This document shows, piece after piece, positions 1 to 64,000 of a stretch of DNA of 64,000 bases (the stretch's first letter is position 1; the number at the start of each line of letters is the position of its first letter). Location: contig CM037587.1 in NCBI GenBank assembly GCA_021018995.1, positions 12,158,866 to 12,222,865 on the forward strand, written 5' to 3'. The stretch is from Chloranthus sessilifolius. Lineage: Eukaryota > Streptophyta > Magnoliopsida > Chloranthales > Chloranthaceae. A program made the translations under genes and the position numbers. A model generated the notes under the pieces. It was not told the origin of the DNA and searched no databases. It saw only the letters and a program-made list of their open reading frames with translations.

Positions 1-169
1 AGACGAAGGCTGCTACACAGAAAAGGATTCCCTAGGCTCGATTGATAACTCGAATGGTCGAGCAGTATATAGCATGGAGAGAGGTGTATAGCATGGCTCC
101 TGGCGAGCCTAGATTGACCAACAGTACTAAAGTTTCAAACTCAATGACTGGACCAAGAGTTATAACCTT

Positions 170-607
170 TTGATAAAAAGGTTACCAGAGGAGGAGGAGG
201 TTCCTCCAGTTGCGGAGGGAGCTGAGCCGACAGAGAGAGCTCCTAATGAGGGGGAGGCACACCTGACCAACCACCTCAGCCTGAGGTGCCTACTAGACCT
301 GCCCCTACTACTTCAAGTCGACCTGCCCGTGCCCCTACATCGCGCAGACCTGCACCTTCCATTGCTTGAGGCGGTCATTGAAGGCAACAAGCATATTCAT
401 GAGTGGTTGGACGAGATGGAAGAGTTCCATCGTCAGGTTCATCGACCATTGGACTATCACGAGGGGTTGCTTGAGCTCCTGATGCAGCACTCCTATTCTA
501 CCACGTCTACACCGATGATTGCTCATGCCCGTCAGCATACCGTGGACCCTCGTGACTACCGCACTGAGCCACCTAGACCTAGTAGACCTACACCTGACAA
601 GGCCTAA
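170..607 (+). CDS. Pro-rich ORF at the 3' end of LTR element Z, function unknown
   Basis: A 145-codon reading frame opens on a TTG codon, so its true start lies upstream and possibly outside the window. The first half is acidic and then Leu-rich. The second half contains a helical-looking stretch (HIHEWLDEMEEFHRQVHRPL) and a Pro/Arg-rich end before the stop. It lies about 230 bp upstream of a polypurine tract and LTR, so it is the last ORF of a retroelement whose 5' part is off the left edge. It has no integrase or chromodomain signature, unlike element A, which has a related LTR. It may be an extra ORF of a non-autonomous derivative. I do not recognise the family. Confidence 0.45.
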   Translation: MIKRLPEEEEVPPVAEGAEPTERAPNEGEAHLTNHLSLRCLLDLPLLLQVDLPVPLHRADLHLPLLEAVIEGNKHIHEWLDEMEEFHRQVHRPLDYHEGLLELLMQHSYSTTSTPMIAHARQHTVDPRDYRTEPPRPSRPTPDKA

Positions 608-837
608 CCTTCTGACGCCCCGACAGGTAATTACTATGCTATTATGTGTTTTTCTTTTTAATAATTATATCTATATAATTTATTAATCTATTTTCCATAT
701 AATTTATGTTCTGCATGCATACATGTTCCTGCATGATATATTCAACTATTTGTTTCTGCTTTGTTCTACCCGTTAGCATTAGGATACACCATCGACCTGT
801 CTGAGACTTCCAGACATTTTCGAGGATGAAAATTCCC

Positions 838-849
838 AAGGGGAGATAA
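838..849 (+). promoter_or_regulatory. Polypurine tract of element Z
   Basis: AAGGGGAGATAA lies directly before the LTR start TGTAACGACTT. A purine tract against an LTR 5' end is the plus-strand priming site of LTR retrotransposons. It shows that the following LTR is a 3' LTR in plus orientation. Confidence 0.8.
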
Positions 850-3450
850 TGTAACGACTTAAAAATTCAGAACAAGAACTCAACTGCTTCGATAAGCATG
901 TCCGGCATAAAAATCGAGACAAATTAAAAATTTAAATTAATATTATTGAGAATAATATTAATCCACAGTTAAATGAAGTCATGTGTGACTTCTTGTGTAA
1001 GTCCAAGTTTTGTAAGACGTCGATGAGGCATGGTACGCCGGAAAAGTTGTGTATGTGCTCCACACCGGAGCTTTAGTTAGGAGAAAATGGAAATATCAAA
1101 GATATTTCATTTTCTTAGCTTATAAGAGAAGGAAGAAGGCTGGAACACCTATCTTTCATCTTCTTCTTCTTATTTTCATGGAAAGTTGTGGCTAGAGGAA
1201 TGGATTTTAGAATTTATCCGTTGTGAAACCAAGCTTGAGAATTCCTATATAATGAATTCTCGGTAGAGTGTGAAGGATCGATCTAAACTGTCCGTGTCTA
1301 GTCTGGGAATGTGTGCTATCGCTGCATGTTGAAGTGGAGCCACAAATTCGCTCATCCGAGTCGTGACGACGACAAATTTGGGATTTCGGATTCGAAACCC
1401 TCTCCGGATAGCATTTGCCGAGAAACAAAAGGGGACATTAAAGAGGTGAGTTTTTAGATTAAAATTGTGGAGGTTAAGACCTCATAAATGTGTAAAAGAA
1501 TATGTATGAGTGAACTGTTGGGATCATTAATGGTTAAGGATAAAAGTAGGTCAAGAACAATGATCGACATTGATGACAGAAATTGTCATCCTTGATCGAT
1601 CAAATTAGATCTTTGATCGATCAAGCCTGAGATTGATCGATCAAATCGTATATTTTAATTAATGAGAACAGTAGGTGTGTTTTTCTGGAAGTTAATGCCC
1701 GACGGGCATTGATCGATCAAATTGAGATTTGATCGATCAAAATTGAAGATTGGTCGATCAATTTGACCAATGATCGATCAATATGAGAGGTTGATTGATC
1801 ATAGTGAAGTGATCGATCAAGGGCGAGAATGATTGATCAATGAGAAAGTTTGATTAATCAATTTAGAAATTGATCGATCAAATTTTATAAAATGAGTGTG
1901 CAAACAGGAAGTAGGAAATTTGAGTCTGACTTGATTGATCGATCAATGGGGAAATTGATCGATCAAACAGGGATGTTGATCGATCAAATCCCCTCTATCA
2001 CATATGAGTTAAATGGGACATTGATCGATCAAATGAGGTATTTGATCGATCAAATTAGATGATTGATTGATCAAACAAGGACATTGATCGATCAATCACC
2101 CCTATTTATGCTATTTTGGTTTTATGGGTAGAACACTACTGGACACTATACCAGTTGATATCCTGACGTCTCTGACACTAAGTATACTATGTCTATGGTC
2201 TAGGATTAGATCGTGACGCATTAAAAGGCTTTGGATTTTCTTAGAAAGGTTTGATCTGAGGTAGGAGAAATTCAACCGAACTTACATTTATTCTTGATCT
2301 CATGGGTTCATAGCTTTTGTGTTCTGATACATGTTCAATTTTCGTTTTCCAAATCATGTCTAGCATTTGTATGAAAATTCCATCATATTTGATTCCTGTT
2401 ATCTGCTATCTGTCATATGATTCCTGTTATTATGATATGTATGCATGCGACTTCAAGTTTAATAATCTGACGAATCCCACCGACTCGGCGGTATATCAGT
2501 GACTGGCACACTCATGCATCTTCTTTGAAAATTCTTGGCACAATTGCACTCCTTAGATGAGGTATTGCTGCATTCCTAAAATTATTCATTGAACGATGAT
2601 GGTCGGGATTATCCATTGGCCCAAAATTGGCTACCACGTGCTATACTCACAGGATTTACTTAAGTATATTATTTTAAGTCATTAAATACTGTACGCATAG
2701 TATCCTGAAAACTCTAAAATTATGTCTGTTCTTACTAGTCCTGCATTCTAATTATTCTGCTTATCTGATCATCTGTTTGCATTTGTCCAATTCTGTTTAT
2801 ACTCTGCCTTGCTTATCTGTCTTAAGTTATATTCTGCACCCATGTTTTATAATTAAGATACAAATTTAACTGAATTTCTTCTATTGAGCTTAGATGGTTA
2901 GCTCACTCCTGACTTTGTGTCATAGGTTATGAGGCTCGGATTCCAGTCACCGAGAGCGACCCGGACTATCAGCTAGAGACAGAGGCTGAAGCTGAGGACG
3001 AGGAGACTGATATCCAGGCCGACGAGTTTTACCCTTAGCCTGGGTATATTAGTCTTGTATTTTTAGGTTTTTATACTATATTTTGGATTATTTGTGCGTC
3101 TGGTGGCCACCTTCTGTATATTTTTACTATAGATGTTATACATGTATTTATATACATTCTATAGGTACTACTATTAGGAACCATTGTTTTAGGTAATGGA
3201 TGTCCATCACCAGTGGTTCTTCTTGGCTCCTTTTTTAGGTTGTATATTCTTTTGATATATATATACATGTATTATTTTATTTCTTCTTTCTTTTGAAAAG
3301 CCTTATATGATGACTCGATCTGCCACTACTAGACCGTGTCTACTCTGATTTTTGCTAGACAAGCAGACACTCTTTGATTTGTCCTAGGGATCATCCCGAG
3401 CATGATCTTGATGGCACGGATTTCTGAGTATGAAAATTCGAGCTGTCACA
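850..3450 (+). mobile_element. 3' LTR of element Z (Tekay-like LTR family)
   Basis: This 2,601-bp LTR begins TGTAACGACTT and ends GAGCTGTCACA (TG...CA). Both ends and long interior stretches match the LTR of element A (11371-14142). Shared features include a TATAAG box about 271 bp from the start (1121-1126), an ACCGACTCGGCGG segment, a GATGGATGTCCATCACCAGTGG hairpin-like stretch and the terminal GCTGTCACA. It carries an array of TTGATCGATCAA palindromes. The partner 5' LTR is outside the window, so a TSD cannot be tested. It could also be a truncated element rather than a complete one. Confidence 0.85.
1592..2097. repeat. Array of TTGATCGATCAA palindromes in LTR Z
   Basis: At least a dozen exact or one-mismatch copies of the 12-bp palindrome TTGATCGATCAA are separated by short unrelated spacers. 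Degenerate copies show mainly C-to-T or G-to-A changes (TTGATTGATCAA, TTGATTAATCA). The same motif occupies the equivalent part of the element A LTR. The spacers are not conserved, so the palindrome itself is the repeated unit. Confidence 0.9.
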
Positions 3451-3824
3451 CTGATACTATTGGAAATTTGGATTCTTCTTGGATGTGGGCCGAAGTTGAT
3501 TCTATTTTAATTGCAAAGATCTATTTTCCATCCCTTGATAGTGATGTCTCTTCCCTCTTCATAGATCAAGCTAATCACTGAGACTAAGGGATAGTCTCTT
3601 CCATAGCCATTTAATTGGAAATATTTTGTCTCTCAGTTTTTGTTGTAGCAGAAAATGGCCAAGTTAAAACCATTTAACACGAAGAGATATTCATGTCTAT
3701 TCCCTAAAAGCCACGACATGTTCACAAGTTTCATCGGAAGATATTAATATATTGAAAGAGCACGCAAGATTCACTAAAGAAATGGAAGAATTCATCATAT
3801 GAGGCCAAGGAAATCCATTCTAAT
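3451..3824. other. Unassigned sequence between LTR Z and the hAT element
   Basis: No supported gene. A short plus-strand open stretch just after the LTR does not resemble a family I know. Its place next to the EDR2_C pseudogene suggests old host intergenic or intronic DNA. Confidence 0.3.
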
Positions 3825-4030
3825 GTAGAAGCTAGGGCTCTCAATGGGTCGGGCCGCCCAGATGTTGGCCCGCACCTAGCCTGGAAAAGTGGTATATTTT
3901 ATGAAGCCAACCCAACCCAGTACCTGGGTTGAGCTAAGCATGTTGTGGAACGGATTGATCCGGGTCGGGCTTGGGTGGAATGTTCCAATACCTGGCCCCG
4001 ATAAAAAAAAAAGAATTATATACATAGAGG

Positions 4031-4073
<43 letters not shown>

Positions 4074-4336
4074 AAGTTAAGAGCACTTTATCCTCAAGAA
4101 AAACAAGTTAAAAGCATTTTAATTAAATACCATGAGATTAAACTGTTGAACGGTTTAAAATCAACAACATTTAAGTAAAAATGTACTTGCAATCCCAATT
4201 GGTACTAGCTTCATCAATAAAAACCCTAAAATAGGGTTTTTATTTTATGGCAATCTCTACCATATCTAGTTCTAACTCTAAGCAAGAAAGTCTCTCTCTC
4301 CCTCAAACTCTCTCTTGCTGAAAATTGATTTGAAAC

Positions 4337-6770
4337 TGTAACACCCTGAAAAATCCTGACCGTGAACAGTGCCTTGCAATGCGCGCACATCAGATGCCTG
4401 TGTGGTCCGCTAAAGGGTCGCCAAGCCGGGAAGGTCATAAGAGGAATAATGTAATGGAGTGGGTATGGATTAGGATATATGTATATATATATATATATAT
4501 ATATACAAGTATGTGAGTTGAGTGTTGGTGCCCAGCATCGGATTATAAGTGGGTTATAAAAGAAGTAAAGAGGAGTAAACCCTCTTAATTTCGGTGGTTA
4601 GGGCTATTGATGAGGAAAGAGGAAGGGAATTGAAGGAGAGGGTCATTTATGAGGGATTAGGAGTGATGTGCTTGAGGGAACTAAGGATACGCATTAATTT
4701 CGACATTGGATCGCCCACAATCCGGGGATCGAGCTGCCAAGCCCTAGCTTAGGGTGTGAAGCCTTGAATCATCGGATCGATTGATCAAAAAGGTACAATC
4801 TTGTAAGGTCAATTGATAATTAAAGTAGAGTATGTGATGGTAGTTTTAATTAGGTTAGTGGGGGAAGAAAATGGATAAAAAAGGAGGAGAAATTCCATAG
4901 AAATGGGTCTGTGAAAATAGATCTTAACCATTGAGAGGTTGGAGAAAATCGATCGGTCGAATTGTGAATTGACCGGTCGAATTTTGCTGTGTTAAGAGAA
5001 AATCACGAATTCGACCGGTCGACCTTGTTTCGATCGGTCAAGATAGTGAAACTGACTGGTCGAAATGTAATTGACCAGTTGATTTCCACAAAACAGGAGG
5101 TATAATTTTATAGTTTGGGGCCGACCGGTCCGATGGAAAATCGACCGGTCGATTTTAGATTTTTGACCAGTCGATTTGAGGAATCGACTAGTCGGGTTAG
5201 GTGCCATGTGAAGTGTAGGGTTTCACGAGCGAAACCGACTGGTCAAAAAGTTGATCAATCAGTCAATTTTGGGAAACCGACCGATCGACTTGGGATTCGA
5301 TCGGTCGATTTGTGACAGTTATGACTATCTTCTGTTATGAGTTTGAGACCTTGGGGGTTGCGAAGAACCTCCATAGTCTATGTAAATTATGGTGTTCTAA
5401 TCAAGATTAGGTGTATGCTAGGCGCGATTGGACCTAAGAAGGGTGAGAAGCAAGCTCGAACTACGTGAGCCGAAGAGCTTCGAGCAAGGTGAGGAAAACC
5501 CCTTTAAAAAGTATGGATTAACTTAGTAAGCATGTGTGTAGTGATAGATGATGCGTATGATTTTGAATTTCATTTTTGAACATACGATATACTCTGTGAA
5601 TGTGCACCTCTTGCTATGTGTGTACCCTTTTTAATTAAGTCATACTAAATATTGTGACAGATTTTGAGAAGCACATTCGTACTCAAATGGTTAACTAGTG
5701 TGTGTGCATAAAATTGTGATGGAAACTCGATTGTGGCATGGGACAATTTAAATTATGAAAGCTAGTATGTTTATTACACGTACATGGTGAATAACTATAT
5801 GTAGATTTTGCACGTCGATTTAAGGTTATGTGAATACCCGACTAATATGGTGGGATAACCATGACCGACGCTGTGGGATATCTGTGACCGGTACGGTGGG
5901 ATATCCATACAAATTGTGCTCCGGTTTGGTGGGATATCCGGTTTTCGGGTTCCAACAGTGGAACTATTTTGTCCGACAAGTCCCTCCGCTTTGAAAGCTT
6001 GTAACTTCAATAAAAAGGGTTCAATTGAACGACGGTGGTGGGTATTCCATCGGGCCTCGATGCTATACTGCTCGGGGATTATTTAAGTGAAGTGTTTTAA
6101 GTGGGTGTGTTGAGTAATATAAATGGGTATTTCTATTAAATATCACAAGTTACGTTTAAAAGTGCATTTTACGTTCATCTTCGCCGAATTTTCTTTGCTC
6201 ATGAATCATGCATTTTTCCTCCAGTAACTTACGCACTGTGCATTATCATGAAAGACATGCTTATAGAGAACCACACATATTAGTTTTGTTTTCTCATTGA
6301 GCTAGGATGTAGCTCACTCCTTCAAATATATGTCACAGGTACAGGTGAAGGTGCGGTTGCTAAGGACGTGGATAGATTTAATTCGGATTACGTCTTTCAT
6401 GAGGAGCACGAGCTTCCTCTCGAGGACTTCTTTTAGGTGTTTTGGGTCTAGTTGTTGATACTATTTGGCCTGGTATGTCAGGCCATCATTTTGAAGATAT
6501 TGTAATAAGTATAGTTTGGATATTTCACTTTTTGTGAACCATCCAGGGTGATTAGAAGATATCACCGATGGATCGGCTCAGTTCTTTGTTCCATATAGTA
6601 GATATGGGAGTTAGAACTGTCTTTTGAATTTGATAGCAAGTATTGGAAATGGTGTAAATCTAGGCTATGTATGAGTGTAACCACTGCATTTTCGCTGACG
6701 TGTTCGGGCACGACCTCTTAGATCGTGCCGACGGTCCGGGTTTCGGGGCTTCGAAATTCGTGCTGTTATA
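4337..6770 (+). mobile_element. Tekay-like solo LTR nested in the hAT element
   Basis: This 2,434-bp LTR starts TGTAACACCCTG and ends GTGCTGTTATA. A 5-bp TSD, GAAAC, flanks it at 4332-4336 and 6771-6775, and no internal region is present. The most likely origin is recombination between the two LTRs of a full insertion. The end TGTTATA differs from the TGTCACA of related LTRs by two C-to-T changes. A TATAAAAG box lies at 4555-4562. Both ends and a CACCGATGG segment match the LTR of element B in reverse orientation. Confidence 0.9.
4949..5311. repeat. Array of TCGACCGGTCGA-type palindromes in the solo LTR
   Basis: About a dozen copies of TCGACCGGTCGA and close variants (TCGATCGGTCGA, TTGACCGGTCGA, CCGACTGGTCGA) sit in the same relative position as the TTGATCGATCAA arrays of related LTRs. 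Successive copies at the left end are about 20-21 bp apart. Confidence 0.85.
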
Positions 6771-7056
6771 GAAACTTTTTGGCCTGCTATGGGTTGGGTT
6801 TGGGCTTAGTACATCGCAGCCCAGGTTAGGGCCGGGCTAAAAAAATTGGGAACCCGGCCCAGGTTTAACCCCAGCCCAGCCCTAAACAGGCCCACTGAGA
6901 GCCCTAGTAGAAGCTTCAATTCAGCATTGCCATCACCTCAAATGAATTAAGTTCAACATATATGTAAGTAATCATAGAGATAAAGAGAGGAATTGGAAGC
7001 ATATGCGTCTTCATGCAATAAAATAGTAAATTTATATATAATTGGGTTAGATGATA

Positions 7057-7209
7057 CACTACAAAAATAAGGGGTTTCAGCGGCACTTGCTATTAAGGCA
7101 TTTTTTCGTTGCAACAAGACTGACAGCGGCAGTTTTTGGTAGCGACAATACTAATAGCAGCAGTTTTTTATTAAAAAAACTGCCGCTAATAGTCTTATTA
7201 TTTGTAGTG
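7057..7209. mobile_element. CACTA-type miniature element, 153 bp
   Basis: It starts CACTACAAAAAT and ends TTTGTAGTG, giving CACTA-superfamily inverted termini. The 3-bp direct repeat ATA flanks it (7054-7056 and 7210-7212). Internally, AGCGGCAGTTTTT is paired with an inverted AAAAACTGCCGCT, a common subterminal repeat of plant CACTA elements. It has no coding capacity. Confidence 0.85.
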
Positions 7210-8282
7210 ATAGATATAATAAATTCAAGCCAGATTTGTTGCATGAGTACTGTTAAAAGGGTTTGTTAAAATTAATATGTATTGAGCTTGAGTGAGTGCT
7301 ATCAAAAGCGTAATACCTAAACATTTACTACAAGAATAGGCGGAATATCCCCAGATGATTTAATAATGGGGAGTCCTACGAACTGAGCAATGTGATCAAT
7401 TGTTCTTTGACATAAGAAAACATCCACACCAAATGGATAGAATGCAGCATAATTTGGAGCTTAGTCCTTTTTCTTATCCCTGCCCAAGGAAATTCAGATT
7501 GTAAGTTAAATTGAGAAGGTATCTTAACTTCAATCATGACACCAACTGTGATATGAGGAACAAATTCGTGCCATAACTATTATTCAAAGTAAATGTGATA
7601 TAAGAAAGGTAAATCAATTAAACACTGATCATACCTAATGTAATTCTCTCCTCGGACCTTGAATGTACTAGGCTCTATAGATGACCAGCAATCAAGCAAG
7701 TTTTTCTCTAAAGGGCAAAATGGAACTTGGGAACCTGCTATTGGCCTTTCCACAAATATCTTTGTAGATCCTGAGACATATATAGATGGATGATAACATA
7801 CATTATGCTCTCATTGAACTACTTTAGATGCATATCTAGCGCACTCTTCAATAATCTCATAAAGTGAGGTTGTGATAGCTCTATTTATCATGCTGGGAAA
7901 ACCTTAGAAGATATGAAAAAGTGGATGATATGTAAGCATGGCTTCTTCGTTTAAGATGTTGGAATTACTTTATATATGTTCTACTGTACAAATAACTGTT
8001 GGCACAAAATAAGAGGTTAGCATTCACTTATCCAATGTGATCGATGATAAAATGTTGATATCTTTTCATATATCAAATAGGTTGATGTTTAATTTGAATG
8101 CAATAAATAAGGAATTTGAATCAGGAATTACAATTAGCAAAAAAGTGCTAGAGTTTCCGTTGAGACAGGCAATCTGTACCATTTTGCATGTATAGTTTCA
8201 ATTAACTCTGCATTCTAGGAGCAAAGCCACTAGTTGTGACTTCTCTACATGTATGAGAACTCACTCAAAACTCTAACATAAG

Positions 8283-9132
8283 TTTTTTTTTTTTGATAGG
8301 TAAGCTTGAGGTTGTAGGGTCCTCACCCAGTTTATTAAAGGAAGTAACATATTACAAAGAATCTAAAAAATCACACAGTAGAGATCAACCGGAGCTTCGG
8401 CATAGCCATCACCCCCATTAATCCCCACAATCACACTAATGCAAATTCCATGTCGCCCTAATACCAGTATCATCCTCGAGAAGCTTTAGAGAATCCACCC
8501 AAAAAGTGACTTCTCTAATAATGTTATGAAGAATCGTCCTCTTTTGCTTAACCACATCACTAACGATCCATTCATTTATCTCTCTCCAAATAAAGGAAAT
8601 GGCAGTGCAAAAGACATTTTGAATCAGATGGTCCTTCCATTGCTTTCCCTTAGCCTTTTCCATGCACATCTTCAACTCTTCAAGCAACGAAAGTTTATTA
8701 GAGCTAATTCCTAGCCTGGACTTGATGGATCTCCAAATCCATTGAGAATAACCACATCCAAAAAATAAATGCTCAGTGTTCTCTGAATCTACCCAACGTA
8801 AAACACACCTAGAAGGGATACTCAAACCCCTTTTACAAAGATTATCCATCTATCATGCAGATTCGTATTTGGCGCAGGAATAGAACGAACATCCTTCCAA
8901 GCTTCTTCCAATCGAATCGTTGAGGGATGTGGTAAGATCCACTCTCCATCCCGAATCACATCATTGACCAACGTGTGTTCATCAAGACCGGAATGAAGTA
9001 GAAGCGTTCTACTATATGTAGGAATAAGAGATTTGCCCTTAACCCAAGGATCAAACCAAAAGCTAGTAGTAGCCCCATTCCCCAACACTAATCGGCAGTT
9101 TCTGAAAACGACGTCTCTGGAAGCAAGAATAC
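8283..9132 (-). mobile_element. 5'-truncated L1-type LINE in an intron of the EDR2_C pseudogene
   Basis: A T12 run (8283-8294) is the poly(A) tail of a minus-strand insertion. The preceding minus-strand sequence ends TTACCTATC, common at plant LINE 3' ends. A direct repeat CTCTAACATAAG(TT) flanks it at 8271-8284 and 9133-9146. Minus-strand ORFs 9088-8822 (LGNGATTSFWFDPWVKGKSL) and 8849-8436 (NTEHLFFGCGYSQWIW) are the end of the RT ORF and its zinc-binding tail. The two lie in different frames. One Cys of the zinc motif reads Arg (CVLR). Only the last 850 bp are present. Confidence 0.9.
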
Positions 9133-9542
9133 CTCTAACATAAGTTGATCACATAGGATTCAGATTATTTCTAAGTTAAATCTGATCCATATCGATATGG
9201 TTTTCCATGCATTTCATCCTCCATAAATTCATACCTTCACAAAATGTGATTCAGCACCATTCAGGAAAAAGTGGATTTCATGACAAAATAATTAGGTCAA
9301 AGGTTGACCTACTGGAGTAAGCTGAAGTGAGCAGAAGAGAATGATGTGGCACAAGCAAGAAAGCATGGTTTTGGCTCTGATACCAAGAAGAAATTTTAGG
9401 GTAATGATTCAGCAGTTTAGGTCAGTGGCATTAGGGTTAGGCTAGTTAGTGAGATTGGAGCACCTCACTAGAATTTATTAAGTACAAATTATTACATATG
9501 CCCCCAAAGATACTACCTACACACCATTTACATACATAACAT

Positions 9543-9545
<3 letters not shown>

Positions 9546-9575
<30 letters not shown>
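9546..9575. repeat. (AC)n microsatellite
   Basis: About 15 AC dinucleotides in a row, in a presumed intron of the EDR2_C pseudogene. The surrounding stretch 9147-10138 shows no other gene. Confidence 0.95.
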
Positions 9576-9576
<1 letters not shown>

Positions 9577-10862
9577 TCCAACAATCTAGACCCTTATCTC
9601 AGGCTTACTTATCCAAAAGAAAAGAAAAGAAAAGAAATCTAGACCCTTTGTGTAACACAATAGGTAAATCAAGATCATCTATAGGGGCAATGGATTATGA
9701 TTCAATATCTGTCATACTTGAACATGTAAAGCAGGGGGCACACACTTCTTTCTATGTAATCTTTAAGACGACAGACCATTAGATCATGGTCTTCGAATCA
9801 CATGGCTCACTTTCCGAAAATAACAACACGTCTCCAAAAAAAATATCATTTGTAACGACTCAATAAAAATAAAAATAAAAAGAGGGATCTAACTTCCTTT
9901 ATCTTAATCACATGAATACATTACAAAAATGGCCAATGAAGTTAACATGCCAAAAAAGGAATGCTGGTCCAAGAAATTTCACTTTGTAAAAGAAAATATA
10001 AATTCAGGAGAAGACCAAAATAAGAATTTCTAGTTTCATAAAGGAGCAGTTTCGTTATAAACAAATATGTTCATCATCATCCAACTGACTGAATACCACG
10101 AGAAATCAAAATTCAAGATGGCGAGAAGCAATACTCACATGATGAAGGATTGGCATATTCTTCCATTAATTTCCACTTGAAGGAAAGTTTCAAGTCTGCC
10201 TTTTTGCTTGTGCTTGGTGGACTTAGACTTAGAGATTTTCTCTTTTCAATTGAGGGGCTAGCAGAAACAAGACATGGCAAGCAATTATTTGGCAGAATCC
10301 CAGAATGGTCCTCTCTTCCTCCTTTTTCCCCATTACTTACTTCGATCCACAGAAACGCTAGAAATTTCATCAATGAAAATAGGAGACTTCATATTGTTTG
10401 AAGAGGCATAAGATTTTGACTGGAAATCTGCTTCGTAAGCATTCGATACAATGGAGACTGGATTATTTGTAGCTGCCCCATTGACAGAATCAAGTGCTGA
10501 ATTCCCTGCTAATAGTTCCCCTAGTGTCTGCTGCTGGTCATTATAAGCGATACATGAAACATTGTCGTCAACATCTACACGGTTAGCATCTCTCAAAGAT
10601 GAATTGATTGACCTGGATGCAACTTTAAATCCACTTAAAGATAAACATCTACAGAAATTGAAAATCTACGTAAAGTTCAACAACCAACTATTTATTTTAC
10701 CGAGAAGTCTAACATTTTTCAACAATATATATCATGGTTACTGTATTTCTCAAAATTCAATGATCATGGTAGCTTACGTACCGCACTGAACACTCTGGAA
10801 ATCATCATCGCTACCAAAGTCAGATAATGCAATAGCATCAAACCATGCCCGCTCCGCACTTC

Positions 10863-11370
10863 CTGCTAATTTGACCATCATATTAAACAATCTAGATTAT
10901 AAGCTAACATAATAAAGTTATTGCCCCATTGAATAATAGCTAGCAGCTCCAACCACATTTTAATCAATACTTGATGATTAAATTAGTAAAAATGTCATTG
11001 TTTTAACTGAAGAATGAAATCAACACAATGGTTGATACATACCGCATACAAATTCCATTCGTATAAATAACAATGCACCATGATCCAACAACTGGTAGGA
11101 GAAAAAGACATTTTATTAGTCAACAATTGAGCCCTCCACTTGCACGATTATTACGTGAGGTGTAAGACACCTCGACCAAATGTAATCAAGACGAGATTTC
11201 ACGACGTTAACATTGGCCATCAGATTTTGACCTATTAGCACCAAGCTAGGATGTTTGGGGAACTAAAATCAATTGATTGAGGATGATTGGTTAACCTGTA
11301 AATGGAGTTGAAGCTGTTCAAGGTTGGCTTCCGAGGGTGCTTTGTCCTGCCATTCCAAGCAAGGACATAC
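10863..11370. other. Unassigned host flank upstream of the EDR2_C relic
   Basis: No exon carrying the usual N-terminus of the EDR2_C family was found before element A begins. A minus-strand stretch at about 11370-11297 reads EWQDKAPSEANLEQLQ, faintly like the tail of gypsy polyproteins, but it is too short to assign. Confidence 0.3.
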
Positions 11371-14142
11371 TGTAATAGCCTGAAAATTTTGAACTAGAAC
11401 CTGAATGTATCGATATATGTGCCCAACACGAAAATCTAGACAGATTTAAAAATTTATAATTAATATTATTAGAAATAATATTAGCCTATAGTTAGGTGAA
11501 TTCACGTGTGAATTATCGTTGTAATACGAGTCTTGAGAGACGTTGATGTGGCGTGATACGCCGTAGCAACCGTGTTCGCGCTTCACACCGAAGCCAAACT
11601 TGGAAGTAAACAGAAATATCAAGGATATTATATTCCTTGGCTTATAAGAGAAGGAAGATACCTAGAAAGATCTCCTCTCTTCTTCTTCCTCTTGTTCTTG
11701 AACTAGAATTCTATAGCTAGGTTGGGTTTTGAGTGAGTTCTTCGAGGAAACAGGGTTAGAGATACCGAGATCGTGCGTCAATCTGAGTTAGGGTATGGAG
11801 AGTTCAATTAGACAAGCTCACGTATAGTCTAAGTATGTGTGAGGCCTCTTCGTGATGAGCCGGAGTCGATAATCTCCTTGTCGGAGTCATACCGGTGATA
11901 AACTCCGAGAGCCGGATCTGAAACCTTCTCGGATTGCATTTACCAAGACCCCGAGAGGGCCCAAATAGAGGTGAGCCTTTGCATTTAAGTTGGGCAAGAT
12001 TAAAGCCCCTTATACTTTGTTTATGTGTGTGTAGAGATGGTTAGAAACCATTAATGAAGAAAATGTTTGAAAATAGGTCAAAGGAGTGACCTCCATCAAT
12101 GACAGAGAGCTGTCATTATTGATCGATCAATACTGAATTGATCGATCAATGTGAGGCATTGATCGATCAATAGGGGGCATTGATCGATCAATCCGTATAA
12201 GGCTTAAGTAGGAACAGTGGAGGCAATTGCTTGGAAGTTCTGTGCCCGAGGGGTATTGATCGATCAATTCACTAATTGATCGATCAATTCTGAGGGTTGA
12301 TCGATCACAGAGAGAGTGATCGATCAATGGCAAAGATTGATCGATCAATAAGAGTATTGATCGATCAATAAGGGTATTGATCGATCACTAGTGTGTATTG
12401 ATCGATCAATGAGGGCATTGATCAATCAATCTGTATAAAGTGACAATGAGAATAGGAAGAGAGAAATTTGAAAATATAGGTTGGTGATCAATCAATGAGG
12501 TCATTGATCGATCAATGAGACAGATTGATTGATCAACTGAGCTAGTGATCGATCAATTTTCCTCTGTAAATTGTGAAAGGTAAGGATCTATTGATCGATC
12601 AATTGAAGCATTGATCGATCAATGATAGGAGGTGATCGATCAATTGAAGCATTGATTGATCAATGATAGGAGGTGATCGATCAATAGAGGCTATTGATCG
12701 ATCAATTAACTCTGTTACCTGTCTGCATTAGGAGGAGATTGATCAATCAATGAGGTCATTGATCGATCAATGAGAAAAATTGATCAATCAATCAAGGTGT
12801 TGATCGATCAATCACCCCTGTTCTTGACCTGTCTGGAATTTATGAAATTTGAACTGCTTAACACAATGCCAGTTTATGATCTGACATACCTGACACTTAG
12901 TATGCTATGTTTATGGTCTAGGGTCGGATCATGATGCTTTAAAAAGCTTTGGATTTGCTTAGAAAAGGTCTGACCTGAGGTAGGGGAATTCAACTGAAAT
13001 TGCATTTATTCTTGATCTCATGGATTCCAAATGTTCAGCATGTGACTGCATAGTCTGATTTTACTTTCTAGTCATGTTTAGCATATGTGTGACAACTCTG
13101 TTATATATCTGACTCCTGCTATCTAACACCTGTCATCTGTCATCTGATTTCTGTTAAGTATAATATGTCTGCATGTGATTTGAGGTTTAACACTCTAACG
13201 AATCCCACCGACTCGGCGGTATATCCGTTTTTGGCACAATCGTGTATCTGCTTAGAAATCCTCGGCACAATTGCACTCCGTAGTTGAGGCATTGTTGCAT
13301 TCATGAAATTGTTCATGTGAACGACGATGGTTGAGATTACCCATTAGACCAAATCTGGCTACCACGCGTTATATTCACGGGAGTTATTTAAGTTTACTAT
13401 TCTAAGTCACTAAAAACTCATACAACACAATTTGAAAACTCTCATAAGATCTGCCTGCTTTGATAAATTTTGCATATCTGAAACATCTGTTTGCATCTAT
13501 TCAGTTCTATCCATATCTTCTACAACCATGTTTTACAATTAAGATACAATTTTAACTGAAATTTTTCAACTGAGCATAGATGGTTAGCTCACCCTATTTT
13601 CTACAACAATTATAGGTTCTGAGGGTAGAGCTCCCAGCACCGAGAGCAACCCTGACTACCAGCCTGATCCAGAGGCTGAGGTCGAGGATGAGGAGACTGA
13701 CATCCAGGCGGACGATTTTTATCCTTAGTCTGGGTACTAGTTGTCGTTTATTATAGGGATTTTATATGATATTCTAGATTATTGTGTGCCTGGTGGCCAC
13801 TTTCTGTATTTACTTTCTGTAGATGTTATTATATGTATTATTGTACATTCTATAGGAACCACTATCAGGAACCATTATTTGGGTGATGGATGTCCATCAC
13901 CAGTGGTTCTTCTTAGTTCTTTTTTGGGGATATATATTCTTTTGATATATATATATATACATGTACTTTTTACTGTTCTTTTTATTTGAAAAGCCTTATA
14001 CAATGTCTTGACCTACCACTGCTGGACAGTGTCTGCTTAGTTTCCACTATATGAGCAGACACTTCGTGATTTGTCTTGAGGATCATCCAGAGTATGATCC
14101 TGATGGCACAGATTTCTGAGCGTGAAAATTTGGGCTGTCACA
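11371..14142 (+). mobile_element. 5' LTR of element A
   Basis: This 2,772-bp LTR starts TGTAATAGCCTG and ends GGGCTGTCACA, directly before the PBS. It is collinear with the LTR at 850-3450. TATAAG at 11643-11648 is 272 bp from the start, almost the same offset as in LTR Z. The palindrome array lies about 475 bp downstream of that TATA box, so it would be in the transcribed leader if the box is used. Confidence 0.9.
12117..12817. repeat. Array of TTGATCGATCAA palindromes in LTR A
   Basis: More than 20 copies of TTGATCGATCAA or one-mismatch variants lie in 700 bp. Runs of neighbours are 19-21 bp apart from motif start to motif start (for example from about 12118 to 12192). Decayed copies are mostly TTGATTGATCAA or TTGATCAATCAA. 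Confidence 0.92.
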
Positions 14143-14143
14143 G

Positions 14144-14157
14144 TTAGTATCAGAGCC
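14144..14157 (+). promoter_or_regulatory. Primer-binding site of element A (initiator tRNA-Met type)
   Basis: TTAGTATCAGAGCC follows the LTR end after one base. It matches the common TGGTATCAGAGC primer site of plant gypsy elements with one G-to-A change. The same sequence occurs inverted at element B. Confidence 0.8.
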
Positions 14158-14247
14158 TAAGCTTTAGGTTGAACAGCGGGTTCATGTTGGATTGTTTTCA
14201 CAATCTAGTACTGATCAGTGTTATTATTTTCACAATGACAGACCAGT

Positions 14248-15524
14248 ATGGGCCCTAGGTTCAGAGGCGGACGCAGCGGAGGTAGGGAAGGTTATAGAGA
14301 GGTTCCTCAGAGAGAGATCCCTGATGTTGCTGGTACATCACGGGGATTAGAGTTCCTCTCACACACTAATGCTGTTCTAGTGGGACCGAGAGGAAGCAGA
14401 AGAGGCAATGAGGAGAGAATGGAGCAGGTGTTGGCTACCAATGTCGCTCAGCAAATAGCTGCTCTGACTCAGTAGGCAGCTAGACCATCTCATCAGCCAA
14501 GCGGGTTCACGAAGTTTAGGAGAATGAGACCTCCTAACTTCTCGGGTCAGGCAGATCCCATAGAGGCCGAGGGATGGATAGAAGAGATGGAGAAACTTTT
14601 CGAAGTTCTTCAATGTACAGATGTGGTGAAAGTGCGTTGGGCCACTTTCAAATTAGATGGTGATGCCGGACCTTGGTGGAAGTCGGTGTCACAGAATCGA
14701 GCGAGAGAGTTTCCTCACACTCCTTGGACATGGGAGGAGTTTACGGAAGTATTTTACAACAAGTACTTTCCGAAAATAGTGAGGCATCAGTGGGAGGTGA
14801 AGTTTATAGAGTTAAAGCAGGGTACGATGTCACTGAGAGAGTACGGTGCTAAGTTTGATCGACTGGCTAGGTTTGCACCCCAGCATGTAGCCACTGAGCT
14901 GATGAGAGCACGTAAATTTCAGCTTGGATTGAGGCAGAACTTGTAGAAGGATTTCACCATGTGGAAAATGGAGATGTATGAGAGTGTCATGTCCAAGGCT
15001 CTCATCGCAGAAGAAGAGAACCAGAAGCAGTTTGCTTGGAGGGACAAGCAAAGCAGAGAGAGGTCTTTTCAGGGGCAATCTCAGGACCCTGAGCAAAATA
15101 AGAGGGCTAGATTGTCCAGACCTCCGAGGTACCCTACACACCCGGCCGACGATTTCTTCAGGGCCGAGTTCGTACCAGAGAGCAGCAGTACCTACATTTT
15201 CCAGACCATTCCGACCGTCTGGTTCTTCTGGTAGCAGAGCATCAGTAGGGCAGGGATCTTCAAGGGTCTCTTCATTCACTCCAACTGTGTTATGTGCAAA
15301 GTGTGGGAAGCCACACAAGATAGAGGATTGTCAGAGGGATACAGGAGCGTGCTTCAGGTGTGGCAAGATGGGCCACTTGGTTAGGAACTGCCCAGAGGAG
15401 AGCAAAGATGATAAAGAGCGGTCCGAATCAGTGTCTACACAGAGATCTTCTTGACCTGTGGTTCAAGGTCGAGCTTATGTTGTTACCGCGACCGTTGCTC
15501 TGACATCGAATGATGTCATACAAG
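14248..15524 (+). pseudogene. gag of element A (capsid and two zinc knuckles)
   Basis: From ATG 14248, an Arg/Gly-rich N-terminus leads into the retrotransposon gag core (FRRMRPPNFSGQ, DGDAGPWWKSVSQ, YFPKIVRHQWEVKFIELKQG). In-frame TAG codons at 14473 and 14944 both fit former CAG Gln codons. A frameshift lies near 15150-15190. The nucleocapsid has CAKCGKPHKIEDC followed by an intact CX2CX4HX4C knuckle, CFRCGKMGHLVRNC. A TGA near 15452 precedes VVQGRAYVVT and the final codons DVIQ, where the intron-like interval begins. Gag forms the virus-like particle. Confidence 0.9.
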
Positions 15525-15675
15525 GTATGATTAAATTTTAAGTGAGATTATTTATCGAGTAGGATGGACTGGAAATTAGAAAGGTAGAGTTATTTTGATT
15601 AAATGTTTATGATGATAATACACATTACACATACACATCTTAAGCACTTGATCTAATTATGTGACTAAATTATAG
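15525..15675 (+). other. Candidate intron between gag and protease of element A
   Basis: The interval starts CAAG|GTATGATT and ends AATTATAG|GTGAGC, so it is GT-AG, 151 nt and AT-rich, with branch-point-like TGACTAAAT near the 3' end. Splicing joins DVIQ to G-ELKVYQ in frame. If retained, translation runs QGMIKF and stops. Elements B and G have an interval at the identical position. Confidence 0.75.
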
Positions 15676-17525
15676 GTGAGCTGAAAGTATATCAAAGTTG
15701 TGATATTTGTTTTCATCGAGCACGAGTTTTGCTAGACCCAGGCTCTACGCACTCATTTGTTAGGCCTCAATTTATGAAATAATTGAGCGTCACTCCTGAG
15801 CAATTAGAGTTCATATTGACGGTGTCTTTTCCTACGGGAAGTGCAGTGAATGCACTCATAGTGTATAAATTGGTGATTGTGTTGGTAGATGATCACGAGA
15901 CGTTGGCAGATTTAATTTTATTAGATATGAAAGGGTTTGACATTATTCTAGGAATGGACTGGCTATTCGCTTACCATGCGAGCGTCGATTGCCTTCGAAA
16001 GATTGTAGTTTTTCGCCCTCCAAAGGAGCGATCATTCATATTCTTTGGGGTAAAGTCTAAGGTAGCTCCGTTGATATCAGCTATTCAAGCCCAAAGGATG
16101 ATGAAGAGTGGATGCAGTGGCTATGTGGCCTTTCTGTAAGAGCAATGGGAGGAGACGAATATGATATCCGATATTCACGTTGCGTGCGAATACCCCAATG
16201 TATTTCTTGAGGATTTACCAGGATTACCACCAGCTCGGGAGATTGAGTTTGAAATAAATCTGGTTCCGAGCACTGAACCAGTATCTAAGGCTCCTTATTG
16301 GATGACTTCAGCAGAATTACAAGAGTTAAAGGAGCAACTGCAAGAACTGCTTGACAAAGGATTCATTCGACCCAGTGTGTCTCTTTGGAGAGCACTAGTA
16401 TTGTTTGTCAGAAAGAAGGATGGTTCAATACGTCTATGCATTGACTATCGGCAGTTAAACAAGTTGACGATTAAGAATCGTTACCCGCTCTCTAGGATCG
16501 ATGATCTGTTTGATTAGTTACAAGGAGCGAGGTTCTTTACCAAGATTGACTTGAGGTCAGGTTATCATCAGCTACGAGTCAAAGTAGAAGATGTCGAGAA
16601 GACGGTGTTCAGAACCATATATGGACACTATGAATTCTTAGTTATGCCATTTGGATTGACGAACGCACCTGCGTCTTTTATGAACCTGATGAACCGAGTG
16701 TTTAAACCACACTTGGATAAGTCCGTGGTTATCTTTGTATATGACATCCTTGTCTATTCCAAGACAAAGGAGGAACATGAAGGATATCTACACGTGGCTT
16801 TATAGACCCTCAGAGATCACAAATTATATGTGAAACTCAGTAAGTGTGAGTTTTGGCTAGGCCAAGTTAGTTTCTTGGGCCACATCGTCTCTGCTAAGGG
16901 TATAACAGTCGACTCAACAATGATCGAGGCAGTCATGAATTGGGAACAACCGAGAACGGTAACAGAGGTCCGTAGTTTTCTTGGGTTAGCAGGATACTAC
17001 CGACGATTTATAGAGGGGTTCTCCAAGCTATCAAGTCCGCTTACTCAACTCACAAAGAAGAATGCTAAGTTTGATTGGGCTGATCAGTGTGATAAGAGTT
17101 TCCAAGAACTGAAAACGCGTCTGACTATAGCACCGGTATTAGCTATACCTTCTGGCAGAGGGGGTTTCACTATCTACAGTGACGCATCTTATGGTGGTTT
17201 GGGTTGTGTCCTCAACCAACATAAAAAGGTTATCGTGTACGGTTCTAGACAACTCAAGGAACACTAGAAGAATTACCCTACGCATGATTTGGAATTGGCA
17301 GTGGTGATCTTTGCTTTAAAGATCTGGAGGCACTACTTATATGATGAGACATTTGATATCTTCACCGACCACAAAAGTCTCAAGTATCTGTTTACCCAGA
17401 AGGACTTGAATATGCGACAACACAGATGGATGGAGTTCTTAAAGGATTACGATTGTTCCATCCAGTATCACCCTGGGAAGGCTATTGTTGTGACAGATGC
17501 TTTGAGCAGGAAGTCTTCAGCTTAG
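15676..17525 (+). pseudogene. Protease, reverse transcriptase and RNase H of element A
   Basis: Protease: VLLDPGSTHSF holds the catalytic Asp, and FDIILGMDWL follows. [34 protein letters not shown] and [14 protein letters not shown] are present. The active-site box reads [12 protein letters not shown], so the first Asp of the usual DD pair is Tyr (codon 16740-16742) and polymerase activity is lost. RNase [41 protein letters not shown] and ending DALSRKSS. Stops: TAA 15780, TAG 16515, TAG 16803, TAG 17265 and TAG 17523. Most fit C-to-T changes of Gln codons. Confidence 0.9.
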
Positions 17526-19151
17526 TTGTCACATCTTATCACCAGAGTACAGCGGTGGCATCTACTTGAGGACCTAGCCTTGTGCGATACACTGATTGAT
17601 GTTAAAGGTTCAGGGGCATTGATGGCTACTATTGTGATACAGCCCATATTGTTTGATAACGTGCGTAAGCTCCAAATGATTGATGATGAGCTTACAGTCA
17701 TTAGAAAGGATGTGATCAACGAGATCAGACCTGATTTCTCTATCAAGGATGATGGTACTTTGCTATTCAGAGATCAGATGTGCATACCTGATAATAAGGA
17801 TCTGAAGGATACAATTTTGGAGGAAGCACACAAGTCTACGTATGCTATACATCCCGGGAGTACCAAGATGTACCAAGATCTCAAGCAAAGTTTTTGGTGG
17901 AGAGGACTGAAGAAATATGTTGCGAATTATGTCTCTCGGGGTTTGGTCTGCTAGTAGGTGAAAGTAGACCATCAGAATCCAGCAGGGTTATTACAACCAT
18001 TACCAGTGCCAGAGTGGAAATGGGAAGCCAATTCTATGGATTTTATTTTGTGATTGCCAATCACATTGAGAAAGAACAATGCCATCTAGGTCATTGTAGA
18101 TCGACTGACGAAGTCTAAACATTTTCTGCCGTACCGGACTATGTATACAGCCAATAAGCTTGTAGAGCTGTACATGAAGGAGAAAGTTCGATTACATGGC
18201 ATACCAGTCAGCATTGTGTGTGATAGAGATCCGCTCTATACGTCGTAATTCTGGCAACAATTTTAAGAAGGCATGGGTTCTAAACTGGAGTTTAGCTCAG
18301 TGTTTCATCCTCAGACAGATGGGCAGACTGAGAGAGTGAACTAGATTATAGAGGATATGTTGCGTGCATGTATGTTGGACTTTCATGGTTCACGCGATCA
18401 GCATTTACCTCTGATCAAGTTCACTTACAATAACAGCTATCAGTCAAGTATTGGGATGGCGCCTTATGAAGCCTTGTATGGACGACGATGCAGATCTCCT
18501 TTGAATTGGAAAGAGGTAGGTGAGAAGCTTGTTTTGGGACCTGATGTCGTGGACAGTGCAACCGAGACAGTTCGGTTGATCCGTGAGAGGTTACGGGTTG
18601 CTCAAAGTCGCCAAAAGAGCTATGCCGATCTCCATCGGATGCACGTCGAGTTTCAGGTATACTCAAATACATTTGCGAAAGTTACTATTTATAGTTAAAA
18701 TGATTAGCTATAGAATTAACCACTATTTTCAAGTTGGAGACAAGGTCTTTGTGAAGATCTCGCCAACCAAGGGCATTATGTGCTTCGAAAAGCATGGAAA
18801 GTTGAGTCCTCGGTATATCGGCCCCTTTGAGGTACTCGGACGGGTTGGCGAAGTCACTTATCGGATTGCTTTGCCACCGCAGTTGGTGAGCATGCAAAAC
18901 ATTTTTCATGTTTCCATGCAACGACGATACGTGTGCTACCCGACTCATGTCTTGGATTTCCAGCCGATTGTGTTGCAAGAGGACCTGACGATGATTAAGG
19001 AACTAATCACGATTTTGGATCATAGAGATCAAGTTTTGTAGACCAAGTTGATTCCACTGGTACTCGTAAAGTGGAGAAATCATTCAGCTTCCGAAGCTAC
19101 TTGGGAGTGCGTAACCGAAATCCGTGAACAGTATCCACACTTGTTCACCTG
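17526..19151 (+). pseudogene. Integrase and chromodomain-like tail of element A
   Basis: The zinc-binding part has H...H in HKSTYAIHPG, but the Cys pair reads VSRGLVC and has lost one Cys. The catalytic triad can still be followed through stops: Asp in NSMDF, Asp in VCDRDPLYTS and Glu in IIEDMLRACM. Stops include TAG TAG near 17954 and several TAA/TAG codons between 18050 and 18345. The C-terminal part (KLSPRYIGPFEVLGRVG, IFHVSM, then WRNHSASEATWE and REQYPHLFT) is the chromovirus-type tail. It is interrupted by a 76-bp insertion at 18657-18732. Confidence 0.88.
18657..18732 (+). other. 76-bp insertion or failed intron in integrase A
   Basis: FQ and VGDKVFVK, contiguous in related polyproteins, are separated by AT-rich sequence beginning GTATAC and ending TTTTCAA. 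The edges repeat TTTCAGGT and TTTCAAGT. A GT-AG splice (to 18733) would leave the frame shifted by one. Element B has no insertion here. Confidence 0.55.
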
Positions 19152-19180
19152 ACATGAGAGGTAAATTTTTATTTTCGCTT

Positions 19181-19419
19181 AAAGATTCATCATCATGATT
19201 GTGTTTCTTATGTGTAAGCAAGCATCATTGACTCGAGAAATCTGCTATTGGTCATTGGCTTTGTGAAGCATGTCTTCATTAGCCATTGCGTGACATAATG
19301 AATATTAGCCATGCGCTCGTCATCGCATCACGACACGGTTTTGATTCATAAACTTTCCATTGAATAGGTTGGCCAAATGTCCAACGTTTGATTACATAAG
19401 TGGTTTTGATTTTTACAAT
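19181..19419. other. Junction between elements A and B
   Basis: About 240 bp without a gene, LTR, PPT or PBS lie between the 3' ends of the two inverted elements. I cannot place the exact breakpoint. Confidence 0.5.
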
Positions 19420-19447
19420 ACATGCTTGCGACGATACAATTTAGCTC

Positions 19448-20980
19448 TCAACTTGCCACAAACAAGTCTGGGTATTGCTCTTTTGTGCCAGCCTCTCTTT
19501 CCCACGTAGCTTCTTCAGTTGGATGATTCTTCCATCTAATAAGCACTAATGGAATCACCTTTGTGTGCAACACTTGTTCCTTTCGATCCAATATCTCCGT
19601 CGGTTCCTCTATCATGCTCATGTCTTCGTGCATCTCTGCCCAAAACATGAGTAGGGCCATTAATATACTTCCTGAGCATAGATACGTGAAACACATTGTG
19701 CACCTGGTCGAATAATAGTGGTAATCCAATGCGGTAAGCAACTTCCCCAACTCGACCCAAAACCTCAAATGGTCCAAGATACCAGGGACTCAACTTCCCT
19801 CGCTTCCCAAATCTCATAATGCCTTTCATAGGTGATACCTTGACAAACACGTGTTCACGCACCTTATAGTCTACACTGGTCCACTTGATATCGACGTAGC
19901 TTTTCTGCCTACTCTGAGCCGCTTTGAGTTTGTTCTTATCATACGAACATAGGTGGCATTATTTTCAAGTATCTCGGGTCCCAAAACAAATTTCTCCCTA
20001 GTTTCTTCCCAATTGATGGGCGATCTACATCACCTTCCATAAAGAGCTTCATACTGTGTCATGCCAATGCTCGCTTGAAAACTATTGTTGTAGGCAAATT
20101 TAATCAACGGTAGGTGTTGATCCCATGATCCTTACAGTTCTAGCATACACGCTCTGAGCATGTCTTCTATGACATGATTCACTCGCTCTATTTGCCCATC
20201 AGTTTGTAGATGGAAAGTTGAACTAAAGTCCAGTCGCGTTTCCATTCCTTCTTGAAATTTCTTCTAAAACTTTGATGAATATAACGGGTCACGATCGGAA
20301 ACGATACTACTTGAAATCCCGTGTTGGTGCACGATCTCTTTCATATACACTCCGCAAGTCTTTTCGCCGTGTATATCGTGTTGTAAGGCAAGAAGTGTGC
20401 TGACTTGGTCAATCGGTCTACAACTACCCAAATGGCATTATATCTCTTTGCAGTACGCGGTAATCCCACGATGAAGTCCATAGAGATCGATTCTCACTTC
20501 CACTCTAGTATAGGCAGAGGCTGCAATAACCACGCAGGGTGTCTTCACCTGCTGACATGTCAAACATCGTGACACGTACTTAGACACATTTTGCTTCAAA
20601 CCTCTCCACTAGAAATTCAAATCTTGATATATTTGCGTGCTACCAGGGTGAATTGCGTAATTTGACTTGTGAGCCTCATCAAGGATAGTTCACCGCATAT
20701 CGACATTGTCGGGAATGCAAAGACGGCCCTTGAACAATAATGAACCATCTTCTTTCACTGAGAATTTAGGTTTGATGCCTTCAATCACATCTTGATGAAT
20801 CTTGATTAACTCCGGGTCTTTCATCTGTAGCTCGTGGATATGCTCAAATATGGCTGGTCACACTGATATGTTAGCCAAGAAAGCTCCTGTAGCTTGTACC
20901 TCAATATTTGCATCATACAGTGAGAGATCTTCAAACAATCTCCATCGGTGCATACCCAAAATCAAACTAGCCAATTGAGC
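19448..20980 (-). pseudogene. Integrase and chromodomain-like tail of element B
   Basis: Conceptual reading of 20690-20520 gives HKSNYAIHPG and YVSRCLTCQQVK, an intact HHCC zinc finger. SMDFIVGLPRT holds the first catalytic Asp and is followed by VVVDRLTKSAHFLP. An indel lies near the second Asp. The C-terminal part reads KLSPWYLGPFEVLGRVGEVA, NVFHVSMLRKY, a frame change, then TKVIPLVLIRWKNHPTEEAT and the stop. No insertion is present at the position where A has one. Confidence 0.85.
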
Positions 20981-22300
20981 TTAACCCTTCCAACTCAAGG
21001 CATCGGCTACTACATTAGCCTTGCCTGGATGATACTGTATGAAATAGTCGTAGTCCTTGAGGAACTCCATCCATCTGCGTTGCCTCATATTCAGCTCTTT
21101 CTGTGTAAATAGGTATCTGAGGCTCTTTTGGTCGGTGAAAATCTCAAACGTCTCACTATACAAATAATGTCGCTAAATCTTCAACGCAAATATGATCGTT
21201 GCTAGTTCCAGGTCATGCATCGGATAGCTCTTTTCAAGCTCTTTCAACTGTCTTGACCGGTAAGCTATCACCTTTTTGTGTTGGTTGAGCACGCAACCCA
21301 AACCATTATACGAAGCATCACTGTAAACCACGAACCCTCCACTACCTGAAGGAATCGTTAGTACTGGAGTTGAAGTGAGCCTCTTCTTGAGTTCTTGAAA
21401 ACTCTTCTCGCACGCTTCACTCCATTCAAACCTTGCATCCTTCCGTGTAAGTCTCGTGAGAGGTCTTGATATTTTTGAAAACCCGTTGATGAAACACCGA
21501 TAATAGGCTACTAGTCCAAGGAAACTATGGATGTCGATCACGATTTTCGATTGCTCCTAATTTACCACTGCTTCGATCATAGCTGGATCTACCGTGACAC
21601 CATGCTTTGAGACTACATGTCTCAAAAAGCTAACTTCCTCCAACCAAAACTTGCACTTACTGAGTTTGGCGTACAGTTGGTGTTCACACAAAGTTTGTAG
21701 AGCGACTCTCAAGTGTTCTTCATGTTCTGCTTTTGATTTAGAGTATATTAGGATATCATCAACGAGCACGACGACGCAGGAGTCCAGGTGTGGTTTAAAC
21801 ACCCGATTCATCAAATCCATAAATGATGTCAGAGCATTCGTCAACCTAAACGGCATCACTAAGAACTCATAGTGTCCATACCGTATCCTGAATGTAGTTT
21901 TTTAGATGCCCTCTGCCTTGACTCTCAACTGATGGTATCCAGACCTCAGATCGATCTTAGAAAAATACCTCGCTTCTTATAGCTGATCGAATAGGTCAAC
22001 TATCCTAGGCAAAGGATATCGATTCTTTTTGGTGAGTTTGTTCAACTGGCGATAGTCACTGCACAGTCGCATTGACCAATCCTTCTTTACAAACAAGACC
22101 GGTGCTCCCCATGGAGACACGCTTGATCTTACAAATCCTTTGTCCATGAGTTCTTATAACTGCTCTTTCAACTCCTTCAACTCAGCAGGAGTTATCCTAT
22201 ATGGTGCTTTCGAAACAGGCTCCATTCCCGGTGCTAAGTCGATGGCGAACTCCACCTCTCTCTGGAGGTAATCCTAGTAATTCCTCCAGAAATATATCTT
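20981..22300 (-). pseudogene. Reverse transcriptase and RNase H of element B
   Basis: RT motifs read [46 protein letters not shown] and [20 protein letters not shown]. The active site [13 protein letters not shown] keeps both Asp residues, unlike A. RNase H includes [52 protein letters not shown] and ends [10 protein letters not shown]. Stops break the frame at several points between 22300 and 21170. Confidence 0.88.
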
Positions 22301-22307
22301 CAAACTC

Positions 22308-22828
22308 TCACACCACTTTTATCTTGGAGATAATATTCTTCTCTTCCTTATCCTCCTTCAAGAATGCCAAATAACCACTGCACCCTTTTCTAATCAAGTA
22401 CTCAGCCCTGACTGCAGAGATAAGTGGCATATGCGTCGATCTCTCTCCTCGAAATCGAAACGATCTCCTTGTGTTAAGTCTGAAGATGATGATCTTGTTC
22501 TTGCAATCTACGGTCGCACAATATTGTGACAACCAATCCATGCCAAAGATCACATCGAATTCTTGCATGTCCAATAATATTAGTTGTGCGTCCAGTTCAT
22601 AGACGTCCCCATCATCAATACCCACTACTACCGACTTGTAAACCAATTCTGTGTCGACTAACTCTCCGGTCGGAATAGACACTGATAAAACAAAGTTCAA
22701 CATCTCCGGAACAATCTGCATTCTTTTTACAAACCTCGGAGTAACAAAGGAGTGGGTAGACCCTGGGTCTATCAACACTCTTGCTTCACATGTCACATAA
22801 CATCCCTTCTCGTACACTCGTAACGTAC
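22308..22828 (-). CDS. Aspartic protease region of element B
   Basis: Starting directly after the intron-like interval, the frame reads GTLRVYEKGCYVTCEA, then VLIDPGSTHSFVTPRF with the catalytic Asp, and FDVIFGMDWLSQYCATVDC. The upstream MSYIYTCVI of the same open frame lies inside the putative intron and is unlikely to be native. The frame stays open to a stop after IISKIKVV, one of the longer undamaged pieces of B. Confidence 0.85.
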
Positions 22829-22971
22829 CTATAACACACGTATATATATATGACATTTTTTATTTAGAAAATTTAACATACAAAAAGGAGTCTACATGCT
22901 TTTCTAACGAATGCACCTTCTCTATCTAAAATTAAAAGGAAATAAAATTCTTTATTTAAAAGGAATCTCAC
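22829..22971 (-). other. Candidate intron between gag and protease of element B
   Basis: On the minus strand the interval starts CCAAG|GTGAGATTCC and ends GTGTTATAG|GTACG, 143 nt and AT-rich. Splicing joins DIIQ to G-TLRVY in frame. Retention gives QGEIPFK and a stop. Position and phase equal those in A and G. Confidence 0.75.
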
Positions 22972-24355
22972 CTTGGATAATGTCATGCACATTACCTGCT
23001 TCTTGGGCGATGACTGCATAGGCTCTTCCTTGTACTACCGGCTTTCTTGCTTGTATCGGTCGTGGCATTGAAGCAGAAGCCGTCTTATCCTTGTTCACTT
23101 CAGGGCAATCTTTAATCATGTGGCCACCTTGACACATTTATAGCAACCTCGTGTCCCTTGCCTGCATTTTGCCGTTTTGTGAAACTTGCCACACTTGGCA
23201 TAAGTCTCCCTAGGTGTGAAAGAAGTAGCTTGTGAGAAATCCTGTGTAACTGCTGCTCCAGTGGTGGCAGCAGGGCTCTCATATTGTATCTACCTCCCCG
23301 ATGGTCTGCTGTGCCGGTCTCCCATACCCTGCTTAGAACGGTTGCCTCTTATTAGGTGCTATGAATTTTGGCTTTTTGTTCACCGGCTCATAGTTCCCTG
23401 TTCTACTCTGATCTACACTCCCTCTTCCCTACTGTTCCCTTTGGCGGTATCGATTATTATTTTCTTCCTCAACAACTAGAGCTTTACTCATGACCTCTCC
23501 ATAGGTCTTTAGCTAAAACGGTGCCACTCTTCCTCTAACGCCCAGTCTCAAGCCTTGTTAAAACCTTTTTGCTCTCATCACATCAGTAATTACATAATCG
23601 GGAGCGAAGCGAGCAAGCCTCATAAACTCCACTCCATACTCCCTTACTGTCATTCGTCCTTGCAAGAGTTGCAAAAACTGTATCTCCATCTAATTCCTCA
23701 CTACCTCCGAGAAATACTATTTGTTGAACTCCTCCACAAACTCATCCTACGTCCAGGGCAATCCTGGGGTCTCCTGAGCCCTAGTCCTAGAAATGGACTT
23801 CCACCAAGGTCCAGCCTCCCCATCTAGCATGTAAGCTGCCCAACGGACGCTCTCATCTTTCGTGCACGTAAGCACGCTAAAATTTTTTTCCATCTCACTC
23901 AGCCAATTCTCAGCAGCCATCGGCTTCGCTTGCCCTGAAAAACTAAGAGGTCGCATCCTCCTAAACTCCATAAATGCATAAGCCACTGGCAGTGTAGGAC
24001 CTACTGGAGGCGTAGGTAATTGATGATGATCACTGGCAGTGTGAGCTTCCAAGGATGCTGCTTGTTGAACCATGGCGGGAGCCATGGCGGTCGCCATGGT
24101 TTCCATGGTGTGCATCATCCTCTGATGCTCTTCTCTCTCCTCATTTCTTTCTCTGATTCTCTCTTGTTCCCTCTGATCTCGATCCTGGCAATCTCGATCC
24201 TGGTTCTCTACCTGATCTCAGTTCTCTGGACCACTACCCTCGGGAACTTCTCTATGTCCCATAGGTACTCTGTTCGTAGACGAAATGAAATCATCTATGC
24301 TACGCAAATTTCTATTATGACCGCCCTTGGGTCAGCCTCTTGCCCTAGAAGACAT
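22972..24355 (-). pseudogene. gag of element B
   Basis: ATG at 24355 begins MSSRAR. The gag core reads RRMRPLSFSGQ, MLDGEAGPWWKSISRTRAQE and further in-frame pieces with stops. The nucleocapsid contains CAKCGKFHKTAKC and a second knuckle split by a frameshift (GCYKC, then GGHMIKDCP). It ends VVQGRAYAVIAQEAGNVHDI before the intron-like interval. Confidence 0.85.
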
Positions 24356-24444
24356 CACGGTCTGCACGTTAAATCAAAGTTTCGTTAGCAGAAGTCCCTA
24401 TATTTTGACAAAATTAATGATTGTCAGAATTTCTAAATGAAAAG

Positions 24445-24459
24445 GCTCTGATACTAACT
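24445..24459 (-). promoter_or_regulatory. Primer-binding site of element B (initiator tRNA-Met type)
   Basis: On the minus strand GTTAGTATCAGAGCC follows the LTR end CTGTCACA, as in element A. Confidence 0.8.
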
Positions 24460-26776
24460 GTGACAGTCCAGATTTTAACACCCCGAAACCTGTGCCATCA
24501 GCACGGCCCTCCAAGCCGTGCCCATGAAGTCCATATGGAATATTGGTATAACCAAGCAATAACTACTCAAATAGAACATGTAAACTGAACATCGTGAATT
24601 AAAGATATGCTAATCTAAAGCAAAATCTCAAAAGACAGTTCTACTTCCATACCAATGCATGAACAAAAGAACCGACTTGAACCATCGGTGATAAGTAGAT
24701 CACCCTAGATGGTTTGCCCAAAAGAATTATATCATTTAATTACATCTTTTCTAAAATAAGGCTTGACATACCAAGCCATACAGGATGCCCTCAAAACTCA
24801 CTCTCAAAGTGCACACAGGTCCTCTAGAAGAAGTCCTCAGGAGGAGGCTCCAACTCTTCCCCGGGTACGTAATCCGAATGCCCCGGATCTACGTCCCCCG
24901 AAGCCTCAATAGTCGCAAGCACAGGACCTACGACGTATAGTCTAAAGGGTGAGCTACATCCTAGCTCAATAGGGAAACAACAATTGAACATATAAGTGAA
25001 GCTCTCACATATATTCTATGACAATTTAAAAGCATGATTTTTCAAATGGAATAACTGAGAACAATTTAAATAATTGAAAAGATGTACTGAACGCAACTGT
25101 TACTTTACACATGTGTATTTATTCTCAACTTGTTGATATTAGACAATGATTTGGCCTAATCACTTAAATCTTAACTTAAATATTTTCCAACTTACTATAG
25201 AGTCGGACACCCGATGGAATACCCTCCATCATCGTCTAAATAGAGAATTTTCATATCTGTTTCTTTCTTGAATACTACCGAGGTCCCTTTCTCATAGGCG
25301 ACGGGGTTTCTAGTCTCACACACACATCCCTGGGATGTCCAAACTGGTGTATGGATTGGCCACCGTACCGGTCACGAATATCCTGTCGAATCAGTCATGG
25401 GTATCCCGCCACGTCGGTGGGGTATTTTGTTTAAACCTCAAATATCAAAGTGCACTACATATAGTTATTCACCGTGTGATTGTGCTAATTTTAGTATATT
25501 AGGCCTTATCAACTTTTCTTTTACTTTACTGACAGATTTCCTCTGCATCCCTGGGATGCCACTGGCTCAACGCATCACATAGATGCTCATTATCACAATT
25601 TCACGTCCCCTGGGGACCTTACTAGTTCACTAGTATTAACACACACACACGCACTCTTAAAATCATGTTTTGATGCATAAATATTCACTTGTATCTTACT
25701 ACATACATGCTTTTGAAAATTAAAATACATGTTCAAGGTGTTCCCTACCTCACGCGTTCGAATCACTAAGCACCAAGGTCTACACGACTCAACATGCTTG
25801 TATTTACTCGTACCACCTATGGTACACCATAGCATAAGTAAGGCATCAATAAGGATGCATTAAAGAAGGTATAAGACTCTCCCTGAACCTCAAAGTTCAA
25901 TTCAAAAGTCAATAAAAACTGTCAAAATTGATTAATCGATCTCCCAAAATCGATTAATCGAAATCTCATATCGATTAATTGAATCTAAATCGATTAATCG
26001 AATTACCAAAATCGATTAATCGATTAATTGGTTTTCTCAAGTTATGATTTTCCAGTCACTGGAGGTGCTCAGATGATTATTCGATTTTAAATCGATTAAT
26101 CGAATTCAAAAATCGATTGATCAATTTTAAAATCGATCAATCGGTTTCGGACCATTCTACCCAGATAACTTCCAGACCAAAATAGATTAATCAATTTTCC
26201 ATGGTCAGAAACTCAGCCCTTTTTCGGGCATTTCTTCCAAATCTCTTTCTTTCCATTTCCCTTAATTTCCATTCTTTATTTCTTTATTTAAACCTCATTT
26301 AATTATATAACGTGTTTAAAACAATCTCAACATACTCACCCTTAGATCAACCCTTGGTTGATTCAATGGTTTGGCATGAAGGCTAGGGTCCCAGCTTTTG
26401 CTTCAATGATTCCTAACGCATCGAATTCGACATTAATTGCTCAATCCCGTCTTCGATTTGGAATGTGCATTAACTTCCTTCTTTACTCTCTCTCTCTCTC
26501 TCCTCTTAACTCCTCTTACCAACCAAAACAAGAGAAATAACTTCTCTTTAGGTTATTAAGTCCTTATAACTCCTCTTGCTTCGGTGTTAGGCATATACGC
26601 CTATGAACCGTATATGTTGTCTCTAAACTAGCTCTAACACCGCGCACATGTGTTTGTTCACCCCATACTTAATTTATTCATAGTCATCGTGTTGACCTTC
26701 ACTTGGTCAAACCTATGACGGGTCGGGCACACATCTCGAGGTCACGATTAGACGCTCAATTTTTAGAGATGTTACA
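24460..26776 (-). mobile_element. 5' LTR of element B
   Basis: This 2,317-bp LTR begins TGTAACATCTCTAAAAATTG and ends GGACTGTCACA on the minus strand. It is homologous in order and sequence to the solo LTR at 4337-6770, including the GGTTTCGGGG segment near the 3' end and a CACCGATGG segment. A TATAAGG box lies near 26570. The palindrome array is TCGATTAATCGA instead of TCGACCGGTCGA. Confidence 0.9.
25926..26198. repeat. Array of TCGATTAATCGA palindromes in LTR B
   Basis: About nine copies of TCGATTAATCGA and variants (TCGATTAATTGA, TCGATTGATCAA) lie at roughly 19-22 bp intervals on the left side. They occupy the same place in the LTR, 600-850 bp from the start, as the TCGACCGGTCGA array of the solo LTR. 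Confidence 0.88.
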
Positions 26777-27244
26777 AATATACACGCTAGGCAACATTTC
26801 TTCAGAAATAGCTTAGCGTGTGTATTATATATGCTAGGCATAGCCACAGTGCTCGAGAGGCTCTTGAGAGGCTCAGAGCTTATCGAAGGGTCCACCTCCT
26901 TTGGTGAAGTAGAGCCGATTTAGGCTCGGAACTTTGGATCGCCATTACTTTGGGTATATACTTCAGATCGAGGTGATTCTTTGGTTGTTGGAAAGCTGGG
27001 GAAGTCCTCTTTCCAATGGTATATGATTTAGTTTCAGTCAAGGGTCCTAAAAAGCTTTGGGACACCTTTCTCTAACCATAGCCCAAGAGGGTTCCAAATT
27101 GGTCCGAGAAAGGTTCTAAGAGTTAGAGTTCTAAAGGTTTCGAGATGATTCCTAAGGGTTTGGGAGATGCTATTGGAAGCTCAGGTGGTGCGCCTTTCTC
27201 GAAGTATGTTTCGATCGGGCCTTGGGCCAAATTTGGGTGTTTCA
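26777..27244 (-). mobile_element. 3' LTR fragment of a Tat-type element (E1)
   Basis: The right boundary TTTCA (27244) is followed by a PPT on the minus strand, so this is the start of a minus-strand 3' LTR (TGAAACACCC). It resembles the LTR ending at 61451 (GGATCGCCAT, CAATGGTAT, TTTCGATCGGGCCTTGGGC) but is clearly diverged. The left part is cut off where element B begins, inside an AGCGTGTATA-type palindrome. Confidence 0.75.
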
Positions 27245-27258
27245 GATGCCCCTCTTTA
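27245..27258 (-). promoter_or_regulatory. Polypurine tract of Tat-type element E1
   Basis: The minus strand reads TAAAGAGGGGCATC directly before LTR start TGAAACACCC. This sets the orientation of E1 as minus. Confidence 0.75.
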
Positions 27259-28089
27259 GTATCTGACCACTAATGATCGAATGCCAAAGAAAAAGACATC
27301 TGAAGAGGCCCAAGGCACGCTAACCAGTCTGTCGTATTCAAAGCAAACCTCAAACATCAAGATGGTAACATAGTGAGTAAACGAAAGTCCTGTATGTCAG
27401 AAAAACGTCCGTTCCTCAAGGTTATCGGTCCCCAAGCACTTAGCGACATTACTGGGCATGACTGAGATGGAGCGAGTTGCGAAAGCCCAATATACTGGGA
27501 AAAATGTCTGCTCCTTAATATGATTGATGGTGTTTGATATTCAAGTTTCATTCTGAATAAAATAGCCCCGCAAGCGGGGGGTGATCGACTCATACCTAAA
27601 AACTAGCGCAATTCAAAGACGCGAAGATCTACAGTTTGTGTTCAATTGCATGGGACATTGATTACCTCATTCAATTGGTCATGGGTGCCCCTACGTGAAG
27701 CAGGGTTCGAGGTCTCTGGGTGAATTCATTGATCCCGACGATAATTTAGCCCAACTGCCCGAGCGGAGCGAATTGATGTCGCAAAGCTTTTTGGGAGTAT
27801 GTGTTGCTTTTGGTAAGTCACACATATATATTTTTATTTTGGTATTTTTATGTTTTATGTATTTTTGTATTTATTATTATTATTTATTACTTATTATTTA
27901 TTATATATATATATATTATTATTATTATTATTTTATTCTTTTTTATGTTTGTTCGAGATTTTGAGGATGCTCAAAGCCCTTAAACCTTTTATTTTTCCAT
28001 AATCCTTGAGCGGGCCAAATGGAAGTCAACGCGCTTCTCAGGACATGTGCCACAAAAAGAGAAAAATTTCATGTGTAAGGGAGGTTCCA
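27259..28089. other. Internal Tat-type DNA without a recognisable ORF
   Basis: Minus-strand open stretches here (for example 27593-27357) resemble no domain I know. An AT-rich simple repeat of TA/TTA units lies at about 27840-27945. Confidence 0.4.
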
Positions 28090-28205
28090 AGCCTAGCGTG
28101 TGTAATATACACGCTAGGCAGGATTATGCCTAGCGTGTATATTATAAACACTAGGCTAAATCTGGCAAATATAAGCCTAGCGTGTATAATATACACGCTA
28201 AGCCA
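28090..28205. repeat. E1-type long palindromes, left cluster
   Basis: Three palindromic units each consist of AGCGTGTATA and its complement TATACACGCT around a single central A, extended outward by GCCT/AGGC. The same unit occurs at 44010-44179, beyond the PMD gene, and in the E1 LTR at 26777-26850. Confidence 0.88.
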
Positions 28206-31200
28206 CACAAAGGTTAAACTCGGCTGGGCCCGAGTGAAGAAGGGCATTTTTCAAAACTCTCTTTTCCCTCCTCTTCTAAACCAAACCGGGATATCCTCCT
28301 CGGGTTCTATTGATTCAATTCGAACCCCGATATCACGCCGGTGCTCAACATCACTGATTTAACGCGCATCCTACGCTGGATCAAGGGTTTATTTTTCTCA
28401 ACCAAGGTAATCAGTTTAACCCCAATTTTTCCTTGAATTTTCTGATTTTTAATCCAATGTGGCTAGGATTTCATGTATTTAGATGACAAATGAATGATTT
28501 TCCTTGTGAATGTGATCGGTTATGCTCTATTTGATTGATTTCATGTGTATCGGTGTTGATTATCAAGGGAAAATGTGATTGAAAGGTGCCCTAATTTTTT
28601 CACCCTTTTTCCTTTGATTTATCTTTTTTACCTCCAATATGGTTAGGGTTCTTGGATCTAGATAATTTCCTTTGCATGTATGATCCATTTTGTGAAGATT
28701 GCCTCCATCTGCATGAATTTTTGTTTGAAATAAAGTGCATTTTTTATTCATTAATTTTTTTTGTGTGGTATATATATTTTTGGTTTCTTCTCTTTTTTGG
28801 AATTCTTTTTGAAAAAAATGGATGGTTTTCTTTGTTCAAAAATTTTGATTTCCCTCCATATGAAAGTGATTTTTATTCTTGAAATGCGTGGGGGAAAATG
28901 GTCTGATTTTGAATTGATTACTTTTTGGAATGCATTCCCACCCATAATACATGTGCATTTGTGGGGGTTTTTGACTGAAATTTTTTAGGACAAAAGAGAG
29001 TTTTTTTTTTTGTAACGCATGGGCTGTTTTGAGGTCGTTCTTGGCAGCCTTTTTGATCTTAACGCAAAATGATGAGGATTTTTTTTGCAATTTTGGTTTG
29101 CAAAGCATTTTCGTTGTTTTTTTTTCTTCTTTTTCTTCTTCTACTTTTTTCTTTCTTCTTTTTTTGTTTTTTTTTCTCTTCTCTCATTTTATAAGAAGAT
29201 AGAAAACTGTGGAGGGTGTATGAGAAGAAGAAATGAATGACTAGGGCATACTTACCTCCCTTGAGCTTGCAGTACTTGATTTCCATTTGTTGATTTTCCC
29301 CTAACATTCGCTGCTTGATCTCTTCTCAAGATGTTGAGTGAAGAGGACCGGGGTCAGGAGGGTGTTCCTGAAGTGATTTATGGTCCCCGGGGTGAGTAGC
29401 TTATTCCGGTACCGCGTTCCTCTTGGATCTGGTATGAGATGCAGGGCGAAGCAGCCCGTAGCAGGTTACTTCATCAACAGTACACCCACATTTCTAACTT
29501 CGGGATTGTCAGCAAGGTAAGAAGTAATCTTTTGTGGCTTCCCTTCGTGCAAGCTTCATTTGCTCTAGGTTTTAACACCTTTTCATTTTGCTACAGTCTT
29601 TGCCCTCGGTCATGTTTCGCAGAGGTTGGTTCAACCTCCAGTGCCTCTATGGTTTCCTCCCTCAGGTCTTGAGGTTCCTCTTGGATCAGGCCGGCTTTGG
29701 GGACTTTCTCTCATGCCCAACTATGAGGGGCGATTCGGCTTACATGAAGGCCTTGGTGGAATGATTTTGGCCTGAAACCATGACATTCCATATGTTAGTG
29801 GCTGAGATGACTATCACCCCAGTGGATTGGTCGATGATCGCAGGGATCAGGATATGAGGAACATCGGTGGTTGGCCTTCGAGTACCAGATTGGGCTGAGG
29901 TGATTCAGTTGATCGAGGAGTACCCCTCCTCCCAGGATATGTCTGGCTCCGAGGTCAAGCTATCCTAGTTGGCTGAACTGTTTACTAAAAATGAACTGGT
30001 GGATCCAAACCAATCAGACTTGGATGTTGTCATTGAGCCTGAGCATGCATTGATGCTGGCCCGTAACTCGCTCCTCTTTCTTCTGGGTAAATCTCTATTT
30101 ACCAATACCAGTGGCAGCCGGGTCTCATTGTCCCTACTCAGTCTTATGGGGAATTGGGAGAATGTGCATCATTACAACTGGGGCGGTGCTAGGTTTCGTT
30201 CTTGGGTTTTGCCCATGATAGAGGTACCCCTTGACTCTTCTACTCCTCTTGGTTCATCATTCATTTTGCCTCTGACATGTCTTTCATGTTTGCTTTTTCT
30301 TTCAGGTTTGGGGATATTTACACTTTTAGCCAGGCTGCCCCTTCCTCTTCTCAGACGAGCATATATATCCTCTTATGAGTAATTGGCATAAGACTCATCG
30401 AAAGGACATGGGAATGAAGCATCTAGAGTTGGGCCTAAGGTCCTAATTGGATTTGATGATCCTGGAGTAGGTACTGGCACTTCCCTCTTCTTCTTTTTCG
30501 GGATTTTGATGGTGTTTGTTTGATTAATAGGACTCTCTTTATCTGGGCAAATCACCTTTGATCCTTACGTTGGCTCTCCCTTTTGGGATCGAGCCACCGT
30601 GGGCCAGTCCTAACTGTTTGTTGACCGTCAGATTATCTTCTTCTATGACTCTTGGGTCAGAGCGTACTATTTGGGGGAGAGAGTGGTGCATCAATATCGA
30701 GATTATTTTGCTATGCCGCGGGGTCCTCCCGAGGATATCATGTCTCCAGAAGGTACAATTAAGGAAGTCACAGATGAACTCCTTCATCATGGGGTGCATG
30801 TTGATGTTCTCTTCGTGCCTGGAGGGTATCATATATGGTACGAGTCTCTTCCTTACCAGTGCATCCTCTCGCGCTTCATGTCGAGTGCCAATTTTTTAGC
30901 CTTTGACAGCCCACTATCTCAGGTAGTCCTTTTCTTCCTTTATGTGGGTTTCTGATGGTTTGGGTTTGATTTTGATTTGACTAACCAAACCTCTGCTTAT
31001 TTCTATAGTTTGATGTGGGAGATGATTCTAATGAGGATGATGTAGCAGCAGGTCCTGACGAAGCTCCAGGTGTCAAAACTTCCGGCCTTTCTGGCACGGG
31101 GGCTTCTAGTAGTTCGATTGTAGAGACCCAGGGGACCTTTAGACGCCTTTACGATGCCTTCCTCTCGAGTTTGTGTGTGGACATAGCTGAGTAGGTTCGC

Positions 31201-31225
31201 CTATCTGCTGAAGAGATCCGGGTCC

Positions 31226-33471
31226 TGTTGGGATGCTTGCCTGACAATTATTATATGGTTAAAACAACAGATTAACTGCACAAATTACAGCAATGAGGAA
31301 TCAAGGCAAGCAGCCAGTCCTACAAGAACCAGGACTGTTGTAGCGAGTTGTAAAAAGTAAGGGTATGTCCACAGGAATGTGAATGAACTATGGTAAATCT
31401 CCAGATCTAAGATAGATCTGGCACTCTATTCTAATTTAAGAAAGAGGAGGGGTTTTGAAATGTTGTCACTTCTACTCTAAGCTACAGAAACTAAATGCAG
31501 TTGATCTAGGTTTTAAGAAAGCACAGAGTTGCAGAAAAAATGGATAAAAATCAAAGGATGGAGAGCAGCAGCTAGGGGTTTGCTCTTCACTGAAAATTAA
31601 ATAAGTCAAAGGCAATGCTTAGGACAGATCTGCAACAATCCTTCATCTGGCTACAAGCTCCCCGAGTTCAACCTCGGCAGATGCAAGGTATAAGGATCTA
31701 ATCTGAACCAAAGAATCAAAGTAATCCTAAGGCTATGATCTATCCACTTGAATGGTCACGGATCATCCTAGAGATTGTACCAAGCCAATGGTCTTGATTA
31801 GAATAGTTTAACCATTGCAGATGCTGTGGGTGCCAAGCTACAAGCTCCCCATTTCTGGCTGGCAACCACAGGAATATCCAAACTAGGAAAATCAAATATG
31901 AAGAAATGAAATATAGTTCAGAATTAACTCTAAATTCCACAATTCCATTGCAATATTACTACTGACAATCCTATTATGCTCAGATCTACAATCTGTGCAG
32001 CATCCAATCCCTTACAAAGCCTCTGAAACTTTCAATTATAGCTCATAACCTCACCCTAGCTACTAGAGAAGTTTAGCCAACCATAATTGGCTAAAAGAGA
32101 GGAATAAGAAGAGGGAAAATAGAGGGAAATATTGGACGGAAAATGAATTCGGGCTTGGCTCTGGCTCTCTCAATTTCTGGATGGTTGTTCTATAATTTCT
32201 TCAAGCCTTTATACTCTCCTCCTCTGTCCTCAAATCCGTTTCAGCCAATCAGGGCTCAAGAGAATAATTCTATTATACTGATGTGGCTGATTTCTCTTCT
32301 AGAAGCTCTTCTCCTATTGGTTCACAACTAACAAGTACATGTGAGGCAGTTAGGGCTCCCGCTCATGCCCAATTGTGTACCTAAACTACCCCCAGAAGTC
32401 ACTGTTAATCTTTGGAATGTGTGCACTACGTATGGAAGTGTGACAGCAGCTACGAAAGGAACTGAGAAGTTCCCAATTCGATTGTCAAGAGGTTCAAGGA
32501 TCCTCTCGACAGGTCGTGAGTCTTCTCGCTGTGTATTTTGACAGGTTCTGTGAAGCTCTCAACAGGTTTAAATGTTTAAGTATAGCGCTCGACAGGATTG
32601 GAGACTTCTCGAGACGTTCTGAGTCTTCTCGACGGGATGGGTTACACTGGTCGACAGGAATGGAGGGAATTTTCACCTTCTGTCAAGATCCTCTCGATTA
32701 GTTATAAAAAATCCTATCGACTTCTTCTGGGGCTCCAATTGAGTTTTCGATGGGTTCTTTCATCCTCGCAAGAAATGGCATGGCTTCAGGTGAGTTGTCG
32801 ACAGGAATGAGTTCATTGCTTGATAGGTTTGATTGGAACTAGTCGACAGGTTTCTGGAACCTCTTGACTTCCCCTACATCTCCAGGTATCCTCTCGACTT
32901 GCCTTACAACTCCAGCCATCTTCTCGACAGGTTCTGCAACTGTACCCTCCAACCTCTCGATTAACAATTGAAACCTCGCGATATGTTGGCATTTGAGCGT
33001 CAAAACCTCTCGACAACTTCTGCTTTGTTCTCTATTTACTCGACATGTTGGAGTACACTCTCTAATCCTCTCGATAGGTTCATGGAACCTCTCGATATGT
33101 TCTGCCTTGAGTTTCCTCAGCTGGCACCTATCTTTGGTGTGCTGTTTTCCATCTGTTAGCACTTAGCAACCTCTTGGTGGGTTTAATCTGCATTCTTTGC
33201 ATCTGTACTTGGTCTCAAGCATGCCCAGTTGGGCCCACGACCTTCTCATGAATTTATAAGCTCTGATCACTTGACAGGTAGGCCTTTGGGCTATTGTGAA
33301 CACATGATGAGGAGCAGATTACTTCTTTAGCCTTTTTAGGTGGATGTCTACACTAAGGCTGCACTTTATTAATTATCTACAAAACATACTTAAAACACCT
33401 TATTAGTCAGCTCAAAGGTCCATCAAAGGTCAGGTTAGGAGGTGAAAAATGGTATTTTTCATTGGCTAACA
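31226..33471 (-). mobile_element. 3' LTR of element C
   Basis: 2,246 bp, TGTTAGCC...CAACA on the minus strand. It is collinear with 40939-43191. TATAAAGG on the minus strand lies near 32208. It carries a CTCTCGACAGG-type motif array at about 32490-33110. Confidence 0.92.
32490..33110. repeat. CTCTCGACAGG motif array in the 3' LTR of C
   Basis: About 20 copies of CTCTCGACAGGTTC and its complement GAACCTGTCGAGAG lie in both orientations, spaced irregularly at about 20-40 bp. The core TCGA is self-complementary. The equivalent array in the other LTR is at 42205-42800. Confidence 0.85.
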
Positions 33472-33484
33472 CACCACCAAACCT
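33472..33484 (-). promoter_or_regulatory. Polypurine tract of element C
   Basis: The minus strand reads AGGTTTGGTGGTG directly before the 3' LTR. Element D has AGGTTTGGGGGTG at the same place. The stretch 33485-34660 beyond it is 3' untranslated DNA with a T23 run near 34360. Confidence 0.75.
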
Positions 33485-34797
33485 AAGCTTTGCTAGTCCT
33501 TGAGCAAAGGAGAAAGTAAAAACAATCAGTAAAAATGAAACATGCCACTTTTGTAGGGAGCACTGATACATTTAGCATATACATCAAGCCTTTTAAACCC
33601 CTAGGTGATCCCTAGTGGAGAAGTGAAGTATCCTGAGGGTTTACAGTGAAGATACCCACAAACTTCTCCAATAAACATAGTTAATTTCAGTGCAAAAGTT
33701 AAAGCATCATTCTAGCAAAAGTAAAGCTTATTCCACAACCTGCTCATGCAATTTTTTGGAGGATTTTCAACAGTGAAACAACATTTTAATATTGAGAGTA
33801 AGTTGTCATTCTTTCACCATCACTCAACTCTTGTTAAGACATTGTGTGAAGATTAATGCAAAGCTCACCTATTATTTTGATAATTATGTTTAGATAATAC
33901 CCCCAGCAGCCTTTATTTGTGACCCAAGTCTCACCAGGGCTTACACTCAAAAATAACCATAGAAGGGGGCTTCACCTCTCAAAACTCAAGAGCAGTTAGT
34001 GCCCTCAAATAGGACTGTAAGCATGAGCATAGGCATTACTCCTAATTTCTAAAATCTTCTAGCTCCCTCCACCATAGATTATACAATTCCTTATCTCTAC
34101 ATGACAGCTCAATTAATCCCAAATCAGTAAGGTCTTTTATTGGGTTGTAATGTGGCTTATGGGTGAAATTGGTAAAAGAATAAAGGGGTAAAAAGGATTC
34201 AAATTGAGAAATCAGTAAGGTAAGGAGGTGGTCTAGACAACACCTTCTTCATTTCAACACATCTTCCTCTTCTTTGATATTTTCAAACTTGAAGTGATCT
34301 AGTCTTCTTTTTGATTTTCCAATGAAGTAACTTCTCTTTCATATATTTGTTGTGTTTTTCTTTTTTTTTTTTTTTTTTTTTTGTATGCTTTTTCTTTGAA
34401 TATTTTCTCATCATTGGACTAGAATGCCATAGCTTCACATTGATACACAGCTGCCATCAGATTTGCTTTCTTCTCCTTCAACCAAATTTCCAACCTTGCT
34501 CCTCTAGCCTCTCTTCTTTTTTTTTCTGATTTCTCAAATTGAGGGTGAACTGAAACAGGTCAAGGGGTTTTGGGTTCAAATTTTTTGGTTTTTAGCAAAG
34601 AAAAATTGAGATTTTTTAAGGCTCAAATGGTGTGTATCAATGGCAATTCAAAGGGTAGGATCTTGGACTGGAGGAACAACCAGTAGTGGGGTAGGGACAA
34701 GTGAAGTAGGAGCAGGTTGAGGGGAAGAAGTTGTAGAGGGTTGGGTGTGGGGAGGATTGGTAGGAGGGGCTGAAGCAAGGGGGCCTGGCTGATACGG

Positions 34798-37432
34798 CTA
34801 AGAAGTTAGTGTAGCAACCCTTCTTTCTAGAATCTCAGCTTTCTTCTCTGCATAAAGCATCTTGGACTCATAGAGCTCTTTGGTGGCTTTGGTTATCTCC
34901 TGGGCATTCTCTAATTTTCGCTGGAGAAGATCAGCTCTTGCCTTCTCAGCTAATGCAATGGCATTCTCAGCAGCAACAAGTTGTTTTGCTGATTCATACT
35001 TAGCCAATATCCTCTTCCACCCTTTAGACACATCTCGGAGCTTGAACCTGTGCTCTAGCTCAATGTTAGCAATCCTCTCCTCATAGGGAGCTTCAAGGGA
35101 AGCTCAAAGGGCAGCCATTCCTCTTAGGACATCGCTATGGATGTAGGGATTATCCCTCATTGCATAAAGAAGTGTGAGGTAAGGGAGAATGTAGAAAGAA
35201 TGTCAGGGTATAATGTATAGGGAAGGGGGTGAAGTGGAGGAAGATGAGGGAATGAAGGATGCTAGCTCCTCAATTGAGTCAGTTTGGGTAGATTTAGAAG
35301 AGGAGGGTAAAATGGCAGGGCTAGCTGGGGAAAGGGGTGGTGCAGTGCTGAGGTCTACCACCTCAGGGTCTGTTTAGGTGGAGAAATAGGTGGGGATTAA
35401 GTCTTCCACATCAATGGAAGCATTGATAAAGGTAGGGGGTGGGAGTTCTGGAATGGACTCAGTGGTTGAGGCAACAGGGGAGGTTGCAGCTACTATGATG
35501 GGTTGGGGAGAAGGGAGAGGGGTAGGTAACTGAGTGAGTGCAGGGCTAGGTGGCTGGAGAGGAGCTTGGGCTAAGTTGGCCAAGGAAGATTGAATGGCTT
35601 GTAGGCTTTGTGGAATGGAGGCCTGGTTTTGGAAGGTGGAGTTCAAGGATAGGAGGGTGGCCTCAATGGAAGTTTGGCTATTGGTATTGGCTAAAACTTG
35701 AGATTGGATGGATAGGAGGAGGTCTAGGATTTGGGGTAAGGGGTCAAGTATGATAGCAGGTGGGGTTTGGATGGGAGGGGTAGGTTGTAATGGGGAAGTG
35801 TGGGCATGCTGGAATGAGGTGGATGTAGGTTGAAAATGGGTAGGCTGTGGGGAGGTGGGATGTAGAGAATCAGGTAGGGGGGGAGTATAATCATGCCCAA
35901 TATTGTCCACAATGGACTTTATTAGGGATGAAAAACCCTCACTAGTAATCTGCTCCTGGGTATGTGGAGGTGAGATGGAAAAGGTGGGGTCAATGTCAAA
36001 GGGGATGGATGGAGGGGTAGAAGTGGTAGGGCCAGCTGATGAAGCTGTTGTAAGGGTCAAAGGTGGAGTGGGTGATATGGATGGCCTGGCTGGAATGATG
36101 GGTGAAGGTAAGGTAGGGATAGGTTCAATGGTAAAAGGGGCTGATAAAGGTGTGGATGTGATGATGGTGGAAAGGGTGGTTGAGCTGCTGAGTGGAATGG
36201 AAACTAGAATGGAAGGTAAGGAAACTGAGATGGATGGTAGAGGGGCTGATGGACTGAAAAAGCTAGGGATATCAGGTAAAGGCACAGATATAAAGGAAAT
36301 GGAAGGGATGACTGGAGGTGCTGATGTAATCAAAGGAGTAGCTGCAGAGCTAGCCACATGAGGTGCCTCCCTTTCAGGACTCTCCACAGATTTGCTCTTG
36401 CTCTTCCCAATGAGAGTCCTACTGGCAAATCAGGCCCTCTTTCCAAACACTATGGGCTTCACAATCTCCACCCTCTCATTAACTTTGAACACAATTCCCC
36501 CTCTGCTGAGCAAGGCAGTGATGAGCCTACTGTAGGAGAGCCCTGGTAGGGCTTGAGCTTTCCTACATTTGTCATTCACATCCACCATTGTCTCAAACAC
36601 CAGCCAAGCAACATTAATAAATTGGCCTTTGGAGAAAAAATATAAAGCATCCACTATTGGTGTTCTCCTCTCCTACTGATGGCCACTGACATAGATGTTC
36701 TTTATCAGAATGGAATCAAAGAAATGCATGTTGGAGGGAAAATCTCTTCTCATTATTGAGTCCTCAGACCCCACAATGCCCTGAGTGAGATGTCTGGCCA
36801 TAGTCTTGAAAGACACACTCTCAGGTGCAGGCAGTCCATAGGAGGAATCAAAAATAGAAGGGACCCCCAATGCTATCCCTATATCTCTGCAATCTATCAC
36901 CATTTCCACATGATCAATCAAAATTATAAGGCAGGGCTCAATTGAATTTGGCCTAGTCTTTTTCCTCAAGTTTTGATACCACAACTTGACTAGCCTAGGA
37001 TAAGGCTTCTCATTCAAAGGAGTTAGCATTGGTGTCAGGCTTGCCTGCACCAGGTAATCCATTGTGGCCTTACAACCATCCTCCTTAGAAAAATAAGGGG
37101 TATCTACAATTGTTTCTGGGATTAGGCCTAATGCATCAACAAACTCATTGGGGGTGGATAAGTGGGTGTTGACCTTAGGCTCAGGAATTTCAGGCTCAGC
37201 AGCAAGTACTGTCTCAGGGGCCTCCTCAGCAATTTCTTCAATGATTTGGGCCTTCTTAGCCTTCTTGGCCTTCTTAGATTTGATAGTTTTCTCAGCTTCA
37301 TCTATGGCAAGTTTCCTTTTACAGGTGGGGTTTCCTTAGGCTTTACTGCCCACTGGATTTCCCAGTAGCTTTGGTGGCAGATTTGCGGGATGCTTTAAAG
37401 AGATTAGCCAAAAGTTCCTCTTGATCATCCAT
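34798..37432 (-). pseudogene. Second ORF of element C (PF20167-like plant transposon protein, env-like position)
   Basis: ATG at 37432 (MDDQEELLANLF) is followed by a frameshift near 37350. From 37062 to 34798 one frame is kept through in-frame stops near 36655, 36430, 35374 and 35100. Order: a Lys-rich stretch (KSKKAKKAKKAQ); a domain like the putative plant transposon protein family (VKLWYQNLRKKTR, CRDIGIALGVP, FFDSILIKNIYVSG, LYFFSKGQFINVAWLVFETM, SYSRLITALLSRGG); a long Ser/Pro/Thr-rich linker; and a C-terminal coiled coil (AENAIALAEKARADLLQRKL). Athila elements have an env-like ORF here, but I see no clear signal peptide or membrane segment. Confidence 0.75.
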
Positions 37433-37799
37433 TGGTTATGCACTTTTCTCAATTCAATTCCAATCACCACACAGACTTTGTGGAGTACTCAAGTTACCCG
37501 CACAAATTAAAAATTGAAATACTAACTTGAAATCACAGAATGGAGCTGAAGAAAGACTTACCAACGGAAACCTAGGGTTTTCAGAGATTGATGTGCACGG
37601 AACCAAAACAACACAGACCAGGTGCAAAATGTAGCCCGTGATGAATTGAAACAATGGGACCAATGCTAAGATGTATGGAGTAGCAACCAGTGAGGTGGAG
37701 GAAGAAAAAGAAAAATGGAACAATCGCCCAAGAAGAATTAAAACTCAGAAAGAAGCTGTCAAATGGCAGAAATGAAGATGTTACTAGGTTTAAAACAGA

Positions 37800-38240
37800 G
37801 GAAATCTATTCTCGATAGGATTGGGGCAAGGTGTCGACAGGTAGAAACAACTTGTCAAAGGGTAAGAGGTAACTAATCCTCGTGAGAGATTCAATTTAAC
37901 TTGTCGACAGGTTCCAAAGCTATAGAAAAGTACCTTTCGAGAGGTTCAGAGAACCTCTCGACAACCATTTTAAGCTCAGTATAAACATCCTCTCGACAGG
38001 TTCCAGGCTCCAAAAAAACACTTCGAGAGGTTAAGAGATCCTCTCGAAATGTACCCTGAACCTGTCGACAATTCAACCAAACATCGTCAGAACTTATCGA
38101 CAGCCATTTTTACACCTTCAATACCTGTCGAGAATTACTTCACACCTCTCGACAGCTACCAGATCCTGTCAAAAAGCAAGCTAGGCACTCTCAGAACCTA
38201 TTTAGATGTTCATAGAACCTATCGACAGGTTGTATTTCAA
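37800..38240. repeat. CTCTCGACAGG motif cluster inside element C
   Basis: About 15 copies of the LTR motif (CTGTCGACAGG, CCTCTCGAC, GAACCTGTCGAC) lie between the integrase remnant and the second ORF, outside either LTR. Confidence 0.85.
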
Positions 38241-38466
38241 TTTAATCAGACTTGTACTCAGTCCCCAGTTCATTTCCCAACAATTTTGACACTTCAACTC
38301 CGTCAACTTTGCAAATTTGACTTATTATCATACATGAGACACTAACCAACATGACAAAATTCATATACAATGCAAAACAGAAATGAATCAAAGACAGAAA
38401 CAGCAACAAAAATAACCAAAAATAGGAACTAGTATACATAATGTACATTGTTGAAACTCAGATACG

Positions 38467-38967
38467 CTATGGAGGTTCATGATAGTGGGTGCTCATTACA
38501 AGCTCAACAATATTTTCAACAGCAAGTTTGAGCCTCTGACCATTCACTTTCATGGTCCTACCATCTGTTGGGTCCTTGATTTCAACATCTCCAGATGGGG
38601 ATACATACTCAACTAGGTAAGGTCCCTCCCATCTGGGTCTTAGTATTCCAGGAAAAAATTTCAACTTGGAGTTGCACAACCATACCTTGCTGCCAGCTGT
38701 GAACTCTTTCCTCAGCAGATGTTTGTCATGGAAAGCCTTGGTCCTCTCCTTGTAGATCCAAGCATTTGCGTATGCCTCCAATCTTAGCTCATCTAATATA
38801 TCAATTGAAAAACAATCCTCATCACTCAAGTGAGACTGATTAGCTGCATGGTAAACATTCAATTTAACTTTCATATTACCAAAAGTTACTTCCAGGACCC
38901 CTTGAGTGATGAAAAAGTAACTCATCATTTTTCTTTTTCTCAATTTTTTGTTGGGGAGCACCCACAT
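38467..38967 (-). pseudogene. Fused protease-RT linker and integrase C-terminus of element C
   Basis: The frame reads EVTFGNMKVKLNVYHAANQ and CFSIDILDEL, which follow the protease in Athila-type polyproteins. It then passes without a break into RLEAYANAWIYKERTKAF and [20 protein letters not shown], the integrase C-terminus. RT, RNase H and the integrase core are missing between DILDEL and RLEAY. The intact family reads LEELRLEAY at the right side (element D), so the join lies at a shared short LDEL/LEEL segment. Confidence 0.85.
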
Positions 38968-39165
38968 CCCCCTTATTCAAACTATGATGCTCCTGTTGCA
39001 TATCTGTTTGGGCTGTCTTTTTCTCATTTTCAGTATTTTCATAAGCTCAATACCAACTTCATTATCAATCATCCTCCCACTTCTCAAGGTAGTGATAGAT
39101 TTGGCTTCTTCATGAGAAGAAGAAACTTCACCCACCACATATTATCTCTTTGGATTATCCATGGG

Positions 39166-40500
39166 CTAACTAGATAGCCTCCCCTCTTCTCTCTTTGTTA
39201 AGGCATTAGATAGTTGACCAAGATGGTCTTCTATCTTTTTGATGCTTTGACTGTGAGAGTGGATTGTTTGGGACAAAGAGCCCAAGTTCTGCATTGAGGC
39301 CAAAACTTGCTCTTCAAAAGAGGGTGCTTTAGAAGCTAGAGTTGGTGCAGTTTGTTGCATAGGCTGAACCATAGGCTTAGCCATAGGTTGTTGGTCTTGG
39401 AGCCTTGGGACAAAATTCTGTTGATAGGTCTGGGGAGCAGGTTTATAAGGCGTTTGCTGTTGTGGTTGCTGATAGAACTGCTGTTGGAACTGTTGCTGCT
39501 AGTTTCGATTTTGAACATTGTCTTGCCTCCACCTTAGGTTATGGTGGTTTCTCCAAGAATAACCAACAGTTGGTTGTTGGCCATAAGACTGAGCAATAGC
39601 CACTTGTTCCATCACCAGTTCTAGAAATTACTCAGTAGAGGGATAATCCTGAATGTGATGAGTGGGAGATTGGCAGATGAGGCATGCCTCTTCTGCATTA
39701 GTAGCCATTGGAGACTGCATTACTCCCATCATTTTCTATAACTTTTGGGTTAAACTAGTTACCTTTCTTTCCAAGTCATTATACCCACCAATCTCATACA
39801 TTTTACCTCTTATTGTGTTTTCCTTCAACATTCCTATTGGAATCTCAATGTCCCTAATGAGAGACTCCTGCTGTAAGGAGTTTTCACCAATGACATCAAA
39901 CAATTCCCAAGCTTCCTCAGCTGTTTTGTGAAGGTACGTGCCTCCATAAGAAGCATCCACCATATTTCTATGTTTAGAGTCAATTCCTTGATATAAACTT
40001 TGGCCAAGTTGACATTCAGGAATTTTGTGGTGGGGGCATTGCCTTAACAGCTCCTTGAATCTCTCCCATGCCTCATAGAACCCTTCAGTTGGGAGTTGAG
40101 AAAATGAGAGGATACTCTTTCTCAACTGACTGGTTCTAGACATGGAGAAGAATTTAGCTAGGAATTGACATTGCATGTCATTCCAAGAGTTGATACTATT
40201 AGGGGGAAGCGAGGATAACCAGGCCCTAGCTTTGTCCTTTAATGAAAAAGAAAATAGCCTAAGCTTGGTGGCTTTTGGCCCTAGACCTACAATGTTAAAG
40301 GTAGTACACAAGGTAAGGAATTCATCAACATGCTTGTATGGGTCCTCTTTACTCAAACCATGGAAAGAAGGTAACATCTGAATGGCTAAAGATTTAATTT
40401 CATATTTGGTTTCCATAGCAGGAAACTGTATGCAAAAAGGAGAATTATATGCACCAGGTGCATAGTAATCTTTCAACAACAACCTTGGTTGCTCACCCAT
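39166..40500 (-). pseudogene. gag of element C
   Basis: MGEQPRLLLKDYYAPGAYNS opens an Athila-type Gag with IQMLPSFHGLSKEDPYKHVD, SFSLKDKARAWLSSLP, CQFLAKFFSMSRTSQLRKSI and TYLHKTAEEAWELFD. One frame continues through a stop near 39736 to a zinc knuckle CLICQSPTHHIQDY, where the last Cys ligand is Tyr. A Gln/Pro-rich tail and a coiled-coil-like end (SLSQTIHSHSQSIKKIEDHL) follow. Confidence 0.88.
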
Positions 40501-40914
40501 TTCAACCGATTCAGTTGCAGCAGATGTAGGTAGGATTTGTTTAGGCCTAAGAATCCTTTCAACCTCTGGATTTAATGGTCTGGGGGTTCAGAGTTCTTCT
40601 TCCAAAAATACACCACTCACAATCTCAATGCACACTTACACAATGTACAGCTCAAATTTAACACAACAACTAGGAACAAGTACAAATAACTAAAAAAATC
40701 TACAAATCTATAGATATAGAAAAATAGAGTAGAGAAATGTAAATTTTAGAACAACCTCTAGCACAATGCTCCTCTTAGCACCACAGATCCAGATCTGAAA
40801 AGAAATTTAAACTATAAAATACTACAGTAGCAATTAGTCAAACACCTAACAGGCAATTAAAAATATAAATCTAAAAATGAAAAAAACTTAGATCTACCAA
40901 GTTTAAATCACAGA

Positions 40915-40932
40915 TCCCCGGCGGTGGCACCA
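40915..40932 (-). promoter_or_regulatory. Primer-binding site of element C (tRNA-Asp type)
   Basis: The minus strand reads TGGTGCCACCGCCGGGGA just after the 5' LTR. It differs from the usual TGGCGCC...GCCGGGGA site by a few transitions. Confidence 0.8.
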
Positions 40933-40938
40933 AAAATT

Positions 40939-43191
40939 TGTTAGGATGCTTGCCTGACAATTATTATATGGTTAAAACAACAGATTAACTGCACAAATTA
41001 CAGCAATGAGGAATCAAGGCAAGCAGCCAGTCCTGCAAGAACCAAGGCTATTGTAGCAAGTTTTAAAAAGTAAGTAAGGGTATGTCCACAGGGAAATATG
41101 AATGAACTATGGTAAATCTCTAGATCTAAGATAGATTTGGCACTCTATTCTAATTTAAGAAAGAGGAGGGGTTTTGAAACGTTGTCACTTCTACTCTAAA
41201 CTACAGAAATTAAATGCAGTTGATCCAGGTTTTAATAAAGCACAGAGTTGCAGAAAAAATGGATAAAAATCAAAGGATGAAGAACAGCAGCTAGGGGTTT
41301 GGTCTTCACTGAAAATTGAATGAGTCAAAGGCAATGCTTAGGACAGATTTGCAATAATCCTTCATCTGGCTACAAGCTCCTCAGGTTCAACCTCGACCGA
41401 TGCAAGGTATAAGGATTTGATCTGAACCAAAGAATTAAAGCAATCCTAAGGCTATGATCTGTCCATTTGAATGGTCACAGATCATCCTAGAGATTGTCCC
41501 AAGCCAATGGTCTTGATTAGAATAGTTTAACCATTACAGATGCTGTGAATGTCAGGCTACATGCACCCCATTTCTGACTGGCAACCACAGGAATATCCAA
41601 ACTACGAAAATCAAATATGAAGAAATGAAATATAGTTCAGAATTAACTCTGAATTCCACAATTCCGTTGTAATATTACTACTTACAATCCTATTGTGCTT
41701 AGATCTATAATCTGTGCAGCATCCAATCCCTTACAAAGCCTCTGAAACTTTCAATTATAGCTCATAACCTCACCCTAGCAACTAGAGAAGTTTAGCCAAC
41801 CATAATTGGATAAAAGAGAGAGGAAGAAGAAGAGGGAAAAGAGAGGGAAATATTGGAAGGAAAATGACTTCGGGCTTAGCTCTGGCTCTCTCAATTTTTG
41901 GATGGTTGTTTTATATTTTCTTCAAGATTTTATACTCTCCTCCTCTATCCTTAGATTCATTTCAGCCAATCAGGGCTCAAGAGAATAATTCTATTATGCT
42001 GATGTGGCTGATTTCTCCTCTAGAAGCTCTTCTCCTATTGGTTCACAACTGATAAGTACATGTGAGGTAGTTAGGGCTCTCGCTCGTGCCTAATTGTGTA
42101 CCAAAAATGCCCTCAGAGGTCACTGTCGTGATTTGGAATGTGTGCATGACGTATGGAAGTGTGACAGCAGCTGCGAAAGGAACTGAGAAGTTCCCAATTC
42201 GATTATCGAGAGGTTCAAGGATCCTCTTAATAGGTCATGAGTCTTCTCGCTGTGTTTTTCGATAGGTTTCGTAAAGCTCTTAACAAGTTTAGATGTTTAA
42301 GTATGGCTCTCAACAGGATTGGAGACTTCTCAAGACATTTTGAGTCTTCTCGACAAGATGGGTTGCACCGGTCGACAGGACTGGAGGAAATTTTCACCTT
42401 TTGTCCAGATCCTCTTGATTAGTTATACAAAATCTCGTTGACATCATTTGGGGCTCCAGTTGAGTGTTCGACAGGTTCTTTCGTCCTCGCGAGAAATGGT
42501 GTGGCTTCAGGTGAGTTGTCGACATGAATGAGTTCACTGCTCGATAGGTTTGATTGGAACTAGTCGACAGGTTTCTGGACCTCTCGACTTCCCCTGCATC
42601 TCCAAGTATCCTCTCGACTTGCCTTGCAACTCTTGCCATCTTCTCGACAGGTTCTGCAACTGTACCCTCCAACCTCTCGATTAACAATTGAAACCTTGCG
42701 ATATGTTGGCATTTGAGTGTCAAAACCTCTCGACAGCTTCTGCTTTGTTCTCTAAATTGCTCGACATGTTGGAGTACACTCTAATCCTCTCGATAGGTTC
42801 ATGGAACCTCTTGATATGTTCTGCCTTGAGTTTCCTCAGCTGGCACCTATCTTTGGTATGTTGTCTTCCATCTATTAGCACTTAGCAACTTCTTGGTGGG
42901 TTTAATCTGCATTCTTTGCATCTGTACTTGGTCTCAAGCATGCCCAGTTGGGCCCATGACCTTCTCATGAATTTATAAAGCTCTGATCACTTGACTTGCA
43001 GCCCTTTGGGCTGTTGTGAACACATGATGAGGAGCAGATTACTTCTTTAGCCTTTTTAGGTGGATGTTTGCACTAAGGCTGCACTTTATTGCTTGTCTAC
43101 AAAACATACTTAAAACACCTTATTAATCAGCTCAAAGGTCCATCAAAGGTCAGGTTAGAAGGTGAAAAATGGTATTTTTCACTGGCTAATA
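40939..43191 (-). mobile_element. 5' LTR of element C
   Basis: 2,253 bp. The minus-strand start is TATTAGCC where the other copy has TGTTAGCC, a G-to-A change in the terminal dinucleotide. A TATAAAAT box is at 41927-41934 on the minus strand. Its motif array (42205-42800) is upstream of that box, in U3. Confidence 0.92.
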
Positions 43192-44009
43192 GGTCCCTCC
43201 TCCCGAATTAGTTCCTAGGGTGAGGTTTCTCTTCTGCATGTTTCCTCAGAGATATGCTTACTCTTATATAAAATGGCTCGTGCAGCTGACCTCTGATCCT
43301 CTTTCTTTCTTGCAGGATTATGAGTTGGCCGTCAATCAGGCAGAGTACTATCGCCATATTGTTGGTCTTTAGGATGTGGAAGTGGTAAGTGTCACATCGA
43401 CTGACTCTGATCATTGCCTTGGCATCTTTATCTTTCGACTGACCTTAACTGATGACTTGTAGCGTGCTCGTGAAAAGGAGTCATGCTCACTGCTTAGCCG
43501 ACTTTCCCAGGCGTTGTCCTGGGTGGGGGACGTGAGGACCTTCCATAGTACCTCGCGGAGGCGGAAGAAGACCAAAGGCACCGATTAGGATCAACTTTTT
43601 TTGTTTCTACTTTTATAGATACTTGAGACTTTTGAAGATTATCTTTTATCTTTGGGATTTGAATGTAATGGATATTTGAATGCATGTTGGATTGAACGCT
43701 ATCGATTTTTCCTTTTACTTGTTCTGTCTCTTCCTTTCGGATGCGACATGGTTGATTATTTGCAGGGATGGGCCCGAAATGGTGAAATTGGTCCTTAGGT
43801 TGTGTATTTAACCATAGTCAAATCCTGTGTTTATGTGGGTGGTACCTGAAAGAAAACTATGCAGATAGGTTAGATGGCGAATTTTGGTATTCCTTTATGC
43901 CACTTGGGGTTCCTTGTGTGAGAAAAATAGAGCGTATGTGGGTTGGGAAAAGAGCCGGCCAAGATAAAAACTCCCAAAGCCCCTCTCCTTTTTTTCATTG
44001 GGGGTTTTG

Positions 44010-44179
44010 GCCTAGAGTGTGTAATGTACATGCTAGGCAAAATTCCTTTAGAAATGGCCTAACGTGTATATTATAGACGCTAAGCATTTTCTGAGGGAAA
44101 AAAGACTTAGCGTGTATAATATACATGGTAGGCAAAATCCGGTAGATTTTGAACTAGCGTGTGTATTACACATGCTAAG
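44010..44179. repeat. E1-type long palindromes, right cluster
   Basis: Four decayed copies of the AGCGTGTATA / A / TATACACGCT palindrome, the same unit as at 28090-28205. The two clusters bracket the PMD gene. The intervening stretch 43589-44009 shows no ORF. Confidence 0.85.
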
Positions 44180-44249
44180 CATCCTTTTGGGTAGTGTGGG
44201 GTCATTAAGACTCGAGAATGCCCCATTTTCTTTGTTTTTTAGCTAGATT

Positions 44250-44859
44250 TTGGGTTTTCTGCTACCATTTTTACTTTTATCTTTCCCAAGGGTGTGTCCA
44301 TCATCCTACATCGAATTGCGACTTCTCAAAACATCTTTGTATGACCATGGACCCACTTTCCATCCCCGCCTCTCTTGGGGGGGCGATGCCTTTATACTTC
44401 CCTCTTTGGGCATGGGGCCCAATTTTTTGACAAAATGGCTTGACAGTTTGAAAGAGAGTGAGCTTGCCTGTTTGGACTAGCTAGGATTGGCTCGTCTCTC
44501 ATCTTTCCTCAGAGTTCCTCTGCTTTGGGACCTCATTTATGCGGTGGCCTCATTTTGGGATGTTGGTACCCATGTCTTCCATTTTGGGAACTGTGAGTTA
44601 ACTCCCACTCTTGAGGAGCTCTCCAGCCTATCGGGTTTGAAGTTGCATAGGATCCTTGCCAGGGTAGTGCCGAAACCAGGTTATGCTAAAGCTGTCCATA
44701 CGTCTTTGGGCTTGAAGAAAGTCGATTATAAGAAAAGCCTTGTTGGTGGGCCCACGAGGTGTTCGGTGGAATTCCTGAGAGAACTTTTTGGGGATGAAAG
44801 CTTACAAAGATTGTCGATAAAAAATTCTCATAATGTGAAGGCTTTTGCTCTTTGCCTTA
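44250..44859 (+). pseudogene. Truncated PMD/DUF7745-like ORF
   Basis: One plus-strand frame reads MGPNFLTKWLDSLKESELAC, a stop near 44478, then LLWDLIYAVASFWDVGTHVF, ELTPTLEELSSLSGL and VKAFALCL. The FWD...F.FG..ELTPTLEE pattern is typical of the DUF7745/PMD-related domains found in Tat-type elements. The frame appears to continue to 44954, but from TGTTAAGC at 44860 the DNA is an LTR start, so those last residues are not native. Confidence 0.65.
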
Positions 44860-45770
44860 TGTTAAGCTCTGAAAAGTACCACTTTTCACCCCTTAACCCG
44901 GCCTTTGATGGACCTCTGAGTGGACTAATAAAGTGTTTTAAGTGTGTGTTGTAGATAATAGGAATTTATAGCTTAATGATGCAATCCATCATATTTCAAG
45001 CCAAAAAGGAGGATTTTTATGCTAGGGTGTGGAGCTGAAGAATTTATTGGGAATGCACCATGGTGGTTCACACCATCGGGATAATTTTGTCATGCTTCGG
45101 GGCCCTAGAAGGCCTATTGAGGGTATGAGGTGAAGCCTAAGTAGAGAGGAGAGTTGCTGCAAGGAATTAAGGAGAACTGCTGCAATGTAGCAGTGTGTAT
45201 GTGGGACACAATAGTTGAAAACTTCTCCTACATACGCCTTGAACTAACTGAGCTGTTGTAATTTGAAGCTGCAGTTTATCATTGTTTCACATTAGAACCT
45301 AACCTTTTGCTGCATTGGAGCCTAGCGAGCAGCTTGGATGCTGCTGAATTCCATCCTAGCGAGCTAATGTTTTGAGCCTAGCTAGTGGCACTTCAATCCT
45401 TTGGAGCAGCCAAAGCCTTCATCCTCTTGAGCTGCAAAGCTGTGGCACCATCCAATAAAGCTACACACCAATGTTGGGCACACTCTTGCTGCTACACTAA
45501 CTGAAGTCTAAAGCTGCAATGATGAGGATTTAAAGCCACATAGCTGGAGCAGCATTGCTACCATGGCAGTAGCCTATACTTGAAGCCAGGAGCACTTGAG
45601 CACTTTCAAAATAAACTTTATGTGCTGCTACACCATCCAATTGGGCTGTTATATATATTTTAGGCACATGATAGCATTAACACTGCAGCCTACATTCAAT
45701 CCACAAAGCAGCTGCATTGTAGAGCATGAGCTGTAAACTTGAATATTTAGCACATTGGAGCAGCGTATAG
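44860..45770 (+). mobile_element. Partial Athila-like LTR (F) inserted in the PMD/DUF7745-like ORF
   Basis: TGTTAAGCTCTGAAAAGTACC and the next 100 bp match the starts of the C and D LTRs (including TTTTCACC, CCTTTGATGGACC and GTGTTTTAAGT). Further on it diverges and contains several CTAGCGAGC and GCTGCA-rich repeats. The left flank CCTTA could be a TSD copy, but no right end with CCTTA was found. The end given is approximate. Confidence 0.6.
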
Positions 45771-46720
45771 GCTGAAAGCATTTTGTTGAACAGCTATTGT
45801 GCGCACTCGAGTAGCTGCGGCGCACCTCTCGAGTACATCAACTAGTGTTAGATAGGGTGGAGGTGACGTATGTGAATGAGGGCGGATCGGGCCTATATGG
45901 GGAAGATGGAAAATGGGGCATGGATGTGGATGCGGGAAGTTGATCAAGCATGGATGTGGATGGAAGGTGGGATGGGTTTGGCATGGATATGGGAGGAAAA
46001 ATGGGCATTGTTTGGAAAAAAGATGGGGAATTGGGGGGGGGGGGGGGGGGGGGGGATTTTGGATAACTTGGGAAGTAGTGGATGGAAAAATAGAGGTGCC
46101 AAAGGGGCCGGAAATGGCAAAGGGAGATTGGGTGAGGGAGGTGGAATTGAAGGCTTCTTCGGTATGGGAATGGGTTGGAGAATCTGGCGGGGATGAGTCG
46201 GGATCGGCATAAGTTGGGTCCACGGCCCATAACATGTCTCGATATCGGGTTGGGTATGCGTGCCTTGGATAAGGCCCGAAAACTTTTCTCCTTCTTCCCC
46301 TATGGGATGATGGAGGGCAAGATGATGCCGTTATGCCAGCACCACAAAGACTGTAGTATTTTAGGTTTTTTTATTTTTTTTAAAAAAATTTGAAATTTTT
46401 TATAAGTGAAAACAAAGGTTTCGAGGCCTTGGAGTTCCCTTCTCAGGTGACTTTCGTACCTTAATTTAGGACCCGCGGCGACGATTCCAAAGCACTTCGA
46501 AAGAATCAAAGGAAGACCTTTGATCTATTGAAGGCATAGAAATCGATGTGAACAATCCGATCCCCTGAAGTGAGTCAAACAGAAGTCACCTTCTTTTGAT
46601 CGGCGGGGGCGTATTGGGTGTTGAAGATGGCGGGGCCCAAACAGAGGCACTAAGACACTAATCGGGGGACTCGGGATGTGGAAAAGGCCACAGATTCGGG
46701 CTGCTACTGTCAAGAACAGT
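45771..46720. other. Low-complexity region with a 23-bp G run
   Basis: G23 at 46033-46055 lies in a GGGATGG/GGATGTGG-rich stretch. The minus strand is Pro-rich in two frames (46235-45747 and 46230-45838), as C-rich DNA must be. The position just downstream of the E2 PBS is where a gag should start, but I see no gag motif. Confidence 0.5.
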
Positions 46721-46890
46721 CTTGGCACAACTAATACATGCGCCAGGCTAAGAATGCCCCTACTTTACACTGGCACAACTATTAGTTGCACTAAGGTAAA
46801 ATTGGCCCGATTTAAAGCTGGTGCAACTAATAGTTGTGCCAGGTATAATTTAAAAAATTTTACACTAGCGCAACTAATACTTGCGCCGAG
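46721..46890. repeat. E2-type long palindromes
   Basis: Four units of GGCGCAACTA / A / TAGTTGCGCC and variants, with CTGG/CCAG extensions. The same unit occurs in the E2 LTR at 60927-60958 and 61023-61052. Layout (two 10-14 nt arms around one A) equals the E1 palindrome but the sequence differs. Confidence 0.85.
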
Positions 46891-47394
46891 CTAAAATAAA
46901 GCTTCAGAATTTTATGACAGCAGCAAACAACACCCAAAATGAGTCTTTTTTTTTGTTTTTGTTGAAGCTAGGCTTCTAGGAACTGACTGACTTTTTAGTG
47001 AACCGTTCTCTCCTCACCAAACCTAAGGGATGTGAGTCCGGTATAACTCGCTAGCGCACTCCCCAAGGGCTTTAAGCTTTGTAGGAATGGGAACTCACCC
47101 AATATACCTCTAGCGCAAGTGTCTTTTCTGATACTAGGTGGGCTGAGACTTTTCTGGATCATCACCACTAGAGGCTGCCGCCATACTAAGACCCGGGTGG
47201 TTGTATGTGTGCCTAAACCCAATCCTTTAAAAATCTATCCCATAAAAATAAATTGATTAAGTTCCCTATCTTGGTTTAATTTTAATTTTTTCAAAGCCCC
47301 ATTTTTTTATGAAAGTTTTCTTTAGTTTAAAAATCGGGAGTGATGATCCCGTGCAGCCACTACGGGCCAGTATCCACTGCTAGAATATGCTTGC

Positions 47395-47575
47395 ACAAGT
47401 AGGCCCGCCAATCGGCTAAGGCACTTTAAATGATAAGAATTTAAAGAAAATTAAAAGATAATGCGCAAGTATGCCCACCAATCGGCTAAGGCACTAAAAT
47501 GACGAAAAAGTAAGAAAAATTAAAAGACAATATACATGTAGGCCTGCCGATCAGCTAAGACACGTAAATGACAGA
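47395..47575. repeat. Three tandem copies of a roughly 70-bp unit
   Basis: CCAATCGGCTAAGGCAC recurs near 47408 and 47478, with a diverged copy (CCGATCAGCTAAGACAC) near 47547. Each is followed by an A-rich tail with TTAAAAGA. It lies just inside the PBS of E2, in the 5' leader. The rest of 46891-47650 shows no ORF. Confidence 0.8.
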
Positions 47576-47650
47576 TAGTATAAAAACAGCAAAAAGGTTA
47601 GTAAAATAAAAAATAAATGGCTAAATTTCAAGGAGAAGCTCTACAAGCTA

Positions 47651-47668
47651 TCCCCAGCAGAGTCGCCA
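47651..47668 (-). promoter_or_regulatory. Primer-binding site of Tat-type element E2 (tRNA-Arg type)
   Basis: The minus strand reads TGGCGACTCTGCTGGGGA two bases after the LTR end. This is the tRNA-Arg-type site of Ogre/Tat elements and sets E2 on the minus strand. Confidence 0.85.
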
Positions 47669-48443
47669 TCTGTGCAACCGTGAGATTTTTGACAATCCCG
47701 TCGCGACGATGCACTCTCTAAGAAAAATATAAAGTCACCACCCGGTGCTTTTGATGTCTCGGGAAACCTAGATCATTTTTATAAGTACCAAAGTGCCACA
47801 AATATGACTCTGAATCCAGTCCACACCAAAGGTTCTTGGGTAGGGGCTTTGGTTATTGATCGGGAAGGTGTTAGGCACCCGATCAACCCGCTTAAAGAGG
47901 TCTCTACTTTTGGCTAAAATAAAAATAATATAAAAGAAATGAAAAAGGCTTCCTCTTACCTAAAGAGGCTTAAAATCCTATTTGTACCCCTCCGTTCCTA
48001 AAAAAAATTCAGTGGCGTAACGGCATATATGAGGGGATGGAGGAATGACCGAGAAGGTAGAGGAGTAGAGGGGAGAGCCGGAGCTCTCGGGCCCTTGTGG
48101 CACCATTGGAGAGCCTTGCGTGGGCTTGCTTTGATGAGATTTTGAAGGCTTGTATGGTGGGAAAAGGGGTTCTAGCCTCTAAGGCTTGCTAGCTAAGAGG
48201 TAGAGAGAGAAGGCAAATGGATAGCACACACCTAACCTAGAGGCTTTTTATATAAGGCTTCGAAGGAGGTTTATCAATTTTGGAATTTGTATGAGAAATG
48301 GTGTACCAAAGGGAGAAAGATCTTCTCACTTTAAGCTCTTTCTCCCTTAGGTAATTTTCTCAACCTCTAAACCAAGGGGAGGGGGGTTCTATTTATAGGC
48401 AAAGGGTGGGTTAGGAGGGTGTTTAGATGCTAATTGGGTTTAG

Positions 48444-50546
48444 TATTGGGTGTTTACCTTGTGCTCAAAAAGGGGTTTAAAATCAAACAATTACGGAATC
48501 TAAGGATTGCGCATACACCAAGGCAAACAGACACACAGACTTGTAAGTATCCAAGGCTATTGCAGCAAGTTTTAGAAGGGTAAGTAAGGGTATGTCTATA
48601 AGAAAATATGGTCTAACTTTCAGTAAGTCTCCAGATCCAGAGTGGATCTGGCACTCTATTCTAATCTAAGAAAGAGGAGAGGTTTTGGGGTTTTTATCAC
48701 TTTAACTACAAACTACAAAATTAAGTGCTACTAATCCAAATTTAATCCAACACAGAGGTAAGGGGAGATATAGAAGAGATGAAAAATCAAAGGTTGAGAA
48801 CAACAGCTAGGGGTATTGGTCTCTCACTGGAAATCAAAGGAATCAATGGCAATGCTAAGAGTTGATTTGATACAATCCTCTTTTTTGGCTCCTAACTTCC
48901 TAGGTTATCCTGGCAGAGGTGAAGTATAAGGATCCAATCTCAATAAGAGAATTGAAGCAATCCTAAGGCTATGATCTGCCCACTTTAATGGTCACAAACC
49001 ATCCTAGAGATTGTTTCGCTCCAAGGATCTTGATCAAAATAGGAAAACCATTGCAGATGCTATAGATGTCAGGATACGATACCCTCATAGGCTAACATCT
49101 ACAGGAATATCCAACCCATGGAAAACAAATATGAAAAAGTGAAATATAGATTAGAATCACCATTAAAAACCATAATTATATTGCAAGATTACAACACGAT
49201 TGTGCTCAGATCTGCAATCTGTGCATCATACTGTTCTATATAATGCCTTTGAATCTTTCAATCTACAGATTAAGACCTCACCCTAACTACTGAGAAGAGT
49301 TTAACCACTCATGATTGGCTAAAGAGAGAAGGGGGAAAGGAGGAAGAAGAAGGGAGAATTTTGGAAAAATGGATCTCGCCCTAAGCTCTGATTTTCTTAA
49401 TTTCCAGATCATTTCTTTTGTATTTTCTCCAAGCTTTTATACTCTCCTCCTCTGTCCTCAGATCCATTGCAGCCAATCAGAATACAAGGAGATAATTATG
49501 TTATGCTGATGTGGCCGATTTCTCTTCTAGAAGCTCTTCTCCCATTAGTTCTCATCTAATAAGTACATGTGATACCGTTAGGGTTTTCGCGCGTGACCCA
49601 TTGTGTGCCAAAAATACCCCCAAGGGTCACTGACGTGCTTTAGAACATGTGCAGAGGCTTTTGGCATGGACAGCTGCTGAAGAAAGAACTGAGAAGTTCC
49701 CCAAATCGAGTGTCGAGAGGTTATGGGATCCTCTAGACAGGTTCTGCCTTGCTTTACATGCATGTCAACAGGTTTGTAGACCTTTCAAGAGGATTGACGG
49801 CGCTTGTCGATAGGATTGACGATCATTTCATTCATCCCATCGATAGGTTATAGTCGACTCATCGATTGGTTGTAGCAGGTCCTGTCGATAGCTTCTTTTC
49901 ATCCTCTCGAGGACTACACCTAGCAGTTGTTGACAGGATTGGATGCACTGCACGACGGGTTTAGTTGAACCTCTCGACATGTAAATCGATCCTCTCGGCT
50001 TCACCTGCACCTCCAGGTATCCTCTCGACAGGATCCACATTTGTACTTCCAACCTCTCGATAAGTTGTTGGATCTTGACGATAGGTTTGTCCTTCCACCT
50101 CCGTACCTCTCGACAGCCTCTGGATCCTCTCGGTATCTTCTAATTTAGGCACCAGATCCTCTTGGTAGCTTAAGAGAACCACTCGATAGCTTTATTTCTG
50201 TGCTTCCTTAGCTGGCACACACTTCTAATGTGTTATTTTTATCTGTCTCGCCCTCAGCCACCTCTAGGTGGATTCAATCTTCATCCCTTGGCACTGTACT
50301 TGGTCTCAAGTGCACCCAGTTGGGTTCATAGCCTTCCATGAGTTTCTAAGGCTTTGTGGATTGTTGAGTTTGAGCACAGGTTGAGGCTGCAGATTGCTTA
50401 TTTGGCCCTTTTTATTGGCTTTGTGTGCTAAGGCTATAATTTACTGCTTATCTATAAAACATACTTAAAACACATTATTAGACACCTCAAGGGTCTTCCA
50501 AAGGTCAAGTTAGGAGGTGAAAAATGATATTTTTTACTACTTAACA
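48444..50546 (-). mobile_element. 3' LTR of element D
   Basis: 2,103 bp, collinear with 58591-60686. The plus-strand edge reads TATTGGG where the partner has TGTTGGG, so the CA end on the minus strand has become TA. A CTCTCGACAGG-type array lies at about 49700-50190. The PPT (AGGTTTGGGGGTG on the minus strand) follows at about 50547-50560. Confidence 0.92.
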
Positions 50547-50560
50547 CACCCCCAAACCTA

Positions 50561-52475
50561 AGCTTTGCTAGTCCCTGAGCAAAGGAGAGTGAAAACAATG
50601 ATCAAAAATGAAAAATGCCACTTTTGTAGGGAACACAGATGCATTTAGCATATGCATCAAGCCTTTTAAACCCCTAGGTGATCCCTAGTGGAGGAGTGAA
50701 GTCTCCTGAGGGTTTATAGTGAAGTTACGCACAAACTTCTCCAATAAGGTCAGTTAATATTAGTGCAAAATATTGAAACAAGTAGCAAGCAATCATAAAG
50801 TTCAATCCACACCTTTGTCCAATCAGTTTTTAGAGGATTCTCAGCAAAAATATGGCAGTTTAAACCAAAGTACTGTTGTGGCTCCTTCATAGTCACTCAG
50901 CTCATGTCTAGGTAATTTGTGTGAAAAATAGCGCAAAGTTTACCATTAAATTGAGAATCATGTGCTGATTATGCCCCCAACAAACCTGACTTCAAACCCA
51001 AATCTCACTGGGTAGGCACTCTTAATAAAAAATAAAAGGGTGTATCAATTCACACAGCCCAAGAACTGTTACAGCCCTCAAATAGGACTGCAAGCATGAG
51101 CATAGGCATTGCTTTAATTTCTGAAATTTTCTAGTTCTTTTAACCATACATTACACAAATCCTCATCTCCACATGATAGCTCAATCAAATTTCAGATCAG
51201 TAAGGACTTTTTATTGGGTTGTAATGTGGCTTATGGGTGAAGTTGATAAAGAATGAACGGGTAAAATGGGATTCAAAATTGAGAAATCAACAAGGTAAGG
51301 AGGTGGTGCACACACCTTCTTCAGTTTAGCACAGTTCCACTACTTCTTGAATTTTTAGATTTGAAGTGGCCAGTTTCTAATCCTCTTTTCAGTCTTTCAG
51401 TGAAATGACTTCTCTTTCTCATTCCTTTTGTTTTTTGTTTTTGTTTTTTAGGGTTGGAATGCCACAACTACACATCACACTTGCCTTAAAATGTACTTTC
51501 TTCTTTCTCAACCAATCATCAAAACAGCTCTACCTTCTGGAATCTCAGAGTGAGGGTCAGGCTGAATCAGGTCACTGAGGTTTTGGGTTCAAATTTTTTA
51601 GTTTTTATCAAAGAAAATTGGGAATTTTAAGGCTCAAATGGTGTGTATCAAGGGCAGTTTAAAGGTGGGAAAATTTTAGACTCAAACTGTCCAAGGGATG
51701 GCCTTACTTCATGTCCTTAATGTCCTGAGTGTTGTCAAGCTGCTTCAACTTGGAATTACCTAACTTCTAGTGATCAAAACTAGGTCTAATCAGTCCTTGG
51801 AGCAGAAAGAAATGTTGCCAAGACACTCTTCAAAGAAAAAAATTTCAGGCCCAAATCTCACTGGGTGTGGTCTTCCATCAGATTTCTGGGGTATAACCTC
51901 ACAATTTTCTCTCTTTTTCAAGTTCACAAAGCACCAATTTTCAAAAATTTCTTGAGATTTACTTCCTGCACATGTTGGAACTCTAACACCTTTAGTTTAA
52001 AAAGTTTTCCATTTCCTCTTATATAAAAAATCAGGTGGGGATTCCTTTCATTTTTCACAGATGTTTGCTTACTTCTGGCTACACTAACATTAACTATCCT
52101 ATTGGCATACTTGCCACACCCCCAAACCTATGAAGATCAGTGTCCCCACTGCTTCAAAGAGAAAAGTGTAGTGCAGCATGGTAAAAACAGAAGTAAAATT
52201 AAGAAAAGGAAACATTAAGCAGGCAATCAAATAAGTGCAGTACATCAACCGAGAATTACACAGGTAAAGGAAAACAGAAAATCTATTACATAAAATAGTA
52301 CATATATGCCGAAAAAGTGAAAATGTGTACAATGAAATATTGACAGAAGGAGGTAAAAACCTAAAACAAAAAAATCTAGACACAAAGTATCAAAATGACC
52401 CGTAGCCTGCTCCGAGATATCCTCAACCTGCTGCTCCTGGAAGAGGAACTGCAAGCCAGAGGCGGGGGGGAGGTT
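50561..52475. other. 3' untranslated region of element D
   Basis: No supported ORF. The first part (to about 51700) is collinear with 33485-34660 of element C, for example CCTAGGTGATCCCTAGTGGAG and AATAGGACTG.AAGCATGAGC, showing that the two elements share this region. Confidence 0.6.
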
Positions 52476-52853
52476 TCAAGAAGGAGGAGGCAGGGTAGGG
52501 GTTGGAGAGAGTGAGGAGGAAAGGGGAGAAGATGCAGGTGGTTCTAGCTTTTGTTTCTTCTTATTTCTCTTATTCTTGTTCTTTTCCTCCTTGGTCAAAA
52601 TCCGTTGTACTTCGTCATACTCATCCCATAAGAATTGTAATGGGTCAAGCTCAACTGGTGGTGGTGGTGGTGGCCAGACGGGGTAGAATTTGGTTGGCAG
52701 ATCTTTGAGTTTGTCGTCTGTCATGATTGGAGTTATGAAAGGACTAAAGAGGTCAGGAGGGAATGGATGTGATAGAGGTGGACGAGCCTGATATTTAGAA
52801 TGCATGGGCAGTGGAATATGAATCGGTATAATAAATCGTTCACATTCTTCCAA
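52476..52853 (-). CDS. Pro-rich ORF downstream of integrase in element D, unknown
   Basis: A 125-codon frame has Pro-rich ends, a WPPPPPPVELDPLQFLWDEY segment and a Lys/Asn-rich stretch (KEEKNKNKRNKKKQK). It occupies the env-like position but resembles neither the second ORF of C nor a family I know. Confidence 0.4.
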   Translation of the reverse strand: MEECERFIIPIHIPLPMHSKYQARPPLSHPFPPDLFSPFITPIMTDDKLKDLPTKFYPVWPPPPPPVELDPLQFLWDEYDEVQRILTKEEKNKNKRNKKKQKLEPPASSPLSSSLSPTPTLPPPS

Positions 52854-53039
52854 GCTTAATTGCTAAAAAAAAAGGGGTGGGAATAAATGGTATGGCGGTT
52901 GCTATGTGGGGTGTTGTGCGATTTAACATGGGGAATGGAAACGCGAACTGCACGTTGGTCTATTTTTAGCAATGGGGGTTAAGTCAAGGAAGTATGCGGA
53001 ATTAATGCTTAGACATCGGCTTGTGAACAAGGGTGAAAA

Positions 53040-53450
53040 TGAGCTCCGACAGGATTGGGGATGCGGTTTCGACAGGTTGGTGCAACCTGTCGAGGAGTTA
53101 AAAACTATTGAACCTCTCGAGAGGTTCACTCCATCCTGTCGACGGGGTTTGGCTTTAGACAAAATCATGTCGAGGGGTTCTCAAAATTCAGGTACGTTCG
53201 CAACCTCTCGACAGGTTCTCTTTTCAACAGACATCATCTCAAGAGGTTCATAAAACCTCTCGACCAGTACTCTGAACCTGTCAAACGTACCACCAACTAT
53301 TAGAACCTATCGACAATCATTTTGTTTTTCATTCCTGTTGACAATTGCTTCATACCTCTCGATAGGCTCTAGATCTTGTCGAAATGAACACTTAGAGCCT
53401 TCAGAACCTGTCGAACTGTATTCCACTCCTCTCGACAAGCTATAGTGCAG
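53040..53450. repeat. CTCTCGAGAGG motif cluster inside element D
   Basis: About 15 copies lie between integrase and the Pro-rich ORF. One forms a perfect 18-bp palindrome, GAACCTCTCGAGAGGTTC (53110-53127). The cluster position matches 37800-38240 in element C. Confidence 0.88.
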
Positions 53451-53566
53451 TGTAAACAGTCATAATAAATCCTATTGAGTAAGCTAAATATTGACAAGCT
53501 ATCAACGCGACAGTAGCAACACTAACAACTACAGTAACTATGATACATAGTGTACATGATGGAGAA

Positions 53567-54699
53567 TCAGTTAGGTAAGGGAGGTTCTTGAAAGAAGATG
53601 GTCATCATAGGTTCCACTAGATTGTCAACAACATGTTTGAGCCTTTGACCATTTACTTTCAGGATCCTACCATCTTTAGGATCCCTGATTTCAATAGCTC
53701 CAGATGGGGATACATGCTCAACTAGGTACGGTCCCTCCCACCTGGATTTCAATTTTCCTGGGAACAACTTCAACCTCGAGTTGAAAAGCCATGCCTTTTC
53801 ACCAACAATAAACCCTTTTATCAACAGCTGCTTGTCAAAGAAGGCTTTGGTTTTCTCCTTGTAAATTCGTGCATTAGAATAGGCCTCTAACCTCAACTCT
53901 TCTAGCTCAGATAGCTGGAGTTTCCTGTGAATGCCCGCAGTAGTTAAGTCAGTGCTCAATGCTTTAATCACCCAATATGCCCTGTGCTCTAGTTCTATAG
54001 GTAAGTGACATGATTTTCCATAAACCAACTTGAAGGGAGACATACCTATTGGGGTCTTATAGGCTGTCCTATAAGCCCACAAGGCGTCTGAAAGTCTCAT
54101 GGACCAATCCCTCCTATCTGATCTCACAGTCTTCTCCAAGATATGCTTGATTTCCTTATTGGAAATCTCCACTTGCCCACTAGTTTGTGGGTGATAGGGA
54201 GTTTCAACTCGGTGTAACAGAGTATCTTTCCAACAGTTTGTCAAATTGTCTATTGCAAAAGTGGCTCCCCCATCGCTGGTGATGGCTCTGGGGGTGCCAA
54301 ATCTGGAGAAAATGTTGTCCTTTAAGAATTTAAGGACAACTTTGTGATCATTGGTCCTTGTAGCTATGGCCTATACCCATTTGGACACATAGTCCACAGC
54401 TATTAGGATGAAATTATGGCGATCAGAGGGAGGGAAAGGTCCCATAAAATCTATTCCCCAAACATCAAACAATTCAACAACCAATATTGGTTGCAAAGGC
54501 TTTGAGTTTCTTCGATAGACCTTCCCATTTGCTGACATCTTGAACATACTTTACAATGTTGCCAGGCATCCTTGAAAAGAGTGGGCCAATAGAAACCATT
54601 TTGCAGCACCTTTGCAGTAGTTTTGTTGCCACTGAAATGGCCCCCGCAGGCTTGTTCATGGCACATGGTTAGAATGTTTTTAAATCTAGTCTCTGGCAC
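53567..54699 (-). pseudogene. Integrase of element D
   Basis: The HHCC finger reads CHEQACGGHFSGNKTTAKVL and VCSRCQQMG. A frameshift near 54450 precedes FMGPFPPSDRHNFILIAVDY. An in-frame TAG near 54370 falls where KWVEA is usual. The second Asp is in ITSDGGATF and the Glu in [10 protein letters not shown]. The C-terminus ([48 protein letters not shown]) is complete to its stop. Confidence 0.88.
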
Positions 54700-54756
54700 A
54701 CATCTCCTTACTACTTGGTCTGCACAAATCTTAAAGAGGTGAGGATCATCCCAGAT

Positions 54757-55974
54757 TTAGTGTTTGATCTTTGAGAAAAATAGACTTTTATCATTCATTC
54801 CCCAATGTGGGGTTATCCTCCCCACAGCCAAGTAGTTGACTATGTTTGCAAACCAAGGGTCACTCATCTCAATAGCAAACAGTTGTTCATCTGGGAAGGA
54901 GTCATTGATGGGCAGGCTGTCTTGTTCAGTAGCTGGGATCCTGGATAGGTGGCCTGCTACCACATTCTCAACCCCCTTCTTGTCCTTAATTTCCATATCA
55001 AATTCTTGCAAAAGCAAAACCCATCTTATAAGTCTAGCTTTAGCATCCTTTTTATACAAGAGATATTTTAAGGCCGAGTGGTCAGTGAACACAATGATCT
55101 TAGATCCCAGGACATAGGATCTAAATTTCTCTAAGACAAATACAATGACCAACAACTCCTTATCAGTTATTGTATAATTCAGTTGGGCATCAGCCATTGA
55201 TTTGCTTGCATAAGCCACTATAATTGGTGCTTTGTCTTTTCTTTGTCCCAAGACTGCACCAATGGCAAAGTTTGATGCATCACACATTAGCTCAAATGGC
55301 AGGGAGAAATCAGGGGCTTGTAGAATGGGTGCAGTGGTCAAGCATGTCGTCAGTAGTTCAAATGTAGCCAGGCATTTATCATTGACTTCAGAAGGAACCT
55401 CTTGGCACAACAAGTGGCAAAGAGGTTTGGAGATTTTCCTGAATTCTTTGATGATCCTTCGATAGAAACTAGCATGTCCAAAACATGACCTGACTTGCTT
55501 GACAGTTTTGGGTGGGGGGAGATGTGCAATTAAATCAATTTTAGCTTGATCAACCTCTATCCCTTTGTGGGAGACAGCATGTCCTAAGAAAGTCCCTTGA
55601 GTCACCATGAAGTGACTCTTCTCCCAACTCAAGACTAGGTTAGTTTCTTCACATCTTTGCAACACCAAACTAAGGTGCTGCAAGCACTGGCTAAAATCAT
55701 TCCCATAATTAGAAAAGTCATCCATAAAAATCTCCAAGAACTGATTAATCATGTCAGAGAAAATAGCATACATGCATCTTTCAAAGGTGGCGGGTGCATT
55801 ACACAGTCTGAAAGACATCCTTCTGTATGCAAAGGTTTCAAAGGGACATGTAAAGATAGTTTTCTCTTGATCTTGTGGGTATACAGGGATCTGGCTGTAC
55901 CCTAAATAACCATCAAGAAAATAGTAAAAAGCTCTGCCTGCCAGCTTATCTAAGATCTGATCAATGAAGGGCAA
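54757..55974 (-). pseudogene. Reverse transcriptase (N-terminally deleted) and RNase H of element D
   Basis: An open frame of 405 codons starts at [20 protein letters not shown], the middle of RT. It contains FMDDFSNYG with both catalytic Asp, [18 protein letters not shown], then RNase H ([51 protein letters not shown]). The fingers and first catalytic motif of RT are absent because the protease reading joins directly to this point near 55970. Confidence 0.9.
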
Positions 55975-56803
55975 TGAAAAGTGGCTTTCCTAGGATCACA
56001 GGGATAGAAGTAGCACACTTGGTCGACTTCATATCCAGCACCAAAAAATCAGTAGGATAAAAGAATTTGTCAACCCCGACCAAGACATCTTCTATGATCC
56101 CCACAAGCTTCCTCTCAGATTTGTCAGCTAGTTGTAAGACCACATGTGTGGGCTTCAACTCTCCTAAGCCCAGCTTCTCATATACTGAATATGAAAGCAA
56201 ATTTATACTAGCTCCCAGATCTAACAAGGCTTTTTCAATGGTATGATCCCTAATGATGCAGGGGATAGTGGGGACTCCAGGGTCTTGGAGCTTTGTTGGG
56301 GTTGCAATATTCAGTATCTGCTTCACTTTATCTACTGAAAAGACTTTCTTGAAAAGATGTATCCTCGATTGTCTTTTATGGGTGCAAAGGTCTTTTAAAA
56401 TTTTGGCATAGGCTAGAACTTGCTTGATTGCAGCAAGTAAAGACAAATTAATCTTTACTTGTTTAAAGGTTTCCATCATTTTCTCTACTTTGGCATGCCC
56501 TTTATCGAAAGGGGAAGGTGCTTGCATTGCCCTAGGAAATGGTAAATATGGGATTGCTCCCCCATTTACAGCCTTAGCCAACTCAACATCTTTCTTTTTG
56601 TTTTTATGTTTTTGTTGAGGATCATCATCATCCTCTTTATTCAACATGAGTTGCTCTTGCTGTACATTCTCTGTAGTTACTTCTTTTTCTTTTTCTGAAT
56701 TTTTCACAGGCCCACAGCCTACTTGATTGTCCACCAGCCTTCCACTTCTTAATGTGGTGACAGATTTGGCTTCTTCATGAGAAGAAGAAACCTCACCTAC
56801 CAC
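55961..56803 (-). pseudogene. Gag-protease linker and aspartic protease of element D
   Basis: The frame starts in the linker (SSHEEAKSVTTLRSGR), then LPFPRAMQAPSPFDKGHAKV. The protease has LLDLGASINLLSYSVYEKLG, where DLGAS is the active-site form common in Athila-type elements, and [10 protein letters not shown] near the end. After GKPLF the DNA jumps into RT in another frame and this frame stops. The rest of the linker to RT is lost. Confidence 0.88.
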
Positions 56804-56819
56804 ATATTATCTCCTTGGG

Positions 56820-58270
56820 TTGTCCATAGGTTGGCTAGGTAGCCTCCCTTCCTCTCTCTTTGTCAAAGCATTAGACAGCTGGCCAAGATGGTCTTCTATC
56901 TTTTTAATGCTTTGGCTATAAGAGTGTACAGTTTGAGACAAGGACCCTAAGTTCTGCAATGAGGCCAAAACTTGTTCCTCAAAAGAAAGTGATCTAGCAG
57001 TTGGAGGGGGTGCAGCTTGTTGTACAGGCTAAGCCATAGGCTGAGCCATGGGTTGTTGGTAATGGGGCCTTGGAAAGTAATTCTGTTGGTAGGGCTGAGC
57101 ATTTTAATAAGGCATGGACTGTTTTGGCTGCTGTTGCTGGTTTGGAAAAGTATCTTATCTCCACCTCAGATTGGGGTGGTTTCTCCATTGGTAACCAGTA
57201 GTAGGCTGTTGCCCAAAAGACTGGGTTACAGCCACATGTTCCATCACAAGATCTGGAAATTGGATAGATGAAGGGCATTCCTCAAGGGAGTAAGTGGGAG
57301 ACTGGCATATAACACATGCCTCTTCTACTTTAGCAGCCATGGGTGACAGCATTGCTCCCATGAGCTTATCAAATTTTTAGGTTAAGCTGTCCACTTTCCT
57401 CTCCAAATCATTTTGTCCACTCACCTCATACATTTTTCCTCTCGTGGTATTATTTCTCACCATTCTAGGAGTTTCACAATCCTTGAAAAATGTCTCTCTT
57501 TGCATAGAGTTCTCACTGATGGTATCAAACAGTTCCCAAGCCTCCTCAACAGTTTTATAGAGGTAGGTACCACCACAAGAGGCATCCACTATATCTCTAC
57601 TTTTAAAGTCAATTCCCTGATAGAAACTTTGAACAAGTTGTCATTCAGGGATTTCATGATGAGGACATTGCTTCAGGAGCTCCTTAAATCTCTCCCATGC
57701 TTGGTGAAAGTCCTTAGTTGGGGCTTGAGCAAATGAAATAATGCCCTTCCTCAACTGGCTTGTCTTGGACATGAGGAAAAACTTGGCCAAAAATTGACAT
57801 TGAAGGTCACTCCAGGACTGAATATTGTTCGTTGGGAGCATTGACAACCAAGTTTTAGCTCTATCCTTTAGTGAAAAAGGAAAGAGTCTCATCCTGGTTG
57901 CTTCCTCCCCCAAACCTGCAATATTGAATGTAGTACACAGTCTTAGAAATTCATCAATATGCTTGTACGGGTCTTCTTTGCTCAGGCCATGGAATGAGGG
58001 TAGCATTTGGATAATGGAGGACTTGATCTCATAGTTCCCTTGAACAACAAGGAATTGAATGCAGAAGGGAGAATTGTAAACCCCTGGTGCATTGAATTCC
58101 TTCAAGGTCCTAGGTTGCTCACCCATTGCAGAATTATCAGAATCAATAATAGAAGTGTGTAAGGGGTGCTTAGGTCTGAGAAGTCTTTCAACCTCAGGAT
58201 CCAAGGGAGAAATCTCAGGATTAAGAGATCTCCTCCCAAGCATACACACCTCAGGGGTCAAGAACAACAC
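56820..58270 (-). pseudogene. gag of element D
   Basis: MGEQPRTLKEFNAPGVYNSP near 58123 begins the Gag core (IQMLPSFHGLSKEDPYKHID, CQFLAKFFLMSKTSQLRKGI). A TGA lies at 57641. It continues with TYLYKTVEEAWELFDTISEN and a zinc knuckle CVICQSPTYSLEEC, where the His ligand is Tyr. The knuckle defect differs from that of element C. Confidence 0.87.
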
Positions 58271-58566
58271 AACAAATCACAGTACAAGGAACAACAATTC
58301 AATCACAAGACAGACAACTACACAACTACTGATATACAAAACTACAGATCTAAAAATAGAAACAGAGTTAAGAGATGCAAACTTAAGCAATGATTGCTTT
58401 TCCAAGTGATACAGAGCTCCTCTTAGCTCCACAGATCCAGATCTAAAACAGAGTTAAACTATAGCAAAAACTAAAGCACCAATTAATCAAACACTTCACA
58501 AACAATTAAAAATGTCAACCAAAAAAAAATGAGAAAAACTTAAATCTACCAAGTTAGAAACACAGA

Positions 58567-58584
58567 TCCCCGGCAGCAGCGCCA
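58567..58584 (-). promoter_or_regulatory. Primer-binding site of element D (tRNA-Asp type)
   Basis: The minus strand reads TGGCGCTGCTGCCGGGGA six bases after the 5' LTR. Confidence 0.85.
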
Positions 58585-58590
58585 AAAACT

Positions 58591-60686
58591 TGTTGGGTGT
58601 TTACCTTGTGCTCAAAAAGAGATTTAAAATTAAACAATTACAGAATCTATGGATTGCACACACACCAAGGCAAACATACACACAGACTTGCAAGTATTCA
58701 GGCCTATTGCAGTAAGTTTTAAAAGGGTAAGTAAGGGTATGTCCACAGGGAAATGTGGTTTAACTTTCAATAAATCTCCAGATCCATAGTGGATCTAGCA
58801 CTCTATTCTAATCTAAGAAAGAGGAGAGGTTTTGGGGTTTTTGTCACTTTAACTACAAACAACAAAATTAAGTGCTACTGATCTAGATCTAATCTAGCAC
58901 AGAGGTAAGGGGAGATATAGAAGAGATGAAAAATCAAAGGATGAGAACAACAGCTAGGGGTATTGGTCTCTCACTGGAAATCAAAGGAATCAATGGCAAT
59001 GCTAAGAGCTGATTTGCTACAATCCTCTTTTCTAGATCCCAACTTCCCAGGTTATCCTGGCAGAGGTGAGGTATAAGGATTCAATCTCAATTAGAGAATT
59101 GAAGCAATCCTAAGGCTATGATCTGTCCACTTTAATGGTCACAGACCATCCTACAGATTGTTCCGCTCCAAGGATCTTGATCAAAATAGGAAAACCATTG
59201 TAGATGTTGTAGATGCCAGGATACGAGACCCTCATAGGCTAACATCTATAGGAATATCCAACCCAGGAAAAACAAATACAAAAAAGTGAAATATAGATTA
59301 GAATCACCTTTAAAAACCATAATTATATTGCAAGATTATAACACGATTGTGGTCAGATCTGTAATATGTGCATCATACAGTTCTATACAATGTCTTTGAA
59401 TCTTTTAATCTATAGCTTAAGACCTCACCCTAACTACTGAGAAGAGTTTAGCCACTCATGATTGGCTAAAGAGAGAAGGGGTAAAGGAGGAAGAAGAAGG
59501 GAGAATTTTGAAAAAATGGATCTTCCCCTAAGCTCTGGTTTTTCTGATCATTTCTTCTATATTTTCTCTAAACTTTTATACTCTCCTCCTCTGTCCTCAG
59601 ATCCGTTTCAGCCAATCAGAATGCAAGGAGATAATTCGGTTATGTTGATGTGGCTGATTTCTCTTCTAGAAGCTCATCTCCCATTGGTTCTCATCTGACA
59701 AGTACATGTGATATTGTTAGGGATTCCATGTGTGGCCCATTGTGTGCCAAATATACCCCCAGGGGTTGCTGACATGCTTTGGAACACATGCACAGGCTAC
59801 TGGTGTGGACAACTGCTGAGGAAAGAACTGAGAAGTTCCCCAAATAGAGTGTCGAGAGGTTCTAGGATCCTCTCGACAGGTTCTACATTGCTTTGCATGC
59901 ATGTCAACAGGTTTGTAGACCTTTCGAGAGGATTGACGACACTTATCGATAGGATTGACGATCATTTCATTCATCCCCTCGACAGGTTATAGTTGACTCG
60001 TCGATTGGTTATAGCAGGTCCTGTCGACAGCTTCTTTTCATCCTCTCGAGGACTACACCTAGCAGTTGTTGACAGGATTGGATGCACTGCACGACGGGTT
60101 CAGTTGAACCTCTCGACATGTAAATCGATCCTCTTGGCTTCACCTGCACCTCCAAGTATCCTCTCAACAGGATCCACATTTGTACTTCTAACCTCTCGAT
60201 AAGTTGCTAAATCTTGACGACAGGTTCGTCCTTCCACCTCCGTACCTCTCGAAAGCCTCTGGATCCTCTCGGTATCTTCTAATTTAGGCACCAGATCCTC
60301 TCGGTAGCTTAAGAATACCACTCGATAGCTTTATTTCTGTGCTTCCTTAGCTGGCACACACTTCTAATGTGTTATTTTTATCTGTCTCGCCCTCAGCCAC
60401 CTCTGGGTGGATTCAATCTTCATCCCTTGGCACTGTACTTGGTCTCAAGTGCACCCAGTTGGGTTCATAGCCTTCCATGAGTTTTTAAGGCTTTGTGGAT
60501 TGTTGAAGTTTGAGCACAGGTTGAGGCTGCAGATTGCTTATTTGACCCTTTTTGTTGGCTTTGTGTGCTAAGGCTGTAATTTACTGCTTATCTATAAAAC
60601 ATACTTAAAACACATTATTAGACACCTCAAGGGTCTTCCAAAGGTTAGGTTAGGAGGTGAAAAATGATATTTTTTAGAACTTAACA
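58591..60686 (-). mobile_element. 5' LTR of element D
   Basis: 2,096 bp, TGTTAAG...CAACA on the minus strand. TATAAAAG on the minus strand is at 59573-59580, about 1.1 kb from the start. The CTCTCGACAGG array (about 59840-60330) lies upstream of it, in U3. Confidence 0.92.
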
Positions 60687-61475
60687 TTTAGCAATTAGGT
60701 AATCTAACATCTAAGGTTTCCTAGGTTTTTTTGAGCCTTGAAACATGTGAAGAGGTGCTCTAATGGTGGATGATAGGGTGAGGCTTTAAACCACTTAAGG
60801 GGTTGCACATAGATAGTAAATGGGTGTAACAGAACTAGAAAAATACATCCCAAAGGTCAAGGTGGTCAACAAGTCAAACCCTAATCATGAAATTCGAGGC
60901 AAAAACCAGAGGTTACTGTTCATATGCCTAGCGCAACTATTAGTTGAGCCAGGCATATGCACAGTAAAATAGTGCATGCACCGTACCTGAAAGTTGGCTC
61001 CCCGAGGTGGGGTCCACACTTTGAACCGGCGTAACTATTAGTTGCACCAAATCCCTAAGGGGGCTTCCATGAAATTACTATTTTGCCCCTCGGGTTCGGA
61101 TCGCCATATCTTTGCATACACAGTTTCGATTGCGGTGATTTTTAGCCCATTGGAAAGTTGACGACTTCTACTTTTCAATGGTATAAGATTTGATTATAGT
61201 AGAAGGTTGTAGCTAGTCCGAGTGAACCACCCTTCATCCATTTCTTGGGAATGCTATGTTTAGGTCCAGAATGGGCTCTAAGGGTTGGGATTGGTTTCTA
61301 AAGGTTCGGGAAGGTTTCTAAGGGACCTAGGGTGATTCCTAAGGGTTTGAAAGGATTTCTAAAGGTTCCATACATGCCATCAACAGCTCAGAGGCGCGCC
61401 TCTATCGAAATGTGTTTCGATCGGGCCTTGGGCTTAATTTGGGTGTCTGCAGTTGTTTCGTGTTAACAAAACAAG

Positions 61476-62811
61476 ATGCCTCCTAGAGGTTGAGGACGAC
61501 CCAGAGGTGGTTGTGCCCAAACCACAAGGAGTGGTGAAGGAGAGGACAACAACATGGAGGATGTGTTAATAACTGAGAATTTAGCTTCGGGTTCGAATAG
61601 GAATCTGGTTAGAGAGAATGATCTTCCTAAGCAAGGAGATCAAAACAGAGAAAGAATAGGAATAGAGAGGATGGCACTTGCCATGGAGACCGTGGTGCAG
61701 TAGACAGAGTTAATTGCTACTAGCAATGCTAATAATCACCAACAGACACCACCACCGCCACCATATCAGCCACTAGTACAACCTTTGGCTTTTGGGGAGT
61801 TTAGAAGGATGCGACCTCCTAACTTTTCAGGACAATCCCAGCTAGTTGAGGCAAAGAACTAGATAAAAGAAATGGAGAACATTTTTAGTGTGTTTCCATG
61901 CACTAAAGATGAGAAGGTAATGTGGATGGCATTTAAATTAGATGGGGAAGCTGGCCCATGGTGGACTTCAGTTTCAAGGACTAGGGAACAAGTTACACCA
62001 GGTATGCCATGGACATGGGATGAGTTCTTAGAGGAATTCAAAAAGGAATATTTCTCTAAGCAAGTGAGGGATAGGATGGAGGTACAATTTATAAATCTTG
62101 AACAAGGCAAGATGACCATGTGAGAGTACGGAGTGGAATTCACTAGGTTGTCGAGGTTCGCATTGGAACATGTGGCCTCAGATAGGATGAAAGCAAAGAA
62201 GTTTCAAAGGGGTTTGAGACTAAACATCCGAGACCGAGTGTCTATGTTTCAATTGGAGACCTATGGAGAAGTCATGAGCAAGGCTCTCGTCACAGAGGAA
62301 GATATAGATAAAATGTACAAGAGAAGAGATGAACAGAACAATGGGAAAACAAGTCAAGGGAGGTTTGAAAATTTTGAGTCGGCGAATAAAAAGCCGAGGT
62401 ATACAGCACCAGCACAGATGCATTTTGTACAAGGGAATTTTTCGTAAGGAAATTATACTAGGCTGGTTGTGCCTACACCTGAGAGATCATTTCATCCATT
62501 TAGCCCTACTCATACCATAGGGGGATTAGTTGCTCCAGGAGTTTCAAGAGCGGCTTCGTCTACACCGCGGCAATAGTGTGGACGTTGTGATAAAACGTAT
62601 AGGACTATGGATTGTAGAAGTGGCACTAAGGCATGTTTTAAATGTGGGAAGGTTGGACACATGATAAGAGATTGCCCGATGTTGAAGAATGAGGGAAAGA
62701 TAGCTACTGCAGGACTGCAAAGGCCTACGCGACAATCAAGACCCACAGTATAAGGCCGAGTGTATGCAGTCATAGCTAAGGATGCAAATACGAGCAACGA
62801 CATCATACAAG
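61476..62811 (+). pseudogene. gag of element G
   Basis: ATG 61476 begins MPPRG then TGA, then an Arg/Gly-rich N-terminus. The core reads FRRMRPPNFSGQ, FKLDGEAGPWWTSVSRTREQ and RDRMEVQFINLEQGKMTM. Stops near 61716 (TAG), 61859 (TAG) and 62121 (TGA) fit C-to-T or G-to-A changes. The first zinc knuckle CGRCDKTYRTMDC has Tyr for His; the second, CFKCGKVGHMIRDC, is intact. It ends DIIQ at the intron-like interval. Confidence 0.87.
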
Positions 62812-62971
62812 GTATAAATTCTTTAATTAAAGTCATTGAATTCCTTACTTGAATTTTAGATGAAGAAGGTGCATACATAGGAAGGTAGAAAATTTTATTG
62901 TTTTATTTTTCATGTTGGCTACTATGTTTCAATTGTCGTGTAATTAAATATGTAGTGTTTATAAAATGTAG
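62812..62971 (+). other. Candidate intron between gag and protease of element G
   Basis: Starts ACAAG|GTATAAATT and ends AAATGTAG|GTACGC, 160 nt and AT-rich. Splicing gives DIIQ-G-TLQLYR in frame. Retention adds about 14 residues to a TGA. Confidence 0.75.
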
Positions 62972-64000
62972 GTACGCTACAGTTGTATAGAAAAGAAGAG
63001 TACCTTTATTATGAAGCACGAGTTCTGATAGACCCAGGGTCTACACATTCATTTATGACACTAGAATTTGCGATCAGGGTGAAGGTCATTCCCGAGCCAT
63101 TAGACTTTATTTTTTATGTGTCAGTTCCAACAGGGAACTCAGTTAAAACCGATACTGTGTGTCGATCTGTGATGGTAAACATTAGGGGAGGTGGAGATCA
63201 CGAGTTGATGGTTGACTTGATATTGTTGGATATGTAAGGATTTGATGCAATCCTTGGAATGGATTGGTTATCCACCTGTGCTGCGAGTGTGGATTGTCGA
63301 AGAAAGATTGTTACATTTCACCCAGATGAGGGTCAATCATTCAAATTTCTTGACATGAGATCAACTTTTGTACATATTACCTCCGTTATCTGTGCACAGA
63401 AGATGATGAGAAATGGTTGTAGTGGGTACCTAACATTTCTACAAGAAAATAAGGAAGAGAAGAACGTGATCATGGACATTCTAGTAGTGTGTGACTTTGA
63501 GGACATTTTTCCTGAAGAGTTGTTGGGATTGCCACCTGAAAGAGAGGTTGAGTTTTCCATAGACTTAGCCCCAAGTACTGAGCCACTATCCAAAGCGTCA
63601 TATAGAATGACTCCAGTTGAATTGAAGGAGTTAAAAGATCAACTACAAGTGTTGTTAGACAAGGGTTATAAGACCAAGTGTATCTCCTTGGAGAGCATCG
63701 GTCTTGTTCGTTAAGAAGGACATGTTGATGAGACTGTACATTGATCGTTAGTTGAATAAATTGACTATCAAGAATCGATGATCTATTTAATCAGCTGTAA
63801 GGGGCGAGGTTCTTTTCCAAGATAGGTTTGAGATCAGTTATTAGCAGCTGAGAGTGAAAGTCGAGGTTGTTTATAAGACGACATTTAAAACTCGGTATGG
63901 GCATTATGAAGCTTTGGTAATGCCTTTTGGTTTGACTAATGGTTCAACTTCATTTATGGATCTCATGAATCGAGTGTTCAAGTCACATTTGGATACGTGT
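62972..64000 (+). pseudogene. Protease and partial reverse transcriptase of element G
   Basis: VLIDPGSTHSFMTLEF holds the protease Asp. TAA near 63236 is followed by FDAILGMDWLSTCAASVDC. RT begins at [20 protein letters not shown] and YRMTPVELKELKDQLQVLLD. A frameshift near 63680 and stops follow. The catalytic box lies beyond the window. Confidence 0.85.

Follow-up and report, generated by a model that had tools for sequence, protein, structure and literature searches.

Palindromic arrays in Ty3/gypsy LTRs of Chloranthus sessilifolius are constrained in motif and switch word between close relatives

The closest described counterparts of the arrays considered here are the RM boxes of Sireviruses, which are Ty1/copia elements. 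As presented in the relevant passages of Bousios et al. (2010; PMC2829016), these are palindromic, high-copy words of the LTR, mostly different in each element and set among divergent flanks; they are called Sirevirus-specific, lie upstream of the TATA box and have a CGG-CCG core in all but one case, and 13 of the 13 words in the table passage contain CpG. Sirevirus LTR palindromes also figure as small-RNA hotspots, as relayed in an excerpt of PMC5311732. The anti-silencing system VANDAL/VANC of Arabidopsis involves short, element-specific motifs that are clustered in non-coding DNA and differ between related families (Hosaka et al. 2017, main passages of PMC5735166). Retand elements carry family-specific tandem repeat arrays between pol and the 3' LTR (excerpt of PMC11963269), and an excerpt of PMC6911290 deals with palindromes at insertion sites.

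The window, by which we mean the whole 64,000-nt stretch analyzed here, belongs to a 2.17-Gb genome in 32 contigs and holds several gypsy elements. Like the Sirevirus boxes as excerpted, its LTRs carry a repeated palindromic word, and CpG occurs in all words on both sides; unlike them, these elements are Ty3/gypsy, the cores are other ones, and the arrays of the Tekay-like LTRs lie downstream of a TATA-like site, TTATAA. The CGG-CCG core is absent from TTGATCGATCAA, TCGATTAATCGA and TCGCTCGAGCGA, and TCGACCGGTCGA has CCGG, not the CGG...CCG order. Reportedly, Bousios and colleagues in 2016 found the LTR palindromes of maize Copia Sireviruses to be hotspots of small RNA; the LTRs here have a palindrome-rich region likewise, but that case is a maize Copia one. 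The extra boxes that Sireviruses have upstream of the env gene (PMC2829016, same passages) are comparable to the interior boxes of two Athila-like elements described below, and, unlike those passages, the present analysis measures constraint on core versus spacer and switching between close relatives. A family-specific clustered motif that changes between relatives is shared with VANDAL/VANC, which differs in being a DNA transposon with an encoded binder (the string "palindrom" is absent from the text of PMC5735166); here gag and pol pieces were examined. Retand is alike in having family-specific repeats in gypsy elements and unlike in that these are tandem and outside the LTR (PMC11963269, as excerpted).

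By analogy, the arrays appear to resemble Sirevirus boxes and VANDAL/VANC in part and need not belong to either. New here is a palindromic LTR array in Ty3/gypsy elements with measured constraint and motif switching; palindromic LTR boxes and element-specific arrays were already known. No report of such arrays in gypsy LTRs was found among the matches listed, partly as excerpts, for palindromes with Tekay, chromovirus or gypsy LTRs (including PMC2820488 and PMC6317226), a scope mostly without subscription papers, and prior description is possible; a search of the literature for the exact words listed none judged relevant. With these arrays, the concerted evolution of a motif in a gypsy control region is plain to see and open to testing. 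They could reveal by what means sister families escape activation and silencing or have them in common, and the known Sirevirus boxes may exemplify something more general about plant LTRs.

Arrays in the window and across the genome

Four LTRs of the Tekay-like kind lie in the window, where a sequence-only reading had placed family-specific arrays of TTGATCGATCAA, TCGACCGGTCGA and TCGATTAATCGA; all three were found at the places claimed. LTR A (11371-14142, + strand), the 5' LTR of a Tekay-like (chromovirus) element, has TG...CA ends and a PBS-like sequence next to it, and its array (12119-12811) comprises 27 copies of TTGATCGATCAA when 2 mismatches are allowed; these fall into blocks of 4, 9, 4, 6 and 4, with a spacing of 19-21 bp and linker distances of 45-76 bp. 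LTR Z (850-3450, +), which is preceded by a PPT-like AAGGGGAGA and aligns with LTR A, carries 19 copies of TTGATCGATCAA at 1592-2095; its second block has 9 copies, matching LTR A, and the series of distances is nearly identical. The solo LTR (4337-6770, +), which has a 5-bp target-site duplication, GAAAC, at 4332-4336 and 6771-6775, holds a decayed TCGACCGGTCGA array at 4949-5308 (13 copies at up to 3 mismatches, 2 of them exact). LTR B (24459-26776, -), the 5' LTR of a second Tekay-like element, has TCGATTAATCGA at 25928-26144, with 9 copies at up to 3 mismatches, 4 exact. LTRs Z and solo are of the same broad kind as A and B, and across these arrays copies stand 18-22 bp apart in blocks of up to 9, with linkers of roughly 40-80 bp.

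The name Tekay-like is given by resemblance, the domains having been found as pieces: Pfam matches cover gag, protease, RT, RNase H, integrase SH3 pieces and a weak chromodomain. Element A matches Retrotrans_gag and Ty3_capsid; element B matches SH3_Tf2-1 and, in a pol piece (19448-19786), Chromo at E 4.8e-5, just under the Pfam cut-off, and the gag piece of B gave no family match in Pfam. A pattern scan of viral_contigs for relatives returned 0 matches, and of 11 pattern matches to the RT piece in other organisms none was confirmed. The interiors of A (+) and B (-) occupy 14143-24458 and abut by their tails at around 19.1-19.5 kb. A 3' LTR is missing at this junction, which looks like the product of a rearrangement.

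Two further elements, E1 (31226-43189, -) and E2 (48446-60686, -), are presumably Athila-like, judging by the resemblance of their primer-binding sites. Each has two LTRs and an interior, and gag, protease and RT domains are the ones found for this pair. Each bears, as the sequence-only reading had noted, palindromes of another kind: boxes resembling AACCTSTCGASAGGTT occur in either LTR and again inside the element (at about 37827-38231 in E1 and 53084-53441 in E2). In both 5' LTRs the boxes lie upstream of a TATA-like site, TATAAAA. In E2 the interior array comes after the RT region. The interior boxes of E1 are followed by a 337-aa ORF (35374-36387, -), much as boxes lie near env in Sireviruses, and no scored relative of it was found among 7,022 candidates. 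Three of the four Athila-like LTRs contain CTTCTAGAAG (at 32296, 49524 and 59663), which we take to be a heat-shock-element-like palindrome; the fourth has CCTCTAGAAG at 42017.

Within the window, when AT-type runs are excluded, palindromic 12-mers cluster in at least 3 copies only in the four Tekay-like LTRs and at one place in E2, and the best word in 192 shuffled 1-kb tiles reached 2 copies. The excess extends to the whole genome, in which TTGATCGATCAA, TCGACCGGTCGA and TCGATTAATCGA occur exactly 65,226, 3,173 and 241,617 times. Reversing each word yields a control palindrome of equal base composition; these controls occur 317, 33 and 55 times, corresponding to excesses of 206-fold, 96-fold and 4,393-fold. 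With about 310,000 exact copies of these three words in 2.17 Gb, any binding protein would meet a very large pool of sites.

In a sample of twenty 10-kb stretches, taken at even steps along the first 95 Mb of contig C1, 6 contained a non-AT palindrome arrayed in 7 or more copies: TCGATCGATCGA in L011, ACGGACGTCCGT in L018, TCGATTAATCGA together with TTGATCGATCAA in L019, TCGATTAATCGA in L020 and L028, and TCGCTCGAGCGA in L026. The L018 array adjoins SIRE-like Copia sequence, so named by resemblance only, and 4 copies of other words occur in L012, L014 and a second stretch of L020. Among clusters of at least 6 copies of any word, the consensus was fully self-complementary in 7 of 25 dispersed clusters of the sample (one of the 7 being AT-only) and in 4 of 8 in the window, versus 12 of 5,000 random draws; the flank cut put the two L020 clusters on the tandem side. 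The other 18 sample clusters are not fully palindromic. Non-palindromic word clusters with divergent flanks, such as TAATTAGACTTT, were seen in L024 (7000-8000), L027 (2000-3000) and L023 (3000-5000).

Constraint on the motif and switching between relatives

The arrays are real, genome-wide and strongly constrained, and the constraint falls on the motif and not on the spacers. In an older comparison of the paired Z and A arrays, motifs are 92% identical and spacers 46%, which is the chance level. Among 12 TT-type arrays (those with TTGATCGATCAA), in sums that enter pairs in both directions and are therefore not independent, the core outside CpG differs at 106 of 14,556 sites (0.7%) and the spacers at 2,219 of 11,858 (18.7%), so that spacers of paired arrays are about 25 times more different than cores; core CpG differs at 3.0%, linkers at 17.0% and flanks at 11.9%. 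The GT type (8 arrays) shows 2.1% in the core versus 14.0% in the spacers, and six B-type loci 4.8% in the core, 10.4% at core CpG and 20.5% in the spacers. Cores with more than 2 differences are included in these sums and number 5, 6 and 10 for TT, GT and B, against 1,800, 727 and 156 kept. Two proposals made from the sequence, that motifs change in concert by family and that they are under selection, are supported. Ordinary tandem repeats were rejected on these spacer comparisons, 12592-12706 excepted.

Replacement of the array word between relatives is likewise real. A gag search for relatives of A gave 39,411 candidate places; scoring covered 150 of them, none below 90% identity, and the LTR stretches of 25 were taken; all 25 have an array, 17 of TTGATCGATCAA and 8 of the GT type (L031, L051, L053, L054, L055, L057, L058 and L059), the latter carrying GTGATCGATCAC, each with 2 to 7 exact copies of GGTGATCGATCACC. 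A few loci are mixed: L057 (GT) retains one TTGATCGATCAA, and L044 and L049 (TT) each hold one GTGATCGATCAC. L031 (GT) and L033 (TT) are almost equally close to L029 in leader and gag (89.4% and 89.0% identity), and only L031 has switched; LTR segments are 62-71% identical to those of L029 in L031 and 69-82% in L033.

For B, 150 places were scored by gag, at 78-86% identity apart from B itself, and 12 were taken. Seven have words of the TCGCTCGAGCGA type, whose steps are for the most part 22 and 33 bp (L063 without an exact copy), four have TCGATTAATCGA at 19-23 bp steps, and L062 has no array. When four of the seven TCGCTCGAGCGA-type loci were compared with two of the four TCGATTAATCGA loci over 1 kb of LTR, hardly any DNA matched: L060 has no match, and L061, L063 and L064 share a 37-bp segment that by position covers GAGGTAGGG, with one further 29-bp match in L061. 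Word and surroundings have thus both changed in B-like loci that still hold an array, and it is the position of the array that is kept.

The half-sites of these words are TTGATC, GTGATC, TCGATT, TCGACC and TCGCTC, together with TCGATC in L011. All six share G at position 3 and have a pyrimidine at each of positions 2, 5 and 6, so that the words resemble stages in the evolution of a single half-site and not separate inventions. Transitions at half-site positions 2, 5 and 6 are the only differences among the three Tekay-like window words; these are versions of a common half-site pattern and not unrelated palindromes. The conserved LTR backbone on which they were said to be exchanged stands in part: Z and A are clearly homologous to solo and B in the part 3' of the array (z 10-15), and the rest is not clearly so.

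Possible function of the arrays

We give slightly better than even chances to the reading that each array offers binding sites to a dimeric, sequence-specific protein from which the element benefits, either through higher LTR transcription or through protection from silencing. Each palindrome would present two half-sites to the putative dimer, and copies about two helical turns apart would let bound dimers face the same way. The half-site would drift as the protein, or the choice of protein, changes, and the whole array would follow because only copies matching the current protein would help. The arrays, their spacing, the constraint on the motif and its coordinated change between related elements are observed; the existence of the protein, its dimerization and any influence on expression are inferred. 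The constraint, the switching of words in arrays that stay in place, the genome-wide excess and the occurrence of the same kind of array beside SIRE-like Copia sequence and in Athila-like LTRs count for the dimer-site reading. Counting against it, the Tekay-like array follows the TATA-like site, whereas enhancers usually lie upstream; the genome sample also has clustered words that are not palindromic; and at a word switch the surrounding LTR has diverged too.

Symmetry and spacing bear on this reading. The outer bases of the two half-sites vary independently: G.C pairing of outer bases was expected 6.9 times and observed 2 times in TT arrays, and expected 62.9 and observed 63 times in GT arrays. 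C>T and G>A changes are balanced in TT arrays (17 vs 16), T>C and A>G number 22 and 9 in B arrays, and compensating deviations in neighboring copies are rare (2 of 46, 2 of 35 and 3 of 47). Without outer-base covariation, a bias of the kind that tolerated G-U pairs would leave, or compensation, base pairing is not favored as the selected trait, and self-complementarity as such, on which selection had been supposed to act, is not supported; the mutation patterns favor half-sites read by a dimeric protein, one of the options raised earlier, over self-pairing. The sites are not fully symmetric, as one-sided variants show. Of 122 GT-type copies, 32 have GATCT where the right half should read GATCA. 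Of 414 TT-type copies, 119 have G as the left outer base, yet no more than 24 have C as the right one. Of 78 copies of the TCGCTCGAGCGA type, 23 have C at position 1 and 6 have G at position 12. Mean spacing is 20.0-20.8 bp for six words (distances up to 26 bp; three means rest on 8 or fewer distances), and TCGCTCGAGCGA-type copies are 22 bp apart in 39 of 71 distances and 32-34 bp apart in 16. Among the families covered, steps of about two helical turns are compatible with dimers that all bind the same side of the DNA; spacing is shared by descent among related arrays. Helical phasing beyond this basic unit was dropped: three Athila-like arrays gave R 0.58 at 10.5 (n=42), with P 0.14 once distances up to 24 bp were removed, and the linkers of the Tekay-like arrays are not in helical phase.

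The palindromes might instead act as RNA, with hairpins in the LTR transcript feeding or tuning small-RNA silencing, as proposed for maize Sireviruses, or with the leader RNA dimerizing. We regard this as unlikely and retain it for the strong fold of the 701-nt A array, which is far better than in 20 shuffles (z -13.7); the position of the Tekay-like array downstream of the TATA-like site and the small-RNA hotspots of Sirevirus palindromes (PMC5311732, excerpt) point the same way. Any set of inverted repeats would fold, however, and a single invariant 10-bp core is not needed for that; the uncoupled outer pairs, rarely compensating neighbors and missing G-U bias speak against it, and an element that drew silencing onto itself would be selected against. 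Distinctly doubtful is a role modeled on an expression-raising intron of Arabidopsis, in which 11 copies of TTNGATYTG within transcribed sequence raise expression; such introns are inactive more than about 1 kb downstream of the start (PMC6760150, relevant passage). This role rests on splice-site-like borders of the array, with a donor-like AG/GTGAG on the 5' side (in A, Z, B and aligned relatives of A) and TGAGGTAGG on the 3' side (in A, Z, B, L060, L066 and L067). These borders and the start were read by eye, TTNGATYTG is not palindromic, and the spacing of two turns is left unexplained, as is the fact that Athila-like LTRs and Sireviruses have their boxes on the upstream side of the TATA-like site or TATA box.

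Neutral turnover, in which slippage and conversion spread a functionless, palindrome-prone word, could draw on one 41-bp tandem duplication, weak similarity among spacers inside arrays and copy numbers that change between relatives; conversion would homogenize spacers too, though, and with TT spacers so much more different than cores we hold it very improbable. Much the same low standing goes to motif change mainly as escape from a sequence-specific host silencer. Change specific to a family in nearly all copies would suit it, as would CpG in 8 of 8 array words versus 28 of 109 other palindromic 12-mers of the sample (the eight words are not independent), but an attacked element should lose its array, and this one is kept under strong constraint, which evasion alone, as once put forward, would leave unexplained. 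From CpG in all array words one might guess at methylation-sensitive binding. A broader form of the dimer-site reading, to which we assign a rather low probability, is family-private addressing in several plant LTR lineages: an element-encoded or recruited dimeric factor and its cognate palindrome array would co-evolve and insulate sister families within one nucleus, as VANC does for VANDAL. Were it true, CpG in each word would make the address methylation-sensitive.

Other features of the Tekay-like LTRs

Near the end of the LTR lies an acidic, coding-like stretch (2926-3038 and 13616-13728, +) that matches parts of solo and B. It follows an acceptor-like AG/GT, ends in DFYP or EDFF plus a stop, and has the same phase in all four window LTRs; the DFYP end, sought in ten LTRs, was matched only in Z, A, L008 and L029. 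An open frame spanning the putative LTR exons was rejected, exon 1 having no common frame and the frame being broken in L029. After the acidic stretch comes an inverted repeat around GGTGAT...ATCACC (3160-3225 and 13870-13915), present in A, solo and B and with one change in Z, possibly near the 3' end of the RNA. A 28-bp segment, ACGAATCCCACCGACTCGGCGGTATATC, is identical in Z (2470-2497) and A (13198-13225), with looser matches in solo and B.
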